Of a DNA stretch of 64,000 bases, positions 1 to 64,000 are shown piece by piece. The stretch spans positions 1-64,000 of the forward strand of contig WRMW01000008.1 of NCBI GenBank assembly GCA_009776955.1, given 5' to 3'. The notes under the pieces are model-generated. The model was not told the DNA's origin and ran no database searches. It saw only the letters and a program-made list of their open reading frames with translations. The translations under genes were made by a program, and so were the position numbers. The stretch comes from Clostridiales bacterium. Lineage in GTDB: Bacteria; Bacillota; Clostridia; Peptostreptococcales; Anaerovoracaceae. Numbering within the stretch: position 1 is the first letter of the stretch; each line of letters opens with the position of its first letter.

Positions 1-61
1 CCTCATCGGCTAATTCCTTTAGCTTGCGGATTTCATCGGCGATAGATGTATTGTCACTCAT
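1..61 (-). CDS. Hypothetical protein, N-terminus only (runs off the window)
   Basis: The reverse strand carries an ATG preceded by a strong ribosome binding site (AAAGGAG, about 8 bases upstream) and about 20 codons reading MSDNTSIADEIRKLKELADE before the window ends. The start of the peptide is polar and charged and probably helical. I do not recognise it. The good ribosome binding site and its position in the element left of the tRNA-Gly fragment make it a likely accessory gene of that element. The six-frame track misses it because it is short and truncated. Confidence 0.55.
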   Translation of the reverse strand, partial: MSDNTSIADEIRKLKELADE

Positions 62-354
62 ATAGTTATCTCCTTTCGGTTTGTTTGTGCGGGTGTTCTC
101 TCTATGTTTTCCCAATACAAAAGGACACCTGCCTGTGTCGCCAAACACCCATGAACAAACAAATCCATGATAGGCAGATGCCCTCTTTTGAATTTGTTTG
201 TTGACCCTTGCGGGTCGGGTATTTGGCATGGATATTGTAACACACGAGCGTAGTCGAGTGTGTTCAAAGGTTTACAACATTGTGGCAACGCCGAATGTAA
301 ATCAGGGAAACCTTATAACAGATATTTAGCCTGTGGCACGGAAAGCGTAGCAGG
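62..354. other. Intergenic stretch of the integrated element
   Basis: No convincing gene is seen. The reverse ORF overlapping it (58-288) has no ribosome binding site, and its last codons are the binding site of the partial gene to its left. The stretch holds a small inverted repeat (CACAC...GTGTG, about 241-262) and AT-rich sequence, so it is probably the upstream control region of the leftward gene. Confidence 0.35.
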
Positions 355-762
355 CTACGCCGCTATCTGGTCGTGCAGTTCAGCAAAGATGGTATCAATC
401 TCGCTTGTGATAGCGTCACGTTCGTTATACGTCCGTCCGTACTCACAGGCGCAAGTGCCGCTCCACCATACACAGACAACAGCTTGCAAGTCTGTGTCGA
501 TATAGCAAGCGGGACCCCCAAGGGTGATGGCGATTTTGACGCTGCGGTACTCGTGCTGCGAGCCAACCCGATACTCGATGTCCAAGCAGTCCGCAAGGTA
601 TTCATAGAGCGTCAGGTATTCAAAGCAGGTTATGTATTCGCTACTGATAATCTCACTTAGCGTTCTTGCTATATGTAGCGCGTAGTCCTCATGGTCTTCA
701 AGATGTTCGCCCTCCTGTTCGCGGCGAGTTAGGATATTGATGTTGGTTGTGGTCGAGTTCAT
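355..762 (-). CDS. Hypothetical accessory protein of the integrated element
   Basis: This is a 135-residue protein starting MNSTTTNINILTRREQEGEHLEDH. I chose this ATG over the longer track ORF (355-969) because GGAGG lies seven bases upstream of it. The product is acidic, with a helical-looking middle (HIARTLSEIISSEY) and a C-terminal half rich in Cys, Trp and Tyr. It has no signal peptide or membrane segment. I do not recognise the family. It lies upstream of and divergent from the toxin-antitoxin pair, inside the element bounded by the tRNA-Gly fragment, so an accessory or conjugative-element function is likely by location only. Confidence 0.6.
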   Translation of the reverse strand: MNSTTTNINILTRREQEGEHLEDHEDYALHIARTLSEIISSEYITCFEYLTLYEYLADCLDIEYRVGSQHEYRSVKIAITLGGPACYIDTDLQAVVCVWWSGTCACEYGRTYNERDAITSEIDTIFAELHDQIAA

Positions 763-849
763 GGTGGATACCTCCATTACAAAACAAGGCATAGACTTTA
801 TGATATACTTCACATATGAATGGCAGTACGCATTTGAAAGGAGCTTGGC

Positions 850-1080
850 ATGATTGCTGTACAAGGATATTTTGAGGGTGACCGTTTCTTCCCTGAACAA
901 CAGGTGAAGATTCCACAGCGCAAGCGGGCAATCGTCACGATTTTGGACGAGCCTGTTGTGGACAGGCATGAGAGGAACAAGAAAGCGTGGATGAAGTTTC
1001 TGAAGGAAATAGCAGAGTGCGATGAGCCGCCGCCCGAAGGTATGCCAGAGCGCGTACGTTTCAACAGGGTGCTTGACTGA
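850..1080 (+). CDS. Antitoxin partner of the VapC-like toxin
   Basis: A 76-residue protein is encoded directly before a PIN-domain toxin, with AAAGGAG seven to eight bases before its ATG. Its stop codon TGA shares one base with the toxin's ATG (TGATG), the translational coupling typical of type II toxin-antitoxin pairs. The N-terminal part (MIAVQGYFEGDRFFPEQQVKIPQRKRAIVTI) looks like a short beta-rich DNA-binding segment. The C-terminal half is charged, with a helical stretch (NKKAWMKFLKEIAE) suited to wrapping the toxin. The antitoxin role is inferred mainly from position, size and coupling, since antitoxin families are weakly conserved. It would be expected to autorepress the operon. Confidence 0.75.
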   Translation: MIAVQGYFEGDRFFPEQQVKIPQRKRAIVTILDEPVVDRHERNKKAWMKFLKEIAECDEPPPEGMPERVRFNRVLD

Positions 1081-1490
1081 TGATTATATACGCGCTTGAC
1101 ACTAATATAGTTTCGCATATTGTGAAAGGTGATGAGGGGTTGTCAACTCGCGTGGCGCAGGAGTGGGCAAGCGGAAACGCAATTGCCGTCCCGCCAGTTG
1201 TGCTGTATGAAATAAGGCGGTGGCTTCTGTTCAACAAATCAGGTAATCGGTCACAGACATTTGAAAACTTTCTTGCGGATTCTTTGACTGAGGACATGGA
1301 ACTTAGCGCATTTGAAATAGCAGCGACTGAACACGCTCGTCTAAAGCGGGCAGGGTATACGCTTGACGATGCCGATTTGCTCATTGCGGGGTTTTGTTTA
1401 GATAAAGGCTATGTGTTGGTCACAAACAATACAAAGCATTACAGCCTTGTTGACGGTCTTGATATAGAGGACTGGACAGCCACGGTATAG
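1080..1490 (+). CDS. vapC: PIN-domain ribonuclease toxin, VapC-like
   Basis: This 136-residue protein has the PIN-domain layout: YALDTNIVSHIVKG at the N-terminus with the first catalytic Asp, a central Glu in YEIRRW, and DADLLIAGFCLDKGYVLVTNN near the C-terminus with further acidic residues. PIN toxins of the VapC type are Mg2+-dependent endoribonucleases that cut tRNA or rRNA when the labile antitoxin is lost. The length is normal for the family. It is translationally coupled to the upstream antitoxin. Its place at the edge of an integrated element suggests an addiction or stabilisation module. The RNA target cannot be predicted from sequence. Confidence 0.88.
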   Translation: MIIYALDTNIVSHIVKGDEGLSTRVAQEWASGNAIAVPPVVLYEIRRWLLFNKSGNRSQTFENFLADSLTEDMELSAFEIAATEHARLKRAGYTLDDADLLIAGFCLDKGYVLVTNNTKHYSLVDGLDIEDWTATV

Positions 1491-1597
1491 GGCTACGACA
1501 AAACTAATGTCAAACTGCACTACGAACGGCGGTTCGTTAGTGTGGTACAAAACGTGGTAATAGGCAGGGGAATGTTGAAACTTCAACGCTTAGAGTA

Positions 1598-1645
1598 GCC
1601 TTGCCAAGGCGAGGGTCGCGAGTTCAAATCTCGTCTTCCGCTCCA
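1598..1645 (+). other. Attachment site: 3' fragment of a tRNA-Gly(GCC) gene
   Basis: The stretch ends with the 3' part of a tRNA-Gly gene: anticodon loop TTGCCAA, an intact T arm (GCGAG-TTCAAAT-CTCGT), the 3' acceptor strand CTTCCGC, discriminator T and an encoded CCA. The 5' half of the tRNA (matching GCGGAAG) is absent; the upstream bases are unrelated. The anticodon stem also has a mismatch on its outer side. This is the trace left when an element integrates by site-specific recombination at a tRNA 3' end. The element therefore lies to the left and the other junction is outside the window. Confidence 0.82.
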
Positions 1646-1682
1646 AAAAACCGTTGGAATTGCAATGTGACCAACGGTTTTT
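1646..1682 (+). terminator. Rho-independent terminator after the tRNA-Gly fragment
   Basis: AAAAACCGTTGG and CCAACGGTTTTT form a long perfect stem around a 13-base loop, ending in a T run. It sits directly after the encoded CCA, so it is probably the original terminator of the intact tRNA-Gly gene. Confidence 0.85.
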
Positions 1683-1774
1683 GCTTGCATTGAAAGCGAA
1701 AGAGACGATTTCTTGAACAAACGTTCTTCTTATGTTACAATTACATTAGTTGAAAATAAGGAAAGGGATCAAAT

Positions 1775-2632
1775 ATGGCTAAAGAGAAAAACAGCATAAT
1801 TACGGTACAGAACACAATAGTCAATGTCACGAAGATACGCAAGGATGACTATATTTCGTTGACAGATATTGCGAAGTATCGAGATGCTGACAACCCCAAT
1901 CAAATTATTAGCTTATGGCTGAGAACATATAACACAATTTCGTTCATAGGTCTTTGGGAAACAATAAACAACCCAGAGTTTAAACCCCACATATATGAGG
2001 GGTTTAAACAAGAAGCTGCCCAGCCAACTTTTTGGATGTCTCCAAAGAAATGGATAGATGGAACAGACGCTATTGGTATGATTTCAAAATCTGGGCGGTA
2101 TGGTGGCGGAACGCTTGCGCACAATGAGATTGCGTTTGAATTTGCATCGTGGATTTCGCCGGAATTCAAGCTATATCTTATTTCTGAGTTCAAACGCCTA
2201 AAAAGCGAAGAACAATTGCAACTATCGCAGGAATGGGATTTGCAGCGTACGATTTCAAAAATCAACTATCGAATTCATACAGATGCGATAAAAGAGCATA
2301 TTATTCCGCCTATGGTGACAAAAGCTCAGGCTAATATCATCTATGCTTCAGAAGCGGATATTTTAAATGTTGCTTTATTTGGGTTGACTGCGGCAGAATG
2401 GCGAATGAATAACCCTGAAAAACCTGGGAATATACGTGATGGCGCAACACTCGAACAGCTTGTTGTCCTTTCCAATATGGAGAGCATCAATGCGCTTCTT
2501 ATTAAGCAGGGATTGTCGCAAGGCGAGCGCCTTGTCGAACTCAATCAGGTCGCAATCACGCAATTGACATCGTTGTTTGGAAACAAACAAATCCAGCGAT
2601 TAGGCAATAGTACCAAAGGAAAAAGAAAGTAA
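1775..2632 (+). CDS. KilA-N domain protein (phage-related)
   Basis: The 285-residue product has an N-terminal KilA-N-like domain: ISLTDIAKYRD, then LWLRTYNTISFIGLWE, and a SGRYGGGTLAHNEIAFEFASWISPEFKLYLI block close to the APSES/KilA-N consensus. KilA-N proteins are DNA-binding proteins common in phages and mobile elements. The C-terminal part (about 150-285) is helical and contains NVALFGLTAAEWRMNNPEKPGNIRDGATLEQL, a region often following KilA-N in chromosomal copies. The start is supported by GGAAAGGG about six bases upstream. The gene is more AT-rich than the core genes to its right, consistent with horizontal origin. No other phage genes are nearby, so it is a lone cargo gene or relic. 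Confidence 0.85.
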   Translation: MAKEKNSIITVQNTIVNVTKIRKDDYISLTDIAKYRDADNPNQIISLWLRTYNTISFIGLWETINNPEFKPHIYEGFKQEAAQPTFWMSPKKWIDGTDAIGMISKSGRYGGGTLAHNEIAFEFASWISPEFKLYLISEFKRLKSEEQLQLSQEWDLQRTISKINYRIHTDAIKEHIIPPMVTKAQANIIYASEADILNVALFGLTAAEWRMNNPEKPGNIRDGATLEQLVVLSNMESINALLIKQGLSQGERLVELNQVAITQLTSLFGNKQIQRLGNSTKGKRK

Positions 2633-2990
2633 GATGATAACGATTATTTCAATCGCCAAATAAGGTATTAGACAATATATACCTAAAATATATGTTGCAA
2701 GCAGCAAACGGTGTAGAAATATCAATGATTTCAGCCCCACATCTTTTTCGGTGTAGGTTGGCAAGGGAAAGCTTGTGATTTCAACGGTCATGGGCTTTTC
2801 CCATGTCGTGGCTGACTCAAGCAACGTAAGACCAGATGCCATTTTCCATCCTAATATTTGTGGGAATGCATCAATGATGGAGTCTATCAAGGCCAACAAT
2901 TGTTGCCCGGTTGGTTTGCCATTTAGAACTATTCCCTGAATATCTTGAAAAACTTTGGCTTGTGTTAACGCTATGAAGCTATCAGCATAG
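2633..2990 (-). pseudogene. Possible gene fragment in a gene-poor stretch
   Basis: Between the KilA-N gene and the alcohol dehydrogenase lie about 480 bases without a convincing gene. On the reverse strand an open frame from about 2980 downward reads protein-like sequence (GKPTGQQLLALIDSIIDAFP and on to TEKDVGLKSL) and then turns into an AT-rich hydrophobic tail that overlaps the KilA-N stop. There is no ATG or ribosome binding site at its upstream end, and a stop codon precedes it. I do not recognise the family. A decayed fragment is my best reading, with low certainty. Confidence 0.25.
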
Positions 2991-3115
2991 CTTGTATTAT
3001 AGCTCTGGGGGTAGAAGCGTTACCGATTAACACTCTAATAACTATTTCCTCCAAAGTCGTGATTGCGATATAATACTGTCGTAAAATAATTGTGTTGCAA
3101 AGGCAGGGAAAAACT

Positions 3116-4213
3116 ATGGATATAAAAGCGGCAGTTGTATATGAGAGGGGCGAGCCCTTTGTCATAAGGGATGTATGTCTTGGCGAGCCGAAGGCGACGG
3201 AGGTGTTGGTGCGAATGGTCGGCTGCGGCATCTGCCACTCGGATCTTTTTGTAAGAGACCATGGGCCGACGGAGGTTCCGGCGGTGCTTGGGCATGAGGG
3301 CGCAGGCGTGGTCGAAAGGGTGGGGAGCGCGGTGACGATGGTGGCCCCTGGCGAACATGTCGTGTTTTGCTCTTACTCTTGCGGGGTTTGCGAGGCGTGC
3401 TTGAGCGGTCATCCCGCATGGTGTGAGCGTAGCGACGATGTGAATTTTGGGAGCGTGCATGCGGACGGCACGAAGCGTCTTGCGGACAAGGACGGGGCGG
3501 AGCTGTCGACATTCTTCGGGCAGTCGAGCTTTGCGACGTATGTTGTCGCAGACCAAAGGAGCGTTGTAAGCGTAGACAAGAGCGTGGATCTTGCGATGCT
3601 TGGGCCGCTAGGCTGCGGGATACAGACGGGCGCAGGCTCCATAATAAACGTCCTTGCCCCCAAGGTGGGGGACACCATCGCGATTTTCGGGTGCGGCTCG
3701 GTGGGGCTCTCGGCGCTTATGGCCGCGAAGCTATGCGGATGCTCCACCATAATCGGTGTCGATGTGACCACGGCTCGACTCGATCTTGCGAGGGAGCTTG
3801 GCGCGACCCACACAATCAATGCGAGCGAAACAAGCGACGTGGCTGCCGAGATTATGAAGATTACGAACGGCCGCGGACTTGACTTCACATTTGAGACAAC
3901 GGCGATAGAGTCCGTCCTCGGCGCGGCGGTGGATTCGCTTCGCAGGGGCGGGGCGTGCGGGATGGTCGGCACGTCGGGCGAGAGGGTGCTCGGCCTGAAA
4001 ATGCAGACGATTATGGGACAGAGCAAAAAGCTTGTCGGCATTGTGCAAGGCGACTCTATACCGTGGTTGTTCATTCCAAAAATTATTGGATTATACAAGG
4101 ACGGGAAATTTCCGTTCGATAAATTGATTACATATTATTCATTTGAGGACATCAACAAGGCGGCGGACGATTCGCATAGCGGCGTCGCGATAAAGCCGGT
4201 GATAAGGTTTTAG
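3116..4213 (+). CDS. Zinc-dependent alcohol dehydrogenase (MDR family)
   Basis: A 365-residue medium-chain dehydrogenase/reductase. It shows catalytic-zinc ligands in VGCGICHSDLF and GHEGAGVVERVG, structural-zinc cysteines in CSYSCGVCEACLSGHPAWC, GPLGCGIQTGAG, and the NAD(P)-binding IFGCGSVGLSALMAAKL. It should oxidise alcohols or reduce aldehydes with NAD(P). The pattern resembles the class III/aryl-alcohol dehydrogenase branch. I start at MDIKAAVVYERG, the conserved family N-terminus, rather than eight codons earlier. A TATAAT-like -10 box lies at 3069-3074 without a clear -35. The gene is followed after 22 bases by an Fe-S aldo/keto reductase, probably in the same transcript, suggesting a joint role in aldehyde or ketone metabolism. 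Confidence 0.92.
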   Translation: MDIKAAVVYERGEPFVIRDVCLGEPKATEVLVRMVGCGICHSDLFVRDHGPTEVPAVLGHEGAGVVERVGSAVTMVAPGEHVVFCSYSCGVCEACLSGHPAWCERSDDVNFGSVHADGTKRLADKDGAELSTFFGQSSFATYVVADQRSVVSVDKSVDLAMLGPLGCGIQTGAGSIINVLAPKVGDTIAIFGCGSVGLSALMAAKLCGCSTIIGVDVTTARLDLARELGATHTINASETSDVAAEIMKITNGRGLDFTFETTAIESVLGAAVDSLRRGGACGMVGTSGERVLGLKMQTIMGQSKKLVGIVQGDSIPWLFIPKIIGLYKDGKFPFDKLITYYSFEDINKAADDSHSGVAIKPVIRF

Positions 4214-4235
4214 GGGCGGCGCGACGGAGGGGCAG

Positions 4236-5387
4236 ATGGAGTACAGGCGGCTTGGAAAACTGGACAGAACGGTCAGCGTCATCGGGCTTGGGTGCGAGCA
4301 TCTTGACAGGAAACCGTACGAGCAGGTCAAGGAGACGGTGGACGCGGCGCTTGCGAACGGCGTCAATATTTTGGACGTGTTTATGCCGGGCAAGGAGATA
4401 CGCGAGGACATCGCCAAGGCGCTTGGGAGCAGACGCAAGGACGTGATGATACAGGGGCATATCGGCTCCACGGACATCAACCAACAATACGATATCAGCC
4501 GCGACCTGCCCACGGTGAAGAAGTATTTCGAGGACCTTTTGCGTATCTTCGGCGGGCATGTCGAGTTCGGCATGATGTTCTTCATCGACTCGGAAAAGGA
4601 CTATAAAAATGTGTTCGAGACGGATTTTGCGACGTATGTGGAGCGTATGAAAAAGGAGGGCTATATCGGGAATGTCGGCTTCAGTTCGCACAGCCCTGAG
4701 AGGGCTATCAAGGCGATTGAGACCGGGCTGCCCGAAATGCTTATGTTCAGCGTCAACCCTGCGTTCGACATGGTTCCGCCCGAAGAATACACCATACGGC
4801 AGCTCGACAAGGGCTTCACCCCCGAAGCGTTTAAGGGCATCGACCCTCAGCGCGCGAAGCTTTACAAGCTATGCGAGCAGAGGCAAATCGGCATCACGGT
4901 GATGAAATCGCTCTGTTCAGGCAAGCTGCTTTCGCCTGAGCATACGCCGTTTGCAAGCCCGATGACGGTGCCGCAGTGCATACATTATGCGCTGTCGAGA
5001 CCGGCGGTAAGTAGCGTGCTGCTCGGCTGCCAGACGGCGGCGGAGGTGGAGGACGCCGTCCGCTACCTTACGCTTGACGATGCGGAGCGTGACTACACGG
5101 AGGTTCTTAGCTCCGTCAAAAACGACTTCCGTGGCAGCTGCGTCTATTGCAATCATTGTCAGCCCTGCCCAGCGGAAATCGACATCGCCGCCGTCACAAA
5201 GTATCTGGACATCGCATTGCTCGACCTAGAGAATGTGCCGCCGTCCGTCCGCTCGCACTATTCGCAGCTGCCGTACAGCGGGAGCGACTGCATAGCCTGC
5301 GGGAAATGCGAGGATCGTTGCCCGTTCGGTGTGCCGATCATCCAGAATATGAATGAAGCGAAAAGGGTTTTCGGTGTGCGGGCTTAA
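4236..5387 (+). CDS. Aldo/keto reductase with C-terminal 4Fe-4S domain
   Basis: The 383-residue protein starts with the aldo/keto reductase signature MEYRRLGKLDRTVSVIGLGCEHLD and continues through a TIM barrel (YVERMKKEGYIGNVGFSSHSPE). The C-terminus carries two cysteine clusters, CVYCNHCQPCPAEIDI and CIACGKCEDRCPFGVPI, typical of the ferredoxin-containing reductase subfamily common in anaerobic Firmicutes. The second cluster is a full CxxCxxCxxxCP motif. The catalytic Tyr/Lys tetrad is not obvious in this subgroup, so the substrate is unknown. The start has GGAGG six bases upstream. It follows the alcohol dehydrogenase closely and precedes cutA. Confidence 0.9.
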   Translation: MEYRRLGKLDRTVSVIGLGCEHLDRKPYEQVKETVDAALANGVNILDVFMPGKEIREDIAKALGSRRKDVMIQGHIGSTDINQQYDISRDLPTVKKYFEDLLRIFGGHVEFGMMFFIDSEKDYKNVFETDFATYVERMKKEGYIGNVGFSSHSPERAIKAIETGLPEMLMFSVNPAFDMVPPEEYTIRQLDKGFTPEAFKGIDPQRAKLYKLCEQRQIGITVMKSLCSGKLLSPEHTPFASPMTVPQCIHYALSRPAVSSVLLGCQTAAEVEDAVRYLTLDDAERDYTEVLSSVKNDFRGSCVYCNHCQPCPAEIDIAAVTKYLDIALLDLENVPPSVRSHYSQLPYSGSDCIACGKCEDRCPFGVPIIQNMNEAKRVFGVRA

Positions 5388-5427
5388 AGGAAAAATTTTG
5401 CATAATAAGTAAATTTTGGAGGGGAAT

Positions 5428-5739
5428 ATGGACGGCTTTTCGATTGTGATGACGACGTGCGGGAGCGCGGACAAGGCAAGGCAGATATCTTCGGCGCTGC
5501 TTGACGGAGGCTTGGCGGCTTGCGTTCAGGCCATGCCGATAGAGAGCCATTATATATGGGAGGGCGAGGTGCAGAACGACGATGAGGTGCTGCTTATGAT
5601 AAAGGGCAAGACCGAAAACTATGAGGGCATCGAGGCGGAGATTCTGCGTCTGCACGACTACGATCTGCCGGAGATAATCAGGGTGCCGATAGAGGGCGGG
5701 CTCGCAGGCTACCTTGCCTGGCTCGCCGCCCCTAAGTGA
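5428..5739 (+). CDS. cutA: CutA-family divalent-cation tolerance protein
   Basis: A 103-residue protein with the CutA core: GSADKARQISSALLDGGLAACVQ, SHYIWEGEVQNDDEVLLMIK and HDYDLPEIIRVPIEGG. CutA forms very stable ferredoxin-fold trimers and was linked to divalent metal tolerance in E. coli; its precise role remains unsettled. I use the internal ATG (MDGFSIVM), four codons after the track start, because TTGGAGGGG lies at the right spacing before it. It sits between the Fe-S reductase and the esterase on the same strand with short gaps. Confidence 0.92.
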   Translation: MDGFSIVMTTCGSADKARQISSALLDGGLAACVQAMPIESHYIWEGEVQNDDEVLLMIKGKTENYEGIEAEILRLHDYDLPEIIRVPIEGGLAGYLAWLAAPK

Positions 5740-5754
5740 GGTGGTCACAAAGAA

Positions 5755-7266
5755 ATGACGGGAAAATCATATATAGTCGAAACGAAATATGGCACCCTGC
5801 GGGGCGAGGACGCCGGAGGCGTGAGCGTCTGGCGCGGCATACCATACGCATCACCGCCCGTGGGTGACTTGCGATTCAGGAAACCTGAGCCGCCGGCGTC
5901 CTGGGAGGGCGTGCGGGACGCCTTGGCGTTCGGGCCCATATGCCCGCAGAGCGGCAGCTTCCGTAGGAGAGGACGCGCCTCAGTCACGGAGATGTCCGAG
6001 GACTGTCTGACGCTCAATATTTGGTCACCGGCGGCGGACGGGGCGAAGCGCCCGGTGCTGTTCTATATCCACGGCGGCTCGTTTTCCGACGGCGCAGGCA
6101 GCGACAAGGAGTATGACGGCACAGGCATTACGCGCGACGGCGATATCGTCTTGGTCACGATAAATTACCGCTTGGGCGCGCTCGGCTTTATGGACTTTTC
6201 GTTTCTGGATGACAGCTTTGTGCCGAATTGCGGCTTTTGGGACATACTTGCCGCCCTGCGCTGGGTGAATGAAAACATCGAAGCGTTCGGCGGTGACCCT
6301 GACAATGTGACGGTGTGCGGCCAGTCCGCCGGCGGCATCAGCGTATGCATCCTTGCGACTATGGACGAGGCGTGCGGATACTTGAAACGCGGCATCATGA
6401 TGAGCGGCCTGCCGACATTGCTGCATACGAGGGAGCAGGCGCAAAAGGTCGCCCGTGGCTTTCTTGAGTTTATGGGCATATCGGACGCGGACGGATTGAG
6501 GGCGGCGTGCGACCTTGACCTTGCGGCACGTCAAAAGGAGTTTGCGCTCAATCACGCTCTCGGCGCCGCCACGTTCGCGCCGTGTGCGGACGGCGACCTT
6601 GTAGTCCGCTATCCTATCCCCGCTGCGAAAGAGGGCGAGACCTGCGGCGTCCCCATGCTTATCGGCACTACGCGGGAGGAAATGTCCATCGTGTTCAAGA
6701 AAACGCTTTCCCGCCTCGTGGATATCAGCGTGCTGAGGAAGAAGGGCGTGCAGGCGGAGCTTGAGGAAGCGAAAAAGCGTATTTCGGCGGCATACGAAAG
6801 GTATGGGAGGCGCGGGCCGGCCATCATGGTTTCGGACTATGTGTTCCGTATGCCGAGCGTCTGGTTCGCGGAGGCGCACAGCAAAAGCACATGCACATGG
6901 ATGTACCGCTTCGACTACGAGACGTTCGGTATGCGGATGTCGGGCCTGCACGCCTTCCACTCAAGCGACATACCCTTCCTTTTCGGCAATTTCAAAGTCG
7001 GCTTGGCAAGGTATATGCTCGCCTTTTCGCCGGTCAAAACGGGCATTCGCAAGGTACACAAAGAGCTTCGTGGCGACTTCCTCACATTCATAAAGACAGG
7101 TGAGCTGCCCTGGGAGAAGTGCGACGGGGAGAATACGCCCGCCAAGTGCTACGCACTCCCGTCGTTTTTCGAGCAGGCCGTACACCCTGAGGTCAAGGAC
7201 GCATACAACGGCAGCGAGTTCAAACGCCGCAGCCTCGCAGGGGAGAGCAACAATCTCGCGGACTGA
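5755..7266 (+). CDS. Type-B carboxylesterase
   Basis: The 503-residue product is a type-B carboxylesterase/lipase of the alpha/beta-hydrolase fold. It shows the N-terminal GTLRGEDAGGVSVWRGIPYA signature, the oxyanion-hole HGGSFSDGAG, the catalytic-serine elbow VCGQSAGGISV, and a C-terminal LHAFHSSDIPFLFGN with the catalytic His region. It would hydrolyse carboxylic esters, as do the PnbA-type bacterial enzymes. There is no signal peptide, so it is cytoplasmic. Length is normal for the family. It begins 15 bases after cutA and is the last gene before the promoter of the cys operon. The substrate is unknown. Confidence 0.92.
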   Translation: MTGKSYIVETKYGTLRGEDAGGVSVWRGIPYASPPVGDLRFRKPEPPASWEGVRDALAFGPICPQSGSFRRRGRASVTEMSEDCLTLNIWSPAADGAKRPVLFYIHGGSFSDGAGSDKEYDGTGITRDGDIVLVTINYRLGALGFMDFSFLDDSFVPNCGFWDILAALRWVNENIEAFGGDPDNVTVCGQSAGGISVCILATMDEACGYLKRGIMMSGLPTLLHTREQAQKVARGFLEFMGISDADGLRAACDLDLAARQKEFALNHALGAATFAPCADGDLVVRYPIPAAKEGETCGVPMLIGTTREEMSIVFKKTLSRLVDISVLRKKGVQAELEEAKKRISAAYERYGRRGPAIMVSDYVFRMPSVWFAEAHSKSTCTWMYRFDYETFGMRMSGLHAFHSSDIPFLFGNFKVGLARYMLAFSPVKTGIRKVHKELRGDFLTFIKTGELPWEKCDGENTPAKCYALPSFFEQAVHPEVKDAYNGSEFKRRSLAGESNNLAD

Positions 7267-7304
7267 TGGCAAGCCCCACAATACCCGCAAAATAAAAATT
7301 TTTG

Positions 7305-7333
7305 TTGACAGGGCTACGAAAAGGTGATATTTT
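7305..7333 (+). promoter_or_regulatory. Sigma-70-type promoter of cysK-cysE-metY
   Basis: A perfect -35 box TTGACA (7305-7310) and a -10-like TATTTT (7328-7333) are separated by exactly 17 bases, 55 bases before the cysK start codon. Confidence 0.75.
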
Positions 7334-7342
7334 AATCACAAT

Positions 7343-7356
7343 AATCATATATGATT
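7343..7356 (+). promoter_or_regulatory. Palindrome at the expected cysK transcription start, possible operator
   Basis: AATCATATATGATT is a perfect 14-base palindrome placed 10-23 bases after the -10 box, over the expected transcription start. This is a good position for a repressor. No known sulfur-responsive motif (T-box, S-box) is seen between it and cysK. The regulator is unknown; an Rrf2/CymR-like protein is only a guess from the operon's function. Confidence 0.4.
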
Positions 7357-7387
7357 AGTATGTATTAAGTAAAGAGAGGATGAATCT

Positions 7388-8323
7388 ATGTCAATTAACA
7401 AGAATTTCGGGGACTTGGTAGGGAACACGCCGCTGTTGGAATTGTCGAACACTGCGGCCTCTAATCAATTATCGGCGAGGCTGATCGCAAAGCTTGAGTA
7501 TTTCAATCCCGCCGGCAGCGTAAAGGACAGGATTGCGAAAGCGATGATAGAGGACGCCGAGGAAAAGGGGCTTATAGACGAAAACACGGTCATTATCGAG
7601 CCGACGAGCGGCAACACGGGCATAGGGCTCGCAGCGATCGCGGCCTCGAAAAATTACCGCCTTATACTGACCATGCCTGAGACCATGAGCGTCGAAAGAC
7701 GTGATTTGCTCAAGGCATATGGGGCGGAGCTCGTACTGACCGAGGGCGCGCTCGGCATGAAGGGCGCCGTCGCCAAGGCGGAGGAATTAGTGCAGTCTAC
7801 GCCGAACAGCTTTTTAGCAGGGCAGTTCGTCAACCCCGCCAACCCCGCCGTCCATTATAAGACTACGGGACCGGAGATATGGGCGCAGACAGACGGGAAG
7901 GTCGATATCTTTGTTTCGGGCATCGGGACCGGCGGCACCATCAGCGGCGCGGGCAAGTACCTTAAAGAGAAAAACCCGAACATAAAGATCATCGCGGTAG
8001 AGCCGGCGGACTCCCCGCTGCTTTCGGAAGGGAAGGCGGGCCCACATAAGATTCAGGGCATCGGGGCGGGGTTCGTGCCCGACGTGCTGGACACCAAGAT
8101 ATATGACGATATCATCACGGTTAGGAACGAGGACGCGTTCCAGACGGGCAGGGATATTGCGCGCAACGAAGGGGTCTTGGTGGGCATATCCTCCGGCGCG
8201 GCGGCATGGGCGGCCATCGAAGCGGCGAAGCGTCCAGAAAACGCAGGCAAAACAATTGTCGTAATCCTGCCGGACACGGGCGAGCGGTATCTCTCGACGC
8301 CGATGTTCGCGGAGACGCAGTAG
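7388..8323 (+). CDS. cysK: Cysteine synthase (O-acetylserine sulfhydrylase)
   Basis: A 311-residue PLP enzyme that makes cysteine from O-acetylserine and sulfide. It has the hallmark motifs: GNTPLLEL at the N-terminus, [15 protein letters not shown] with the PLP lysine, [12 protein letters not shown], the phosphate-binding [12 protein letters not shown] and the C-terminal [10 protein letters not shown]. Length is typical for CysK. It leads the operon with cysE, 12 bases downstream, and metY, and has its own promoter. A GAGAGGA ribosome binding site precedes the ATG. Confidence 0.97.
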
Positions 8324-8335
8324 GCGGAGAAGGCG

Positions 8336-9142
8336 ATGGATGTGGATATCAAGGGAATAATTTCGGGTACGTCGTCGAAATTGCTCGCGCAGCACGGCGA
8401 GTTTTCAAAGAGCGGCAATTCTAACCCCTTCCCCTGCATGAAGAAAACCATTGGGGTATTGGAGCGTATACGGACGGCTCTTTTCCTTGACTGCTTCTGT
8501 GAAATCCCCGAAGCGGGGCTGTCGGACGCATGGCTTCAGGATATGCTTGCGGACATACACCGCGACCTGTCGGCAGAGATCGAAGCGGCGTTTCTGAAGC
8601 AGGGCACCAAACAGCCCTCAAGCGATATCTCCGCGGACCTTATAGCGCACCTTGCCGACTTGCAGCAGCTTTTGTACAAGGATGCCAAGGCGAGTTTTGA
8701 CGGCGACCCTGCCGCACGGGGCGTGGACGAGGTAATTCTCACCTACCCAGGATTCTTCGCCGTGTTTGTGTATAGGATCGCGCATTTCCTGTTCCTGAAA
8801 GATGTGCCGTTCATACCGAGGATGATGAGCGAGCACGCACATAGCGCCACGGGAATAGACATACATCCCGGCGCCGAGATCGGGGAGTACTTCTTTATCG
8901 ACCACGGCACGGGCGTCGTTATCGGCGAGACCACCGTTATCGGAAACAATGTGAAGCTTTACCAAGGAGTGACGCTCGGCGCCATTTCCACAAAGAGCGG
9001 GCAGAAGCTCGCCGGGCAGAAACGCCACCCCACCATAGAGGACAATGTGACGATCTATTCTGGGGCGTCAATACTTGGCGGCAAAACCGTTATCGCAAAA
9101 AATTCAATTATAGGAGGGAACGAATTTGTCAAAGGAGAATAA
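8336..9142 (+). CDS. cysE: Serine O-acetyltransferase, with altered C-terminus
   Basis: The 268-residue protein transfers acetyl from acetyl-CoA to serine, making the substrate for CysK. It has the N-terminal helical domain, the SAT active-site segment ([27 protein letters not shown]) and left-handed beta-helix hexapeptides ([25 protein letters not shown]). The family normally continues after SIIGGN with a conserved stretch such as VWLTESVP and a tail that can dock into CysK. Here it ends [12 protein letters not shown]. The last 17 bases overlap the start of metY, and the DNA for IGGN also encodes metY's ribosome binding site. The ending may be a truncation that created coupling. The catalytic domain is intact. 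Confidence 0.93.
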
Positions 9143-10418
9143 CAATTATAGGTTCGAGACGCTTCAGGTCCATGCGGGGCAGGAGAGCCCGGACCCGTCG
9201 ACCGACGCGAGGGCGGTGCCGATCTACGCCACGACATCGTACGTGTTCAAGGACTGCGACCAGGCGGCGGGCAGGTTTGCGCTCACCGAGGGCGGCAACA
9301 TATACACCAGGCTTATGAATCCGACATCGGATGTTTTTGAGCAGCGCATAGCGGCGCTTGAGGGCGGCGTAGCGGCACTCGCGACGGCGTCTGGTGCGTC
9401 GGCGGTGGCATACGCCGTGCAAAACATCGCATTGGCGGGGCACAATATCGTGTCCGACAGGCGCATCTACGGCGGCACGTACAATTTGTTCGCACACACC
9501 TTTCCGGATTTCGGTATCGAAACGATTTTTGTTGACGGCGACAAGCCCGAAAATTACGAGAAGGCCATCAACGAAAACACGAGGGCGATATTTATCGAGA
9601 CGCTTGGCAATCCGAACTCTACCATCGTCGACGTGGATGCGGTGGCGGAGGTCGCCCACAAGCACGGGATACCGCTTATCGTGGACAACACATTCGCGAC
9701 GCCCTATCTGTTCCGTCCTTTCGAGCATGGGGCGGACATCGTGGTCCACTCGGCAACGAAGTTTATCGGCGGGCACGGGACGGCGCTCGGCGGCGTAGTG
9801 GTGGACGGCGGAAAATTCGACTGGGCGGCGAGCGACAAATTCCCCGGGCTCTCGAAGCCGAACCCGAGCTATCACGGCGTTGTGCTTACCGATGTCGTCG
9901 GGAACCTTGCGTATATCATAAAGCTACGGGTCACCTTGATGAGGGACACGGGCGCGACGGTCAGCCCGTTCCATTCGTTCCTGTTCCTGCAAGGCTTGGA
10001 GACCCTGTCGCTCAGGCTGGAGCGTCATGTGCAGAACGCGTTGCGCGTGGTCGAGTACCTGTCGGGGCATCCGCTTGTGGAGGCGGTGAACCATCCTGCG
10101 CTTGCGTCCCATCCTGACAATGGGCTTTACAAAAGGTATTTCCCGAACGGCGCCGGCTCTATCTTCACTTTCGAGATAAAGGGCGATGCGGCGAAGGCTC
10201 GGGCCTTCATCGACAAGCTGGAATTGTTTTCGTTGCTCGCAAACGTCGCGGACAGCAAATCGCTCGTGATACACCCTGCCAGCACGACGCATTCGCAGCT
10301 TTCGGAAGCCGAGTTGGCGGAGCAGGACATAAAGCCGAACACGGTGCGCCTGTCCATCGGGACGGAGCATGTCGATGACATAATAGCCGATTTGAAGCAG
10401 GCTTTTGAGGCTGTGTAA
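9126..10418 (+). CDS. metY: O-acetylhomoserine sulfhydrylase
   Basis: This 430-residue PLP enzyme of the Cys/Met-metabolism family most closely resembles O-acetylhomoserine (thiol)-lyase, which makes homocysteine from O-acetylhomoserine and sulfide. Motifs seen: [25 protein letters not shown] at the N-terminus, [22 protein letters not shown], the PLP-lysine [16 protein letters not shown], and the C-terminal [15 protein letters not shown]. The start is a TTG with GGAGGG seven bases upstream, inside the 3' end of cysE, so translation is coupled. With cysK and cysE it forms a sulfide assimilation operon. No terminator is evident before the riboswitch that follows. Confidence 0.95.
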
Positions 10419-10495
10419 TCCGGCAAAAGACAGATTTTTGTGAAAGTGCGCGAAAAAATACCAAGACATTGGTGCTAAAAATGTTATTCTGCAAG

Positions 10496-10662
10496 TGCGT
10501 ATGACGCAAGGAACCCGGTGAAAGTCCGGGGTGGTTCATCAACCACTGTAAGAAGCTACAAAGCTTTCACGCGCATTCCGCGCGGAAAAGCCATTGGGGG
10601 TTTCCCCTGAGAAGGCGAAAGCTGAGGTTTGACGCTTCAAGCCAGTAGACTTGGCATATGCG
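10496..10662 (+). promoter_or_regulatory. Cobalamin riboswitch (B12-element), ECF/DUF4430 operon
   Basis: The region carries the conserved cobalamin-aptamer blocks in order: GGAACCCGGTGAAAGTCCGG, then CATCAACCACTGTAA, then AAGCCATTGGG with GAGAAGGCG, and the B12 box AAGCCAGTAGACTTGGC. Flanking TGCGTATG (10496-10503) can pair with CATATGCG (10655-10662) as the closing P1 stem. Cobalamin binding normally switches such leaders off. The gene block downstream begins 175 bases later, after an intrinsic terminator. This is strong evidence that the following five genes handle cobalamin or a corrinoid. Confidence 0.88.
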
Positions 10663-10775
10663 GTAACCGCTCCTTTTGGTGAGGGCAGTGTGTTGCGGGA
10701 TATGTTCCGCGCAGTGGCGTTATGAGCTAATTAATGCCTGCTGTGCGTGGAAGTGGTTTTTTCGTAATACATAAC

Positions 10776-10807
10776 AAAGCCTTACCGTTGGACGGTAGGG
10801 CTTTTTT
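10776..10807 (+). terminator. Intrinsic terminator of the first cobalamin riboswitch
   Basis: AAAGCCTTACCGT and ACGGTAGGGCTTTTTT form a strong hairpin with a short loop and a T run, 30 bases before the giant surface-protein gene. It lies between the aptamer and the gene, where a riboswitch would use it as its expression platform. Confidence 0.85.
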
Positions 10808-10836
10808 GATGGTGTTTTGAAAGGAGGGTACGCAAT

Positions 10837-13800
10837 ATGATGAAATCGAGGAGAGGGTCGCGCTTGTTGGCGATATTGTTGGCGTTTGTCCTGGTGGCGG
10901 GAATGGCGCCAGGGGGCGTTTTTGGCGAGGAGGTAGGGGTCGGCGAGGGCGGGCAGTCGGTCGGCGATCCTGCGACGGACGGCGTGACGGAATCGGAGCA
11001 GGATGGGTTCGGAGAGCTCGGAGAGCCTGTAGAGCCTGGAGAGCCTGGGGAGCCCGAAGTCACCGAACCGGCAGGCTTTCTGCAGCCTATGGCGGATTCG
11101 TTGCCGGACATCAGCGGGCCCGGCGACTGGCTTAGCGCGCGCGGCAACCCGCAAAACATGGGTGTGTTGAACGCGCTGACGCCCACGACGGCGACCGAAA
11201 CAAACCTGAAATGGGCGAGGACTTTTGGCACAGGCGGATTCGCCGACACCCCAAACAGCCCTGTTATTATCGGCGACCATTTAATCGTGTCCGCGAACAA
11301 CGTAATATGCAAACTTGACAGGGAAACAGGTAATGTCGTTGCCCAGACCACTATGGTCGCCGCGCCGAGCTTCGGGATATCGTCCCTTGCCTACGGCGCA
11401 GGCATGGTCTTTGCCCCGATAAGCAACGGGCGCATACAGGCGTTCAACGCGTCCACGTTAGAGTCGTTGTGGGTCAGCGAGCAGATAGGCGGGCAGTCCC
11501 TCAGCCCCATTGTTTACCATGACGGTTATGTATATACGGGCTTTTGGCAGAGCGAAACGGCCGACAACTACTATGTCTGCCTGTCCGTGACGGATGAGGA
11601 TCCTGCCGACCCGACCGAAACGAAACTTGCCCAGTGGAAGCACCTGGCGGCGGGCGGATATTATTGGGCCGGCGGCATCGTACTGGGCGATTATATAGTA
11701 TTCGGCAGCGACAACGGCGTTGGCACGGGTGAAGAAGCCGGCCTGTCTAATGTGTTCGCCCTGAACCGCATCACGGGAGATGTATCGGATGTGCTTGAAG
11801 GGGTGTTCGGCGACCAGCGCAGCGGCATTGCCTACGACGATGTGACTGGCAATCTGTTCTTTGTAAGCAAGGCCGGCTATATCAACACGGTCAAATTTGA
11901 TGAAAGCACGGGAAAATTTGACAAAAGCAGCTTTAAGATGAACCGCCCGTTTAACGCGCAGGCGACGAGCACGCCCGCCGTATACGACGGCACCGTGTTC
12001 TTTGGCACGGGCGGAGGCCCGGGTTCTCCCGGCAAGATTGTGGCCGTTGAAGCCGAGACTTTGGATCTTATAGACGATGTGGACCTTATCGCATACCCAC
12101 AAGGCTCGCCGCTGCTTACCACTGCCTATGAAGATGAAGACAAGCTGTTCCTCTATATTACATACAATGGGTTGCCCGGCGGCCTCGCCATGGTCGAGTT
12201 TGACACGGATACAAGGGAACTCACAAAAACGGAAATTTTCACGCCGCCCGCGGGCATGCAAAATTACGCGATATCCAGCGTGGTCTGCGACAAAGACGGC
12301 ACATTGTACTTCCACAACGACTCCCGTACCATGTTTGCCATTGAGAGGAATGTGGCGTGGCTTGAGTCGCTTTCCGCGGATATCGGAACGTTTGACAGGG
12401 CTTTTGAAACAGGCGTCCTGACATATGAGCTTGTCGTCCCCATAGGGACTGAGGATGTAGGGCTAAGTTTCACCGCCTCGGTGGGCTCTACAGTCGAGGT
12501 AAACGGCACGGCAAACGTCGCAGGCGTTGCGACCATCGAGCTTGCGGACGGCACGGCGAAGGCGGTAATTAAGGTGGCCAACGGCGGCCAAAACAGGGAT
12601 TATACGGTGAATATACGCGAGGCGAGCGATGAAACGGGGCTTGGCGTTTCGATCAATCTGTTGAACGCCGCGCCCGCCGACGCAAGCTTTGTGCCTTTTG
12701 ACGAGGACAATAATTATAGCCACAGCCTTGTAGATGAGACGACTTTTCGCCGCGTCTGGCTAAAGCGAGCCGATGTCAGGGCGAATGTGGTTGCCACCGC
12801 TGTCAGAGGCGTGGCGGCTTCAATGGGCGGGGCTGCGCTTGCGCCAGGCACGGAATTGACAAACATGAACACCTTGACTTCGGGCGTGGGCGCGACGTAT
12901 TTGCGGTACAATATCTACTTTGCGGGGAGTCTTGCGAATGCGGTAATCAAGCTTACGGTCACGGCAGAGGATGGTGTGACCACGGAGGAATTCTTTGTAA
13001 CGGTCAGCAGGCCCGGCGACCCAGACCCGCCGGTGAGCGAGGTAAAAGTGTTCCTGCAGGAAGATGACAGGGGCTTTCTGATAGCGGATACTGAGTTCAG
13101 CGTCGAGGCGGATCTTTCGGAGCGCTACGGCTTTGCCGATACCTATAACGGAGAGGAAGTGACCGTGCTTGACGTGCTTGTCGCCGCGCATATCGCGATT
13201 TATGGCGACGTCGAGGCGGATATACAGGACGTGCTTGCCGTGTCCGGCGGCAACGTGACAAAACTTTTCGGGTATTCGGACGCCTCAAGCTTCACCTTTC
13301 TTGTCAACGGCGCTTTCACGAAAGACGATGACGGATGGGGCATGTTGATTGTGGACTCGACGGTAGAGGACGGCGATATAGTATCGTTTTTGCTGCGCGA
13401 CGACGAATTCGGTTGGGGCGGTCTGATGAACCAGTATACATGGTTTGAGCAGGACGGGGTACCCGTCAGCTCGGTTACGGCTGATGCGGGGAGCGATTTG
13501 ACGCTCAAGTTGCAGGGGGTTTGGCTGATGATGCTGTTTGAGGATGAAGAAGATCAGAAAAAGGCCGCCGGCCCGATTGAGGATGCGGATATTTATGACC
13601 TTGAAATATCTGACGGCGGCGGTTTCAAAGTCGCCACTAGAGACGACAAACTTGCCGAGACTGACGAGGACGGGGAGTTTACCGTATCGTTTGACATGCC
13701 CGGCACTTACTATATCACTGCTACCGACGGCAACAGTTATGAAACCCTGATAATCCCGTGGCTAGAGGTAGTTGTGGCAGCGGGCGAGCCAGACCCCGAC

Positions 13801-16557
13801 CCCGATTCGATGGGCACGGATATTTCGCTGAGGCCTGTGCATACAATACTTACGAAAGACAATCCTTCAATCGTGATCGATGCGGATATTCTGCCTGATG
13901 ACCTATCTGGCCTCGTGGCTATCGACTGGTTTATAGACGGCGCGGAGGCGTGGGGCGCAGGCGAAGATGAGCCACTGATCACTTTGGAGCAGTCGCCGGA
14001 CAGGAGAAGTGCGACCGTGACTGTGACGGAAGAAGGGCTAAAGGCGGACGGCATATACCGCATACGCGCAAGGTATAGCACAGCACGCAGCCAGGTGTTC
14101 AGGCAGGCCACCGCGACGGTCGAAGTGCTGTCGGAAAATTCCGGCGAGGCGGCGTTTGGAATCCTCGGAACGGCGTTTACATTCAACAAGGCGATGGTGG
14201 CAGGCGTGCGTGTGCCTATCAGAATGGAAGGGATGAACACGGCGGCGAACGGCGTACAGGCAAGGCTTGTGAAGCAGGACGGGACGCCCTATGTCGAGGG
14301 CGAAAACCTTTGGAATATCAAAGCGGAGATAAGCAAGGACGATCCGCGTGTCATAGAATTGTCGGAAAAGACCCCGTTTGCGACCAAAAATGTGAAAAAT
14401 GTGAGAAGCAGGCTGCAGATCCTTCCGGCGGGCGCAGACGAGGAAACGGGCTGGATTACTTCAACCAGCAGTTCGAGCGGCAACACGTTCACGCTGACGG
14501 TAAGCGAAACATGGCCGAAGGTGACGCTTAGGCTTAGCAGGGCGTTGAGCAGGGCGTTCCCGTCCGTGCCCGCCGAGCTTACGGCTGCCACGCCGGTCGG
14601 CATCGGCGAGGTGAGGGAAGTGGGTCTTGACGCTTTTGCCGCAAACACGCTTGAGTACAATGCAGCTACGTGGGAGCTAAAGCTTGCGAACGACTGGTCG
14701 GGCATGCCGAACAATGGCAAGGTCGCCTTGAGGACGTCCGGCGCAGGCTATGTGGACATAGAAGGCTATCGCCGCATGGAGGTCGGCCAAGGCACTCGCA
14801 CGGCAAAAAACATGCCTACACTGAACGTGACGGTCGCTGCGGTCTCTGCGTTGCCCAAGCTCAAACTCAACAAGACTTCGTATCCCATACTGACAGACGA
14901 GCAGGTCGCGAACGCAGGCGGACACTTTGATGGGGCGGGGAGGGAAGCCGTGATGACTCTTATCTCTACCGACAAGAAAGTTCCGTTTGCGATTATTCCC
15001 GAAATTACAAAGGTGGAAATAGCCGACAAGGGAACGCGCGCAAACGGCAAGGACGAATTGACGGCGTGGCATATAGAAGGCAACAGGATCGGGCTTTCCG
15101 CCAAGGCGGGCGTAAGGGCAGGCACGGCAGCGGTAGAGGTATACTTTGAAAACGCGCCAAATCCGCGTGTATTGCAATTCCGCATTACTACGCCGCAGCT
15201 TTCCGCGCTAAAGACGACAAACAAGGCCGGTACAGTCAATATGAACAGGAATCATATATTGCTTGAAAGCACGCCGGTCTTTAGGGTTGCGGACATACCC
15301 ATCGCCATGAATGTGGACAACCTTGTGCTCGACGATTGGGACATAATGTTCGCGACGCCGGTCACGGGCAGCAACTTCAGGACCTTGCCGTGGAATGGCG
15401 AACTTGACGGATTTGGGTCTTGGGACGGCGCGGTGTATGCCGAGTCTGTGGACGGCGAAAACGCATTGAGAATAATGGCAAACCAAAGCCAGCTCAACAA
15501 GTTGGTGGCTGCACACAACGCCGCTGCATCTGGCAACGAAAAGCGAAACTTGAGGTATACGTTGCGTATCGGGTCGAAGAAGCTCAACGACGCATTGGGC
15601 AGGGCGCCGGGCAAGGAATTGACATTCAACACTACGCTGAATATTGTCAAGGCGGCTCCGACGTTCACGATAAGCCTGTCGAAGGCAAGGATCGACATCT
15701 CGAACCCTGAATCCGTCCAGACGGCGACGGTGCGGCTTGTAGGCACCACGTCCCAGATAAGCGGCATCAGGCTCTTTGAACGGGAGTTTGGCAGGGATGG
15801 GAAAAAGAATGTGTTGATCAAAGCGGGCAATGACGAGAGCCTGGATTTTGTGGTTGAAAACATCAGGGGGCTGAGCTTCGACATCAAGCGCGCGCCCGAC
15901 GTGTTGGTGCCGCCGACCGTGGCGAAAAGGCTCAGCGTCGAGGTGACGCTTGCCAATGGGCAGGTCCTGACATCCTATGCGGAATCGCTGACCAATATGG
16001 GAGAGCCTAGACTGGACATTGGCGGCAACCCCATATTTTCGGAGCCAAACAACAGGACGGTCAACATCAATCCGAGGCAGACGGTGGGCCGTGCGGCTTT
16101 CAGCAGAAACAATGTGACGCTTTATGGCGACAAGGCGATGCAGGGCGAGGGCATCGCGCTTGACCTTATTACGCCGGACAATGTGAAACTTGGGGCGGTC
16201 GGGATCGACCCTGCGAGTTTAAGGCCCTTTGCGATAGATGAGGACGGGCTTAGGGACGGCTTCCGACTTGAGCGAAAAGGCGAAAACGAATGGACGATTT
16301 TCTTCGCGAACGACAGGCTGCCGATACGTGGCGACAGCCGCGGAAGGCCGACCGCTGCTACGCTCGCAAACAATTACAAGATAGGGCTGCAGCTATGGGC
16401 CGAGGGGACATATGAATGGCAGATGGAGAGCGACGGCGTCACTTTGGTGAGGGACAAGAGCGGCAACCCAGTGCCGGTAGCGCTGAAAAATGCAAAAGGC
16501 AAGAATGTGTCAAAGCCGATCGTGGTAAATGTGACGGTGCGGATAGTGAGGGGATAG
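10837..16557 (+). CDS. Giant secreted beta-propeller / DUF4430 protein, likely corrinoid capture
   Basis: A 1906-residue exported protein, first gene after the cobalamin riboswitch. Order of parts: a signal peptide (RRGSRLLAILLAFVLVAGMA, cut near GVFGEE); an acidic Pro/Glu/Gly linker to about 85; a PQQ-like beta-propeller, about 95-505, with repeated blades (NVICKLDRETGNVV, KIVAVEAETLDLI); a cadherin-like beta-sandwich (WLESLSADIGTFDRAF); a DUF4430 domain, about 735-865, resembling the C-terminal domain of transcobalamin and intrinsic factor; then about 900 residues of beta-sandwich units. The final units resemble the end of the subtilase at 54260. No LPXTG, SLH or C-terminal membrane segment is seen. 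AAGGAGGG precedes the ATG. A role in binding cobalamin outside the cell is inferred from riboswitch, domain and neighbours. Confidence 0.88.
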   Translation: MMKSRRGSRLLAILLAFVLVAGMAPGGVFGEEVGVGEGGQSVGDPATDGVTESEQDGFGELGEPVEPGEPGEPEVTEPAGFLQPMADSLPDISGPGDWLSARGNPQNMGVLNALTPTTATETNLKWARTFGTGGFADTPNSPVIIGDHLIVSANNVICKLDRETGNVVAQTTMVAAPSFGISSLAYGAGMVFAPISNGRIQAFNASTLESLWVSEQIGGQSLSPIVYHDGYVYTGFWQSETADNYYVCLSVTDEDPADPTETKLAQWKHLAAGGYYWAGGIVLGDYIVFGSDNGVGTGEEAGLSNVFALNRITGDVSDVLEGVFGDQRSGIAYDDVTGNLFFVSKAGYINTVKFDESTGKFDKSSFKMNRPFNAQATSTPAVYDGTVFFGTGGGPGSPGKIVAVEAETLDLIDDVDLIAYPQGSPLLTTAYEDEDKLFLYITYNGLPGGLAMVEFDTDTRELTKTEIFTPPAGMQNYAISSVVCDKDGTLYFHNDSRTMFAIERNVAWLESLSADIGTFDRAFETGVLTYELVVPIGTEDVGLSFTASVGSTVEVNGTANVAGVATIELADGTAKAVIKVANGGQNRDYTVNIREASDETGLGVSINLLNAAPADASFVPFDEDNNYSHSLVDETTFRRVWLKRADVRANVVATAVRGVAASMGGAALAPGTELTNMNTLTSGVGATYLRYNIYFAGSLANAVIKLTVTAEDGVTTEEFFVTVSRPGDPDPPVSEVKVFLQEDDRGFLIADTEFSVEADLSERYGFADTYNGEEVTVLDVLVAAHIAIYGDVEADIQDVLAVSGGNVTKLFGYSDASSFTFLVNGAFTKDDDGWGMLIVDSTVEDGDIVSFLLRDDEFGWGGLMNQYTWFEQDGVPVSSVTADAGSDLTLKLQGVWLMMLFEDEEDQKKAAGPIEDADIYDLEISDGGGFKVATRDDKLAETDEDGEFTVSFDMPGTYYITATDGNSYETLIIPWLEVVVAAGEPDPDPDSMGTDISLRPVHTILTKDNPSIVIDADILPDDLSGLVAIDWFIDGAEAWGAGEDEPLITLEQSPDRRSATVTVTEEGLKADGIYRIRARYSTARSQVFRQATATVEVLSENSGEAAFGILGTAFTFNKAMVAGVRVPIRMEGMNTAANGVQARLVKQDGTPYVEGENLWNIKAEISKDDPRVIELSEKTPFATKNVKNVRSRLQILPAGADEETGWITSTSSSSGNTFTLTVSETWPKVTLRLSRALSRAFPSVPAELTAATPVGIGEVREVGLDAFAANTLEYNAATWELKLANDWSGMPNNGKVALRTSGAGYVDIEGYRRMEVGQGTRTAKNMPTLNVTVAAVSALPKLKLNKTSYPILTDEQVANAGGHFDGAGREAVMTLISTDKKVPFAIIPEITKVEIADKGTRANGKDELTAWHIEGNRIGLSAKAGVRAGTAAVEVYFENAPNPRVLQFRITTPQLSALKTTNKAGTVNMNRNHILLESTPVFRVADIPIAMNVDNLVLDDWDIMFATPVTGSNFRTLPWNGELDGFGSWDGAVYAESVDGENALRIMANQSQLNKLVAAHNAAASGNEKRNLRYTLRIGSKKLNDALGRAPGKELTFNTTLNIVKAAPTFTISLSKARIDISNPESVQTATVRLVGTTSQISGIRLFEREFGRDGKKNVLIKAGNDESLDFVVENIRGLSFDIKRAPDVLVPPTVAKRLSVEVTLANGQVLTSYAESLTNMGEPRLDIGGNPIFSEPNNRTVNINPRQTVGRAAFSRNNVTLYGDKAMQGEGIALDLITPDNVKLGAVGIDPASLRPFAIDEDGLRDGFRLERKGENEWTIFFANDRLPIRGDSRGRPTAATLANNYKIGLQLWAEGTYEWQMESDGVTLVRDKSGNPVPVALKNAKGKNVSKPIVVNVTVRIVRG

Positions 16558-16558
16558 T

Positions 16559-17410
16559 GTGTTGAGGAAAATATTTGCGAAAAAATCATATGTGGCTGCG
16601 GTGGCGGTTGTGGCCGCCATCGCGGTGGTCAGCGTTTTGTATTTTGCAGCGGGCGAGGGGGGTGAGGGCGGCTCGCGCACGTTCTTTAGCTCGGTCTATA
16701 TGCCCCCCGCCGCTTCGGGTTCGGTTGCAAACCCCTTTGACGCTTTTGCGAATAATGGGGTGGGCCCAGAAACGCAATTGGGGATGCCCGGAGCGTTTGG
16801 GACGCCTGGGGCGTCGAGGCAGGTTCCGGGCTCGGTTGCCTCTGACAATCAGCAGGGCGGCAGGCGGGGCGGTGGCTCGGAGTCGGGTGGCGGCGGCATG
16901 GGCGGTGTAGGGGGTATGGATGCGGGGGGCGGTCAGGGCGGTCAGCCCGATGGCGGTCAGGGCGATGGCGGCGGCAGTGGTCAGCCCAGCGGCGGAAACC
17001 CATCCGATGGAGGCGGCGGCAGTGGTCAGGACGGCGGCCCGTCAGGTCCGACAGTAACAATCTCAATCGACGCAAGCACGATGGGGCGCGGCTTTGTAAT
17101 GCGGCCCCGCACAGCATCATTTACCGAGGGCGAATCCGTTTTTGACGTGTTGTTCCGCGAGTGCCGCGCAAGCGGAATACATATGGCTTCAAGATGGACG
17201 CCGCTATACAGCAGCTACTATATTGCGGGGATCGACAACTTGTACGAGTTTGACGGCGGGGACCTTTCCGGCTGGATGTACAGGGTCAACGGGTGGTTCC
17301 CCAATTATGGGGCGAGCAGCTATACCCTTGAGGACGGAGATGTTGTCGAGTGGCTTTATACCCGCGACCTCGGACGCGATATCGGCGGCGAGGGCGCGGT
17401 CGGCGGGTGA
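16559..17410 (+). CDS. Membrane-tethered DUF4430 protein, likely corrinoid-binding
   Basis: The 283-residue product has an N-terminal membrane segment (VAAVAVVAAIAVVSVLYFAA) that looks like an uncleaved anchor. A Gly/Ser/Gln-rich flexible spacer follows, about 95-170 (GGGQGGQPDGGQGDGGGSGQ), then a C-terminal DUF4430 domain, about 172-275, with TEGESVFDVLF and SGWMYRVNGWFPNYGASS. DUF4430 resembles the beta domain of animal transcobalamins. The protein would hang the domain at the outer membrane face next to the ECF transporter encoded just downstream. Its GTG start lies two bases after the giant gene's stop, so the two are co-translated. Binding of cobalamin is inferred, not shown. Confidence 0.85.
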   Translation: MLRKIFAKKSYVAAVAVVAAIAVVSVLYFAAGEGGEGGSRTFFSSVYMPPAASGSVANPFDAFANNGVGPETQLGMPGAFGTPGASRQVPGSVASDNQQGGRRGGGSESGGGGMGGVGGMDAGGGQGGQPDGGQGDGGGSGQPSGGNPSDGGGGSGQDGGPSGPTVTISIDASTMGRGFVMRPRTASFTEGESVFDVLFRECRASGIHMASRWTPLYSSYYIAGIDNLYEFDGGDLSGWMYRVNGWFPNYGASSYTLEDGDVVEWLYTRDLGRDIGGEGAVGG

Positions 17411-17421
17411 CGGTCTGACTT

Positions 17422-18258
17422 ATGCCTGAAAAAAGACGTTTATCGAGGCGCACGGTCGTGGCCGCAATAATTGTCATCCTGTGCATACCGGCGGTGATGG
17501 CGGTCAACATATTGTTTTTTGAGGACCGCAGCTACTATGCGACGTCGTTTATAATAATCGCGCTGTCGCTTGTGCCGTTTGCGCTCGTGTTTGAGGGGCG
17601 GAAGCCGCAGGCACGCGAGCTTGTGGTGATTGCGGTCATGGTGGCGGTCGCTGTGGTAGGGCGGGCGGCGTTTTTTATGCTGCCGCAGTTCAAGCCCGTG
17701 GTGGCAATAGTCATAATAGCGGGCGCGGCGCTCGGCGCGGAGAGTGGCTTTGCGGTCGGGGCGCTTACGGGGTTTGTGTCCAATTTTATCTTTGGGCAGG
17801 GGCCGTGGACACCGTGGCAGATGTTTGCTTTCGGAATAATAGGATTTTTGGCGGGGCTTATTTTTTACAGGCTTGCGGCGTCGATAGGGGCACCGAGCAG
17901 GGACGGGTCGGGTGCAGAGGGGGTTGTTGCGTACAAGTGGTACGACACAGGCCGCCTTGGGTGGAATGTGCGGGCGCGCAAACGTGTGGAATGGCTCCGT
18001 GTGTTCGTCCTATGCGTATTCGGCGGCGTCATCACCTTTGTGGTATATGGCCTGCTGCTCGACACGGCGGCGGCCATCATGTTTTCGTCAGGCGATGTCA
18101 CGCTGAGCCAATTGCTGACGACGTACCTGACGGGGGCGCCTTTCAATATGGTGCATGCAGCGGCAACGGTGTTTTTTCTCGCAGTCCTCGCACGTACCAT
18201 GATTGAAAAACTTGAGCGCGTCAAGAAAAAATACGGGCTGCTAGGAGCTGAGGCATGA
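17422..18258 (+). CDS. ECF transporter substrate-binding S component, predicted cobalamin
   Basis: A 278-residue integral membrane protein with about six hydrophobic segments. The core has the look of an ECF S component, for example AGAALGAESGFAVGALTGFVSNFIFGQGPWTPWQMFAFGIIGFLAG, which resembles the CbrT-type group linked to cobalamin. S components bind the vitamin and dock on the EcfT/EcfA module. The riboswitch, the two DUF4430 proteins and overlapping ecfT and ecfA genes all point to cobalamin or a precursor corrinoid as substrate. A soluble insert of about 30 residues (GAPSRDGSGAEGVVAYKWYD) interrupts the C-terminal half. The gene overlaps ecfT by four bases (ATGA). Confidence 0.85.
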   Translation: MPEKRRLSRRTVVAAIIVILCIPAVMAVNILFFEDRSYYATSFIIIALSLVPFALVFEGRKPQARELVVIAVMVAVAVVGRAAFFMLPQFKPVVAIVIIAGAALGAESGFAVGALTGFVSNFIFGQGPWTPWQMFAFGIIGFLAGLIFYRLAASIGAPSRDGSGAEGVVAYKWYDTGRLGWNVRARKRVEWLRVFVLCVFGGVITFVVYGLLLDTAAAIMFSSGDVTLSQLLTTYLTGAPFNMVHAAATVFFLAVLARTMIEKLERVKKKYGLLGAEA

Positions 18259-19205
18259 TAGGGCATATATCCGAAAACCGTAGCATTTTCGCAGGCTACC
18301 ACCCGCTTGTCAACTATATGTGGTTTGCCTATGTAATATTGCTGCCGGTTTTTTTCATGCACCCCGTCATTGTCGCGATTTCGTTTGTGCCCGCCCTTGC
18401 GCATTCTATTTATCTGGGGCGCAGAAGGGCCGCCCGTTTCGGGCTGTGCTTCGTCTTGCCGCTTATGGTCATAGCCGCGCTGTTCAACCCCGCATTTAAT
18501 CACCGAGGCATCACTATATTGTATTACATAAACTACAACCCAATTACGCTGGAGGCAGTTATTTATGGAATTGTCGCGGCCGGCATGATAGGTGGCGTCG
18601 TTTTCTGGTTTGTCTGCTATAACTCGATTATGACATCGGACAAGTTCATCTATTTGTTCGGGCGGATTGTGCCAGCGATGTCCATGGTCATCTCGATGGC
18701 GCTGCGGTTCGTCCCGCGCTACAGGGCGCAGATAAAACGCATAATTGCCGCGAGGCGCGGGATCGGCTTTGACGTAAGCTCCGGCAAGTTCATCGAGCGC
18801 GTGAGAAGCGGGGGCGCCATCCTTTCGGTGATGCTGACGTGGGCGCTTGAGAACGGGATCGAAACCGGCGACTCCATGCTTTCGCGCGGCTACGGGCTGC
18901 CGGGGCGTACGGCATATTCCAATTATCGCTTTGATTCGCGCGACCGGACGCTGGTACTGCTTCTGGCTGCTTTGATGTCGGTCGCGCTGTTCGTGTGCGT
19001 CACGGGGCTGATATCCGTGGTGTACTATCCGATGTTTGTTATGGAGAGCGTTTCTCCCTTTGCGGGGATTGCGTATGTCTGCCACGGCGCGGTTTGCTTG
19101 CTGCCGCTTGCGCTTGAACTTAGGGAGGACGCGATTTGGAACATGGCGCTGCACGGGTGCGGAGCGTGCGCTGGAAGGCAGGAGGGCGTGCCATGTTTGA
19201 AGTGA
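18255..19205 (+). CDS. ecfT: ECF transporter T component (EcfT)
   Basis: This 316-residue membrane protein couples the S component to the ATPases. The C-terminal cytoplasmic coupling helices carry the family features RFVPRYRAQIKRIIAARRGIGFD and LTWALENGIETGDSMLSRGYG, with the short Ala/Ser-Arg-Gly motif that fits into ATPase grooves. Several membrane segments precede and follow. It overlaps the S-component gene by four bases and the ATPase gene by thirteen. This fixed order makes a dedicated ECF transporter rather than a shared module likely. Confidence 0.88.
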   Translation: MIGHISENRSIFAGYHPLVNYMWFAYVILLPVFFMHPVIVAISFVPALAHSIYLGRRRAARFGLCFVLPLMVIAALFNPAFNHRGITILYYINYNPITLEAVIYGIVAAGMIGGVVFWFVCYNSIMTSDKFIYLFGRIVPAMSMVISMALRFVPRYRAQIKRIIAARRGIGFDVSSGKFIERVRSGGAILSVMLTWALENGIETGDSMLSRGYGLPGRTAYSNYRFDSRDRTLVLLLAALMSVALFVCVTGLISVVYYPMFVMESVSPFAGIAYVCHGAVCLLPLALELREDAIWNMALHGCGACAGRQEGVPCLK

Positions 19206-21022
19206 GGGGGCTGACGTTTGCCTACCCTGAGCGGGGGCGGGCGGCGCTTTCCGATGTGTCGCTGTCGGTGGAAGCGGGCGAGTTTGTGGTGATATGCGGC
19301 AAGTCGGGGTGCGGCAAGTCCACGCTACTGCGCCACTTAAAGACAGTGCTTACGCCGTTTGGCAGACGGGAGGGCGAGGTGTTTTTTGACGGCCGCTTGG
19401 TCGAAAGCATTTCAAAGCGCGAGCAGGCCTCACGAATAGGCTTTGTATTGCAGAGCGCCGAGAACCAGATTGTCACCGACAAGGTGTGGCATGAACTGGC
19501 GTTCGGTCTTGAAAGCCTTGGCGAGAAAACGCCTGTCATACGGCGGCGCGTTGCGGAGATGGCGTCGTTTTTCGGTATTCAGGAGTGGTACGAGAAAAGC
19601 GTGTTCGAGCTTTCGGGCGGGCAGAAGCAGATACTTGCGCTTGCGGCGGTGCTGGCCATGCAGCCAGATGTGCTGATACTCGACGAGCCGACGAGCCAGC
19701 TCGACCCGATTGCGGCAGAGGACTTTATAGAAACGCTAAAAAAGATAAATGATGAGATAGGCACGACCATTATCCTGTCCGAGCACAGGCTTGAGGGGGT
19801 GCTGCCGAGGGCCGACAGGGTGGCAGTGATGGCAGAGGGGCGGGTGCTGTGCGAGGGGGGCGCGTCCGAGGTGGCGTGGGAGTTGAAGCGTCTGGGGGAT
19901 CCGATGTTGACTGCTATGCCGACGCCGGTGCGGGTGTATTTGGCGCTGGAAGCAAGCCAGGCCTTGCGACGCGTCCGCAGAGGTTCTACCGAAAGGCTCG
20001 CTCCGCCTTCGTTTGGCTCCGCCTCGCTTTCGGTAACCCCTTGCTCCGCCTCGCGCCTTCGGCGCTCGACGCGAAGTCCCGGCTTTTCTTCGGTCCGGCA
20101 AGTGCCGCAGACTGTGCGGGAGGGGCGGGTTTATCTTGAGGGGAAGTACGCTGGACGTGGCGTGGACGGTGAGCGTGGCGTTGGTGGTGATGAGCCTGCT
20201 CGCAATAATGACGGTGCCACCCGCGAGCCTATTATCGAGATGAAGGAGCTGTGGTTTCGGTATGAGCGCGATGGGCGTGACATTGTGAAAGACCTTGCGC
20301 TCAATGTATATCCGGGCGAGTTTGTGGCAGTGGTAGGCGGCAACGGCGTGGGCAAAAGCACCATGCTCGGCATCGTGGCCGGCGACAACAAATATTACCG
20401 AGGCAAGGCGCGTGTCCTCGGCTTCGACCCGAAAAAGGCTGACGGGCGGTGCCTTACCGACGCGGGCTTGGCTGTGTTGCCCCAAGACCCGCAGACATTG
20501 TTCACGCGCGCCACGGTCTTTGACAACCTTATAGATGTGGCAACGGCCCATGCGAAACGGCGCGGCGAGCCTGCGAGCCCCGAAGAAATAGAAGCGGAAG
20601 TGTGCCGCGTCTGCGAAATGACAGACATAGTGAACCTGATGGGTTTTCACCCCTTTGACGTAAGCGGCGGCGAGCAACAGCGCACCGGGCTTGCGATGGC
20701 GTTGCTTACAAAACCAAAGTTATTATTGCTCGACGAGCCAACCAAGGGGATGGACAGCTTTTTCAAGGAGAAGTTTTCCGCAATACTGAAGCGTCTTTGC
20801 TCGGACGGGATTGCCGTGCTTATGGTCTCGCATGACGTGGAGTTTTGCGCGAAATATACAGACCGCTGTGCGTTGTTTTTCAATGGCGGCATCGTCAGCG
20901 AGGGCACGCCACGCAAGTTTTTCAGCGGAAACAGCTTCTATACGACCGCCGCCAACCGCATGGCGCGGGGGTTGTTCCACGACGCGATCACCGCAGAGGA
21001 AGTCGTGGCTCTGCTTTTATAA
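19193..21022 (+). CDS. ecfA: ECF transporter ATPase, two ABC domains fused (EcfA1-A2)
   Basis: A 609-residue protein with two complete ABC ATPase domains. The first has Walker A GKSGCGKST (about 33-41), signature LSGGQKQ and Walker B VLILDEPTSQLD. The second has GGNGVGKST (about 381), VSGGEQQ and LLLLDEPTKGMD. In most Firmicutes the two ECF ATPases are separate genes; here one chain supplies both. The linker (about 265-310) contains a low-complexity Arg/Ser/Pro stretch encoded by GC-rich inverted repeats (see the repeat at 19988). AGGAGG precedes the ATG. It closes the predicted corrinoid uptake operon. Confidence 0.92.
   Translation: MFEVRGLTFAYPERGRAALSDVSLSVEAGEFVVICGKSGCGKSTLLRHLKTVLTPFGRREGEVFFDGRLVESISKREQASRIGFVLQSAENQIVTDKVWHELAFGLESLGEKTPVIRRRVAEMASFFGIQEWYEKSVFELSGGQKQILALAAVLAMQPDVLILDEPTSQLDPIAAEDFIETLKKINDEIGTTIILSEHRLEGVLPRADRVAVMAEGRVLCEGGASEVAWELKRLGDPMLTAMPTPVRVYLALEASQALRRVRRGSTERLAPPSFGSASLSVTPCSASRLRRSTRSPGFSSVRQVPQTVREGRVYLEGKYAGRGVDGERGVGGDEPARNNDGATREPIIEMKELWFRYERDGRDIVKDLALNVYPGEFVAVVGGNGVGKSTMLGIVAGDNKYYRGKARVLGFDPKKADGRCLTDAGLAVLPQDPQTLFTRATVFDNLIDVATAHAKRRGEPASPEEIEAEVCRVCEMTDIVNLMGFHPFDVSGGEQQRTGLAMALLTKPKLLLLDEPTKGMDSFFKEKFSAILKRLCSDGIAVLMVSHDVEFCAKYTDRCALFFNGGIVSEGTPRKFFSGNSFYTTAANRMARGLFHDAITAEEVVALLL
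19988..20080 (+). repeat. GC-rich palindromic repeat inserted in frame in the ECF ATPase linker
   Basis: ACCGAAAG (19988-19995) and CTTTCGGT (20027-20034) are perfect inverted arms. Between and after them the octamer GCTCCGCC occurs three times, and CTTCG...CGAAG forms a further stem. Translation through it gives a low-complexity peptide (STERLAPPSFGSASLSVTPC) foreign to ABC ATPases. It looks like a small mobile palindromic element tolerated in the linker. Confidence 0.6.
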
Positions 21023-21092
21023 TGGACAGGGAGTATTCGGTGCATTAATATATGACTTGAGGAAATCGAATATGAACTTGTGAGAAGAAACC

Positions 21093-21680
21093 ATGCGGCT
21101 TTTTATTGCGATAAATTTAAGTGATGGCATGAAGGACGTGCTTGATGAGACTGCGGCGGAGTTGCGTTCGGTTGCGCGGCGCGGGCGTTATACCCATCGC
21201 GAAAACCTGCATCTGACGCTTGTGTTTATCGGCGAGAGCGACCGCGTGGATGACATCCTCGATGTGATGGAGGACGTGGCGGAGGAGTTTTTCACCGAAC
21301 CCATTCGGTTGGCATTGTCGGGGGCGGGGGCGTTTCGAAGGAGCGGAGGCGATTTGCACTGGGTCGGCGTGGAAAGCACGCCGGAGCTGAAAGCCCTTGC
21401 GAAGGCTCTGGCCGACGGCCTCCGCGCCGACGGGTTTGATATCGAGAGGCGCCGCTATGTGCCGCATATCACGATAGCCCGCGAGGTGGTTGTGGGTGCG
21501 GGCGGCGGTGCAGACGGCGGGGGCGGGGCTGGCGGTGCCGCTGTCAAAGTACACCTTGCCACTATGGAAGCGGACCATATATCCATTATGCGCTCAGACC
21601 ACATAGGCGGCCGGCTTGTCTACACCGAAGTCGCCTCCGTGCCCTGCGGTTCACTTGCTTACGCGAAAGACCCTCTTTGA
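21093..21680 (+). CDS. thpR: RNA 2',3'-cyclic phosphodiesterase
   Basis: A 195-residue 2H phosphoesterase. The two HxTx catalytic motifs are HLTL (about 40) and HITI (about 122), and the N-terminus MRLFIAINLSDGMKDVL is typical of ThpR/LigT. The enzyme opens 2',3'-cyclic phosphates on RNA ends. A Gly/Ala-rich stretch (VVGAGGGADGGGGAGGAA) interrupts the C-terminal part and is unusual for the family; it is probably a surface loop. Its last 30 bases overlap the 3' end of the convergent P-type ATPase gene. Confidence 0.9.
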   Translation: MRLFIAINLSDGMKDVLDETAAELRSVARRGRYTHRENLHLTLVFIGESDRVDDILDVMEDVAEEFFTEPIRLALSGAGAFRRSGGDLHWVGVESTPELKALAKALADGLRADGFDIERRRYVPHITIAREVVVGAGGGADGGGGAGGAAVKVHLATMEADHISIMRSDHIGGRLVYTEVASVPCGSLAYAKDPL

Positions 21681-24356
21681 GAACTCGCTCCCTACAATCG
21701 GCACCAGTATAAAGGCTATGCAGGCAAGAAGCTGCGTGATGCTTAGCGGCACCACCGTAAAGACGTCGCCAAAAACCGGGACGTACACGACGGCAACCAA
21801 TATCGCCAGCGAAAGCCCCATTGATATATTCAAGAATTTGTTTCCGAACAAAGCCCGTTTGAATCCCAAGAACGTTTCGGTCTTGGATGTGTACGCCAGC
21901 AAGAGCTCGCTCGCCACCAAGGTGAAAAAGCACATGGATATCGCCACATTGTAGTCGTGGAGATTTAGCCCGTATAGGAACGCCCCCAGCGATCCCGCGC
22001 AAAGGAAAACAGCCCTGAAAGCGACCGAGCCACGCATGGCCTTGTTTATTATCGCCTCCCCGGGGTCTCGTGGGCGACGCTGCATCACCCCAGGCTCTTT
22101 GCCCTCCATGCCAAGGGCAAAGGCGGGGAAGGCGTCCGTAAGCAGGTTCACGAACAAAAGCTGGGTCGCTACAAGCGGCACCGGTAGCCCGAAAACTATT
22201 CCTAGGAGTATCACCAATATCTCGCCGATATTGCACGCAAGCAAATAGCCCGTGACCTTTCGGATGTTTCCGTAAATCGTCCGGCCCTGCTCCACGGCGC
22301 TCACTATGCTTACGAAATTGTCGTCGGTCAATATCATGTCCGCTGCCTCTTTTGAGACGTCCGTGCCTGTGATGCCCATCGCGATGCCGATGTCCGCCTT
22401 TTTGAGAGAGGGTGCGTCGTTTACGCCGTCGCCGGTCATCGCCACGATATTGTTGTTTTCCTTGATGGCCGTCACGATGCGTACCTTGTGCTCGGGCGAC
22501 ACCCTTGCGAAAACATTTGCATGCTTCACATGCTCCCTAAGCTGCTCGTCGCTCATCCCGCTTATGGCGGCACCGTCCAACACCTCGTCGCCAGGTGCCA
22601 TGATGCCCAAGGCCTCCGCTATGGCGGCGGCCGTCGTCTTGTGGTCGCCAGTAATCATCTTGACGTTGATGCCTGCGCCGTGGCATTGCTCGACGGCCGC
22701 CTTCACTTCCTCGCGCGGGGGGTCTATCATGCACATCATGCCCACGTAGACCAAGCCATCTTCCTTGCCGTCTATTGCGGCCTCGTTTTCGTATTCTTTG
22801 TACGCAAACCCCAGGACGCGTAAGGCCTGTTTTGCAAACGCTTCGTTTTGGGCGGTCAGCCGCTGCCGTATATCATCCGTCATGGGCACGACGTCGCCGT
22901 CTATGAATACTGAGGCGGAGCGTCCGATAATGGCGTCGGGTGCGCCCTTGGTGTTCATAATGACCTCGCCGCCCTTGATGCCGTCCTTGAGATTGTAGGT
23001 GGACATCAGCTTTCTGTCCGAGTCGAAAGGTATTTCCTGCACTCTTTCGTAAAGCCCGTTCAGCTCGTCCTTGTCCATGCCGAGCTTCGTGCCGAACACC
23101 AGCATGGCAGCCTCGGTCGGGTCGCCTATGATTTTCGCTTCGTGCCTGTCGTAGATGGAGTCGTTGCACAGTACTGAAATTTTTGCCATTAAAGGGATAT
23201 TTTGGCTAACAGTTGGGGTGTCCGCTTTTGCTTCTCCGTCTGCCCAGACATCGCCACTCGCCACGACCTCGCCCTCTGCGCTATAGCCGACCCCCGTTAC
23301 TTCGTATGTGGTGCTTGCATCAAAGACTTTTACGACGGTCATCTTGTTTTGGGTCATAGTGCCGGTCTTGTCCGAGCATATGACGGTGGTGCTGCCAAGA
23401 GTCTCGACCGCTCGCAGCTTCTTCACTATGGCGTTGGACTTGACCATCTTCTGCACGCCGATAGCCAGTATGACCGTGGCAACGATCGCCACGCCCTCCG
23501 GCACCGCCGCCACCGCAAGCGACACCGACACCATCAGCATTTCGATTATGTCCATGCCACGCAGGAAGCCGATGCAGAATATGAACGCGCAGGTGAGGAT
23601 GCAGACGATGCCCAAGGTCTTTGCCATGGCGTTCAGCTTGTCCTGGAGCGGGGTGTTCGCCTCGTCGGTCTCGCTCAAAATGGTGGCTATCTTGCCCATT
23701 TCGGTGTCCATGCCTGTGGCGTAGACCACGCCCACGCCCCTGCCGTAAGTGACTACCGTCCCCATGGACGCTAGGTTTATCCTGTCGCCCAATGTTGTTC
23801 CGTTATCCAAGACGGCAAGGGCATCTTTCTCGACCGCCAACGACTCCCCGGTCAAGGCCGCCTCGTCCACTTTCAGGTTCATGCTCTCGACTATCCTGAC
23901 GTCCGCCGGTATATAGTCGCCTGCGTCCAGGATGATGATATCGCCGACCACCACATTCTCGGAATCGACCTTTTCGACCACGCCGCCCCTTCGTACCTTA
24001 GCCTTGGGGCTGGACATATCCTTGAGCTCTTTTAGCGCGTTGTCCGCCTTGTTCTCCTGCGTGATGCCGATAATCATATTTATGACGAGTATGGCAAATA
24101 TGATGATTGCGTCCTTTTCGCCATCGCCCACGAGCATGGATATGACCGCCGCAATAATAAGGATGATTACGAGAAAGTCCTTGAACTGCGCGAGTATCCT
24201 CAAAAGCAGGGACTTTTTCTTAGGGCTCCTGAGCCGGTTCGGGCCGTTCTGCTCAAGCCTTTTGGCGGCCTCGTCAGCACCAAGCCCATTGTGCATATCG
24301 GACCCCAATTCCGACAGGGTCTGCTCTATATCCTTGCTGTAAAAATCGTTTTCCAC
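21651..24356 (-). CDS. P-type cation ATPase, likely Mn2+ (or Ca2+) exporter
   Basis: A 901-residue P2-type ATPase. It has the N-terminal cation-ATPase domain, VDEAALTGESLAVEK in the actuator domain, PEGVA in the membrane ion site, the phosphorylation motif CSDKTGTMTQNK, KGAPD in the nucleotide domain and TGDGVNDAPSLKKADIG in the hinge. Overall similarity is to SERCA/PMCA-like pumps. Calcium pumps of this class usually have PEGLP, so PEGVA is a notable difference. The leader is a yybP-ykoY manganese riboswitch, and related P-type ATPases under this riboswitch (Lactococcus YoaB) export Mn2+. The combination favours manganese export, by inference. It is convergent with thpR. Confidence 0.9.
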   Translation of the reverse strand: MENDFYSKDIEQTLSELGSDMHNGLGADEAAKRLEQNGPNRLRSPKKKSLLLRILAQFKDFLVIILIIAAVISMLVGDGEKDAIIIFAILVINMIIGITQENKADNALKELKDMSSPKAKVRRGGVVEKVDSENVVVGDIIILDAGDYIPADVRIVESMNLKVDEAALTGESLAVEKDALAVLDNGTTLGDRINLASMGTVVTYGRGVGVVYATGMDTEMGKIATILSETDEANTPLQDKLNAMAKTLGIVCILTCAFIFCIGFLRGMDIIEMLMVSVSLAVAAVPEGVAIVATVILAIGVQKMVKSNAIVKKLRAVETLGSTTVICSDKTGTMTQNKMTVVKVFDASTTYEVTGVGYSAEGEVVASGDVWADGEAKADTPTVSQNIPLMAKISVLCNDSIYDRHEAKIIGDPTEAAMLVFGTKLGMDKDELNGLYERVQEIPFDSDRKLMSTYNLKDGIKGGEVIMNTKGAPDAIIGRSASVFIDGDVVPMTDDIRQRLTAQNEAFAKQALRVLGFAYKEYENEAAIDGKEDGLVYVGMMCMIDPPREEVKAAVEQCHGAGINVKMITGDHKTTAAAIAEALGIMAPGDEVLDGAAISGMSDEQLREHVKHANVFARVSPEHKVRIVTAIKENNNIVAMTGDGVNDAPSLKKADIGIAMGITGTDVSKEAADMILTDDNFVSIVSAVEQGRTIYGNIRKVTGYLLACNIGEILVILLGIVFGLPVPLVATQLLFVNLLTDAFPAFALGMEGKEPGVMQRRPRDPGEAIINKAMRGSVAFRAVFLCAGSLGAFLYGLNLHDYNVAISMCFFTLVASELLLAYTSKTETFLGFKRALFGNKFLNISMGLSLAILVAVVYVPVFGDVFTVVPLSITQLLACIAFILVPIVGSEFSKRVFRVSK

Positions 24357-24399
24357 TTACGCCTTTCCCTCCTGCCCGTCCCCGCCGAGCCTGGGAAAT

Positions 24400-24442
24400 A
24401 AAAAAGACCCATGCACGACCCAAAGGGCGTTACATGAATCTC
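24400..24442 (-). terminator. Terminator hairpin of the manganese riboswitch
   Basis: Read on the reverse strand, AGATTCATG pairs with CATGGGTCT, with ACGCCC...GGGTCGT extending the stem, followed by TTTTTT. The 5' arm uses the bases (TTCATG) that would close the aptamer's P1 stem. Ligand-stabilised P1 and the terminator are therefore mutually exclusive, predicting gene expression when metal is high. Confidence 0.78.
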
Positions 24443-24528
24443 GTTCTTTAAGGCAAACCAGGCGCACCGGCCGTGATGTTGATTTGCCACGCGGAGCCAT
24501 CCCGCGCAAACTACTCCCTCATGAACTG
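24430..24528 (-). promoter_or_regulatory. yybP-ykoY manganese riboswitch aptamer
   Basis: On the reverse strand the conserved blocks of this aptamer appear in order: GGGAGTAG, then ATCAACA, CGGCC, GCCTGGTTTGCC and AACGAGA. CATGAG and TTCATG can close P1. The class senses Mn2+ and typically controls manganese exporters and metal-handling membrane proteins. It lies 75-170 bases upstream of the P-type ATPase start, with a terminator between. Confidence 0.87.
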
Positions 24529-24827
24529 CTATACTGTCCTCAATAATATAGCAATAACGGTGAGGTTAGTAAAGTGTTTTTTGAGGGGCTTCCAGGGCGC
24601 CATTTGTTGGGTTTTAGGCAACGCTGCTTCGAGAGGGCATCACCCCTTGTCGTTTAGCACGCTTCCTGAAATATATCCGCAGCTCGATGCCGAGTACAAA
24701 CAATGTGGCGATGCCAAAGCCAAGCATAAGGATTTCATGCACCACCGCAAAATAAGCTATATACACTCTATCACTGCCTATAGAAAGATTCTCGCTTTTG
24801 CAAAGCGTCAAGGTTTTGCTTATGCTG
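24529..24827 (-). other. Gene remnant downstream of the truncated apbE
   Basis: No intact gene is seen. On the reverse strand 24614-24811 reads a single hydrophobic segment and a basic tail (HEILMLGFGIATLFVLGIEL then RIYFRKRAKR) like the end of a membrane protein, but it has no ribosome binding site. It may be the 3' end of a lost gene that followed apbE. The left part holds the promoter region for the manganese-riboswitch transcript. Confidence 0.35.
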
Positions 24828-25112
24828 TCAGAGGACGGCAGTTTGTTTCCGCCCCCTGCGTCCCTCCAAAACCGTCAGCATATCTGACTTCACATTTACA
24901 GCCGATTCACCCGCAAAACGGTTTAGCAGCGAAACCTCGCTCCCTTCCCTGTATAGGCTCATCGCACATTCCAGCATATGCAGCTTTTTTGCGGAGGCGG
25001 CGTATATCTTGTCGGGGGCTCTGCCGAAGTTTTTCTGCTCCACAGGCGTGTTCATGATAAAGTCCTGTGCCGTAAAGCTCTGCACATCGGAAACGGATTC
25101 TTGTATTCCCAT
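24828..25112 (-). pseudogene. apbE: Truncated ApbE flavin transferase
   Basis: The 94-residue frame matches the N-terminal part of ApbE (FMN transferase): MNTPVEQKNFG, then LECAMSLYREGSEVSLLNRFAGESAVNVK. Intact ApbE is about 300 residues or more, and the Mg/FAD-binding core is missing here. The frame ends soon after DMLTVLEGRRGRK. Its ATG shares one base with the stop codon of the FMN-binding protein upstream (TAATG), so the pair was once an operon. An unbroken copy elsewhere would be needed to flavinylate its neighbour. Confidence 0.7.
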
Positions 25113-25534
25113 TATTGTGCCTGTCTACCCCCGCTCTCTGGCACACCTTCTTCCAAGGCAAGTTCAATCGCCTTGAGGATCACCTTGCTACTGTTTGTCG
25201 CGCCAGAGACCGTATCGACATCCAATGTCTGATTCAATATGACATCTTCCGTGATGACCTCCGCTGACGCGCCTCTGCCATTGTGGTGCTCGTTGATTGT
25301 TATCCCAGCAATCCTATGGCCTTTCACGACAACATCGACATCGACAGAGATAAGGCCGGCATCGAAAAACCCATTATAGACACCGTCTTGAACCAATGAA
25401 ATGTCCGGGGTCGCGATCACAGTGTCCGCTATGACTTTTTGGTATCTCGCCGTATCATGCAGTACTTTCCCTCCAAACCCGAGGAACACGGCGACGACAA
25501 CGCATACAATTACAATTACAGCTTTCTTTTTCAA
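25112..25534 (-). CDS. Exported FMN-binding domain protein
   Basis: The 140-residue product has an N-terminal membrane segment (AVIVIVCVVVAVFLGFGGKV) and a small FMN-binding domain with the flavinylation motif DTVSGATNSS, where the Thr in SGAT is the covalent FMN site used by ApbE. VYNGFFDAGLISVDVDVVVKG and ITINEHHNGRG are typical of the domain. Such proteins carry electrons outside the membrane in extracellular electron transfer and Rnf-related systems. The start is TTG with AGGAGGG seven bases upstream. A truncated apbE follows, sharing one base. Confidence 0.88.
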   Translation of the reverse strand: MKKKAVIVIVCVVVAVFLGFGGKVLHDTARYQKVIADTVIATPDISLVQDGVYNGFFDAGLISVDVDVVVKGHRIAGITINEHHNGRGASAEVITEDVILNQTLDVDTVSGATNSSKVILKAIELALEEGVPESGGRQAQ

Positions 25535-25650
25535 AACAATTCCCTCCTGTCAAAACGTCATACAAAACCATCAAAGCCATAATACTGCAACGTGCTCAAA
25601 TGCGAATTTAAGCAAGATTGAGGGAAGGTTAAAAAGGGGTTAAAAAAGCT

Positions 25651-26889
25651 TTATCGGGGCATCTTTTTCAATATCAGCATTATGACGATCCCGCCGACCG
25701 CGCAGCACGAAGCTATCACAAATGCCGGGAACATAAGGCTGATATCGTCCGCAGCGATGTTTTTGTAATGCCCTGCAATCTGCGAGGACACTATCGCGGC
25801 GACGCCGAAGCCCAGCAGCACAAACCCGTAGTTGGCCGCCATATGCTTTGCGCCGAAGATGTCGGAGGTCAGCGAGGGGAAGGTGCTCAGCCCGCCGCCG
25901 TAGAAGAAGCCGATAAGCGCAATCAGGACATAAATAGCATAATCCTGTGCGACGTTCACGAAAAGCGCGAACACGGCAGAGCCCGCGAGCAATATCAATA
26001 TCGTGTTGATACGGCCGAGCTTGTCCGAGACCATGCCCCAGAACAGGCGTCCGAGCGAATTAGTCATCGAAATCGCGAGGACGCCGATGGTCGCTGTCGA
26101 TTCGAGTCCTTTCGCGACCGCGATGGGCTTCGCGAAACCTATCATCATAAGGCCGCCCATGCAGGCGAGCAAAAAGGCGGCTGTGATCAGGTAGTATTTC
26201 GTGGTCTTGACCATTTCCGAGGACGTGTAATTTTTGGGCTCGTTTACGCTTGCGTTCACGTCGTCGGACGCGGCGGCCTCCATACCATAGCCTTCGGGGG
26301 GATTCTTCATAAAGATGCTTCCGATGGAGCATACGACGAGAAAGACCACGCCCAGAACCATAAAAGTCTTGGGCTCGCCGATGCCTGCCCCTCCAAAAGT
26401 CACTATCAGCGACTCCACAATGGGCGTGAAAATCACTCCGCCAAAACCGAGCGTTGCCACTATTATGCCGGTTACGCGTCCCTTCTTGGTTGGATACCAT
26501 TTCTGGGCGCAGGCGATGGTGGTGGAATACATAAAGCCCATGCCGATGCCGCCCATGATGCCGTAAGTGACCCATAGCAGCCAAGGGACTTCAGCCGTCA
26601 CGAGCGACGCAAGGAAAAACCCGGCGGCAAGAATGAGCCCGCCGATAAACACGACGATGCGCGTGGTGTACTTGACGGCCAGCTTGCCGCCTATGACGCT
26701 CCCGATGGCGAGCAGGGCAAGCAAAAGCGAGAACGTAAGCCCCGCCGCCGCATTGTCGCCGCCAAATATGCTGTCCGCGATACCCGTCTGGAACACGCTC
26801 CAGATATATGCGATCCCGATGGTCAACTGTATTGCGATTGCCGCAAACACGACTTTCAAACCTGATTTTTTGTCCATAGTATTGTTCAT
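25651..26889 (-). CDS. OFA-family MFS transporter
   Basis: A 412-residue major facilitator protein of the oxalate/formate antiporter group, with about twelve membrane segments. Seen: IGIAYIWSVFQTGIADSIFGG at the N-terminus, GIMGGIGMGFMYSTTIACAQKWYPTKKGRVTGI, and FFYGGGLSTFPSLTSDIFGAKHMAANYG in the second half, all OFA hallmarks. Substrate is probably a small organic anion but cannot be fixed. I start at MNNTMDKKSG, which has CGGAG upstream; the track's 729-residue version adds antisense of the kinase gene. A 66-base gap separates it from the divergent sensor kinase, which may control it. Confidence 0.9.
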   Translation of the reverse strand: MNNTMDKKSGLKVVFAAIAIQLTIGIAYIWSVFQTGIADSIFGGDNAAAGLTFSLLLALLAIGSVIGGKLAVKYTTRIVVFIGGLILAAGFFLASLVTAEVPWLLWVTYGIMGGIGMGFMYSTTIACAQKWYPTKKGRVTGIIVATLGFGGVIFTPIVESLIVTFGGAGIGEPKTFMVLGVVFLVVCSIGSIFMKNPPEGYGMEAAASDDVNASVNEPKNYTSSEMVKTTKYYLITAAFLLACMGGLMMIGFAKPIAVAKGLESTATIGVLAISMTNSLGRLFWGMVSDKLGRINTILILLAGSAVFALFVNVAQDYAIYVLIALIGFFYGGGLSTFPSLTSDIFGAKHMAANYGFVLLGFGVAAIVSSQIAGHYKNIAADDISLMFPAFVIASCCAVGGIVIMLILKKMPR

Positions 26890-26955
26890 AGTATTTATCT
26901 CCGCCGAGTATATTAACACACTTGCGGCAACTGGGGCAAATGGTAAAATGGGAGC

Positions 26956-28131
26956 ATGAAAGAGCGCATCGTATTCTTGTATATCGTGACGTTGGCGGGG
27001 GTAGCCATGTCGTTTGCTCTTGGGAATAGTGTGGGTGCGGTGCAGACGGTGGTGGCGGCTCTGGCGGCGGTGGTGCTTGTGAGTGCCGCATTGCTGTTCG
27101 GGCTTTTGGGGCGGCTGTGGGTCGGTCGTGTAGGGCTGGTGCTTGCCATCGCCGTGACGTTGTGGGCTGTGGGATCTGCCGCTTTGCCGATGGCGGCCAT
27201 GGCGGCATTGTGGGCTTTGCTGCCAATGCAGCGGGATGGCGGTATGGGGGAAGGGCTTGTGTCCGTTTGCGTTGTGATCGCCTGTGTGAGCGTTGCGTTG
27301 GCGCTGATATTCTGGCCGGAGCCTATGGTGGTCGTAAGCGTCGCCTTGCTGTTCGGCCTGTCGGCATATGCGCTTAGGCTGATGGGGCGGCTGGAAAGCG
27401 CGGAGCGGTCGGCGGAGGGGAATTTGGGCAGGGCAGAAGAACTGAAGGGGCTGCTTGGGAGCCGTAAGCGGATGGTGAGGACTGCGGAGCATGTTTCGAG
27501 GCTTGAGGAACGAAACAGGCTTGCGGCACGCATTCACGACGAGATAGGCCACGGCATGTCGGGGAGCATATTGCTTCTTGAGGGGGCGGAGCTTGTGATG
27601 GACAAGGAGCCGGAAAAGGCACGCGAGACCGTAAGAAAAGTTACGGAAAACCTGCGCGAGAGCGTCGAGGAAATTCGCAAGGTCCTGCGGGAGGAACGCT
27701 CGGCCTCTGCCAAGGTCAGCCTGGCGCGGATAGAGAACGAGCTGAGCGCTTTTGAGGCCGACCATCCGCAGATAAAGACCCTGCTTGAAACCGAAGGGGA
27801 TATGGGCAGGGTGGACGCCACGGTCTGGACCTGCGTGCATGAAAACTTGGTTGAGGCGTTGACGAACGTGTTAAAACACTCGGCGGCAACCGCATTCAGC
27901 GTCAGCCTGAAGAACAGCGGGGCGCTTTTGCGCGTCGAGTTTGCAGACAATGGCGGGGGGGCGGAGCAAGGCGGCGTAGCGGGCGGTTTTAAGGAGCGGG
28001 ACGAGACCATGGCCGGTATCGGGCTGCAGAGCATGGAGGAAAGGGCGGCGCTATGCTATGGGCGGTGCTTTTTCAGGCATGAGCCGGACGGCTTTCATAT
28101 AGTGATGACTTTTCCAAGGAGAGGACAATGA
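26956..28131 (+). CDS. NarL-type sensor histidine kinase
   Basis: The 391-residue protein has five or six hydrophobic N-terminal segments (about 1-135), then a short coiled coil. The HisKA_3 dimerisation box follows (LEERNRLAARIHDEIGHGMSGSI, His as phosphorylation site), then an ATPase domain with an N box (HENLVEALTNVLKHS), FADNGGGAEQGG and GIGLQSMEERA. It has no separate sensor domain, so it probably senses a membrane signal. The stop overlaps the response-regulator ATG by four bases. A -10-like TAAAAT lies very close to the start, so the leader may be very short. It is divergent from the MFS gene, a possible target. Confidence 0.9.
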   Translation: MKERIVFLYIVTLAGVAMSFALGNSVGAVQTVVAALAAVVLVSAALLFGLLGRLWVGRVGLVLAIAVTLWAVGSAALPMAAMAALWALLPMQRDGGMGEGLVSVCVVIACVSVALALIFWPEPMVVVSVALLFGLSAYALRLMGRLESAERSAEGNLGRAEELKGLLGSRKRMVRTAEHVSRLEERNRLAARIHDEIGHGMSGSILLLEGAELVMDKEPEKARETVRKVTENLRESVEEIRKVLREERSASAKVSLARIENELSAFEADHPQIKTLLETEGDMGRVDATVWTCVHENLVEALTNVLKHSAATAFSVSLKNSGALLRVEFADNGGGAEQGGVAGGFKERDETMAGIGLQSMEERAALCYGRCFFRHEPDGFHIVMTFPRRGQ

Positions 28132-28766
28132 TAAAAGTATTGATTGCGGACGACGATCCCATCATCGTGCAGGGCGTTTCGATGATAATAGGCTCAAATG
28201 ACGGCTTTGAGGTGGTGGGCGCCGCCGCCGACGGCAGGGAGGCGGTAAGGCTCGCCCGCGAGACAAGGCCGGATGTTGCGGTGCTTGATATCCGCATGCC
28301 GCTGATGAACGGAATAGAGGCGGCGGCCGTGATGCTAAAAGAAGGGCTTTGCGCCCCGTTGCTGTTGACGACATTCGACGAGCCGGAGCTTATCGCGGAC
28401 GCGCTGACGGTCGGCGCACGCGGGTATATACTGAAAAATAGCAGCGCAGAAAGCATCATATCCGCCATACGCGTGGTTGCCGACGGCGGCACTGTCTTTG
28501 CGCCCGATGTCATAGGCTATATAAGGAGCATGATAAAGTCACCGCAACGGGCAGGGTCTCCGCCGCAAAAGGACGTGTTCCAAGACCTTTCCCCGCGTGA
28601 GCTTGAAGTGGCCGCCTTGGTCGCCGAAGGGCTGTCAAACACCCAGATTGCAGAGCGGCTTTTCCTTGCGGACGGCACGGTGAGGAACCATATATCGACC
28701 ATCCTCGAAAAGGCAGGATTGGAGCACCGTACACAGATTGCCGTAAAATTCTTCGAACGGGGGTAG
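28128..28766 (+). CDS. NarL/FixJ-family response regulator
   Basis: A 212-residue two-domain regulator. The receiver domain has the acidic pocket DDDP near the start, the phospho-acceptor Asp in VAVLDIRMPLMNGIEA, and LLTTFDE and GYILKNSS around the switch residues. The C-terminal LuxR-type helix-turn-helix reads LSPRELEVAALVAEGLSNTQIAERLFLADGTVRNHISTI. It is co-translated with the preceding kinase. Targets are unknown; the divergent OFA transporter is the nearest candidate. Confidence 0.93.
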   Translation: MIKVLIADDDPIIVQGVSMIIGSNDGFEVVGAAADGREAVRLARETRPDVAVLDIRMPLMNGIEAAAVMLKEGLCAPLLLTTFDEPELIADALTVGARGYILKNSSAESIISAIRVVADGGTVFAPDVIGYIRSMIKSPQRAGSPPQKDVFQDLSPRELEVAALVAEGLSNTQIAERLFLADGTVRNHISTILEKAGLEHRTQIAVKFFERG

Positions 28767-28786
28767 GGGGCGGCAAAGGGGATGCT

Positions 28787-29224
28787 TCACTGGCCGCTTA
28801 CGGTTGGGTAGGGCCAGTCGGTGATGCCGCCTATGTCGTAGACGTTTGTGTAGCCTAAGCTGGCAAGGGTTTCGGCGGCGGCTGCGCTTCGGACGCCGGC
28901 TCTGCAGTAGACGAAGATGGCTTGGTCTTTGTTGGGGAGTTCGGCCTCGGCGCGGTCTGCTACCTCGTCGTGCGGGATAAGGAGCGCGTTCTCGATGCGG
29001 GCTTCTCGGTATTCGAGTTCCGTGCGGACGTCGAGGATGATGTAATCGTCCGACGCGTCCATCATTTGGCGGGCGTCATCGGCGGAGATTTTTTCATAGG
29101 TCGGGGCGGAGTGGTTGTCGGTGGCGGGGTCACCGGCGGTATCGTCGACAGAGGGGCTGCACGAAGCCAACACCGCCACTCCAATTACCAAAAAAACAAT
29201 TATCGAAATTATTCGCATATTCAT
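28787..29224 (-). CDS. Rhodanese-domain lipoprotein
   Basis: A 145-residue protein with a lipoprotein signal (IISIIVFLVIGVAVLASC, lipobox LASC) and a short acidic spacer. A single rhodanese domain follows with ISADDARQMMDASDDYIILDVRTELEYREARIENA and the active-site loop VYCRAGVRS, whose Cys is the sulfur-carrying residue. Extracytoplasmic single-domain rhodaneses handle thiosulfate or persulfide sulfur. I start at MNMRIISI; the six codons before it in the track lack support. It is convergent with the response regulator and divergent from the AAA+ gene. Confidence 0.9.
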   Translation of the reverse strand: MNMRIISIIVFLVIGVAVLASCSPSVDDTAGDPATDNHSAPTYEKISADDARQMMDASDDYIILDVRTELEYREARIENALLIPHDEVADRAEAELPNKDQAIFVYCRAGVRSAAAAETLASLGYTNVYDIGGITDWPYPTVSGQ

Positions 29225-29292
29225 ATTATTATTATACAGCAAGCAAAGGGGCTTGTATGTTGTATAATAGGGGCGAGGAGCGTAGAGGCATT

Positions 29293-30903
29293 ATGCAGAC
29301 ATATGTTTTGTTATTCAAGTTTGGGCGGTCGACGTCGCGCAAGTACAAGGAGGCGATAGAGCTTGCGGGGCAGTTTTCGGATTTTACGGAGGCGACTGAC
29401 AAGAAGCCGGTCAATACCATTTGGCTGCCGGCGGGGGAGTGGTTTATCAAGAAGCGGGAGTTCGACGATCTCTATGCGCTTGTGTGCGGGTGGAAGGGCA
29501 CGAGCGTGAGCTTGGACGGCGAGGAGATAAGGCCGCATGAGTTTTTTTGGAAGTTCAATACGGTTATCAAGTGCGCGAAGGAGTACGAGGACGCGGTAGA
29601 CAAGGACAATTATTGTTGCACGCATGGGACTTTTGAGGGTTGGGGGTGCAAGCAGCTTGACGACCTCGACCGGCATCTAAGCAAGCGGGCGTCGTATGCG
29701 ATGAAGTATTGGTACGGCTTCGGCGAGTTTGTGAGCGAGGGCGTGTGGAAGGTCAACAAGGGGCTAATCAAGGATTATTTGAAGAAGGAGGCCGGCGACA
29801 AGAACCTGGATTATTGCAAGATTTTTTCGCTTGAGAAGGCGTGGAAAATCGTGGATGGGCTGCCGGACGAGATAGATACGCACGGGAGCGCCTGGTGGGA
29901 TATCGACTATCGGGAGGATTTTGAGGGGGCGGCGATACTCAAGCGGCCTGTCGGGATAAAGCATAGGGCGGCGGGGTCGCGTGCCCGTGGCGGCGGAGTG
30001 TCGGCGGTGATGAAAGACGGGGTGCTGAACCTTGAGGCTGCCGAGGAGCGGACGCGGTATATCCCGAACGTGACGTTTGACGATGTGGGCGGCATCGACG
30101 ATATCATCGGGCAGATACGCGAGGTGATAGAGCTGCCATTGAAACGGCCGGATATCTATCGGTATCTGGGCATCGAGCCGCACAAGGGGATATTGTTCTA
30201 CGGGGAGCCGGGGACGGGCAAGACGCTTATCGCGAAGGCGATAGCGAACGAGACGAAGGCGCACTTCATACCGGTGAGCGGGCCGGAGGTGCTGAGTAAG
30301 TGGTATGGAGAATCGGAGTCGAATCTGCGGGATATTTTCGAGGAGGCGCGCGAGCTTCAGCCGGCAATCATCTTCTTTGACGAGATAGACTCTATGACGC
30401 AAAACCGCTCCGAGTCGGAGGGAGCGCGCGTGGATTCGCGTATAGTGAATCAATTGCTTACGCTGATGGACGGCATGGAGTCGTATGACAATGTGACGGT
30501 GCTTGCGTCGACGAACCGCCCTGAGCTGCTTGACGAGGCGTTGCTCAGGCCGGGTAGGTTTGACTACAAGATCGAGATAAAACGGCCTGATGCGGCGGGG
30601 TGTTTGCGTATACTTGAGATAGCGACGAGGAATATGCCGGTCGAGCCGGGTTTTGATTTGGGGGATATCGTGCCGGAGCTGCTTGGCAGTTCAGGGGCTG
30701 ATATCGTCTTTGTCGCGAAAGAGGCGGCGATAGGGGCTTTGCGTCGGAGCACCGATGTAGAGGGGCTGATACAGAGCGCAGAGGGCGATGGGTTTAAGCT
30801 GGATGATGTCAAGGTCGAGCGCGAGGACTTTGTTCATGCGATTGATGAGCTGCGGTCGAACAAGCTAGGGATGGCGCCGACGCGGACGGTAAGCGAGCGG
30901 TGA
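29293..30903 (+). CDS. Cdc48-like AAA+ ATPase with an unrecognised N-terminal domain
   Basis: The 536-residue protein has one AAA+ module (about 255-500): Walker A GEPGTGKT, pore loop SKWYGESE, Walker [11 protein letters not shown], sensor ASTNRP, and the arginine-finger region RPGRFD. It closely follows the Cdc48/VAT and proteasomal type. The first 240 residues match nothing I recognise; they include a Cys/His cluster ([11 protein letters not shown], about 107-118) that could bind zinc. Bacteria rarely carry Cdc48-like proteins outside FtsH. An unfoldase or remodelling role is inferred from the AAA+ type. I start at MQTYVLL, with GAGG upstream. It overlaps the decarboxylase gene by four bases (GTGA). 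Confidence 0.88.
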
Positions 30904-32456
30904 GTGAATGCTATAATTTAGACCAGAGCAGGACGCCGCTTTTTGATGCGCTTAGGAAGTTTGTCGATTGGGATCCGGCACCTTTTTTTATTCCGGCGCA
31001 TAAGATGGGCGTGGGCATAGACCCTAGGTTCAAGTCCTTTGCAGGGGAGAATATCTTTAAGCTCGACCTTTGCGAGGTGCGGTGGACGGACGATTTCCAT
31101 GGCGCTGCTTCGTCTATAAAGGAGGCTCAGGAGCTTGCCGCCGATGCTTGGGGGGCGGTAAAGACCCACTTTCTTGTGAATGGGACTTCGGGCGGTATAA
31201 TCGCTTCGATATGTGCGGTCTGCGGGGAGGGCGAGCCCATAATAGTGCCGCGGAATGCACATAAGTCGGCGGTCTACGGGCTTGTGGTAAGCGGCGCGAG
31301 GCCTGTCTATGTGGAGCCTGAGCTTGATGTGGGGCGTGGTTTTGTGGGTGGGCTTTCGCCTGCCGCCCTCGAACGTACGTTCTCCGAAAATGCGGGCGTG
31401 AGGGCAGTGTTCACGGTCAGCCCGACATATCATGGGGTGATGAGCGATACGGCGGCGCTTGCGGAGATCGCGCATAGTCATGGGGCTGTGCTTATCTCGG
31501 ACGAGGCGCATGGGAACCATATGTATTTTAATAAGCGTTTGCCAATGGGGGCGCTCGAACTCGGCGCGGATATAGTCTGCCAGAGCACGCATAAGATGTC
31601 GGGGGCGCTTACTCAGGCGTCAATGCTGCATCTTGGGAGTGGGGCGGCACGGCGTGTGGATTTTGACAAGCTTAGCGCGAACCTTAGTATGATGCAGACC
31701 ACGAGCCCGTCATATATATTGCTTGCATCGCTCGATATGGCACGGAGCTATATGGCGACGCAGGGTGAGGTTTTGCTTGATGGCGTGCTTGATTTGTTAG
31801 ATAGGGCGCGGGCGGATATCGGGGCGTTGCCGGGAATTGAGGTGCTTGGGGGCGAGGCTGTCGGGGGTGCGGGTTGCCGCCCATACGTTGGGAGTGCGGG
31901 TGTGTGGGGCTATGAGCCGACGCGGTTGGTGGTGTCGGCGTGCGGGCTTGGGCTTGATGGATATGGGCTTTTTGATGTGTTGCGTGAGCGCTATGGCGTC
32001 GAATGCGAGTTTGCGGACCCGATGTGGGTGGTCTGCGTGGCGGGAATCGGGACTACGGCTAGGGATACGGAGACGTTGGTCGGGGCGTTGCGTGAGGTTT
32101 CGGGGGAACGAGGCGGGGAACAGGAAATGTGCGGTTCTGTGCGTTCGGATAAGGCAGGGGAGCAAGGTTGTGGCTCCGTGCGCCCCTCGGCGGCGGTGCT
32201 GCCGCCTATGCCGCCGCTTCGTATGACGCCTCGTGAGGCCTGGTTTGCGGACAAGGAGACCGTTCCCTTTGAGGCGGCGCGTGGGCGTACAAGTGTCGAA
32301 ATGGTGGTGCCGTATCCCCCAGGGATACCGGTCTTGTGCCCAGGCGAAGTCGTTACGGACGAGGTACACGACTATCTTGCCGAGCAGAGGCGGGCAGGGC
32401 GGCATATGCATAGCGCAGCGGGCGATGGGCTTGAGACGCTCCTTGTGGTGAAGTAA
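30900..32456 (+). CDS. Orn/Lys/Arg decarboxylase-family PLP enzyme
   Basis: A 518-residue fold-type I PLP enzyme of the Gram-positive Orn/Lys/Arg decarboxylase group. Motifs: FFIPAHKMGVGID, FLVNGTSGGIIASICAV, SPTYHGVMSD, ISDEAHGNHMYF, and the PLP-lysine QSTHKMSGALTQASMLH. The C-terminal PREAWFADKETVPFEAARGRTSVEMVVPYPPGIPVLCPGE is typical. It would decarboxylate a basic amino acid to a polyamine precursor; which one cannot be told. An unusual low-complexity linker before the C-terminal domain contains the short repeat CGSVR twice. GTG start, coupled to the AAA+ gene by a four-base overlap. Confidence 0.9.
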   Translation: MSECYNLDQSRTPLFDALRKFVDWDPAPFFIPAHKMGVGIDPRFKSFAGENIFKLDLCEVRWTDDFHGAASSIKEAQELAADAWGAVKTHFLVNGTSGGIIASICAVCGEGEPIIVPRNAHKSAVYGLVVSGARPVYVEPELDVGRGFVGGLSPAALERTFSENAGVRAVFTVSPTYHGVMSDTAALAEIAHSHGAVLISDEAHGNHMYFNKRLPMGALELGADIVCQSTHKMSGALTQASMLHLGSGAARRVDFDKLSANLSMMQTTSPSYILLASLDMARSYMATQGEVLLDGVLDLLDRARADIGALPGIEVLGGEAVGGAGCRPYVGSAGVWGYEPTRLVVSACGLGLDGYGLFDVLRERYGVECEFADPMWVVCVAGIGTTARDTETLVGALREVSGERGGEQEMCGSVRSDKAGEQGCGSVRPSAAVLPPMPPLRMTPREAWFADKETVPFEAARGRTSVEMVVPYPPGIPVLCPGEVVTDEVHDYLAEQRRAGRHMHSAAGDGLETLLVVK

Positions 32457-32474
32457 AAGAGATTTAAGAGGGAT

Positions 32475-33842
32475 TTAGGCAATGGCGCGCATGGCGGCGA
32501 TGCCGATGGCGCATTCGAGACGTTTTTTTTCAAGTTCGCAGGACAGGCGGTGGGGTTTCATCATATCGCCTTCGATATGCAGGGCGTTGGCGTGGCAGCC
32601 GCCGCTGCAATAGTATTTTGCCCAACACTCGCGGCAGTCATCTTTGGAGAAGATATGCGATTTCTCGAATGCTTTGAGAAGCGGGTTGTGAAAGGCGTTG
32701 TCGTGGACACTGCCGAGCCGGAATGTATGCTCGCCTACGAATTGGTGGCAGGGGTAGATGTCCCCTTCGGGCGTGATGGCCGCGTATGTCGTGCCGGCGC
32801 CGCAGCCCGATGCCCTCTTGTACACGCATGGGCCTTGGCTGAGGTCGACGTTGAAGTGGAAGAACGAGATAGGCGTGCCTGCTGCGTCATAATCTAGGAT
32901 AAGGTCCGCGAGGCGGTCGTATTCTGCAAACAATTCGGGCAGGTCGGCGTCCGTTAGCGCCCAGGGCTCGTCCCTGTCCGTTACGGCGGGTTCTATGGAA
33001 ATATTTTTGAAGCCCATATCCGCAAGAAACCGAACGTCCTCGGCGAAATCTTTGTTGAGAGCCGTAAATGTGCCACGGACGTAATAGAGCGGGCTACGGC
33101 CAGGTGCGCCGTTTGCTTCGCGGGCGTTTTTGAACTGTGCCAATCTGTCGATGATATGTGCGTAAGTGCCCTCGCCGTTTACGGTCTTTCGCATACGGTC
33201 GTTGACTTCCGGCCTGCCGTCGATGGAGAGAATCACGTTGTCCATATGCTCGTTTATAAAAGCCGTGTTTTTTTCGTCGAGCAATAGGCCGTTTGTCGTA
33301 AGCGTGAAGCGTATATTTTTGCCGTAGTCTTTTTCGCGTTCGCGGCCGTAGAGGACGAGGGCTTTTACGACGTCGAAGTTCATCAGGGGCTCGCCTCCGA
33401 AGAAGTCTATTTCAAGGTTTCGGCGGTTGCCTGATTGCACGAGCAGAAAGTCGATGGCGGCCTTGCCTGTTTCGAGGGGCATCAGGGCGCGGGTGCCTGA
33501 AAAGCCGCCGGTGTCGGCGAAGCAATAGGCGCATCGCATATTGCAGTCGTGCGCGGCGTGCAGGCAAAGGGCTTTGATATGGGTGCCGCGGCCTTCGGGG
33601 GAAATGTCGCTTTCGGGGGGGGCGGGGGAGTAGAGAAGGCCGGCGGCGGTAAGGGCGTCGATTTCGTCGCGGGCCTCGCGGAGGGTTGCGGGCGGCAGGT
33701 TGTTGCCCCTACGGGCATCATCCGTGGGTGTGCCGTCGCAAAAAGAAAGGACATCAAAGACGGTATCGCTGACCGCATGGACAGCCCCGCTGTTGACATC
33801 CAGAACTATATTAAGGTCTTTGAAACGGTATAGGTGTATCAC
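32475..33842 (-). CDS. SCIFF peptide maturase (radical SAM thioether enzyme)
   Basis: A 455-residue radical SAM/SPASM enzyme. It has the SAM cluster CNMRCAYCFADTGGFSG, FFGGEPLMNF, and C-terminal auxiliary-cluster cysteines in CGAGTTYAAITPEGDIYPCHQFVG and CRECWAKYYCSGGCHANA. It forms Cys-to-Thr-type thioether bridges in the adjacent SCIFF peptide. The N-terminal RFKDLNIVLDVNSGAVHAV is the peptide-recognition region typical of SCIFF maturases. I use the GTG start (VIHLYRF) that matches the family. It shares a base with the SCIFF stop (TAGTG), so it is translated by coupling from the SCIFF gene. Confidence 0.95.
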   Translation of the reverse strand: MIHLYRFKDLNIVLDVNSGAVHAVSDTVFDVLSFCDGTPTDDARRGNNLPPATLREARDEIDALTAAGLLYSPAPPESDISPEGRGTHIKALCLHAAHDCNMRCAYCFADTGGFSGTRALMPLETGKAAIDFLLVQSGNRRNLEIDFFGGEPLMNFDVVKALVLYGREREKDYGKNIRFTLTTNGLLLDEKNTAFINEHMDNVILSIDGRPEVNDRMRKTVNGEGTYAHIIDRLAQFKNAREANGAPGRSPLYYVRGTFTALNKDFAEDVRFLADMGFKNISIEPAVTDRDEPWALTDADLPELFAEYDRLADLILDYDAAGTPISFFHFNVDLSQGPCVYKRASGCGAGTTYAAITPEGDIYPCHQFVGEHTFRLGSVHDNAFHNPLLKAFEKSHIFSKDDCRECWAKYYCSGGCHANALHIEGDMMKPHRLSCELEKKRLECAIGIAAMRAIA

Positions 33843-33997
33843 TACCTCGGATGTTTGATACGTTCCTGCTCGCACTCCTGGTTTGCGACTGTGCATGAAG
33901 TCTTGCACGCCGACTGGCATGAGGTCTGGCACTCGCCGCAGCCTTTGGCTTCAGTCTCTTTGAGCGTTCCCTTGATGATGGTCTTGATCTGATTCAC
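33842..33997 (-). CDS. SCIFF ribosomally made peptide precursor
   Basis: A 51-residue peptide with six cysteines closely spaced: CGECQTSCQSACKTSC followed by TVANQEC. This is the SCIFF (six cysteines in forty-five) family sequence, nearly invariant in Clostridia, and its maturase follows directly. The GTG start (NQIKTIIKGTLKE) has GAGGG at good spacing; the track ORF begins too early. The C-terminus carries an extra basic tail (QERIKHPR) after the last Cys, longer than the usual end. The function of mature SCIFF is not known. Confidence 0.95.
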   Translation of the reverse strand: MNQIKTIIKGTLKETEAKGCGECQTSCQSACKTSCTVANQECEQERIKHPR

Positions 33998-34087
33998 GTT
34001 TTTTCCCTCGCTTCCGTTGATATTTTCCGAACTAAATAATACCACAAAAAATAAACGCCGCGACTATTTTTCTGTATTGTTCCCCGC

Positions 34088-34849
34088 TTATGCCCCGTAT
34101 TGCTCTTTTTTCTTCGCCACCATTTCGGCGATCTCGCCGTCGTGCTCTGCCATCATGTCCTTGAAAAAGCCTTCGTAGTCGTAGACCAGTTCGTCCGCAG
34201 GCTCGGCCTCTATTTTGCGGACATAGCCTTCGATAAGGGCGAAGTTCTTTTCGTAGGCGTGCATGGAGTTTGAGCGGTGCGAGTAGGAGCCTATAGGCAC
34301 GCCGAGCTCTGCGGCCACTTTTTCCTGCAAGCGAATCAAGGCGAAGGCGTTCATAAAAAAGGCCTCTGGCAAGTCGTTTGAGCGGAACAGCACGCAGCAG
34401 TCGAGCTTGCCGTCACGGATAAAATACTGGATGCTTTGCAGGCAGGCGGGGTGGCTGTTTGCGCTGTCCACCTCGAAGTCGCGCAGCGACATAATGGCGC
34501 GTCTGCTGAAAAGCTCGCGTTTCAGGTCGGCGATTACGAAGCCTAGCTGGTGGGCGTAGCGTTGATGGTAGGTGTACTCCCAAAGGTGGTCTGCCTTGCC
34601 GATAACAAAGTCGAGTATGCCGTCAAGCATCTCAAGCTCGTACTGGCGAAGCTCTTTCGGCCCGCAAATAAGCAGCTTGCTGATGCGTGGCTCGGCGGTC
34701 GGCGCCTCTACACGCACGGTCATGGTGCATTCCTTCTGCATTTGCTCGTAGTCCGGGCAGTCCGCAAGCTCGCCGAGATTGTGCAAGGTCTGCAACGCCT
34801 TGTGATATGCTTCGGGCAGGGTGCGCCCCTCGATAAAAAACTCTTTCAT
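34088..34849 (-). CDS. thyA: Archaeal-type thymidylate synthase
   Basis: The 253-residue protein resembles the methanogen/archaeal-type thymidylate synthases more than E. coli ThyA. The N-terminus has LPEAYHKALQTLHNLGEL and QKECTMTVRVEAPTAEPRIS. The catalytic region has HPACLQSIQYFIRDGKLDC, with the nucleophile Cys, then FRSNDLPEAFFMNAFAL, matching the RSxD and Asn positions that bind dUMP. HAYEKN near the C-terminus corresponds to HxYxN of the family. It should make dTMP from dUMP, though the distance leaves room for a hydroxymethylase. Start at MKEFFIEG with TAGGAG eight bases upstream. It is divergent from the cPGS-like gene. Confidence 0.82.
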   Translation of the reverse strand: MKEFFIEGRTLPEAYHKALQTLHNLGELADCPDYEQMQKECTMTVRVEAPTAEPRISKLLICGPKELRQYELEMLDGILDFVIGKADHLWEYTYHQRYAHQLGFVIADLKRELFSRRAIMSLRDFEVDSANSHPACLQSIQYFIRDGKLDCCVLFRSNDLPEAFFMNAFALIRLQEKVAAELGVPIGSYSHRSNSMHAYEKNFALIEGYVRKIEAEPADELVYDYEGFFKDMMAEHDGEIAEMVAKKKEQYGA

Positions 34850-34966
34850 GCAACACTCTCCTACGTAATCCATGCTCTACACTTATTGTTGATTAATACT
34901 AACATATTTTGTTACAATTACTCGAAAACAGATGCACATTATATAGAAATTATCGAGGTAAAAAAA

Positions 34967-36304
34967 ATGGCAGATAGAAAAATTATTATTATTGGGGCAG
35001 CGGGCAGGGATTTTCACAATTTCAACACCGTTTATCGGGACAATCCTGCGTACAAGGTGGTGGCGTTCACGGCGGCGCAGATTCCGGACATCGCAGGGCG
35101 GAAGTATCCGGCTGCGCTTGCGGGGGGGCTCTACCCCGACGGGATACCGATATACGAGCAGGGCGAGCTTGAGCGGCTTATAAAGGAGCTCGACGTGGAC
35201 GAGTGCGTGTTTGCGTATAGCGACATCCCATACACTGTGGTGATGGGCGTGGGCGCAAAGGTCAATGCGGCGGGGGCGGACTTCACGCTGCTAGGCGGCA
35301 AGGGCACGATGATAAAAAGCACGAAGCCGGTGGTCGCGGTGGGGGCAATACGAACGGGCTGCGGCAAGAGCCAGACCTCGCGGCGAATCGCAGAGGTGCT
35401 GATGGCGGCCGGTCTCAAGGTGATAGCCATTCGCCACCCGATGCCCTACGGCGATCTCGAAGCCCAGAAGGTGCAGAGGTTCGCGGCGATAGAGGACCTT
35501 GCCAAGCACGATTGCACCATCGAGGAAATGGAGGAGTACGAACCGCATATAGCGCGCGGCAATGTCATCTATGCGGGCGTGGACTACGATGCGATATTGA
35601 GGGCGGCAGAGAACGACCCAGACGGCTGCGACGTGATACTGTGGGACGGCGGCAACAATGACTTCCCATTTTACGTGCCGGACTTGATGGTGACGGTGGT
35701 GGACCCGCACAGACCGGGGCACGAGTTGCTTTACTACCCAGGAGAGACGACGCTTCGCATTGCGGACGTGGTCGTTATAAACAAGATCGACAGCGCCGAC
35801 CCTGCGGGGGTGGAGGCGGTCAGGCGAAATATAGCAAGCGTCAATCCTGGTGCGAAAGTGGTGGATGCCGCGTCAACCATAAGCGTTGACAAGCCCGAAG
35901 CGATAAAGGGCAAGCGGGTGCTTGTGGTGGAGGACGGCCCGACCCTGACGCACGGCGAAATGAAGATAGGCGCCGGCGTCGTGGCAGCCCAAAGGTTTGG
36001 GGCGGCCGAGATCGTGGACCCGCGGCCATACGCTGTGGGCAGGCTTGCGGACACATTCCGTACCTATCCCGACATAGGAATGCTGCTGCCTGCAATGGGC
36101 TATGGCAGCGAGCAGATGGCAGACCTCTCCGCCACGATAGAGCGGACGGACTGCGACTCCGTGGTCATAGCCACGCCGATAGACCTTGGGCGGGTGATAA
36201 AGATAGACAAGCCCAATACGCGTGTGGAGTATTGCCTCGATGAAATGGGGCATCCGAATATGGAGGACGTGCTAGCGGGCCTTATCGCAAAGGTCAAGAA
36301 GTAG
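34967..36304 (+). CDS. Cyclic 2,3-diphosphoglycerate synthase-like P-loop protein
   Basis: A 445-residue protein with an N-terminal Rossmann-like part (KIIIIGAAGRDFHNFN, VVAFTAAQIPDIAGRKYP), a P-loop GAIRTGCGKSQTSRRI at about 125-140 and a GTPase-like VVINKID. This set is annotated in many bacteria as cyclic 2,3-diphosphoglycerate synthase, after the methanogen enzyme that makes an archaeal thermoprotectant. Whether bacterial members make that compound is not known, so this is a family name rather than a function. GAGG with an A-rich spacer precedes the ATG. Its last 11 bases overlap the convergent thioesterase gene. Confidence 0.8.
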   Translation: MADRKIIIIGAAGRDFHNFNTVYRDNPAYKVVAFTAAQIPDIAGRKYPAALAGGLYPDGIPIYEQGELERLIKELDVDECVFAYSDIPYTVVMGVGAKVNAAGADFTLLGGKGTMIKSTKPVVAVGAIRTGCGKSQTSRRIAEVLMAAGLKVIAIRHPMPYGDLEAQKVQRFAAIEDLAKHDCTIEEMEEYEPHIARGNVIYAGVDYDAILRAAENDPDGCDVILWDGGNNDFPFYVPDLMVTVVDPHRPGHELLYYPGETTLRIADVVVINKIDSADPAGVEAVRRNIASVNPGAKVVDAASTISVDKPEAIKGKRVLVVEDGPTLTHGEMKIGAGVVAAQRFGAAEIVDPRPYAVGRLADTFRTYPDIGMLLPAMGYGSEQMADLSATIERTDCDSVVIATPIDLGRVIKIDKPNTRVEYCLDEMGHPNMEDVLAGLIAKVKK

Positions 36305-36788
36305 TAGCTGCCTCCGCTTTTTTCTTGGCGGCCTCGTGCCGCTGACGGTCAAACTCCCGTCGTGTTTTTACGTGTTCGTAAAGCTCTTTTTCACGTTTGG
36401 TCTCCGGCACATATGCGGGCACGGGCGTCGGCAGCCCGTCTTTGTCCAACGCTACGAGCGTGAAAAATGCTTCGATGGCGCGGCCTTTGGTCTGGCTGTC
36501 GCGTATGTCCTCGGTATCGACCGTGACGCGTATCTCCACTGAGGTTTTGCCGGTGTAAGCGACGGTGCCGGTGCAGGTCACGAAATTGCCGAGGTGGATC
36601 GGCTTCAAGAATTGCAATTCGTCCACACGCGCAGTCACGCAGATGTTCTTTGCGTACTTGATGGCGGTGCATCCCGCCGTGGTGTCCATAAACCGCATTA
36701 TCTCTCCGCCGTGTACGCTGCCTATCAGGTTTGCGTGATGCGGCTCCATAATCATTGTCAGTGTGACAGTCCTGTCTTTTGCGCTCAT
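36294..36788 (-). CDS. Acyl-CoA thioesterase, hotdog fold
   Basis: A 164-residue protein of the YciA/YkhA thioesterase type, with MIMEPHHANLIGSVHGGEIMRFMDTTAG at the active-site helix and ITARVDEL-like VTARVDELQFLKPIHLGNFV. The family hydrolyses acyl-CoA, usually medium to long chain. A charged Lys/Glu/Ala tail (about 135-164) follows the hotdog domain, as in many Gram-positive members. It is convergent with the cPGS-like gene. Confidence 0.9.
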   Translation of the reverse strand: MSAKDRTVTLTMIMEPHHANLIGSVHGGEIMRFMDTTAGCTAIKYAKNICVTARVDELQFLKPIHLGNFVTCTGTVAYTGKTSVEIRVTVDTEDIRDSQTKGRAIEAFFTLVALDKDGLPTPVPAYVPETKREKELYEHVKTRREFDRQRHEAAKKKAEAATTS

Positions 36789-37093
36789 TTATCGCTCCCC
36801 TCCTATTTGTCCCCTATATCATACAGGCTATCGAGAGTCCTGCCAAGAAGCATGGTGCGATAATTCTTGTAAAATTTTATAACGATAAAAACCTTGATTT
36901 TTCAAGGACTGCAATATTCTAAAAATTTTTTTGTGACAAGATTGCAATAAAAACGGGAAAATCCGGGTCTATATATATACGGGGCATACGGCACATCAGT
37001 GCCTAAGAACCGTACAAGAACTTCGAAGTTTTGTAAGTTATAGCAGCCAGTTTTATCAAAATCGTTGTAATGTAAAAAGGAAAGAATCGAGTT
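36789..37093. other. AT-rich intergenic region before the small zinc protein
   Basis: No gene is seen in about 305 bases. The region is markedly AT-rich compared with its surroundings. It holds a hairpin CCTTGA-TTTT-TCAAGG (about 36892-36907) and several A/T runs. It must contain the promoters for the divergent thioesterase and small zinc-protein genes. The long leader of the latter is unexplained. Confidence 0.4.
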
Positions 37094-37291
37094 ATGAAAA
37101 CAAATGTGGAAAACGTGGCGAATTCGAATCGCCAGATGGGGCAGGCCCATCAGAAGAAGGGGATCGCTTATCAGGTTGACGCAATGGTGAAGACGGCATG
37201 CCTGATTTGCGGGGAGCGCCTAGGGAGCTACAAGCACTACGGCAAAGACGTTTGCGCGGAGTGTGTGGATCACATACGAGTGAATTTCTAG
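37094..37291 (+). CDS. Small protein with paired CxxC motifs, predicted zinc-binding
   Basis: This 65-residue protein has an N-terminal polar half (ENVANSNRQMGQAHQKK) and a C-terminal treble-clef-like zinc knuckle, CLICGERLGSYKHYGKDVCAECVDHIR, with two CxxC pairs 15 residues apart. It may bind zinc and possibly nucleic acid or protein. I do not recognise a named family. AAAGGAAAG precedes the ATG after an AT-rich 305-base upstream region. A GC-rich hairpin follows its stop. Confidence 0.7.
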   Translation: MKTNVENVANSNRQMGQAHQKKGIAYQVDAMVKTACLICGERLGSYKHYGKDVCAECVDHIRVNF

Positions 37292-37303
37292 ACGGCGTGC
37301 GAC

Positions 37304-37328
37304 GGGGCGGAGCCTTAGGCTCCGCCCC
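37304..37328 (+). terminator. GC-rich hairpin after the small zinc-protein gene
   Basis: GGGGCGGAGCC-TTA-GGCTCCGCCCC is a perfect 11-base-pair hairpin 12 bases after the stop codon. The run after it is mixed (CGCCCTGACTTTTT), so it may be a weak terminator or an mRNA-stabilising end. Confidence 0.55.
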
Positions 37329-37491
37329 CGCCCTGACTTTTTCACGTCACCGCAATGATAAAAACCAAAAATATGAGACAAGCGTGACGAAAACTATAGC
37401 ATCGCCCGCCAATAAGCGGTACAATAGCGGATAGGAAAAGTCGTGCTGCGGATTGCGTGCGGCGATGTGTATGCTTAATTGGAGATTGTAG

Positions 37492-37923
37492 GTGAAGATC
37501 GTTCTTGCGTCAGATCACGGCGGGTATCAACTTAAAGAAAGCGTAAAGGCGGCGCTGGCAGCGCAGGGCCACGAGATAGCCGACCTTGGCACGGACAGCG
37601 AGGCGAGCGTGGACTACCCCATTTACGGCAAGGCGGCCGCAGAGTATGTGGCGTCCGGGAAGGCGGAGCGAGGCATAGTTTTTTGCGGCACGGGCATCGG
37701 CATCAGCATCGCGGCGAACAAGGTGCATGGCATCCGTTGCGCCGTGGCCATGGATGACGAGTGCGTGCGTCTTGCGTCTGCGCACAACCATGCGAACATG
37801 CTTGCGATCGGCGGCAGGTTCGTGGATGTTGAAGATGCTCTTCGTTATATTGACATTTGGCTGGCGACGCCGTGGGATGGAGGTCGGCACGACAACCGCA
37901 CGGCGATGCTGGATGATATGTGA
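37492..37923 (+). CDS. rpiB: Ribose 5-phosphate isomerase B
   Basis: A 143-residue RpiB/LacAB sugar isomerase that interconverts ribose 5-phosphate and ribulose 5-phosphate. The N-terminus MKIVLASDHGGYQLKESVK, the catalytic-loop GIVFCGTGIGISIAANKVHGIRCAV (Cys as base) and ASAHNHANMLAIGGR are family hallmarks. GTG start with GGAG upstream. It is followed by upp, a common Firmicutes pairing that links ribose phosphate with nucleotide salvage. Confidence 0.96.
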   Translation: MKIVLASDHGGYQLKESVKAALAAQGHEIADLGTDSEASVDYPIYGKAAAEYVASGKAERGIVFCGTGIGISIAANKVHGIRCAVAMDDECVRLASAHNHANMLAIGGRFVDVEDALRYIDIWLATPWDGGRHDNRTAMLDDM

Positions 37924-37977
37924 TGATGTGTAAGGTAAGGTAACGTTTAGGTAAGAGAGAGGAGCAAAAGAGAAATT

Positions 37978-38607
37978 ATGGCCAATGTATACGTATTCGA
38001 GCACCCGCTGATTCAGCACAAGACGGCGCTTATTCGCGACAAGGACACGGGGGTAAAGGATTTCCGTCAGCTTGTCCGTGAGATCTCGCTGCTGATGGGC
38101 TACGAGGTGATGCACGACCTGCCGCTTCAGGACGTCGAAATCGAGACGCCTCTGGCAAAGACGACAGTCAAGATGCTCAGCGATAGCAGCCTTGCGCTTG
38201 TGCCGATATTGCGTGCGGGGCTCGGCATGGTCGACGGGTTCCTCGATCTTGTGCCGACGGCGCGTGTCGGGTTTGTCGGCATTTACCGCGACCCGGATTC
38301 GCACGAGCCTGTAGAATATTATTGCAAGCTACCTGACGATTTGGAGAAGCGTCAAGTGATAGTGCTCGACCCGATGCTTGCGACGGGCGGCAGCGCGGCG
38401 GCGACGGTGGACTTTATCAAGAAGCGCGGCGGCAAGCGCATCGCGTTCGTCTGCTTGATAGCGGCGCCCGAGGGCATCGAGGTGCTTAGCGAAGCGCACC
38501 CCGACGTGCCTATCTATGTCGCGGCGAAGGACAGCCACCTAAACGAGCACGCTTACATCGTGCCGGGGCTCGGCGATGCAGGCGACAGGCTGTATAGCTT
38601 GAAATAA
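37978..38607 (+). CDS. upp: Uracil phosphoribosyltransferase
   Basis: A 209-residue salvage enzyme that joins uracil and PRPP to UMP. The N-terminus [42 protein letters not shown], the PRPP-binding [22 protein letters not shown] and the C-terminal uracil-binding [14 protein letters not shown] are all present. Length is normal. It lies 54 bases after rpiB and 41 bases before tyrS on the same strand. GAGAGGAG precedes the ATG. Confidence 0.97.
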
Positions 38608-38648
38608 TTGAGAAGTAATCGTGAAATAATTGTCAAATAAGGGAAATT

Positions 38649-39935
38649 ATGCCGAACAATGTAAATGTATATGATGTGATGGTCGAGCGCGGATTTATCC
38701 GCCAGACGACCCACGAGGACGAAATACGAAAGCTGCTTGGCGAGGAGTCGGTGACGTTCTACGTCGGCTTCGACCCGACGGCGGACTCTTTGCACGTCGG
38801 CCACTTCATTCAGGTGATAATAATGATGTGGATGCAGAAGTACGGCCACACGCCCATAGTGCTTGTGGGCGGCGGAACCACGATGATAGGTGACCCGTCC
38901 GGCCGCACGGATATGCGAAACATGATGACGCGCGAGACGATAATGGAGAACGGCAGGCGCTTTGTGCAGCTGTTTGAGCGGTTTCTCGAATTTGGCGAGA
39001 TCGATCCTGACGGGCGGCCTGCTGAGCCGGGCAAGGCAATCCTTGTGAACAATGCCGACTGGCTGCTCGACCTCAATTATATAGACTTTATACGCGACAT
39101 AGGCCGGCATTTCTCGGTGAACAATATGCTTCGTGCGGAGTGCTTCAAGTCACGTATGGAGAAGGGGCTTTCGTTCCTTGAGTTCAATTATATGCTGATG
39201 CAGAGCTATGACTTCCTCGAACTGTACAAGCGCCATGGGTGCAAGATGCAGTTCGGCGGCGACGATCAATGGTCTAATATCATAAGCGGCGTGGACCTCG
39301 TGCGTAGGGAATTGAGCGAGCAGGCGTATGGGATGACCTTTGCCCTGCTTACGACGAGCGAGGGCAAGAAGATGGGCAAGACGCAGGCCGGGGCGTTATG
39401 GCTCGACGCGTCCAAGGTAAGCCCGTATGAATTTTATCAATACTGGCGAAACGTGGAGGACGCCGACGTCCGCACCTGCCTGTCGATGCTGACTTTCTTG
39501 CCGATGGACGAGGTGGAGCGTCTGGCGTCGCTCAAGGATGCGGAGATAAACACCGCCAAAGAGGTGCTTGCCTTCGAGGTGACCAAGCTCGTGCATGGCG
39601 AGGATGAAGCGCTGAAGGCGCAGGATGCGGCGCGGGCGCTGTTTGGCGCGGCCGGCGGTTCGGGAGAGGGCGGCGATATGGAGAACGTGCCGACCACGGA
39701 GATCGAGCGCGCGCGGTTTTCCGGCGAAGGCGTAGGGCTTGTGAACCTGATGCGCGAGGTCGGGCTGATTTCGAGCAATAGCGAGGGCTTTCGCGCCATA
39801 GGGCAGGGCGGCGTTTTCCTCGGCAATGACAAGGTGCAAGACGCGAAAATGGCCGTTAAGGAAAAGGATTTTACGGACGGCGCCCTTATTGTCAGGAAGG
39901 GCAAGAAGGCGTACCATAGGGTGGTGTTGGTGTAG
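38649..39935 (+). CDS. tyrS: Tyrosyl-tRNA synthetase
   Basis: A 428-residue class I synthetase. It has the TyrRS N-terminus [19 protein letters not shown] (HIGH-type HVGH), QPxD-type tyrosine pocket ([30 protein letters not shown]), the KMSKS-type GKKMGKT, and a C-terminal S4 RNA-binding domain ([22 protein letters not shown]). It charges tRNA-Tyr. No T-box leader is visible upstream. The SRP RNA follows directly. Confidence 0.97.
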
Positions 39936-39974
39936 AGAAGTGCAGTGTTTGGCCGGCCTGAGGGCGGCCTTTCG

Positions 39975-40081
39975 GGCAGGGCCGGGCCCTGCGCAATGGA
40001 GATCTGTGAACCTCGTCAGGCCCGGAAGGGAGCAGCGATAAGCGGAGTCCTCCATGTGCCGCAGGCTCACCCGGTCCTGCC
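39975..40081 (+). ncRNA. ffs: Bacterial small signal recognition particle RNA (4.5S-type)
   Basis: The RNA contains the invariant SRP domain IV core, GTCAGGCCCGGAAGGGAGCAGC, with the GGAA tetraloop and the flanking internal loops. GGCAGGGCCGGG at the 5' end pairs with CCCGGTCCTGCC at the 3' end to close the rod. Length (about 107) fits the small bacterial class that lacks the Alu domain. It precedes dnaX-ybaB-recR, the usual neighbourhood. Confidence 0.93.
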
Positions 40082-40117
40082 GGGAAGACCGCACGAGTAA
40101 ATATGAGTTGAGGGAAG

Positions 40118-41215
40118 ATGAACGAGAAGGGTTACGAGGCGATTTATAGGCGGTTTCGGCCGCAGACATTCGGCAAGGTGCTTGGGCAGGCGCATATCGT
40201 GCGTGTGCTTGAGCGGCAGATCGCAATGGACGAGACCCTGCACGCATATATGTTTGCAGGGACGCGAGGGACGGGCAAGACGACAATGGCACGGCTTTTG
40301 GCAAAGGGCGTCAACTGCCTTGCGGACGAGGGGAGGCCGTGCGGCGTATGCGAGAATTGCGAGTCCATCCGCAATGGCACATTTATAGACGTAATAGAGA
40401 TTGATGCGGCCTCGAACAATGGGGTCGCGGATGTGCGCGAGCTCGTCAGCTCCGTTGTGTATCCGCCGACGGCAGGGCGGAAGCGGGTGTATATCATCGA
40501 TGAGGCGCATATGCTTTCGACGGCGGCGAACAATGCGTTCCTCAAGACTTTGGAGGAGCCGCCGGAGAATACCATCTTTGTGCTTGCGACCACGGAGCCG
40601 GGCAAAATGCTTGCGACCATACGTTCGCGTTGCCTTATGTTTGAGTTCAAACGCGTGCCGGCGGCGGTCATCGCAGACGGCATGAAGGATATTTTAGGCG
40701 AGATAGGAATGGAAGCGGACGACGATGCGCTTATGCTTATCGCCGGGTGCGGGGATGGGAGCGTGCGCGATGCGCTTTCGATACTTGAGCAATGCGTGTC
40801 GCTCGGCAAGGACAAGTTCGGGCGGGGCGATGTGCTTGACGCCATAGGCGGAGCAGGTGATGAGGCTATCTCGGTTTTGGCGGGCTCGGTGTTTTCCGGC
40901 GATGCGGCCGGGGCGCTTGTGAAGTTCAACGAGGTGCTGACGGCGGGCAAGGACGTACGGCGGGTCATAGAGGAATGGATCGACTATCTGCGTAGTGCGC
41001 TGCTGATAAAGTATCTTGACAAGCCGGAGGCCGTGCTTGGGCGGTCGCTTGAGAGCATCGCGGAGATAAGGGAGCGGACGGCGGCGGTGGACGAGAAGGT
41101 CTTGGCGTCGCATATACTAAGGCTGTCGAAGGTTTATAACGAGAGCAGATGGTCGGCACGGCCAGGGATATTGGCCGAAATGATGATAATTGAGCTAAGC
41201 GAAAGTAAGGAGTAA
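40118..41215 (+). CDS. dnaX: DNA polymerase III gamma/tau subunit, short form
   Basis: The 365-residue clamp-loader ATPase has RRFRPQTFGKVLGQAH, Walker A GTRGTGKTTMARLL, the zinc-binding four-Cys cluster CLADEGRPCGVCENC, Walker B VYIIDEAHML, and TTEPGKMLATIRSRC with the arginine finger. It ends just after the AAA+ collar domain. Most Firmicutes DnaX are 500-600 residues, with tau domains that bind DnaB and the polymerase. Here those are absent, so only a gamma-like subunit is made. A separate tau-like protein is not seen in the window. GAGGGAAG precedes the ATG. Confidence 0.95.
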   Translation: MNEKGYEAIYRRFRPQTFGKVLGQAHIVRVLERQIAMDETLHAYMFAGTRGTGKTTMARLLAKGVNCLADEGRPCGVCENCESIRNGTFIDVIEIDAASNNGVADVRELVSSVVYPPTAGRKRVYIIDEAHMLSTAANNAFLKTLEEPPENTIFVLATTEPGKMLATIRSRCLMFEFKRVPAAVIADGMKDILGEIGMEADDDALMLIAGCGDGSVRDALSILEQCVSLGKDKFGRGDVLDAIGGAGDEAISVLAGSVFSGDAAGALVKFNEVLTAGKDVRRVIEEWIDYLRSALLIKYLDKPEAVLGRSLESIAEIRERTAAVDEKVLASHILRLSKVYNESRWSARPGILAEMMIIELSESKE

Positions 41216-41217
41216 TT

Positions 41218-41604
41218 ATGGGCAAGGGTATGAAAGCAGGCAAGAAAAGGTCTGGGGGCGGTGCGCCAGGAGGGTTCAAGGCGGGCGGCGGTGGCGGGCA
41301 GGCCGCTCAAATGAAGCAGCTTCAGGCGATGCAGGCCGAAATGGAGCGTATGCAGGAGGAGCTTGACGCCAAGGAAGTCGAAACGACTGCCGGCGGCGGC
41401 GCCGTTGCTGTTCGCGTCAACGGGAAAAAGGAGCTCGTGTCCATCAAAATCGACCCCGACGTGATGGACAAGGACGATCCCGAAATGCTTGAGGACTTGA
41501 TTCTTGTCGCTGTCAATGAGGCCCTGCGGCAGATCGAGGAAATGAGCCAGGCGGGAATGAGCAAGTTGACCGGCGGGCTAGGCCTGCCAGAGGGGTTATT
41601 GTAA
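41218..41604 (+). CDS. ybaB: YbaB/EbfC-family nucleoid-associated protein
   Basis: A 128-residue DNA-binding protein with the family core [42 protein letters not shown] and a C-terminal [23 protein letters not shown]. The N-terminus carries an extra basic, Gly-rich extension ([20 protein letters not shown]) of about 35 residues, longer than the common form. It sits between dnaX (two-base gap) and recR (four-base gap), the conserved order in bacteria. Confidence 0.95.
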
Positions 41605-41608
41605 AGCC

Positions 41609-42211
41609 GTGCAGAACTACCCCGCGCCGCTTGCGAAATTGATAAATGAGCTTGCGAAGCTGCCAGGCGTCGGCGGCAAGACGGCGCAGCGGCTCGCTTT
41701 CCATATACTAGCCATGCCCGAAAGCGACGCACTTGGGATTGCCGAGGCGATTGCCGTGGCAAAGCGTGAGCTCGTCTGCTGCTCGGAATGCGGCAATCTG
41801 ACGGACATAGAGCCTTGCCATATATGCGAGGACGCAGGGCGCGACCGCTCCACTTATTGCGTTGTCGAGTCGCCGCGCGATGTTGTTGTTATTGAGCGAA
41901 TGAGGGAGTACAAGGGGCTGTACCATATCCTGAACGGCGTCATCGCGCCGATGTCGGGCGTGGGGCCGGAGGACATAAACCTCGAAAGCCTTATCGTGCG
42001 GCTCACCAAGAACGACGAGGCAAAAGAGGTCATTATCGCGACCAACCCCAATATCGAGGGCGAGGCGACGGCCATGTATATCGCCCGACTTATCAAGCCT
42101 GCGGGCATCAAGGTCACGCGAATCGCCCACGGCGTCCCCATTGGCGGCGACCTGGAATACACGGACGATGTTACGCTCGCAAAGGCGATAGAGGGCCGGC
42201 GGGAACTTTAG
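41609..42211 (+). CDS. recR: Recombination mediator RecR
   Basis: A 200-residue recombination protein that, with RecO, loads RecA on single-stranded DNA. It has an N-terminal helix-hairpin-helix ([17 protein letters not shown]), the zinc finger [16 protein letters not shown], and a Toprim domain starting [16 protein letters not shown] with GVGPEDI and [21 protein letters not shown] start ([11 protein letters not shown]). The last gene of the dnaX-ybaB-recR block. Confidence 0.97.
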
Positions 42212-42244
42212 CGGGAGAATTAAGGGAAAGGACGGACATTAGCA

Positions 42245-42796
42245 ATGGACAAAAAAACGATTGGCATTATTGTGGGGAGTTTGCGGCGCGATTCTTATAA
42301 CAAAAAGGTCGCAGAGTGCCTGGCGGAATTATTGAAGGAGCGTTTTGAGACAAGGATGCTGGACATCGCCTCCCTCGCGCTGTACAACGAGGATCTGGAC
42401 AACGACGCAAAGATGCCGCAGGAGTGGCGGAGTTTTCGTCAGGACGTGAAGGCGGTGGATGCGGTGCTGTTCGTCACGCCTGAGTACAATCGGTCTGTGC
42501 CGGCGGCGCTCAAGAACGCGCTTGACGTGGCCTCGCGGCCTATGACCGAGAACGCATGGAAAGGCAAGCCTGGGGCGGCGGTGAGCGTGACACAGGGGAA
42601 GATCGGCGGGTTCGGCGCGAATCACCATTTGCGTCAGGCGGCGGTCTGTCTGAACATTCATATGATGGCGCAGCCAGAGGCGTATATCGGCGGCATCGCG
42701 GAAATGATTGGCGAGAACGGCGTCCCCAGTGAGGAGTTTATGGGATTTCTGAAAAAATTCGCCAGTGCGTTCGCGAATTGGATTGACAAAAATTGA
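42245..42796 (+). CDS. NADPH-dependent FMN reductase-family protein
   Basis: A 183-residue flavodoxin-like protein. GIIVGSLRRDSYNKKVAECL is the FMN phosphate-binding start and VLFVTPEYNRSVPAALKNALD the dimer and flavin-ring motif of the azoreductase/ArsH-like family. It would reduce FMN or quinones with NAD(P)H. It has a weak ribosome binding site (AAGGA). It ends about 80 bases before the second cobalamin riboswitch and is probably not part of that operon. Confidence 0.92.
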   Translation: MDKKTIGIIVGSLRRDSYNKKVAECLAELLKERFETRMLDIASLALYNEDLDNDAKMPQEWRSFRQDVKAVDAVLFVTPEYNRSVPAALKNALDVASRPMTENAWKGKPGAAVSVTQGKIGGFGANHHLRQAAVCLNIHMMAQPEAYIGGIAEMIGENGVPSEEFMGFLKKFASAFANWIDKN

Positions 42797-42864
42797 TTTG
42801 GGCGAAAAATTGCCATGCAAGTGTGGTAGAATGTCCGCATAATTGAAAAGCGTTTGTGTTTCGG

Positions 42865-43101
42865 CTGATGCGCCTTGGAGGTAGGGTGCGGGAAGCCGGC
42901 GAAAAGGGAAGCGGGTGTGAATCCCGCACGGTACCGCCGCTGTAAACGGGGAGCGAGAGCCGACTCCTGTTATGCCGACAAGAATTGTGCAGTATTTTGT
43001 TGGCGGAGCAATGCGACAGGTGGGGCAACCACTGGCAGAAATGTTGGGAAGGTTGGCTCAAAGCTAAGAACCGTGAGTCAGAAGACCTGCATAAGCGCGC
43101 A
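42865..43101 (+). promoter_or_regulatory. Cobalamin riboswitch (B12-element), btu/cob operon
   Basis: Conserved aptamer blocks are clear: GGGAAGCGGGTGTGAATCCC, GTACCGCCGCTGTAA, AACCACTGG with GGGAAGG, and the B12 box GTGAGTCAGAAGACCTGC. TGCGC (42869-42873) and GCGCA (43097-43101) can close P1. It precedes an intrinsic terminator and then btuF, and should repress the cobalamin uptake and assembly operon when adenosylcobalamin is plentiful. It differs clearly in sequence from the riboswitch at 10496. Confidence 0.93.
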
Positions 43102-43159
43102 CTGCGAGCCGCCCACGGTTATGGGCGTTGTTTGGGGCGAATTTGAGAAAAGCAGAGAA

Positions 43160-43182
43160 AGCGGTCTGATGGGCCGCTTTTT
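43160..43182 (+). terminator. Terminator of the second cobalamin riboswitch
   Basis: AGCGGTC and GGCCGCT form a seven-base stem around TGATG, followed by TTTT. It lies between the aptamer and btuF, as expected for the expression platform. Confidence 0.78.
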
Positions 43183-43223
43183 GCGTGGCTTCGATATGGG
43201 CGCTTCGGACGGGAAGGAGAGTA

Positions 43224-44231
43224 ATGAAGAATAGGTTTGCAAAGGTAATGATGGCGTTGGCGATGGCTGCGGTTTTGGCGCTTGGGGCGTTCGGGCTTGC
43301 GGGGTGTTCGGGGGGTGGCGCGGTAGAGCCTGTGACTACGCCCGTGCCGATATCGGCGCCCGTCGAGGATATGGGCGATGATGTTGGCGATGGGCTTGTG
43401 GTGGTGGACATGATAGGTCGAGAGGTGCGACTTTCCGGGCTGGCGGAGCGGGTTGTGGCGTTGATGCCCGCCGATGTCGAGACGCTTTACGCCATAGGCG
43501 CGGGCGATGTGCTTGTGGGCAGGGGCGAGTATTGCAATTACCCGCTTGAAGCCTTGGAAGTCCAGTCGGTGCAGTCGGGATTTGAGACGAACACCGAGCA
43601 GATAATCGCGCTTGAGCCGGACTTGCTGCTGATGACGAAGTTGGCGCAGGACGAAGGCCAGATACAGCAGTTTGAGGCGGCGGGCATAGAGGTCTTTGTG
43701 ACGGACGCGCAGGATATCGAGGGGGTCTATATGGCGATAGGCCTTATCGGGCAGCTTGTCGGCAAGGAAGCGGAAGCCGAGGCCGTCGTGGGCGATATGA
43801 GGGGCGTGCTCACGGACTTGGGCGCACGATCCGCAGCAGCAGTAGAGGCGGCGGGCGGCGAGCCGGGCACTATATATTTTGAAGTCTCGCCGCTTGAGTT
43901 CGGGCTTTGGACGGCGGGCGCCGGCACATTTATGAATGAGGTTGCGGAGCTTTTGCACCTCAGAAATATTTTTTCCGACGTGTATGACTGGGCGGAGATA
44001 TCGGAGGAGCAGGTGATTGAGCGTGACCCCGATTATATACTTACCGTGGGGATGTATTTCGGGGACGGCCCGACGCCGATAGAGAGCATTCTTTCCAGGC
44101 AGGGCTGGGAGAATATCGCCGCCATAAGAAACGAGGCGATCCTGAACCTGACCGAGGACGAGCTTTCGAGGCCGGGGCCGAGGCTGGCGCTCGGGGCGCA
44201 GATGCTTTATGAGTTTGTGTATGGTGGATGA
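43224..44231 (+). CDS. btuF: Cobalamin ABC transporter substrate-binding lipoprotein
   Basis: The 335-residue lipoprotein has the signal ALAMAAVLALGAFGLAGC (lipobox LAGC), then an acidic spacer and a class III periplasmic-binding-protein fold with VVDMIGREVRLSGLAERVVALMP and NLTEDELSRPGPRLALGAQ. Similarity is to the BtuF/FecB group that binds vitamin B12 or siderophores. The upstream riboswitch and downstream cob genes decide for cobalamin or corrinoids. Start at MKNRFAKV, with GGAGAG just upstream, not at the earlier track ATG. First gene of the btu/cob operon. Confidence 0.92.
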   Translation: MKNRFAKVMMALAMAAVLALGAFGLAGCSGGGAVEPVTTPVPISAPVEDMGDDVGDGLVVVDMIGREVRLSGLAERVVALMPADVETLYAIGAGDVLVGRGEYCNYPLEALEVQSVQSGFETNTEQIIALEPDLLLMTKLAQDEGQIQQFEAAGIEVFVTDAQDIEGVYMAIGLIGQLVGKEAEAEAVVGDMRGVLTDLGARSAAAVEAAGGEPGTIYFEVSPLEFGLWTAGAGTFMNEVAELLHLRNIFSDVYDWAEISEEQVIERDPDYILTVGMYFGDGPTPIESILSRQGWENIAAIRNEAILNLTEDELSRPGPRLALGAQMLYEFVYGG

Positions 44232-44267
44232 TAAGGGATAGTTGCATGGTGGATGATGGGAAATAGC
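44221..44267 (+). repeat. Short tandem duplication across the btuF-btuC junction
   Basis: ATGGTGGATGATAAGGGATAG (44221) is repeated almost exactly as ATGGTGGATGATGGGAAATAG (44246). The first copy holds the btuF stop, the second the btuC start. It looks like a recent duplication that created or moved the btuC start region. Confidence 0.7.
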
Positions 44268-45296
44268 ATTGTGAGAAGCGAGACGTTCAGGGCGGCGGAC
44301 TATGGGTTGTTCGCCGCGCTGACGCTCGGCATATTTGTCGTATGCGTGGCGGTGGGAAGCGTGAATGTGCCGTTGGGCCATACGGCGGGGGCGCTTTGGA
44401 ATGCGGTGGCGGGGCAGCCGCAGGCGGAGGGCACGGCTGCGTCCATAATACTCACGTCGCGGCTGCCCCGCGTCATATGCGTGGCGCTCGTTGGGGCGTC
44501 GCTGTCCATCGGCGGCGGGGCTATGCAGGGCTTGTTGAAAAATCCGCTTGCGGACGGTACGACGCTAGGCGTGTCTAACGGCGCGGCGTTAGGCGCCGTC
44601 TTTGCGATGACCTTCGGCATAGCGATACCGGGCGTGCCGTTCGCGGGCACTATGGTGATGGCGATTCTATTCGCGTTTCTGTCCCTTATAATTATTCTTT
44701 CGCTCGCATACAGGCTCGATTATAGCCTGTCGACAAACACGATAATACTCCTGGGCGTGATTTATTCCATGTTCGTCGCGAGCATCGTGTCCCTTTTGAC
44801 TACTTTCGCGGGGGACAAGGTGCGGAGCATCACGTTTTGGCTAATGGGGTCGCTTGCGGGCACGAGCTATGCGGACGCGGCGGTGTTGGCGGTGACCGCG
44901 CTCGTGTGCGGGATAATTTTGCTCAAATGCGCGCGGGAGCTAAACGCCTTTGCGATAGGCGAGGACAACGCTCGGCATGTGGGGGTGGACGTGCGACGCG
45001 TGCGGCTAGTGGTGCTTATCACGGTGTCGGCGCTTATCGGCGTGTGCGTGTCGGTGGGCGGGACCATAGGGTTCGTCGGGTTGGTGACGCCTCATATGGT
45101 GCGGATGGTGGTGGGGCCGAACCACAAAAGGCTTTTGCCAGGCGTGATGTTCGGCGGGGCGTGCTTCTTGATGCTTGCGGACTTGATAGCGCGGACGATA
45201 CTTTCGCCTAGGGAGCTGCCCATCGGGGTGGTAACGTCGCTTATCGGGGCGGTGGTGTTTTTGGCGATTTTCTTTAGAATGAGGAAGGGGCGGTAA
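44253..45296 (+). CDS. btuC: Cobalamin ABC transporter permease
   Basis: A 347-residue FecCD-family permease with about ten membrane segments. It has the family motifs LTSRLPRVICVALVGASLSIGGGAMQGLLKNPLADGTTLGVSNGAALGA and the C-terminal GTIGFVGLVTPHMVRMVVGPNHKRLLP coupling region. With BtuF and BtuD it imports cobalamin or corrinoid. Two adjacent ATGs (44253, 44256) could serve as start; GGTGG is close upstream. The operon context is riboswitch-controlled cobalamin salvage. Confidence 0.94.
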   Translation: MMGNSIVRSETFRAADYGLFAALTLGIFVVCVAVGSVNVPLGHTAGALWNAVAGQPQAEGTAASIILTSRLPRVICVALVGASLSIGGGAMQGLLKNPLADGTTLGVSNGAALGAVFAMTFGIAIPGVPFAGTMVMAILFAFLSLIIILSLAYRLDYSLSTNTIILLGVIYSMFVASIVSLLTTFAGDKVRSITFWLMGSLAGTSYADAAVLAVTALVCGIILLKCARELNAFAIGEDNARHVGVDVRRVRLVVLITVSALIGVCVSVGGTIGFVGLVTPHMVRMVVGPNHKRLLPGVMFGGACFLMLADLIARTILSPRELPIGVVTSLIGAVVFLAIFFRMRKGR

Positions 45297-45301
45297 AGTC
45301 A

Positions 45302-46063
45302 ATGCTTGAAGTGCGTAATCTGTCTGTGCGGTATGGCGACCTCGTGATAGTGGACGAGGTGAGCTTTGGCGTGGGCAGCGGCCAGTGGCTTATGATAGTC
45401 GGGCCGAACGGCGCAGGCAAATCGACAATAATCAACGCGATTTCCGGTGGGGCGCCGTATAGCGGCAGCATCGACTGCATGGGCAGGGACATTAAATCCT
45501 ATAGGCCGCACGATATCGCGAAAATCATAGGCGTGCTTTCGCAGAGATATCAGATCAGCTACCCTTTTACGGTGGGCGAGATAGTGCGGCTTGGGCGGTA
45601 CGCGCATTCAAAGGGCGTTTTTGCCGGCGGGTCGGACGAGGACGAGACGGCTGTCGAACGTGCCATCGACTTGACGGGCATGAGGCCGTTTTTGAACCAG
45701 TCGGCGCTGACGCTTTCGGGCGGTGAGCTCCAGCGGACGTTTCTGGCTCAGCTGTTCGCACAGGAGCCTAAGATATTGATACTTGACGAGCCGACCAACC
45801 ACCTCGATTTGGTGTATCAAAAGCAGGTGTTCGCCTTGATAAGCGAGTGGCTGAAAACGCCGGGGCGGGCGGTGATATCCGTGGTTCACGACCTTTCGCT
45901 CGCGCGGGCGTACGGGACGGATGCGTTGCTGCTGCACGAGGGGAAGGTGGTATCGCAGGGCGCGGCACGGGAGACTCTGTCGCCGGAGAATTTGAACAGC
46001 GTCTATGATATGGACGTGTTCGAGTGGATGCGGACCATGTTGGAGCAGTGGGTTGAGAATTGA
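45302..46063 (+). CDS. btuD: Cobalamin ABC transporter ATPase
   Basis: A 253-residue ABC ATPase of the FecE/BtuD group with Walker A VGPNGAGKSTIINAI, signature LSGGELQRTFLAQ, Walker B ILILDEPTNHLDL and a switch His in VVHDLSLARAYG. It powers uptake through BtuC. It begins five bases after btuC's stop and is followed closely by cobO. Confidence 0.95.
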   Translation: MLEVRNLSVRYGDLVIVDEVSFGVGSGQWLMIVGPNGAGKSTIINAISGGAPYSGSIDCMGRDIKSYRPHDIAKIIGVLSQRYQISYPFTVGEIVRLGRYAHSKGVFAGGSDEDETAVERAIDLTGMRPFLNQSALTLSGGELQRTFLAQLFAQEPKILILDEPTNHLDLVYQKQVFALISEWLKTPGRAVISVVHDLSLARAYGTDALLLHEGKVVSQGAARETLSPENLNSVYDMDVFEWMRTMLEQWVEN

Positions 46064-46088
46064 GAATGGAGAGTCAGGAGGGAAAGCT

Positions 46089-46616
46089 ATGAGCAAGGGA
46101 TTGATACATCTGTACATCGGCGATGGCAAGGGCAAGACGACGGCGGCCATCGGTCTGGCGGTGCGTGCTGCCGGCCGCGAGCGAAAGGTCGTGCTCGCGC
46201 AGTTTTTGAAAGGGCGCAAGACCGGCGAGGCGGCTATGCTCGAAGGGCTTGGCGTAAGCGTCATACGCTCGGAGAAGAATCGGAAGTTTTATTGCAATAT
46301 GAACGATGATGAGCGCGTTGGCTTCCGTGAGGAACAAGTACGTCTGCTTGAGGAAGCAAAGGAAGCGGTTTTCGGGGGTACACAGGTCGATCTGTTGGTG
46401 CTTGACGAGGCGGTGGATACCTTGGATTTGAATATGCTTGACGAGGGGGCGCTAAAGGACTTTATTATGCAAAAGCCGGAGGACATGGAGCTCGTGATAA
46501 CCGGCCGCTCCGCTCCACCGTGGCTTATTGAAATGGCTGACTATATTACGGAAATGAAAAAGCACAAGCACCCATATGACCGTGGCATTGACGCCCGCGA
46601 GGGCATAGAGTTTTAG
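46089..46616 (+). CDS. cobO: Corrinoid adenosyltransferase, CobA/CobO type
   Basis: The 175-residue enzyme attaches the adenosyl group from ATP to the cobalt of reduced corrinoids. The N-terminal GLIHLYIGDGKGKTTAAIGLAVRAAG contains the P-loop, VLAQFLKGRKTGEAAML follows, and LLVLDEAVDTLDLNML and LVITGRSAPPWLIEMADYITEM are typical of the CobO/BtuR family. Start at MSKGLIHL with CAGGAGGG upstream; the longer track frame overlaps btuD. Encoded 25 bases after btuD, it adenosylates imported corrinoids. Confidence 0.95.
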   Translation: MSKGLIHLYIGDGKGKTTAAIGLAVRAAGRERKVVLAQFLKGRKTGEAAMLEGLGVSVIRSEKNRKFYCNMNDDERVGFREEQVRLLEEAKEAVFGGTQVDLLVLDEAVDTLDLNMLDEGALKDFIMQKPEDMELVITGRSAPPWLIEMADYITEMKKHKHPYDRGIDAREGIEF

Positions 46617-46644
46617 CTGGCGGTACGGAAGGAAGTGTGAACGC

Positions 46645-47724
46645 ATGGACTATAAGAAAGCAATCAATGAAATCAAGGGCGCCGACGAAGCTGCGATGGC
46701 GAGCGCGCGCGATTATTGCGATACGCTTATAAAACCGCTCGGCTCGCTCGGCAGGCTTGAGGAGCTTGCCGTACGGCTTGCGGGCATAACTGGTCAGGTG
46801 AGGAACAGATTCGACAATCGTGCAATAGTGGTGATGGCGGCGGACAACGGCGTCTGCGCGGAGGGGGTCGCGGCGGCACCGCAGGCGTTCACGCTGTTGC
46901 AGGCAATCAATATGACGCGCGGCATCTGCGGCGTTAATGTGTTCGCCAGTGCGTTCGGGGCAGAGGTCGTCGTCGTCGATATCGGCATAATGACCCCGCC
47001 CGCCACGGACGCGATAATAGACAGAAACGTGCGACGTGGCACGGACAATATGGCCGTCGGGCCTGCAATGTCAAGGGGCGAGGCGGAGGCAGCAATAGCC
47101 GCAGGCTTCGATGTCGCATCGGAGCTTTTCAAAAACGGCTGCGACATACTCGGCACTGGCGAAATGGGCATAGGCAACACGACGTCCACGAGCGCGTGCG
47201 CCATAGCCTTTCTCGGCATCGTGCCGGAGCTTGCCGTAGGGCGGGGAGCCGGCCTTACGGACGAAGCGCTTGCAAACAAGGTCGAGGTCGTCAAGCGGGC
47301 GCTTGCCGTAAACGCGCCTGACAAAGGCGACCCCGTAGATGTGCTCGCAAAGGTCGGAGGACTCGATATCGCAGGGCTCGCAGGTTGCTATATCGCAACG
47401 GCTTACCATAGAAAGCCCATTCTGATAGACGGCGCGATCTCAGTTGTCGCCGCCCTGATTGCGGCTCGGCTCTGCCCGCCCGCGAAAGACTTTATGATCG
47501 CGACGCACCGCTCGACGGAGCCGTCCTACGACGCAGCCATCGCCGAATTGGGCTTGAGCCCCTTCCTCGAAATGGAAATGCGGCTTGGCGAAGGCTCGGG
47601 CTGTGCGCTTGCTTTCCCGATAATTTCCGCCGCATGTGTTATGATAAACGAAATGGGAACTTTCGCAGATATCTCATTTGACGATTCGGTGTTGGTGGAC
47701 ATAAGGGAAGGGACGGAAGAATGA
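46645..47724 (+). CDS. cobT: Nicotinate-nucleotide--dimethylbenzimidazole phosphoribosyltransferase
   Basis: A 359-residue CobT that activates the lower-ligand base by making alpha-ribazole phosphate from nicotinate mononucleotide. Motifs: LGRLEELAVRLAGITG, VVMAADNGVCAEGV, GEMGIGNTTSTSACA, and near the C-terminus MRLGEGSGCALAFPIISAA with the catalytic Glu. Lower-ligand specificity (dimethylbenzimidazole or another base) cannot be read from sequence. The stop overlaps cobU by four bases. Confidence 0.96.
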   Translation: MDYKKAINEIKGADEAAMASARDYCDTLIKPLGSLGRLEELAVRLAGITGQVRNRFDNRAIVVMAADNGVCAEGVAAAPQAFTLLQAINMTRGICGVNVFASAFGAEVVVVDIGIMTPPATDAIIDRNVRRGTDNMAVGPAMSRGEAEAAIAAGFDVASELFKNGCDILGTGEMGIGNTTSTSACAIAFLGIVPELAVGRGAGLTDEALANKVEVVKRALAVNAPDKGDPVDVLAKVGGLDIAGLAGCYIATAYHRKPILIDGAISVVAALIAARLCPPAKDFMIATHRSTEPSYDAAIAELGLSPFLEMEMRLGEGSGCALAFPIISAACVMINEMGTFADISFDDSVLVDIREGTEE

Positions 47725-48275
47725 CATCTGACATCTGGCTGATAACCGGCGGAGGGCGCAGCGGAAAGAGCGCCTATGCGGAGGGGCTTGCCGAGGGCGG
47801 CGTGCTCTATATCGCGACCGCCATAGAGACGGACGGGGAAATGGCGGAACGGATAGCCATTCACCGCGCAGCCCGTCCCCAAGACTGGATAACGTGGGAG
47901 CGACATAGCGGCTTCGAGGATATCGAACATACGTTTTCGCCAAACGACTTCGACACCATCTTGCTCGATTGCGTCGGCAATTTGCTTATGGGGATACTTT
48001 TCGAGGAGATTCCCGATGCGGACGAGTTTGCAAGCGAGGATTTTGACCGCGTCGAGCATATGTCGATGTCGGAGGCAGACAAGCTGTGCGCCTACGCCAG
48101 AAAACACGGCAAACGCCTTGTGTTCGTCACCAACGAAGTCGGCATGGGCATAATTCCTGGGACGCGTTATTCACGGTACTACCGTGACGCGCTCGGCCGC
48201 ATCAACAAGCATATAGCCAAGGCTGCGGACAAGGCGGTGCTGATGGTTTCGGGCATCCCGATGACGCTTAAATGA
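47721..48275 (+). CDS. cobU: Adenosylcobinamide kinase / guanylyltransferase
   Basis: A 184-residue bifunctional enzyme that phosphorylates and then guanylylates adenosylcobinamide. It has the P-loop ITGGGRSGKSAYAEGL, the HRAARPQDWITWE segment with the guanylylated His, DTILLDCVGNLL, and FVTNEVGMGIIPGTRYSRYYRDALGRIN. Start overlaps cobT by four bases (ATGA). It completes the cobinamide salvage route with cobS. Confidence 0.96.
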   Translation: MTSDIWLITGGGRSGKSAYAEGLAEGGVLYIATAIETDGEMAERIAIHRAARPQDWITWERHSGFEDIEHTFSPNDFDTILLDCVGNLLMGILFEEIPDADEFASEDFDRVEHMSMSEADKLCAYARKHGKRLVFVTNEVGMGIIPGTRYSRYYRDALGRINKHIAKAADKAVLMVSGIPMTLK

Positions 48276-48285
48276 GGTTTCAAGG

Positions 48286-49068
48286 ATGAAATCATTTTTC
48301 CTGATGCTTGGGTTTTTCACACGCCTGCCCGTTCCTAAGATCGAGTTCACCGAGGAACGGTATCGCAGAGCTATGAAACTGATGCCGCTCGTCGGTCTTG
48401 TTGTCGGCGTTGTCATCGTGCTGATTTCATTGCTTCTTTCGGTGCTGCAAGTGCCTGGCCTGATTCGTGGCGGCGTGCTCGTCTGCGCCTATATCATCCT
48501 TACCGGAGGCCTACATTTCGACGGCCTTGCCGACACTTTCGATGGCGTTTTCAGCGCTCGCTCCCGCGAGCAGTCCCTTGAAATAATGAAGGACAGCCGC
48601 ATCGGGGTGTTCGGGCTTCTTGGCATCGTGATGGTGGCGTTGCTCTATTTCGCCACGTTTATCGAGGCCCCGCTCCCCGCACTGCTTTTATTCCCCCTCT
48701 GCGGGCGCGCTTGCTGCCTGATATCGGCATCGCTCGCACCCTATGCACGCGAGGACGGCATGGGCAAAGCGACTAGCGTGGAGGGCGGCCCCGCATCCGT
48801 AACGGCGGCGATTGTCGCCATTGTCGGCGCGTCATTTTTGACAATCCCATTTGACCTATATGTTCTGCACAACAATAATTTTGCACTTTCGCTTGTTTGC
48901 TCATTGATAGCTGCCGCGGTCGCGGTATTGGTGACTGCGTGCGTAACGGCGCACTTCAAGAAAAAGCTTGGTGGCGTCACGGGTGACACTTTTGGCGCAG
49001 TTATCGAGATTTCGTCGATAGCGTATCTGCTCGTTTTCGCGATAATCTATCAGGTATTGCCGTTATGA
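48286..49068 (+). CDS. cobS: Adenosylcobinamide-GDP ribazoletransferase (cobalamin synthase)
   Basis: The 260-residue membrane protein joins adenosylcobinamide-GDP and alpha-ribazole (phosphate). It has FFTRLPVPKIEFTEERYRRAMKLMPLVGLVVG at the N-terminus and the conserved acidic motif GGLHFDGLADTFDGVFS, then several membrane segments. Order cobT-cobU-cobS is the classic nucleotide-loop assembly set. Overlaps the HAD gene by four bases. Confidence 0.95.
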   Translation: MKSFFLMLGFFTRLPVPKIEFTEERYRRAMKLMPLVGLVVGVVIVLISLLLSVLQVPGLIRGGVLVCAYIILTGGLHFDGLADTFDGVFSARSREQSLEIMKDSRIGVFGLLGIVMVALLYFATFIEAPLPALLLFPLCGRACCLISASLAPYAREDGMGKATSVEGGPASVTAAIVAIVGASFLTIPFDLYVLHNNNFALSLVCSLIAAAVAVLVTACVTAHFKKKLGGVTGDTFGAVIEISSIAYLLVFAIIYQVLPL

Positions 49069-49868
49069 AATCAAGGCTGATAGCGCTCGACATAGACGGC
49101 ACCATACTCGACAGCCCTGCGGGCATCCCTGTGCCGGAGGAGGTTCGCGAGGCGGTGCGTGAGGCGCGGGATGCTGGTGCGCGCGTCTGCCTTTGTTCCT
49201 CGCGACCGTGCTATATGATGGAGGAGGTCACGAGCAGGCTCGATGGGATAGATGCGCTTGCGGGATGCAGCGGGGCGATGATCGAGCTTGCCGGAGCGTC
49301 GGCAGGCGATTTGTTCTATCTGGACAGGATTCCCGACGCTCTTTCGCTCGCCTGCCTTGAAACGGCAAAAAGTCTGGGTGCGTATGTATCTTTTGCAGGC
49401 AGGGAGCGGATCTATGTGCTGCAAAAGGGTGTTATAGGCCTTCTGGCCGCGAAAGACCCGACATTCACGATTATGAAAGAAAAAGCGCTTGTGAAATTGT
49501 TCAAGACCGAGCAGATTTCAAGCGCCTTTATCATCACCGACCCCGATGTGCCGGCCGAAGCCGTGACGGGGGCGCCGGTGCTGAAAGACGTCAATGTCCA
49601 CCACTCAGGCCATAGCTGCTTCACCATCACAAACAAGGGGACGGACAAGGGGGCCGGAGTTCTGAGGCTTGCGGAACTCTGGGATATCCCCCAAGAAGCG
49701 ATTCTTGCGGTCGGCAACGACGAGAACGACATCCCGATGCTCAAGGCTGCGGGGGTCGGGGTCGCTGTCGCAAATGCGGTTCCTAGCGTGTTCGCCGCCG
49801 CCGACTGGGTCGCACCAAGCGTCCGACAGGCGGGCGCCGCCGCCGCTATACGACGGTATGCACTATGA
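49065..49868 (+). CDS. HAD-family phosphatase, Cof type, in the cobalamin operon
   Basis: A 267-residue HAD hydrolase of the Cof subfamily. It shows motif I LIALDIDGTILDS, motif II CLCSSRP, a C2 cap in the middle, and motif IV GNDENDIPMLKAAGVGVAVANA. Cof enzymes dephosphorylate sugar phosphates and similar small molecules. It is coupled to cobS (ATGA) in a cobalamin assembly operon that lacks cobC, the phosphatase for the alpha-ribazole phosphate step. It might fill that role, but this is inference from position. Confidence 0.9.
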   Translation: MKSRLIALDIDGTILDSPAGIPVPEEVREAVREARDAGARVCLCSSRPCYMMEEVTSRLDGIDALAGCSGAMIELAGASAGDLFYLDRIPDALSLACLETAKSLGAYVSFAGRERIYVLQKGVIGLLAAKDPTFTIMKEKALVKLFKTEQISSAFIITDPDVPAEAVTGAPVLKDVNVHHSGHSCFTITNKGTDKGAGVLRLAELWDIPQEAILAVGNDENDIPMLKAAGVGVAVANAVPSVFAAADWVAPSVRQAGAAAAIRRYAL

Positions 49869-49919
49869 TATGCGTCCAAGGTTTTGCTTTTATCTGCGGT
49901 TGCGTGATAAACTCTCACC

Positions 49920-50378
49920 ATGAAATATTATTACGTTTATGAATACCCCACTGGGCCTGTCCGCATTGCGGAAGCGGACGGGAGCATAGTGGGGGTGACC
50001 TTCGCAGGTACGAACCCGCCCGGCGGCTTTGAGGAGCGTGAGTCGCCGCTGATAAAGCGGGCGGTGAAGCAGCTCGACGAATATTTTGCAGGAAAGCGCC
50101 GTGAATTCGACTTGCCGCTTGCGTTTAGCGGCACGGACTTTCAGCGAAAGGTCTGGGCGGCCTTGCTTACGATACCTTACGGCGAGACCCGCACCTACGG
50201 CGAGATAGCGGCACAGATAGGCAACCCCCAGGCCGCCCGCGCCGTCGGCATGGCAAACAACCGCAACCCCATATCCATCATCTGCCCGTGCCACAGGGTT
50301 ATAGGCGCAAACGGCGCCCTCGTCGGCTATGGCGGCGGCCTCCCCGCAAAGCGGCTGTTGCTCGACCTCGAAAAGTGA
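49920..50378 (+). CDS. ogt: Methylated-DNA--protein-cysteine methyltransferase
   Basis: A 152-residue alkyltransferase that removes methyl groups from O6-methylguanine in DNA. The C-terminal domain has TDFQRKVWAALLTIPYGETRTYGEIA, the helix-turn-helix Arg region NPQAARAVGMANNRNPI, and the acceptor-Cys motif ICPCHRVIGANGALVGYGGG. No clear ribosome binding site is seen (TCTCACC upstream). It begins 51 bases after the HAD gene and is convergent with the symporter gene. Confidence 0.94.
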   Translation: MKYYYVYEYPTGPVRIAEADGSIVGVTFAGTNPPGGFEERESPLIKRAVKQLDEYFAGKRREFDLPLAFSGTDFQRKVWAALLTIPYGETRTYGEIAAQIGNPQAARAVGMANNRNPISIICPCHRVIGANGALVGYGGGLPAKRLLLDLEK

Positions 50379-50416
50379 CGGCAGCCCCCGTCACTTGCAT
50401 TATCGTAGCTAATCGC

Positions 50417-50472
50417 ATAAAAAGACGCCGCCTCCGACCTCGCCGCAAAGCGACAATCGAACGACAGCGTCT
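50417..50472 (-). terminator. Terminator of the symporter gene
   Basis: On the reverse strand AGACGC and GCGTCT bracket a smaller stem (TCGC...GCGA) and are followed by TTTTT. It lies about 45 bases after the symporter's stop, between the convergent genes. Confidence 0.6.
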
Positions 50473-50517
50473 CCCTTATTATTAAATTGTGCTATTCCCT
50501 AAAGTTATGCCCTAGAA

Positions 50518-52050
50518 CTACGCCTCCTGTACGTCTTCGGCCTCCGGCAAGGGCTGCTGCGTCCTCTCGAACTCGTGCATCATTTCCTCGGACGGCGGCT
50601 TTGTCATAAGGCTTACAACGATGCCGAACACAAGCGAGATGGCGAAGCCCGGCGCAAGCGAGTAAAGCTCCGTGGCGTCGCCTATCGTGGTGCCGGCAAA
50701 GGGTATATAGTCCCAGACGATGACGGTCAGGCCGCCGGCGATGATGGCCGCCGCAGCACCGGCGCGGTTGATGCGCTTCCAGTAGAGCGAGAGCAGTATA
50801 AGCGCCCCGAACGCGGAGCCGAAGCCCGCCCATGCGTTGGACACGAGCGACATAACATTTGAATTGTGGTCGAGCGCGATGACAAATGCGATGACTGCGA
50901 CTGCTACGACCGCGATGCGGCTGACCCATACATAGTGCTTGTCGGTGGCGTCGCGCTTGGCGGTGGTCTTGTAAATGTCGCTCGTGATGGAGGATGCCGT
51001 GACCAAGAGCTGCGAATCCGCCGTGGACATGATGGCGGCGAGGATGCCGCAGAGGAAGAACCCAGCGAGAAGCGGCAGATACGCAACGGCGTTCTCGCCC
51101 ATAAAGACGCTTTGTATCATTTGGATGAATACGGTTTCGGGATTTTCCAAGCCGGGGGTGAACGCCTGTCCGACAACGCCGACGATAATGGCGAATATAA
51201 GCGTAAAGACGACCCAGACGATGGCTATAGCCGCAGACCGCTTTACGCGGCTTTCGGACTTGATTGCCATAAAGCGAATTAATATGTGCGGCATACCGAA
51301 GTAGCCGAGCCCCCACGCAAGCTGTGAAATGATAGATACTGCCGTGATGGTATTGCCTGAGCCGTCGTTGAGCGGGTCAAGCATATCAGACGGCACTATA
51401 GCTGTGACCGCGTCCATGCCTCCGAGCGCCGCAAGAGCCAAAAGCGGTACGGCGATGATGGCGGCAAGCATCAGCAGGCCTTGGATAAGGTCTGTCCAGC
51501 AGACGGCAGAAAACCCTCCCAAGAAAGTATAGATGAGGATAACAAGCACGCCGATCAGCAGAGCCACATTATAGTCGATTCCAAACAATTGCGAGAACAG
51601 CGTGCCGCCCGCCACGAAGCCCGAGGCTGTGTAGATGGCGAAGAACAGGGTTATGAAGCATGCCGCCGCCACGCGGAGTATGCGGGACGTATCGTGGAAG
51701 CGGTTCTCGAGATACTCCGGTATGGTGATGGAGTTCTTCGCCACGATGGTGTACCTGCGAAGGCGTTTTGCGACCAGCACCCAGTTGAGCGCCGTGCCTA
51801 TGGCAAGCCCCACGGCGATCCAAAGCTGACCAGTGCCGAAGGCGTACACCGCCCCCGGAAGCCCCATAAGCAGCCAGCCCGACATATCGGACGCCTGCGC
51901 CGACATCGCCGCCACCCATGAGTTGAGCTTGCGACCGCCAAGAAAGTAATTTGACAGGTCGGATGAGCGCTTGAAGAAAAACGCCCCGATAAAAATCATT
52001 ATTGCCGCATATATAAGAAAAGCGACAATAATCCATACACTATCTCCCAT
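50518..52050 (-). CDS. putP: Sodium/proline-type symporter (SSS family)
   Basis: A 510-residue sodium:solute symporter with about 13 membrane segments. It has LSNYFLGGRKLNSWVAAMSAQASDMSGWLLMGLPGAVYAFG, characteristic of PutP, and LAGFFLCGILAAIMSTADSQLLVTASSITSDIY, the SSS signature in the later helices. It most likely imports proline with Na+. Start at MGDSVWI has GGAGG at good spacing; the longer track frame adds six unsupported codons. It is divergent from the flavin reductase gene, with about 155 bases between. Confidence 0.92.
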   Translation of the reverse strand: MGDSVWIIVAFLIYAAIMIFIGAFFFKRSSDLSNYFLGGRKLNSWVAAMSAQASDMSGWLLMGLPGAVYAFGTGQLWIAVGLAIGTALNWVLVAKRLRRYTIVAKNSITIPEYLENRFHDTSRILRVAAACFITLFFAIYTASGFVAGGTLFSQLFGIDYNVALLIGVLVILIYTFLGGFSAVCWTDLIQGLLMLAAIIAVPLLALAALGGMDAVTAIVPSDMLDPLNDGSGNTITAVSIISQLAWGLGYFGMPHILIRFMAIKSESRVKRSAAIAIVWVVFTLIFAIIVGVVGQAFTPGLENPETVFIQMIQSVFMGENAVAYLPLLAGFFLCGILAAIMSTADSQLLVTASSITSDIYKTTAKRDATDKHYVWVSRIAVVAVAVIAFVIALDHNSNVMSLVSNAWAGFGSAFGALILLSLYWKRINRAGAAAAIIAGGLTVIVWDYIPFAGTTIGDATELYSLAPGFAISLVFGIVVSLMTKPPSEEMMHEFERTQQPLPEAEDVQEA

Positions 52051-52205
52051 AACAAACCTCCATAACATTCATACTATTATTCCAATACCAATAGCGAGAA
52101 GTATAACAGAAAAACGCTTGCAAGACTATGTTGCGACAAAAAATGGAGTATACTTGCATTGTATTGAAAAGCAGGTAAATGGGCGTGAGCTCAAGGAGGC
52201 GGGAA

Positions 52206-54131
52206 ATGAAATTATTGGAATCGATCAAAATCAACAATATGGAATTGCGTAACCGCATCTTTATGCCGCCGATGGAGACGCGGCTCAACACGGTAGACGG
52301 CGATGTGACAAGCGAAATGCTTGACTACTATGCGGTGCGGGCGCAGGGCGGCGCGGGGCTGGTCGTGGTGGAGAACACGTTTGTGGACGCCAAGGAGAGC
52401 CGCTCGTCGCTGATATCGTCTGGCTTGTATTCGGATCATTTGATACGCGGAAAGAATCTGCTTGCGGAGGCAATAAAAGGCCACGGCGCAGCGGCGGTAA
52501 TACAGCTTTCCCACGGCGGGAGGCAGTGTACGGCGGCGGCGAACCCCTTGCAGCCGGTGGCGCCCTCCACTGTGATGTGCAATGTGACTGGGCGTATGCC
52601 GCGGGAGCTCCCAATTGCTGAGATACATGAGATAGAGGACGCTTTTGCACAGGCGGCGCGGCGTGCGAAGCAGGCCGGGTTTGACGGGGTGGAGATACAT
52701 GGCGCCCACGGCTACCTTGTGTCGTCGTTCTTCTCGCCGTATACAAACCGCCGGACGGACGAATACGGCGGGAGCATGGAGAACAGGGGCAGGCTTGCGA
52801 AAGAGATACTTGAGAAAGTGCGTGCGATAGTCGGCGCTTATTTTATCGTGGGCATACGCATGAACGGCAGCGAGTTCTATCCCGATGGCGGCCTGACCGA
52901 AGCTGAGTCTCCCTTGCTTGCGAAGATGTTCGAGCCGTACGTGGACTATATAAGCGTTTCCGGCTCCACGTACGAGACCGGCGCTTTGTGGAATATCGCC
53001 GCCATGTATGTGGGCGACGGGCCGATGGTGTTTTTGGCCGATGCGATAAAAAAGGTGGTGGACGTGCCAGTAGTGGCAGTGGCGTCGCTCGATGCCGCCG
53101 CTGCGGAGCGGGTGCTTGAGGAAGGCAAGGCGGACATGGCCGCGCTCGGAAGGGCGCTTATAGCCGACCCTGAGCTTCCGAACAAGCTTGCTCAGGGGCG
53201 CGCCGAGGACATCCTGCCGTGCTGCCGTGGCAACGAGGGCTGTATCACAAGGTTTTACGATGGCAAGTCGATACGCTGCGAGCTGAACCCGGCGTGCGGG
53301 CGTGAGCGTGCGTACGGTCTTGCGGGAGCGGCGCGGAAAAAGGTGGCGGTGATAGGCGGCGGCATCGGGGGCATGGAGGCGGCGCGGGTCGCAGACCTTG
53401 CAGGGCATGGCGTGACGCTTTATGAAAAGACCGGTGAGCTAGGCGGGCACCTTATAGAGGGCAGCGTGCCGGACTTCAAGGAAAAGACGGGGCATTATCT
53501 GGAGTGGCTGAAAAGGCAGGTCGGCAAGGGCGGCGTCAAGGTCAGCCTGAACACGGAGATAGCGCCGGATGACATCGCCGGCATGAGCGTGGACGCCGTA
53601 ATAATCGCGGTCGGCTCGGAATATATTTCACCGAATGCATTCGGTATCGAGCGCGCCGTCTGCGCCAAGGACGCGTTGATGGACGGCGTGGCGGCAGAAA
53701 GCGTCGCGGTGATAGGCGGCGGGCTTATAGGCTGCGAAACGGCGCTGATGCTTGCCGAGCAAGGCAAGAAGGTGACAGTGCTTGAAATGCTAGGCGATAT
53801 AGTGCCTGGCCACGAGGCGAACGCAAAGGCCGGCCTCGTGCATAGAATGAAAGCGGCGGGCGTGGATGTGCGCCTGAACACAAAGGTCGCCGGCATAGGG
53901 GATGGCCATGTCGAATGCGAGGGCGGCGAACGCATCGAGTGCGGCGACGTGGTCAACGCCGCCGGCCTGAAAGCCAGGAAAGACCTAGCGGGGCAGCTGG
54001 CGGCAAAGACCGCCGCCGCAGGCAAGGAAGCCTATATCATCGGCGACTGCAAAGAGGCGCGAAAAATCTACGATGTGACGCACGAAGCATGGCAGGCCGT
54101 CCTGCGTATTGGCGAAAAACCGTTTGTCTAA
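52206..54131 (+). CDS. Old-yellow-enzyme-type Fe-S flavin reductase (FadH-like)
   Basis: The 641-residue protein has an N-terminal FMN TIM barrel (ESIKINNMELRNRIFMPPME, GFDGVEIHGAHGYLVSSFFSPYTNRRTDEYGGS), a 4Fe-4S cysteine cluster (CCRGNEGCITRFY and RCELNPACG), then FAD/NAD domains with VAVIGGGIGGMEAARVADLAGHGVTLYEK and VAVIGGGLIGCETALML. This is the layout of 2,4-dienoyl-CoA reductase, trimethylamine dehydrogenase and bacterial enoate or steroid reductases. The substrate is uncertain. Start at MKLLESIK with GGAGG six bases upstream. It ends about 130 bases before the large surface-protein genes. Confidence 0.93.
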   Translation: MKLLESIKINNMELRNRIFMPPMETRLNTVDGDVTSEMLDYYAVRAQGGAGLVVVENTFVDAKESRSSLISSGLYSDHLIRGKNLLAEAIKGHGAAAVIQLSHGGRQCTAAANPLQPVAPSTVMCNVTGRMPRELPIAEIHEIEDAFAQAARRAKQAGFDGVEIHGAHGYLVSSFFSPYTNRRTDEYGGSMENRGRLAKEILEKVRAIVGAYFIVGIRMNGSEFYPDGGLTEAESPLLAKMFEPYVDYISVSGSTYETGALWNIAAMYVGDGPMVFLADAIKKVVDVPVVAVASLDAAAAERVLEEGKADMAALGRALIADPELPNKLAQGRAEDILPCCRGNEGCITRFYDGKSIRCELNPACGRERAYGLAGAARKKVAVIGGGIGGMEAARVADLAGHGVTLYEKTGELGGHLIEGSVPDFKEKTGHYLEWLKRQVGKGGVKVSLNTEIAPDDIAGMSVDAVIIAVGSEYISPNAFGIERAVCAKDALMDGVAAESVAVIGGGLIGCETALMLAEQGKKVTVLEMLGDIVPGHEANAKAGLVHRMKAAGVDVRLNTKVAGIGDGHVECEGGERIECGDVVNAAGLKARKDLAGQLAAKTAAAGKEAYIIGDCKEARKIYDVTHEAWQAVLRIGEKPFV

Positions 54132-54259
54132 GGCGAAAAACCGTAGATTCAATCAGCAGTATGTAGAATAATGTAGGAAAATATGCGATAATTGTACTCG
54201 TGGGTGTGTAACCTGCACGTTTTCGTGTGCAAAAAACGCATCCGAATCGGAGAGTGGAT

Positions 54260-57200
54260 TTGAGCGTAAGGCGAGAGGTTTTTCATAGGTTTGTTGCATG
54301 GGGGCTAACGTTCGCCTTGGTGGCTGCGATAGCCTCTGTAGGCACGTTCGCGGAAACCGATCAGGGCGAGGTTGCTTCTGGCATTGCGATGGGCGAAGCG
54401 GAACAGTCCGACGAAGCGGAACAACCCAGCGAGCAGGGCGAAGCCGATGATGAAGGCACCGATGACATTGGCGACGACGGCGCTGACAATGAGGGCTACC
54501 CGGAAGCGATCACTCCCGCGAATGATGTCGATGACAATCCTGATCAAGAAGCATTGGATCAAATAATGGCATTGATGTCCGATGACGAGCCAGATGAGAG
54601 TGCCTACGACGGCTACATAGTTGTAGTAAAACCTGAAGAAGTTTCAGGCGATATGGCTGGGGCGGCATCGGAAGACCCGGTCGCGGGCAACCTCTTTGCT
54701 GTCGAATCGCCAGAGGAGGCGCTGGAGTTCGCCGAGCCCGAGCAGATAATAGCCATAGAGCCTAACTTTATCCTTATGCCTCTTGAATTTCCCCAGACCG
54801 CGCCAGAAGATCCCTACTATAAGGATGGTCTCCAGTGGAATCTTAGCGGAGACTTCGGCGTGGATGCGCTCGGTGCGTGGAGCCGCGAGCTATCAGGTAC
54901 GGGTGTGCGCGTGGCGGTGATAGATTCTGGCATCAAGGAGCATGAAGACATGGAGCCAATCAAGGACGGGTATAGGTTTGGCAACAGCGGCACCCTGCTT
55001 GGAACTTTCGCCCAAGGCGGCTATGCGGTGGTGGACGATGATTATCTGAGTACTCACCGATCGGCGGGGCATGGCACTTTTGTCAGTTCAATGGTGTCTG
55101 CCAAGACCAACAACGGAGTGGGGATAGCGGGGCTTGCCTACGGTGCGGAGGTAGTCCCGTACAAAGTGCTGGGACGTACGCTGAACGCGAGTTTTCTAGA
55201 CCTTGCGGCGGCGCTTAACCATATAGCGCAGCACAATGAGCAAAACCCTGAATCGAAAATAGAAGTTGTCAATATGAGCCTAGGGGCGGCGTCGTCGGCG
55301 AAGCCGACTTCGCTTCAGGGAAGCATCGACGCGTTGGACGAGCAAGGAGTCATCATGGTGGCTTCGGCAGGGAACGGCGCTGACAACAACACAACTAATA
55401 TAATGTATCCGGCGGGCAATGACAGCGTTGTTGGCGTCGCATCAATTGATGAAGACGGAATAAGGGCGGACAATTCCCAGACAAACGACTCTGTTGATAT
55501 CGCAGCGCCTGGAGTATTGATATACGGGCTTTCGTATGCAAGCCCGACGTCCTACAGGACTATGAGCGGCACATCTATGGCGGCGCCGCAGGTAGCCGCT
55601 GTTGCTGCGCTGGCCAAGGAGATGGATCCTGATATCGACCACGAGGAATTCATGGACTTGCTTGAAAGGACAAGCAAGGCGCCTACGGACGGCGATACAG
55701 GCAAGACGCCGGAGTACGGCTTCGGGCTGCTTGACGCGGCGAGCCTCGTCAAAGAATATAACCGCTACACAATAAAGCACTCATACGACGACGTGATAGA
55801 CGAATCGCTGACAGTGAGAGGCTATGCAAAAACGGATGAGCAGTCGTTTACTGCATCTCTCGCAATGGCGGATGTGGGAGACCCGAAGCGCGGATATATG
55901 GTCGAGAGCTGTACGCTTAACGGGGTGCCGATTGACCTCTCGCTGACCTATGTCTTGGTTGAAGACGAGGATGTGCTTGTGGTGGACTACGTCATTGACG
56001 AAGGGCAGTTGTGCACCATCGAGTTTGAATACGAGATACATAATGACTCCCTTGACGGCACAGATGCGGAAATCACTGCGACGTATGATGACGCGGCGAT
56101 AGAAAGCGGCGATGTGGTGTTCAAGGGCGGAGAGCTTGTCGTCACCGTGGAGGCTGAGGGCGCGGATGCGTACGCATACGCTTGGGCGGTAGACGGTGAG
56201 CCGGTTTCGGCTGACGGGGCAAGCTATAGCATGTTCTTAGGCGACGGGGACTATAAGTCGGTAGAGGTTTTCTGCAAAGTGCGAGGGGTGAGCTTGCCGG
56301 CTGTCATTACGGAGTCCTTGCCGGACGGCAAGGTGGGCGAGGAGTACAATGCGACGCTGGAGGCTACGGGGACAGAGCCCATAGAGTGGGGCATTGCGGG
56401 CGGCAGCGAAGCCGGTGGCCTCTGGATCGGCGGCGGCATGCCGGGCGGCCTTTCACTCAACTCGCAGACCGGTGAAATCTCCGGGATGCCGACTGCGGAA
56501 GGCATATTCAGCTTCACCGCAATGGCGGGCAATATAGCCGGCGATGACACAATGGAGCTTTCCATTAAAATCGATGCCGTTCCAGAGCCGGATATGACCG
56601 CGACTCTTAGCCTGATGCCGTCCCATGCCATAATTTTCGATATAGGCGAAACGGCGGTCTTTGAAGCGTTTTACAGCGCGGATGCATACGATCCCGAGCT
56701 GGTCAAGTGGGAAGCGGAGGGCGATGCGGGAGATTTCATCACCATAGACGATTCCGGCAAGGCCATCGCCTTGGTGCAGGCTACGATAGACGGGCTTTCC
56801 GAGGCGAGGACGGTACGGATAAGGGCTACTTACAACGAAGCGTATATCGCTACTGCGACGGTGACGCTGCTCCCGCCGGACGAGGGCGAGGATGACGGCT
56901 CTCCCGCCGTTCGGCTGCTCGCAACCAAGGCCACCATAAACCTTGCAAAAACGGAAGGGACGATGGTGCCCTTGCATATCACAAGGCGGCTAGAGCCGCC
57001 AAGCGGTGGTGGCAATGGGACTTACGATGTCGTGTTCACGGGCAAGGGCGCCGAAAGCTTTACAGGCTTTGTCCGAGACAGCAGGTTTTTGGAGATACTT
57101 GCCGCAGAGGGCACGAAGAAGGGCACGTACAAGAAAATAGGGGTTGAGATCAACGGCGTTTCCGCTGGCACGATGACGCTTGCCGTCAATGAAAAATTTC

Positions 57201-58867
57201 CAAAGATCAAGATAGTGACGGAGCGGCTGAACCTTTCGCGTCCAGAGGATATCGCACGGGTCACGGCAACAAGCAACGACGGCGCCATATGCACGGTCGA
57301 ACGCATCGAGGTCGTGTCCTCGAACAAAGCTTCGTATGTGGCCGTGCAGGGCGTGGACGGCAGGGACGGCTTGATGCTCACCTCTACTGCGAAAAAAGGA
57401 AGCGTCAGAGTGGAGGTGACGGTCAAGGCGGCAGGCTACGAAAGGCTTTCCAAAAATGGAAGCCCGACAGAGGGCACAAGTTTCAGAGCCACGGTAAAAA
57501 TAGTAAACGACGTGCCGAGGCTCAGGCTTTCGACAAGCTTATTGAGGATGGCGGGCACGGCGCCGGCAACAGTCCGACTGGAATCGGCAGTCAAAAAGAG
57601 GGCGCTCGAAAGCTGGGGCGCAATAACGGCGATAAGGCTTGCCAAAGCGGGCGAGCTTACAGCGTCGCAGACCAAGAAAGCCCTTGGCGGCATTGTTTTG
57701 GAGCGTACGGGAAAAGATGCGTTTGCCATAAACTTTGACCGTCCAGAGGATGTCAAGGCGGGTACAGTCTTTGTCGCGGTGGATATTGACGGAGGAGCGA
57801 GGCCTGTCATTCTGCCTCTTACGATGAAAACAATAAACCCTGCCAAATCCACGATGACCGCCAGCCCCAGAAGCGTCGCATGGAACAGGAACCAGCCGAA
57901 TGAGACGACACCCATAGCACTCGGCTCGAACCAGAGCAATCTTGTATTTGAAGCGGGGAATATTGGGGTGGAGCTCGTCACTGGCAGCGGCAAGTCGGAA
58001 AAAGTCGGCACGCTCCCGTTGTATATAGATATAGCGGAACGCCTCGACAACCAAGTGGTGCTTAGCCTGAACAATGGCGAGCTTGAAGACCATCTTGGCA
58101 ATGGCGGCACGTGGCCTAAGGGCGGGAAACACAGGCTTAGGATAGCCGACGATGCCACCGGAAAGAAGGTGCATGTGACCCTCACGATTGCCGACCGGCC
58201 TGCTTCGGCAATCATCTCCCTTAGGGGCAGGATAGATATCGCAAATCCGGATTCGGCCATAACGGCGACTGTGCGGTTGCGGAACACCACGGCGCCCGTA
58301 AGAAGCGTTGCGCTCAGCAGTAGCGACTTTGAAGCCCGGTACAGCGAGGGCAATACCTTTGCCATCATGGCAGGCCATAGGTTTGTCGTGCCGGTCAAGC
58401 AAAGCGTCACTGCCACGATCACGCTAGAGAACGACGAAGTCCTGACCCGTAACATAAACATAACTCCAAGACAGGGCACTCTCAGGGCGTGGCAGAGCAG
58501 AAGCGCCGTGACCTTGTACAAGGATAGGCCTCTGGAAGGCGAGCAAGTGGGTCTAAAGCTGAGGAAGCCGGACGGCGCAGTGCTCGGCGTGGTGCAGATA
58601 CGTGAAGCGAGCCAAAAGCCCTTTGTGGGCGACGGCTTCAGGCTTGAGCGGAACGGCGCAAACGACTGGAGCATCTATTTTGCGTGGGGCGAGCCTCCGA
58701 TACCCGCAAAAGGCAGTAAACTGGCTTCGCGATACACCGTCGGGATAGAACTTTGGGCTGAGGGGACTTACAGGATGGAAGGCGGACGCGCGGCCCCGCT
58801 TAGGGATGATCGGAATCGAGCAAAAACCAAACCGAGAATCGTAAACGTCCGTGTGAATATCCGGTAG
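54260..58867 (+). CDS. Large secreted subtilisin-like protease
   Basis: A 1535-residue S8 peptidase. The TTG start (SVRREVFHRF) with GGAGAG seven bases upstream is preferred to the GTG 11 codons earlier. After the signal (WGLTFALVAAIASVGTFA) and an acidic propeptide comes the catalytic domain with Asp222 (AVIDSGI), His271 (GHGTFVSS), oxyanion SAGNGAD and Ser439 (SGTSMAAPQ). A putative-Ig domain (MPGGLSLNSQTGEISGMPT) follows, then about 750 residues of beta-sandwich units. The last of these (GRIDIANPDSAITATVRL to LWAEGTY and IVNVRVNI) resemble the C-terminus of the giant B12-locus protein. No LPXTG or membrane tail is seen. Confidence 0.93.
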   Translation: MSVRREVFHRFVAWGLTFALVAAIASVGTFAETDQGEVASGIAMGEAEQSDEAEQPSEQGEADDEGTDDIGDDGADNEGYPEAITPANDVDDNPDQEALDQIMALMSDDEPDESAYDGYIVVVKPEEVSGDMAGAASEDPVAGNLFAVESPEEALEFAEPEQIIAIEPNFILMPLEFPQTAPEDPYYKDGLQWNLSGDFGVDALGAWSRELSGTGVRVAVIDSGIKEHEDMEPIKDGYRFGNSGTLLGTFAQGGYAVVDDDYLSTHRSAGHGTFVSSMVSAKTNNGVGIAGLAYGAEVVPYKVLGRTLNASFLDLAAALNHIAQHNEQNPESKIEVVNMSLGAASSAKPTSLQGSIDALDEQGVIMVASAGNGADNNTTNIMYPAGNDSVVGVASIDEDGIRADNSQTNDSVDIAAPGVLIYGLSYASPTSYRTMSGTSMAAPQVAAVAALAKEMDPDIDHEEFMDLLERTSKAPTDGDTGKTPEYGFGLLDAASLVKEYNRYTIKHSYDDVIDESLTVRGYAKTDEQSFTASLAMADVGDPKRGYMVESCTLNGVPIDLSLTYVLVEDEDVLVVDYVIDEGQLCTIEFEYEIHNDSLDGTDAEITATYDDAAIESGDVVFKGGELVVTVEAEGADAYAYAWAVDGEPVSADGASYSMFLGDGDYKSVEVFCKVRGVSLPAVITESLPDGKVGEEYNATLEATGTEPIEWGIAGGSEAGGLWIGGGMPGGLSLNSQTGEISGMPTAEGIFSFTAMAGNIAGDDTMELSIKIDAVPEPDMTATLSLMPSHAIIFDIGETAVFEAFYSADAYDPELVKWEAEGDAGDFITIDDSGKAIALVQATIDGLSEARTVRIRATYNEAYIATATVTLLPPDEGEDDGSPAVRLLATKATINLAKTEGTMVPLHITRRLEPPSGGGNGTYDVVFTGKGAESFTGFVRDSRFLEILAAEGTKKGTYKKIGVEINGVSAGTMTLAVNEKFPKIKIVTERLNLSRPEDIARVTATSNDGAICTVERIEVVSSNKASYVAVQGVDGRDGLMLTSTAKKGSVRVEVTVKAAGYERLSKNGSPTEGTSFRATVKIVNDVPRLRLSTSLLRMAGTAPATVRLESAVKKRALESWGAITAIRLAKAGELTASQTKKALGGIVLERTGKDAFAINFDRPEDVKAGTVFVAVDIDGGARPVILPLTMKTINPAKSTMTASPRSVAWNRNQPNETTPIALGSNQSNLVFEAGNIGVELVTGSGKSEKVGTLPLYIDIAERLDNQVVLSLNNGELEDHLGNGGTWPKGGKHRLRIADDATGKKVHVTLTIADRPASAIISLRGRIDIANPDSAITATVRLRNTTAPVRSVALSSSDFEARYSEGNTFAIMAGHRFVVPVKQSVTATITLENDEVLTRNINITPRQGTLRAWQSRSAVTLYKDRPLEGEQVGLKLRKPDGAVLGVVQIREASQKPFVGDGFRLERNGANDWSIYFAWGEPPIPAKGSKLASRYTVGIELWAEGTYRMEGGRAAPLRDDRNRAKTKPRIVNVRVNIR

Positions 58868-58895
58868 CGTATAGGCCAAGGGGGGAATCTGAGGC

Positions 58896-61800
58896 ATGAA
58901 ACGGTTGCAACTCAATAAAGTTATTTCGATATTGTTGCTATCGGCGATGATGGCGATGTTTGTGCCGTTGTCGGGCATGGCGCTGATGGATGCCGGCGAA
59001 GGAATAGGGTCGGATGCCGGCGGCGAAACGGAGCACGGCGGTGGAGCGGAGCACGGCAACGAATCAGATGCGAGGCCGGATGCCCACGACTGCCTGGACG
59101 GGGATGGCGAAGCTCCGGAATGCGATTTGGAGCATGGCGAAGAAGCTGATATAGAAGCAGGCATAGAAGCGGATGTAACAGATGAAACACTCACAGACGG
59201 GGACGGTATTCTCGAACCGCCCATGGTGCAGGCTTTTGCAGGGGACTCGGAAGAAAGCGACGAGGAGCTGGCGCCGCTGGCAGACCATCCCTGGAGCGGC
59301 TCTACTCCGCCCACGGTCGCTGGCGGCGATACGGTGACGCTCGGCGGCTCGCCGTCCGGCACGCTTGACATTCCGATCGGCGCGACCGTCACCATGAACG
59401 GCGTGGCCGCAGAAACAACGGCAGGTCTTACCCTGAATATCGGCGCGGGAGCGACAGTTATATGGGACGCGATCCTTGCCGGCTCGTCGTCGGCGTACCT
59501 CGTATCCCTGACAGGAAGCGGCACGTTCGAGATGAGGGAATCGAAAATTGCGAATATGGGGACGCCGGGCGGCGGCATAAGCATAGGGGGCAATGTGGCC
59601 GTCAATATCGGCAGCGGCGCCTCGGTTTTCTCCGATGTGCGCGGCAACCCCATCCGTGTCAATGCGGGTGGCGTCACCATCACCATAGGCCCTGGCGGGC
59701 TGGTCGAGAGCCTTGGGGCGAACTCCGCCGACCCCAACGCCGCCATACAGGTCAATAATAATTTGCCGAACGTCACCATAAACGTGAACGGCGGCTCAGT
59801 GGTTTCAACGAATGAAGGCTATGCGATCAATGATGGCGCGGGGACGGCTGAGGTCGGCAACACCACCGTTATCAATGTCCGCAGCGGCGTGGTAAGCGCC
59901 GACCGAGCCTGCGCGATTCACTCCACAGGTTCGGGTTCCGTCGCGAATATAAGCGGAGGCTCGGTGTCGAACGCCGCCGCCAACAATCTCAACCCCGCAA
60001 TCAACATGAACGCCGGCTCAGGCTCCGGCATCGACAATATAAATATCAGCGGCGGCACGGTGCAGTCGAGGACGGCTGCGGGGTGGGCTGTTCAGACGAA
60101 AGGCAATGTGGTGGTCAGCGGCGGCCTTGTCACCGCAGTGAACGGGCGCGCGATAAACCTCGCCGGCATGACGTCCAAGGCCACGGTCACGGACGGAAGG
60201 GTGGAGGCGACAGGCAACGGCACGGCCATAAGCACGTCGACCACAGCCCTAGGCGAAGTGGTCAATACCTCCGTGGTCGTATCGGGCGGGGCGGTCTGTT
60301 CGGAAGCCGGCCTTGCGATCAATGTCACGGGCGCGAACTCCATCGTCGAGGTGAGCGGCGGCTCGGTTTCGACTGAGGCTACGATGTCCACGGCCGCCGC
60401 CCAAAGGCACGCAATCAATGCATCGGGGGCGAACTCTTCCGTCACGGTGAGCGGCGGCGAAGTCACCGCCACCTTCGGCAGGGCAATAAACGCCGCTGCG
60501 GGCGTCACGGTAGGCGACGGGTTTGTGTTCGCATATGGCACGGGGATGGCCGATGTGGTGCAGGGCTCCCCTTTCGCCGGGCCTTCCCTGCCCGCAATAG
60601 TGGTGGCATGGAATCAGGCGGCAGGGCGAAGGACATACTTGTCGATGCCGATAAACCATCAAGACTTGGTTTTTATGCCTGAAGAGTTAAGCCTTAGCGA
60701 TTTCTCGTGTTTTTGGTATAACGACCCGGCCACAGACAGCGCGGGAATCCGTTATATAGTGACCGCCCCGACTTCCAATGTGGGATTCTTCCCGATAGAT
60801 ATTGTGACCATAATCAGCGACTACGGCCTGATTTTCGACGCGAGCGACGGCAGGATGTATATGAACAATACCGGTTCCGGCGTGCCAGGGGGCGAGAATG
60901 GCGAGTTCACTGCAGGCAGGGGGTCTGTATGGGACGGGGCGCCGGCGATTCTTACCCTGAACGGCTTCTTCTGGGCTACTGCCGCCCCGATCGCGTTGAC
61001 TATTATAAACGGCAACACGGAGATTGTGGCGACGCCCGGGACTTTCAACGGTTTTTCCGTAATCGGCTCGCAGGCGAGCGGCAATTCTGTTGGCATGTCC
61101 GCACCAGGTCTTGATATCACGATAGGGGGCGGCGGGAATATGAGCGTCAGCGCTGGAGAGGCCGCAGGCTCGTCTTTCGGGATAGATTGCGACGGCCTCA
61201 TTTTCGGCGGCGGGACGCTGACTGCCCAAGGCTATACGAGGGCGTTGAATGCCGACAGCTTCGGCGACACGACCGATGCCTATAGATATTGGTGGGATAC
61301 CGGGTACAACGATCCTGGCGGCACGGGGACGGTATACGCCGCCGATGCCCCGCCGCCCCTTAATACGCCATATAGCCAAGACCCGTCCCACAGGTATGTC
61401 AAGTTCACCACGGTCCCGTTTGCGGTGGTGGATGACGTGAGCGTCACAGGATTGACGGGCACCCCGCTCATTACGGTACCGCAGCCGCAGAGGGCGAGGC
61501 TGACGATAAGCGGCGACAGCGTTTCGGCGGGCGGGCTTTCCGGCGTGGATGCCGGAAGCTGGTTCGCATATCTGCCTGCGGGAGTGACGGTTACTGCAAG
61601 CGCTTCGCCTGGCGGCACCCACGTCATAGAACTTACGTTTACGGGAACGCCGCTGGAAGCATCCGTTTCAGTGTTTGACATTGTAATACCCGGAAGCGCA
61701 CTTGCAGGGGGCGGAAGCCTTGCTGTGTTTTTCAACCCTGACGCGGGGTTCAATATAACGGCGATTTATGATCTGCTCGTGACTGCCGGCGACGGCGGCG

Positions 61801-62201
61801 CCATAGCGGACATCAGCACAAGCACAGGGAAGTACCGTGCTGCCACCGCCATAAGCGTGTCGGCAAATGCGGATGCAGGCTACCGTTTCACACAATGGAC
61901 GGCAAGCGGCGTGGAATTGGGGAGCGGGGCAGCAAGAACGGCCACAGTAGCGTTCCCCATGCCTGCCGAGAGGGTGGTCCTTACGGCCAACTTTGCGCGC
62001 ATAACTCCCCCGGGCGGCGGTGGCGGCGGCGGCGGCGGGCATCATATAGTTTCCGGTGCAGATGCGGCTCTGCCGCGCACTGGCGACGATAGAAACATGC
62101 AGGGCTGGGTGATGGCGCTGCTGGCATCTGTGATGGGGCTGGTCTTTGTCGGTATTTTCGTTGCTTGGAAAAAACGGTTTGACATAAACCAGGGTTTTTA
62201 G
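58896..62201 (+). CDS. LPXTG surface protein with beta-helix-like repeats
   Basis: A 1101-residue cell-wall protein. It has a signal peptide (VISILLLSAMMAMFVPLSGMA), a His/Glu/Asp-rich acidic stretch (about 30-140), then many short repeats of the type VSGGSV...GRAIN and VTVSGGEVTATFGRAINA, suggesting a right-handed beta-helix. An InlB-type B repeat (FTQWTASGVELGSGAARTAT) comes near 1010, a Gly run (PGGGGGGGGGHH), and the sortase signal LPRTG followed by a hydrophobic segment and KKR. It is anchored to the cell wall. Similar beta-helix proteins act in adhesion or polysaccharide binding, but no catalytic motif is seen. It begins 29 bases after the subtilase and is probably co-expressed. Confidence 0.9.
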   Translation: MKRLQLNKVISILLLSAMMAMFVPLSGMALMDAGEGIGSDAGGETEHGGGAEHGNESDARPDAHDCLDGDGEAPECDLEHGEEADIEAGIEADVTDETLTDGDGILEPPMVQAFAGDSEESDEELAPLADHPWSGSTPPTVAGGDTVTLGGSPSGTLDIPIGATVTMNGVAAETTAGLTLNIGAGATVIWDAILAGSSSAYLVSLTGSGTFEMRESKIANMGTPGGGISIGGNVAVNIGSGASVFSDVRGNPIRVNAGGVTITIGPGGLVESLGANSADPNAAIQVNNNLPNVTINVNGGSVVSTNEGYAINDGAGTAEVGNTTVINVRSGVVSADRACAIHSTGSGSVANISGGSVSNAAANNLNPAINMNAGSGSGIDNINISGGTVQSRTAAGWAVQTKGNVVVSGGLVTAVNGRAINLAGMTSKATVTDGRVEATGNGTAISTSTTALGEVVNTSVVVSGGAVCSEAGLAINVTGANSIVEVSGGSVSTEATMSTAAAQRHAINASGANSSVTVSGGEVTATFGRAINAAAGVTVGDGFVFAYGTGMADVVQGSPFAGPSLPAIVVAWNQAAGRRTYLSMPINHQDLVFMPEELSLSDFSCFWYNDPATDSAGIRYIVTAPTSNVGFFPIDIVTIISDYGLIFDASDGRMYMNNTGSGVPGGENGEFTAGRGSVWDGAPAILTLNGFFWATAAPIALTIINGNTEIVATPGTFNGFSVIGSQASGNSVGMSAPGLDITIGGGGNMSVSAGEAAGSSFGIDCDGLIFGGGTLTAQGYTRALNADSFGDTTDAYRYWWDTGYNDPGGTGTVYAADAPPPLNTPYSQDPSHRYVKFTTVPFAVVDDVSVTGLTGTPLITVPQPQRARLTISGDSVSAGGLSGVDAGSWFAYLPAGVTVTASASPGGTHVIELTFTGTPLEASVSVFDIVIPGSALAGGGSLAVFFNPDAGFNITAIYDLLVTAGDGGAIADISTSTGKYRAATAISVSANADAGYRFTQWTASGVELGSGAARTATVAFPMPAERVVLTANFARITPPGGGGGGGGGHHIVSGADAALPRTGDDRNMQGWVMALLASVMGLVFVGIFVAWKKRFDINQGF

Positions 62202-62208
62202 GTATACT
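62179..62208 (+). promoter_or_regulatory. Sigma-70-type promoter of rplM-rpsI
   Basis: TTGACA (62179-62184) and TATACT (62203-62208) are 18 bases apart. The -35 box and part of the spacer lie inside the last codons of the LPXTG gene. Confidence 0.7.
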
Positions 62209-62411
62209 CCCCTTTGCGTGCCTGAAAAGGCAGGCGTGGTACAGGCTGGACATCAAACCGGCCGAGGCCAAGACGTTAGCGGCTCCGGGAGACCGGATAG
62301 CGGCGCCGAAAAAGATTGGGGAGGGTGCGGACAGGTTCCGTGCGTACCGCAATCGGAGTAGGCAGAGACGGGACTCTAAAGCAGGGTTCTGCAATACGGA
62401 GGTTCAGAAAA
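62209..62411 (+). promoter_or_regulatory. Long structured 5' leader of rplM
   Basis: About 200 bases separate the promoter from rplM. The stretch holds GTGCCTG-AAAAGG-CAGGCGT and several GC-rich inverted segments without a coding frame. L13-S9 operons in Firmicutes often have an autoregulatory L13-binding leader. I cannot match its consensus by eye, so leader control is a suggestion. Confidence 0.45.
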
Positions 62412-62858
62412 ATGAGCACAGGCAGTTTTATTGCGAAGCCTCATGAGGTTGAGCGCAAGTGGTATGTGGTGGACGCTGAGGGGAAGACCCTCGGGCGGCT
62501 TGCCAGCGAGATCGCGGCGATACTCAGGGGTAAGAAGAAGCCTATCTACACACCGCACGTCGACACGGGCGACTATGTCATCGTGATCAATGCGGAAAAA
62601 GTGGAAGTGACGGGCAAGAAGCGGCAGGAAAAAATCTACAAGCGATATACAGGGTATCCGGGCGGGCTGCGTGAGATAACTTTCGACAAGCTTTTGGCGA
62701 GAAAGCCGGAGCAGATAGTGCGGCATGCGGTCAAAGGGATGATGCCGAGCGGCAGGCTTGGCCGTCAGATGTACAAGAAACTCAAGGTTTATGTCGGGGC
62801 GGAGCATCCGCATACGGCACAGAAGCCGGAAGTCTGGAATTTTGAGGAGGGCAGATAA
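62412..62858 (+). CDS. rplM: Ribosomal protein L13
   Basis: A 148-residue large-subunit protein. [54 protein letters not shown] and [32 protein letters not shown] are classic L13. Start at [10 protein letters not shown], preceded by GGAGG; the longer track frame is the leader read through. The stop directly abuts the rpsI ATG (TAAATG). Confidence 0.97.
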
Positions 62859-63257
62859 ATGGCAGCGAAAATGCAATACCCCGCAACGGGCAGAAGGAAG
62901 TCGTCGGTCGCCAGAGTCCGCCTTATGCAGGGAACCGGCGAGATAACCATCAACGGCAGGCCTATGGACGAATATTTCGGCATGGAGCTTCTAAGGCAGG
63001 AAGTGAAGCGGCCGCTTGTTCTGACGGATACAGATGGCAAATTCGATATCATAGCGCGTGTTTCCGGCGGCGGCACCACAGGCCAGGCGGGGGCGCTCAG
63101 GCACGGTATAGCACGTGCTCTCTGCAAGGTCGATGAGGAGGCCTACAGGCGTGTGCTTAAAGATGGCGGTTACCTGACGCGTGATCCGCGCATGAAGGAG
63201 CGCAAGAAGTACGGGCTGAAGAAGGCGAGGAGAGCCAGCCAGTTCTCTAAGCGTTAA
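62859..63257 (+). CDS. rpsI: Ribosomal protein S9
   Basis: A 132-residue small-subunit protein with [29 protein letters not shown] at the N-terminus and the C-terminal decoding tail [24 protein letters not shown], ending in KR as in nearly all S9. Translationally coupled to rplM with no gap. Confidence 0.97.
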
Positions 63258-63279
63258 AATCGTTCGGGAGGTCTTAAAT

Positions 63280-64000
63280 ATGGCGAAGAAACAATTCAAG
63301 GCTGAGTCCAAGCGGCTTTTGGACTTGATGATCAATTCCGTCTATACGCACAAGGAGATTTTTCTGCGTGAGCTTATCAGCAATGCAAGCGACGCGATAG
63401 ACAAGCTCTACTACAAGATATTGACGGAAAAGATAACGGGCGTTTCAAAAAAGGACTTTTTTGTACGGCTCGCTCTAGATGAGGACGCCCGCACCATCAC
63501 CATTTCTGACAACGGAATCGGCATGACGAAGCCGGAACTCGAGGAAAACCTTGGAACCATTGCGAAAAGCGGCTCCCTATTGTTCAAGAGCGAGGAAGCC
63601 ACGGAAAAGGCCGCAAGCAAGATAGACATTATCGGGCAGTTTGGCGTGGGATTTTACAGCGCGTTTATGGTTTCATCGAGGATACGCGTGGTGTCGAAAG
63701 CCTATGGCGAGGAACAGGCGTGGGTCTGGGAGTCGGACGGCGCGGACGGCTACACGATAAAGGAGAGCGACAAGGCGGAGGTCGGCACGGAAATAACCCT
63801 TTTCGTCAAGGAGGACACCGACGAGGAGAAGTACGGGGAGTTTCTGTCGGCGTGGCGCGTGAAGTCGCTGGTCAAGCGCTACTCGGACTATATCCGCTAC
63901 CCGATATTGATGGTTGCGGAAAAATCCAGAATGATAGAGCCGGCAGAGGGCGCCCCTGAAGACGCGCCGCCGGAATACGAAACGTATATAGAGGAAGAAA
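63280..64000 (+). CDS. htpG: Hsp90 chaperone HtpG, N-terminal part (runs off the window)
   Basis: The 240 residues visible cover the N-terminal ATPase of Hsp90: FLRELISNASDAIDKLYYK with the catalytic Glu, ISDNGIGMTKPELEENLGTIAKSG and IIGQFGVGFYSAFMV as GHKL motifs. GGGAGG precedes the ATG. It follows rpsI by 22 bases and could share its transcript. Confidence 0.95.
   Translation, partial: MAKKQFKAESKRLLDLMINSVYTHKEIFLRELISNASDAIDKLYYKILTEKITGVSKKDFFVRLALDEDARTITISDNGIGMTKPELEENLGTIAKSGSLLFKSEEATEKAASKIDIIGQFGVGFYSAFMVSSRIRVVSKAYGEEQAWVWESDGADGYTIKESDKAEVGTEITLFVKEDTDEEKYGEFLSAWRVKSLVKRYSDYIRYPILMVAEKSRMIEPAEGAPEDAPPEYETYIEEE

Follow-up and report, generated by a model that had tools for sequence, protein, structure and literature searches.

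What the related C-termini of two giant exported proteins are, and what they may do for their carriers, is the question raised by the window (the whole stretch of DNA that was analysed, 64,000 nucleotides). The first protein, P1 (10837..16557, forward strand; 1906 aa; Pfam PQQ_2, 8e-9; Cadherin-like, 1.5e-6), consists of a signal peptide, a PQQ/BamB-like propeller, a cadherin-like sandwich, a DUF4430-like domain, and a C-terminal block. Its passenger region lies at 11077..13770 (+); units U1–U5 of the block, an Ig/cadherin-like string (17-gene alignment, AF2, Foldseek), at 13807..15660 (+); and units U6–U7, a C-terminal sandwich pair (A1 alignment, AF2), at 15661..16554 (+). The second protein, P2 (54227..58867, forward strand; 1546 aa; Peptidase_S8, 6e-43; He_PIG, 4e-6), is a giant subtilase with the same block, U1–U5 at 56591..58204 (+; block alignment) and U6–U7, with the tail KPRIVNVRVNIR, at 58205..58864 (+; A1 alignment; profile E 1e-80). 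Both frames are intact, and both N-termini are signal-peptide-like.

The preliminary description had called the two ends related, and all motifs quoted for this fall into one alignment: the C-termini are homologous over ~900 aa (169 bits, E 1e-45). Since the best alignment pairs P1 987–1903 with P2 786–1545, the shared part is three times as long as first noted. The upstream "arrays" of similar 80–100-residue units proved to be something else, namely Ig-like sandwiches of ~100–150 aa without detectable mutual sequence similarity, each present once and in fixed order, which makes a constant block; no internal repeat origin was found, hhalign probability staying below 10% for every pair of units with these shallow profiles.

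The gene for a DUF4430 protein (16559..17410, +; Pfam DUF4430, 6e-17) starts directly after the P1 stop codon and is followed in line by ECF transporter S, T (CbiQ-like), and ATPase genes (17422..21022, +; gene order and searches); together with P1 these genes fit a cofactor-uptake locus, for which the preliminary description had guessed cobalamin. This DUF4430/ECF operon (16559–21022) stands right behind a propeller/DUF4430 giant whose passenger recurs in many family genomes. A gene 28 bp behind that of P2 encodes an LPXTG-type protein (58896..62201, +; LPRTGDD, TM segment, basic tail). The homologous C17b (C17:8431–12159, L039; 31% identity, E 6e-59) follows the block protein C17a, and an LPXTG-type protein directly behind a block protein is thus a recurring gene pair.

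The genome holds a whole set of signal-peptide proteins with this C-terminus, as had been suspected. Members were counted by six-frame searches of the own genome, an assembly of 22 contigs and 2.03 Mb with 91% completeness and 0.2% contamination. Searched with the last 302 aa of P1, it returned 26 matches; almost all of these lie in giant ORFs, and the strong matches share 34–49% identity. The A1 profile gave 17 near-complete modules (E 1e-73 to 1e-123), three additional C-terminal fragments located at contig ends or close to them, and a single distant member. In full frames, 17 genes carry the block C-terminally (among them C1c, a 3′ part matched to a 5′ part at the C10 contig end by an identical 42-aa overlap), and the very divergent C17a is the 18th. 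The 17 genes total ~46,000 aa, 138 kb, or 6.8% of the assembly, and member proteins measure 1546–7607 aa. Signal peptides are alike where the start is assembled, with R-x-x-A-W-x-L in most; only C12 lacks a clear signal-peptide-like start. Besides the passengers of P1 and P2, Pfam finds Beta_helix_3, GLUG, YDG/MBG, PKD, and Flg_new_2, and aBig_2 in C17a.

The ends of contigs C17 and C20 (C17:35562–35816; C20:13977–14231; L060, L061) share 268 bp of block gene at 97% identity and continue into differing downstream DNA, and so are taken as two further genes cut by the assembly; because 3′ ends as similar as these interrupt the assembly, the genes counted are a minimum. C13 (L038, about 4700–5150) carries a truncated block-gene remnant, the last ~110 aa, adjoined by a pair of small genes that look like an antitoxin and a toxin of the PIN type. 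C2b (L035:7751–8680) has an aberrant tail (RALSRSSASGATIHIL) with a shortened U7 and is possibly in decay.

No Pfam family (window proteins and other members; Big_1 included) and no NCBIfam family (window proteins) matches the block, and a PDB sequence search with it returned no relative. Membership in a known adhesin or anchor family, which the preliminary description had left as an alternative, was rejected: Pfam, NCBIfam, and PDB, by sequence and by fold, yield generic Ig/cadherin similarity only. The lack of LPXTG, SLH, and membrane tail first seen in P1 and P2 extends to every member scanned. An LPXTG motif with a hydrophobic segment was not found (KD19 maximum in the last 100 aa 1.34 or less in 18 of 18), SLH (PF00395) and CWB2 (PF04122) are absent from every member and from the whole genome, and neither the WxL model (PF13731) nor its distal motif Y-x3-[LIV]-T-W-x-L-x3-P was found in members. 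Great length together with adhesive or stalk domains (beta-helix, GLUG, YDG, MBG, PKD, Flg_new_2) is a feature that most members share with fibrillar adhesins; P1 and P2 carry a propeller and a protease instead and do not show it as such. With no known anchor present, the block is a candidate cell-surface anchor for these fibrillar-adhesin-like giants.

The block is probably a lineage-specific, non-covalent C-terminal surface-attachment module with shuffled passengers; its homology and distribution are observed, and attachment is what we infer from them. The proteins would be exported through a Sec-type signal peptide; the N-terminal passenger (propeller/DUF4430, subtilase, beta-helix, GLUG, YDG/MBG, or PKD) would do the outward work, U1–U5 would serve as a short fixed spacer, and the mildly basic U6–U7 at the extreme C-terminus would bind a wall component non-covalently, the putative ligand being a glycan, a wall polymer, or a resident protein. 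Attachment is favoured by a block that is always terminal, in at least 18 genes with differing passengers, by signal-peptide-like starts in nearly all members with the start in hand, and by a genome that lacks SLH and CWB2. The genome does contain one sortase, LPXTG-type proteins, and choline-binding repeats, which counts against it and means that the block is not the sole anchor of the genome; sortase and LPXTG, as read from sequence, point to a Gram-positive-type host.

Charge speaks both ways. Passengers are acidic (pI ~4.1), and U3, U6, and U7 are net positive on average, as would suit binding; block pI, however, is inconstant (5.5–9.5 by member).

The block measures 757–1042 aa and aligns as seven units, U1–U7, one copy each and in constant order in 17 of the 17 aligned members. 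Among 13 diverged members, mean pairwise identity is 25–29% for U1–U5 and 39% for both U6 and U7. Recent copies give block dN/dS of 0.18–0.45, from which purifying selection on the block follows. Gradient and selection together favour attachment through the terminal pair, against which dN/dS of U6–U7 in the recent copies is not below that of U5. The last 310 aa of P1, modelled by AF2 with 17 paralogues as alignment, form two beta-sandwiches with confidence (pLDDT 87, pTM 0.77), and the second is closed by the conserved last strand, VVNVTVRIVRG in P1. The U1–U5 model is a string of sandwiches (pLDDT 76, pTM 0.49). Foldseek matched U6–U7 to generic Ig/cadherin strings only, at TM 0.34 or less, and U1–U5 to cadherin/Ig strings (E to 1e-15) at 10% identity, which identifies a type of fold only.

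Every unit thus looks Ig-like, a fold as usual in stalks as in binding, and the block might be a mere stalk or spacer, the proteins being either set free or retained by partners that engage the passenger. Fibrillar adhesins with a stalk running to the C-terminus are noted in PMC9210967, and in relatives many homologues have stalk-type domains, and no anchor, at their ends. Stalks, however, usually consist of similar repeats in variable number, whereas the block has seven dissimilar single units in constant order in 17 of 17 genes, with conservation highest in the last two; we regard a mere stalk as unlikely.

The position of the block was compared with that of anchors in relatives. Homologues of the P1 passenger with other C-termini occur in 30 of 149 family genomes: they end in SLH x3 in two genomes, in CWB2 in three (two by Pfam, one by sequence), in sortase-like tails in three, in a TM tail in one, and in fn3, Big_2, Flg_new, or other domains without a recognised anchor in nine. 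Homologues of the P2 protease end in choline-binding repeats in two genomes, in such repeats plus GH25 in the congener G014, in SLH in three, and elsewhere in other domains. In the own genome, a subtilase (L150:2965–8682; C1:68964–74681, protease at C1:69327) is 62% identical to the P2 protease and has choline-binding repeats and a GH25 lysozyme domain as its C-terminus, the arrangement of G014. Anchor substitution in two passenger families, one including a paralogue in the own genome, supports attachment; these sequence comparisons suggest that the block stands where relatives wall-anchor the same passenger, an argument from position that makes wall binding a candidate role. In relatives, however, roughly half of these homologues finish with fn3, Big_2, or Flg_new domains and show no recognised anchor, so that an anchor at this position is common, not obligatory, and this weighs against attachment.

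Passengers do not follow the block tree, a further point for attachment. There, a sister pair (100/100) unites two different passengers, the propeller of P1 and the YDG of C15; GLUG and YDG passengers appear at separate positions; and C12, whose passenger is of another kind, sits among four beta-helix genes ("PKD_other" is a loose label, and the branches of C17a, C1c, and P2 are long). DNA similarity between C12 and C16 starts inside the block and runs onward only. Tree and DNA similarity together indicate that passengers were exchanged in front of the block, which would spread by gene duplication and recombination, swapping passengers as it does. DNA downstream of block genes held nothing common to them, and slight upstream similarity was confined to recent copies. 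Recent duplication, the other outcome that could have undone the preliminary description, applies to C14a, C14b, C16, C2a, and C12 only (DNA identity 75–89% across the greater part of the block); all others branch deeply, and most members are 25–45% identical.

Nothing like the module was met in other Clostridia or beyond: the A1 profile found no match in 148 further family genomes (GTDB), 390 class genomes, and 398 phylum genomes (overlapping samples). BLAST with the 920-aa C-terminus of P1 against three congeners (83–86% complete, fragmented) gave no match up to an E limit of 10; these genomes may have lost some copies, but loss of all of about twenty is not likely. A U1–U5 profile gave only one 71-position match (E 0.005) in one family genome, and viral contigs had no match to the module. 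A scan for a sequence pattern across 85,462 species genomes, which sees only genomes with a WAxGTY-like peptide, gave one locus; the apparent distant homologue L063 (Desulfuromonadaceae MAG) was rejected, its match being 20 residues around WAKGTY, a coincidence. By these searches the block is lineage-restricted, no searched relative having it.

The giants might instead join through U6–U7 into a surface coat resembling an S-layer or sheath, the block driving assembly. About 20 co-resident paralogues share one common terminal module, and the Foldseek matches include the self-associating RbmA and cadherins, at the level of fold only. There is, however, no direct sign of self-association, and ordinary anchors carry the enzyme passengers (subtilase, propeller) in relatives; we hold assembly to be improbable, more so than a mere stalk. 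That the block acts as a signal for secretion or sorting, read by a dedicated export or processing machine, like the C-terminal domain of type IX cargo, is very improbable: its terminal position and a conserved last strand, N[VI]RVN[IL]R, abutting the stop codon in most members would fit, but N-termini are ordinary and signal-peptide-like, no type IX or other C-terminal sorting model occurs among the hits that P1 and P2 have in NCBIfam up to E 1, the last strand simply ends a folded sandwich in the AF2 model, and 900 aa is long for a signal.

The idea of an unrecognised surface-attachment or secretion domain in several large proteins is partly supported and is the best reading available: the set is genome-wide, no known anchor is present, the C-terminal pair is the most constrained part, and relatives of two passengers have known wall anchors in that place; what is conserved, however, has about three times the length that had been proposed.

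Among described systems, the M1-C domain of Methanobrevibacter ruminantium (PMC2812497) is alike in that a gut microbe has dozens of large adhesin-like proteins with a shared C-terminal Ig-like domain; M1-C is Big_1-like, ~200 aa long, occurs on 44 adhesin-like proteins, and was proposed by its authors to attach them to the wall. Compared by description only, it differs in being one short domain in an archaeon with a pseudomurein wall, whereas the block has seven domains and is bacterial; by this analogy M1-C appears to be a precedent in kind, and the block would not be categorically new. The WxL domain likewise binds the wall non-covalently from the C-terminus, without LPXTG, on several proteins per genome; its model and distal motif are unmatched here. 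SLH, CWB2, and choline-binding repeats take the place of the block on homologous passengers and differ as short repeated modules of known folds, to which the block has no detectable similarity. Fibrillar adhesins (PMC9210967) resemble the block proteins in extreme length, in adhesive and stalk domains (YDG, Flg_new, Rib-like), and in a surface end; their usual anchors are missing from the block proteins, and about half of known fibrillar adhesins have no recognised anchor, the stalk of some extending to the C-terminus (PMC9210967).

Beyond attachment as such, we put forward tentatively that the block represents an anchor class of independent origin: a seven-domain block of one lineage that would recognise a wall component of that lineage, replace the role of SLH, CWB2, and choline-binding modules, and have spread to about twenty proteins by passenger exchange.

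The case is a clean one: about twenty proteins share a single undescribed terminal block, and homologous passengers that carry known anchors, one of them in the own genome, serve as natural controls; U6–U7 (~300 aa) is a defined construct with a confident model. For the lineage itself, the block shows how a surface repertoire can grow large, to nearly 7% of a 2-Mb genome, while near relatives are without it.
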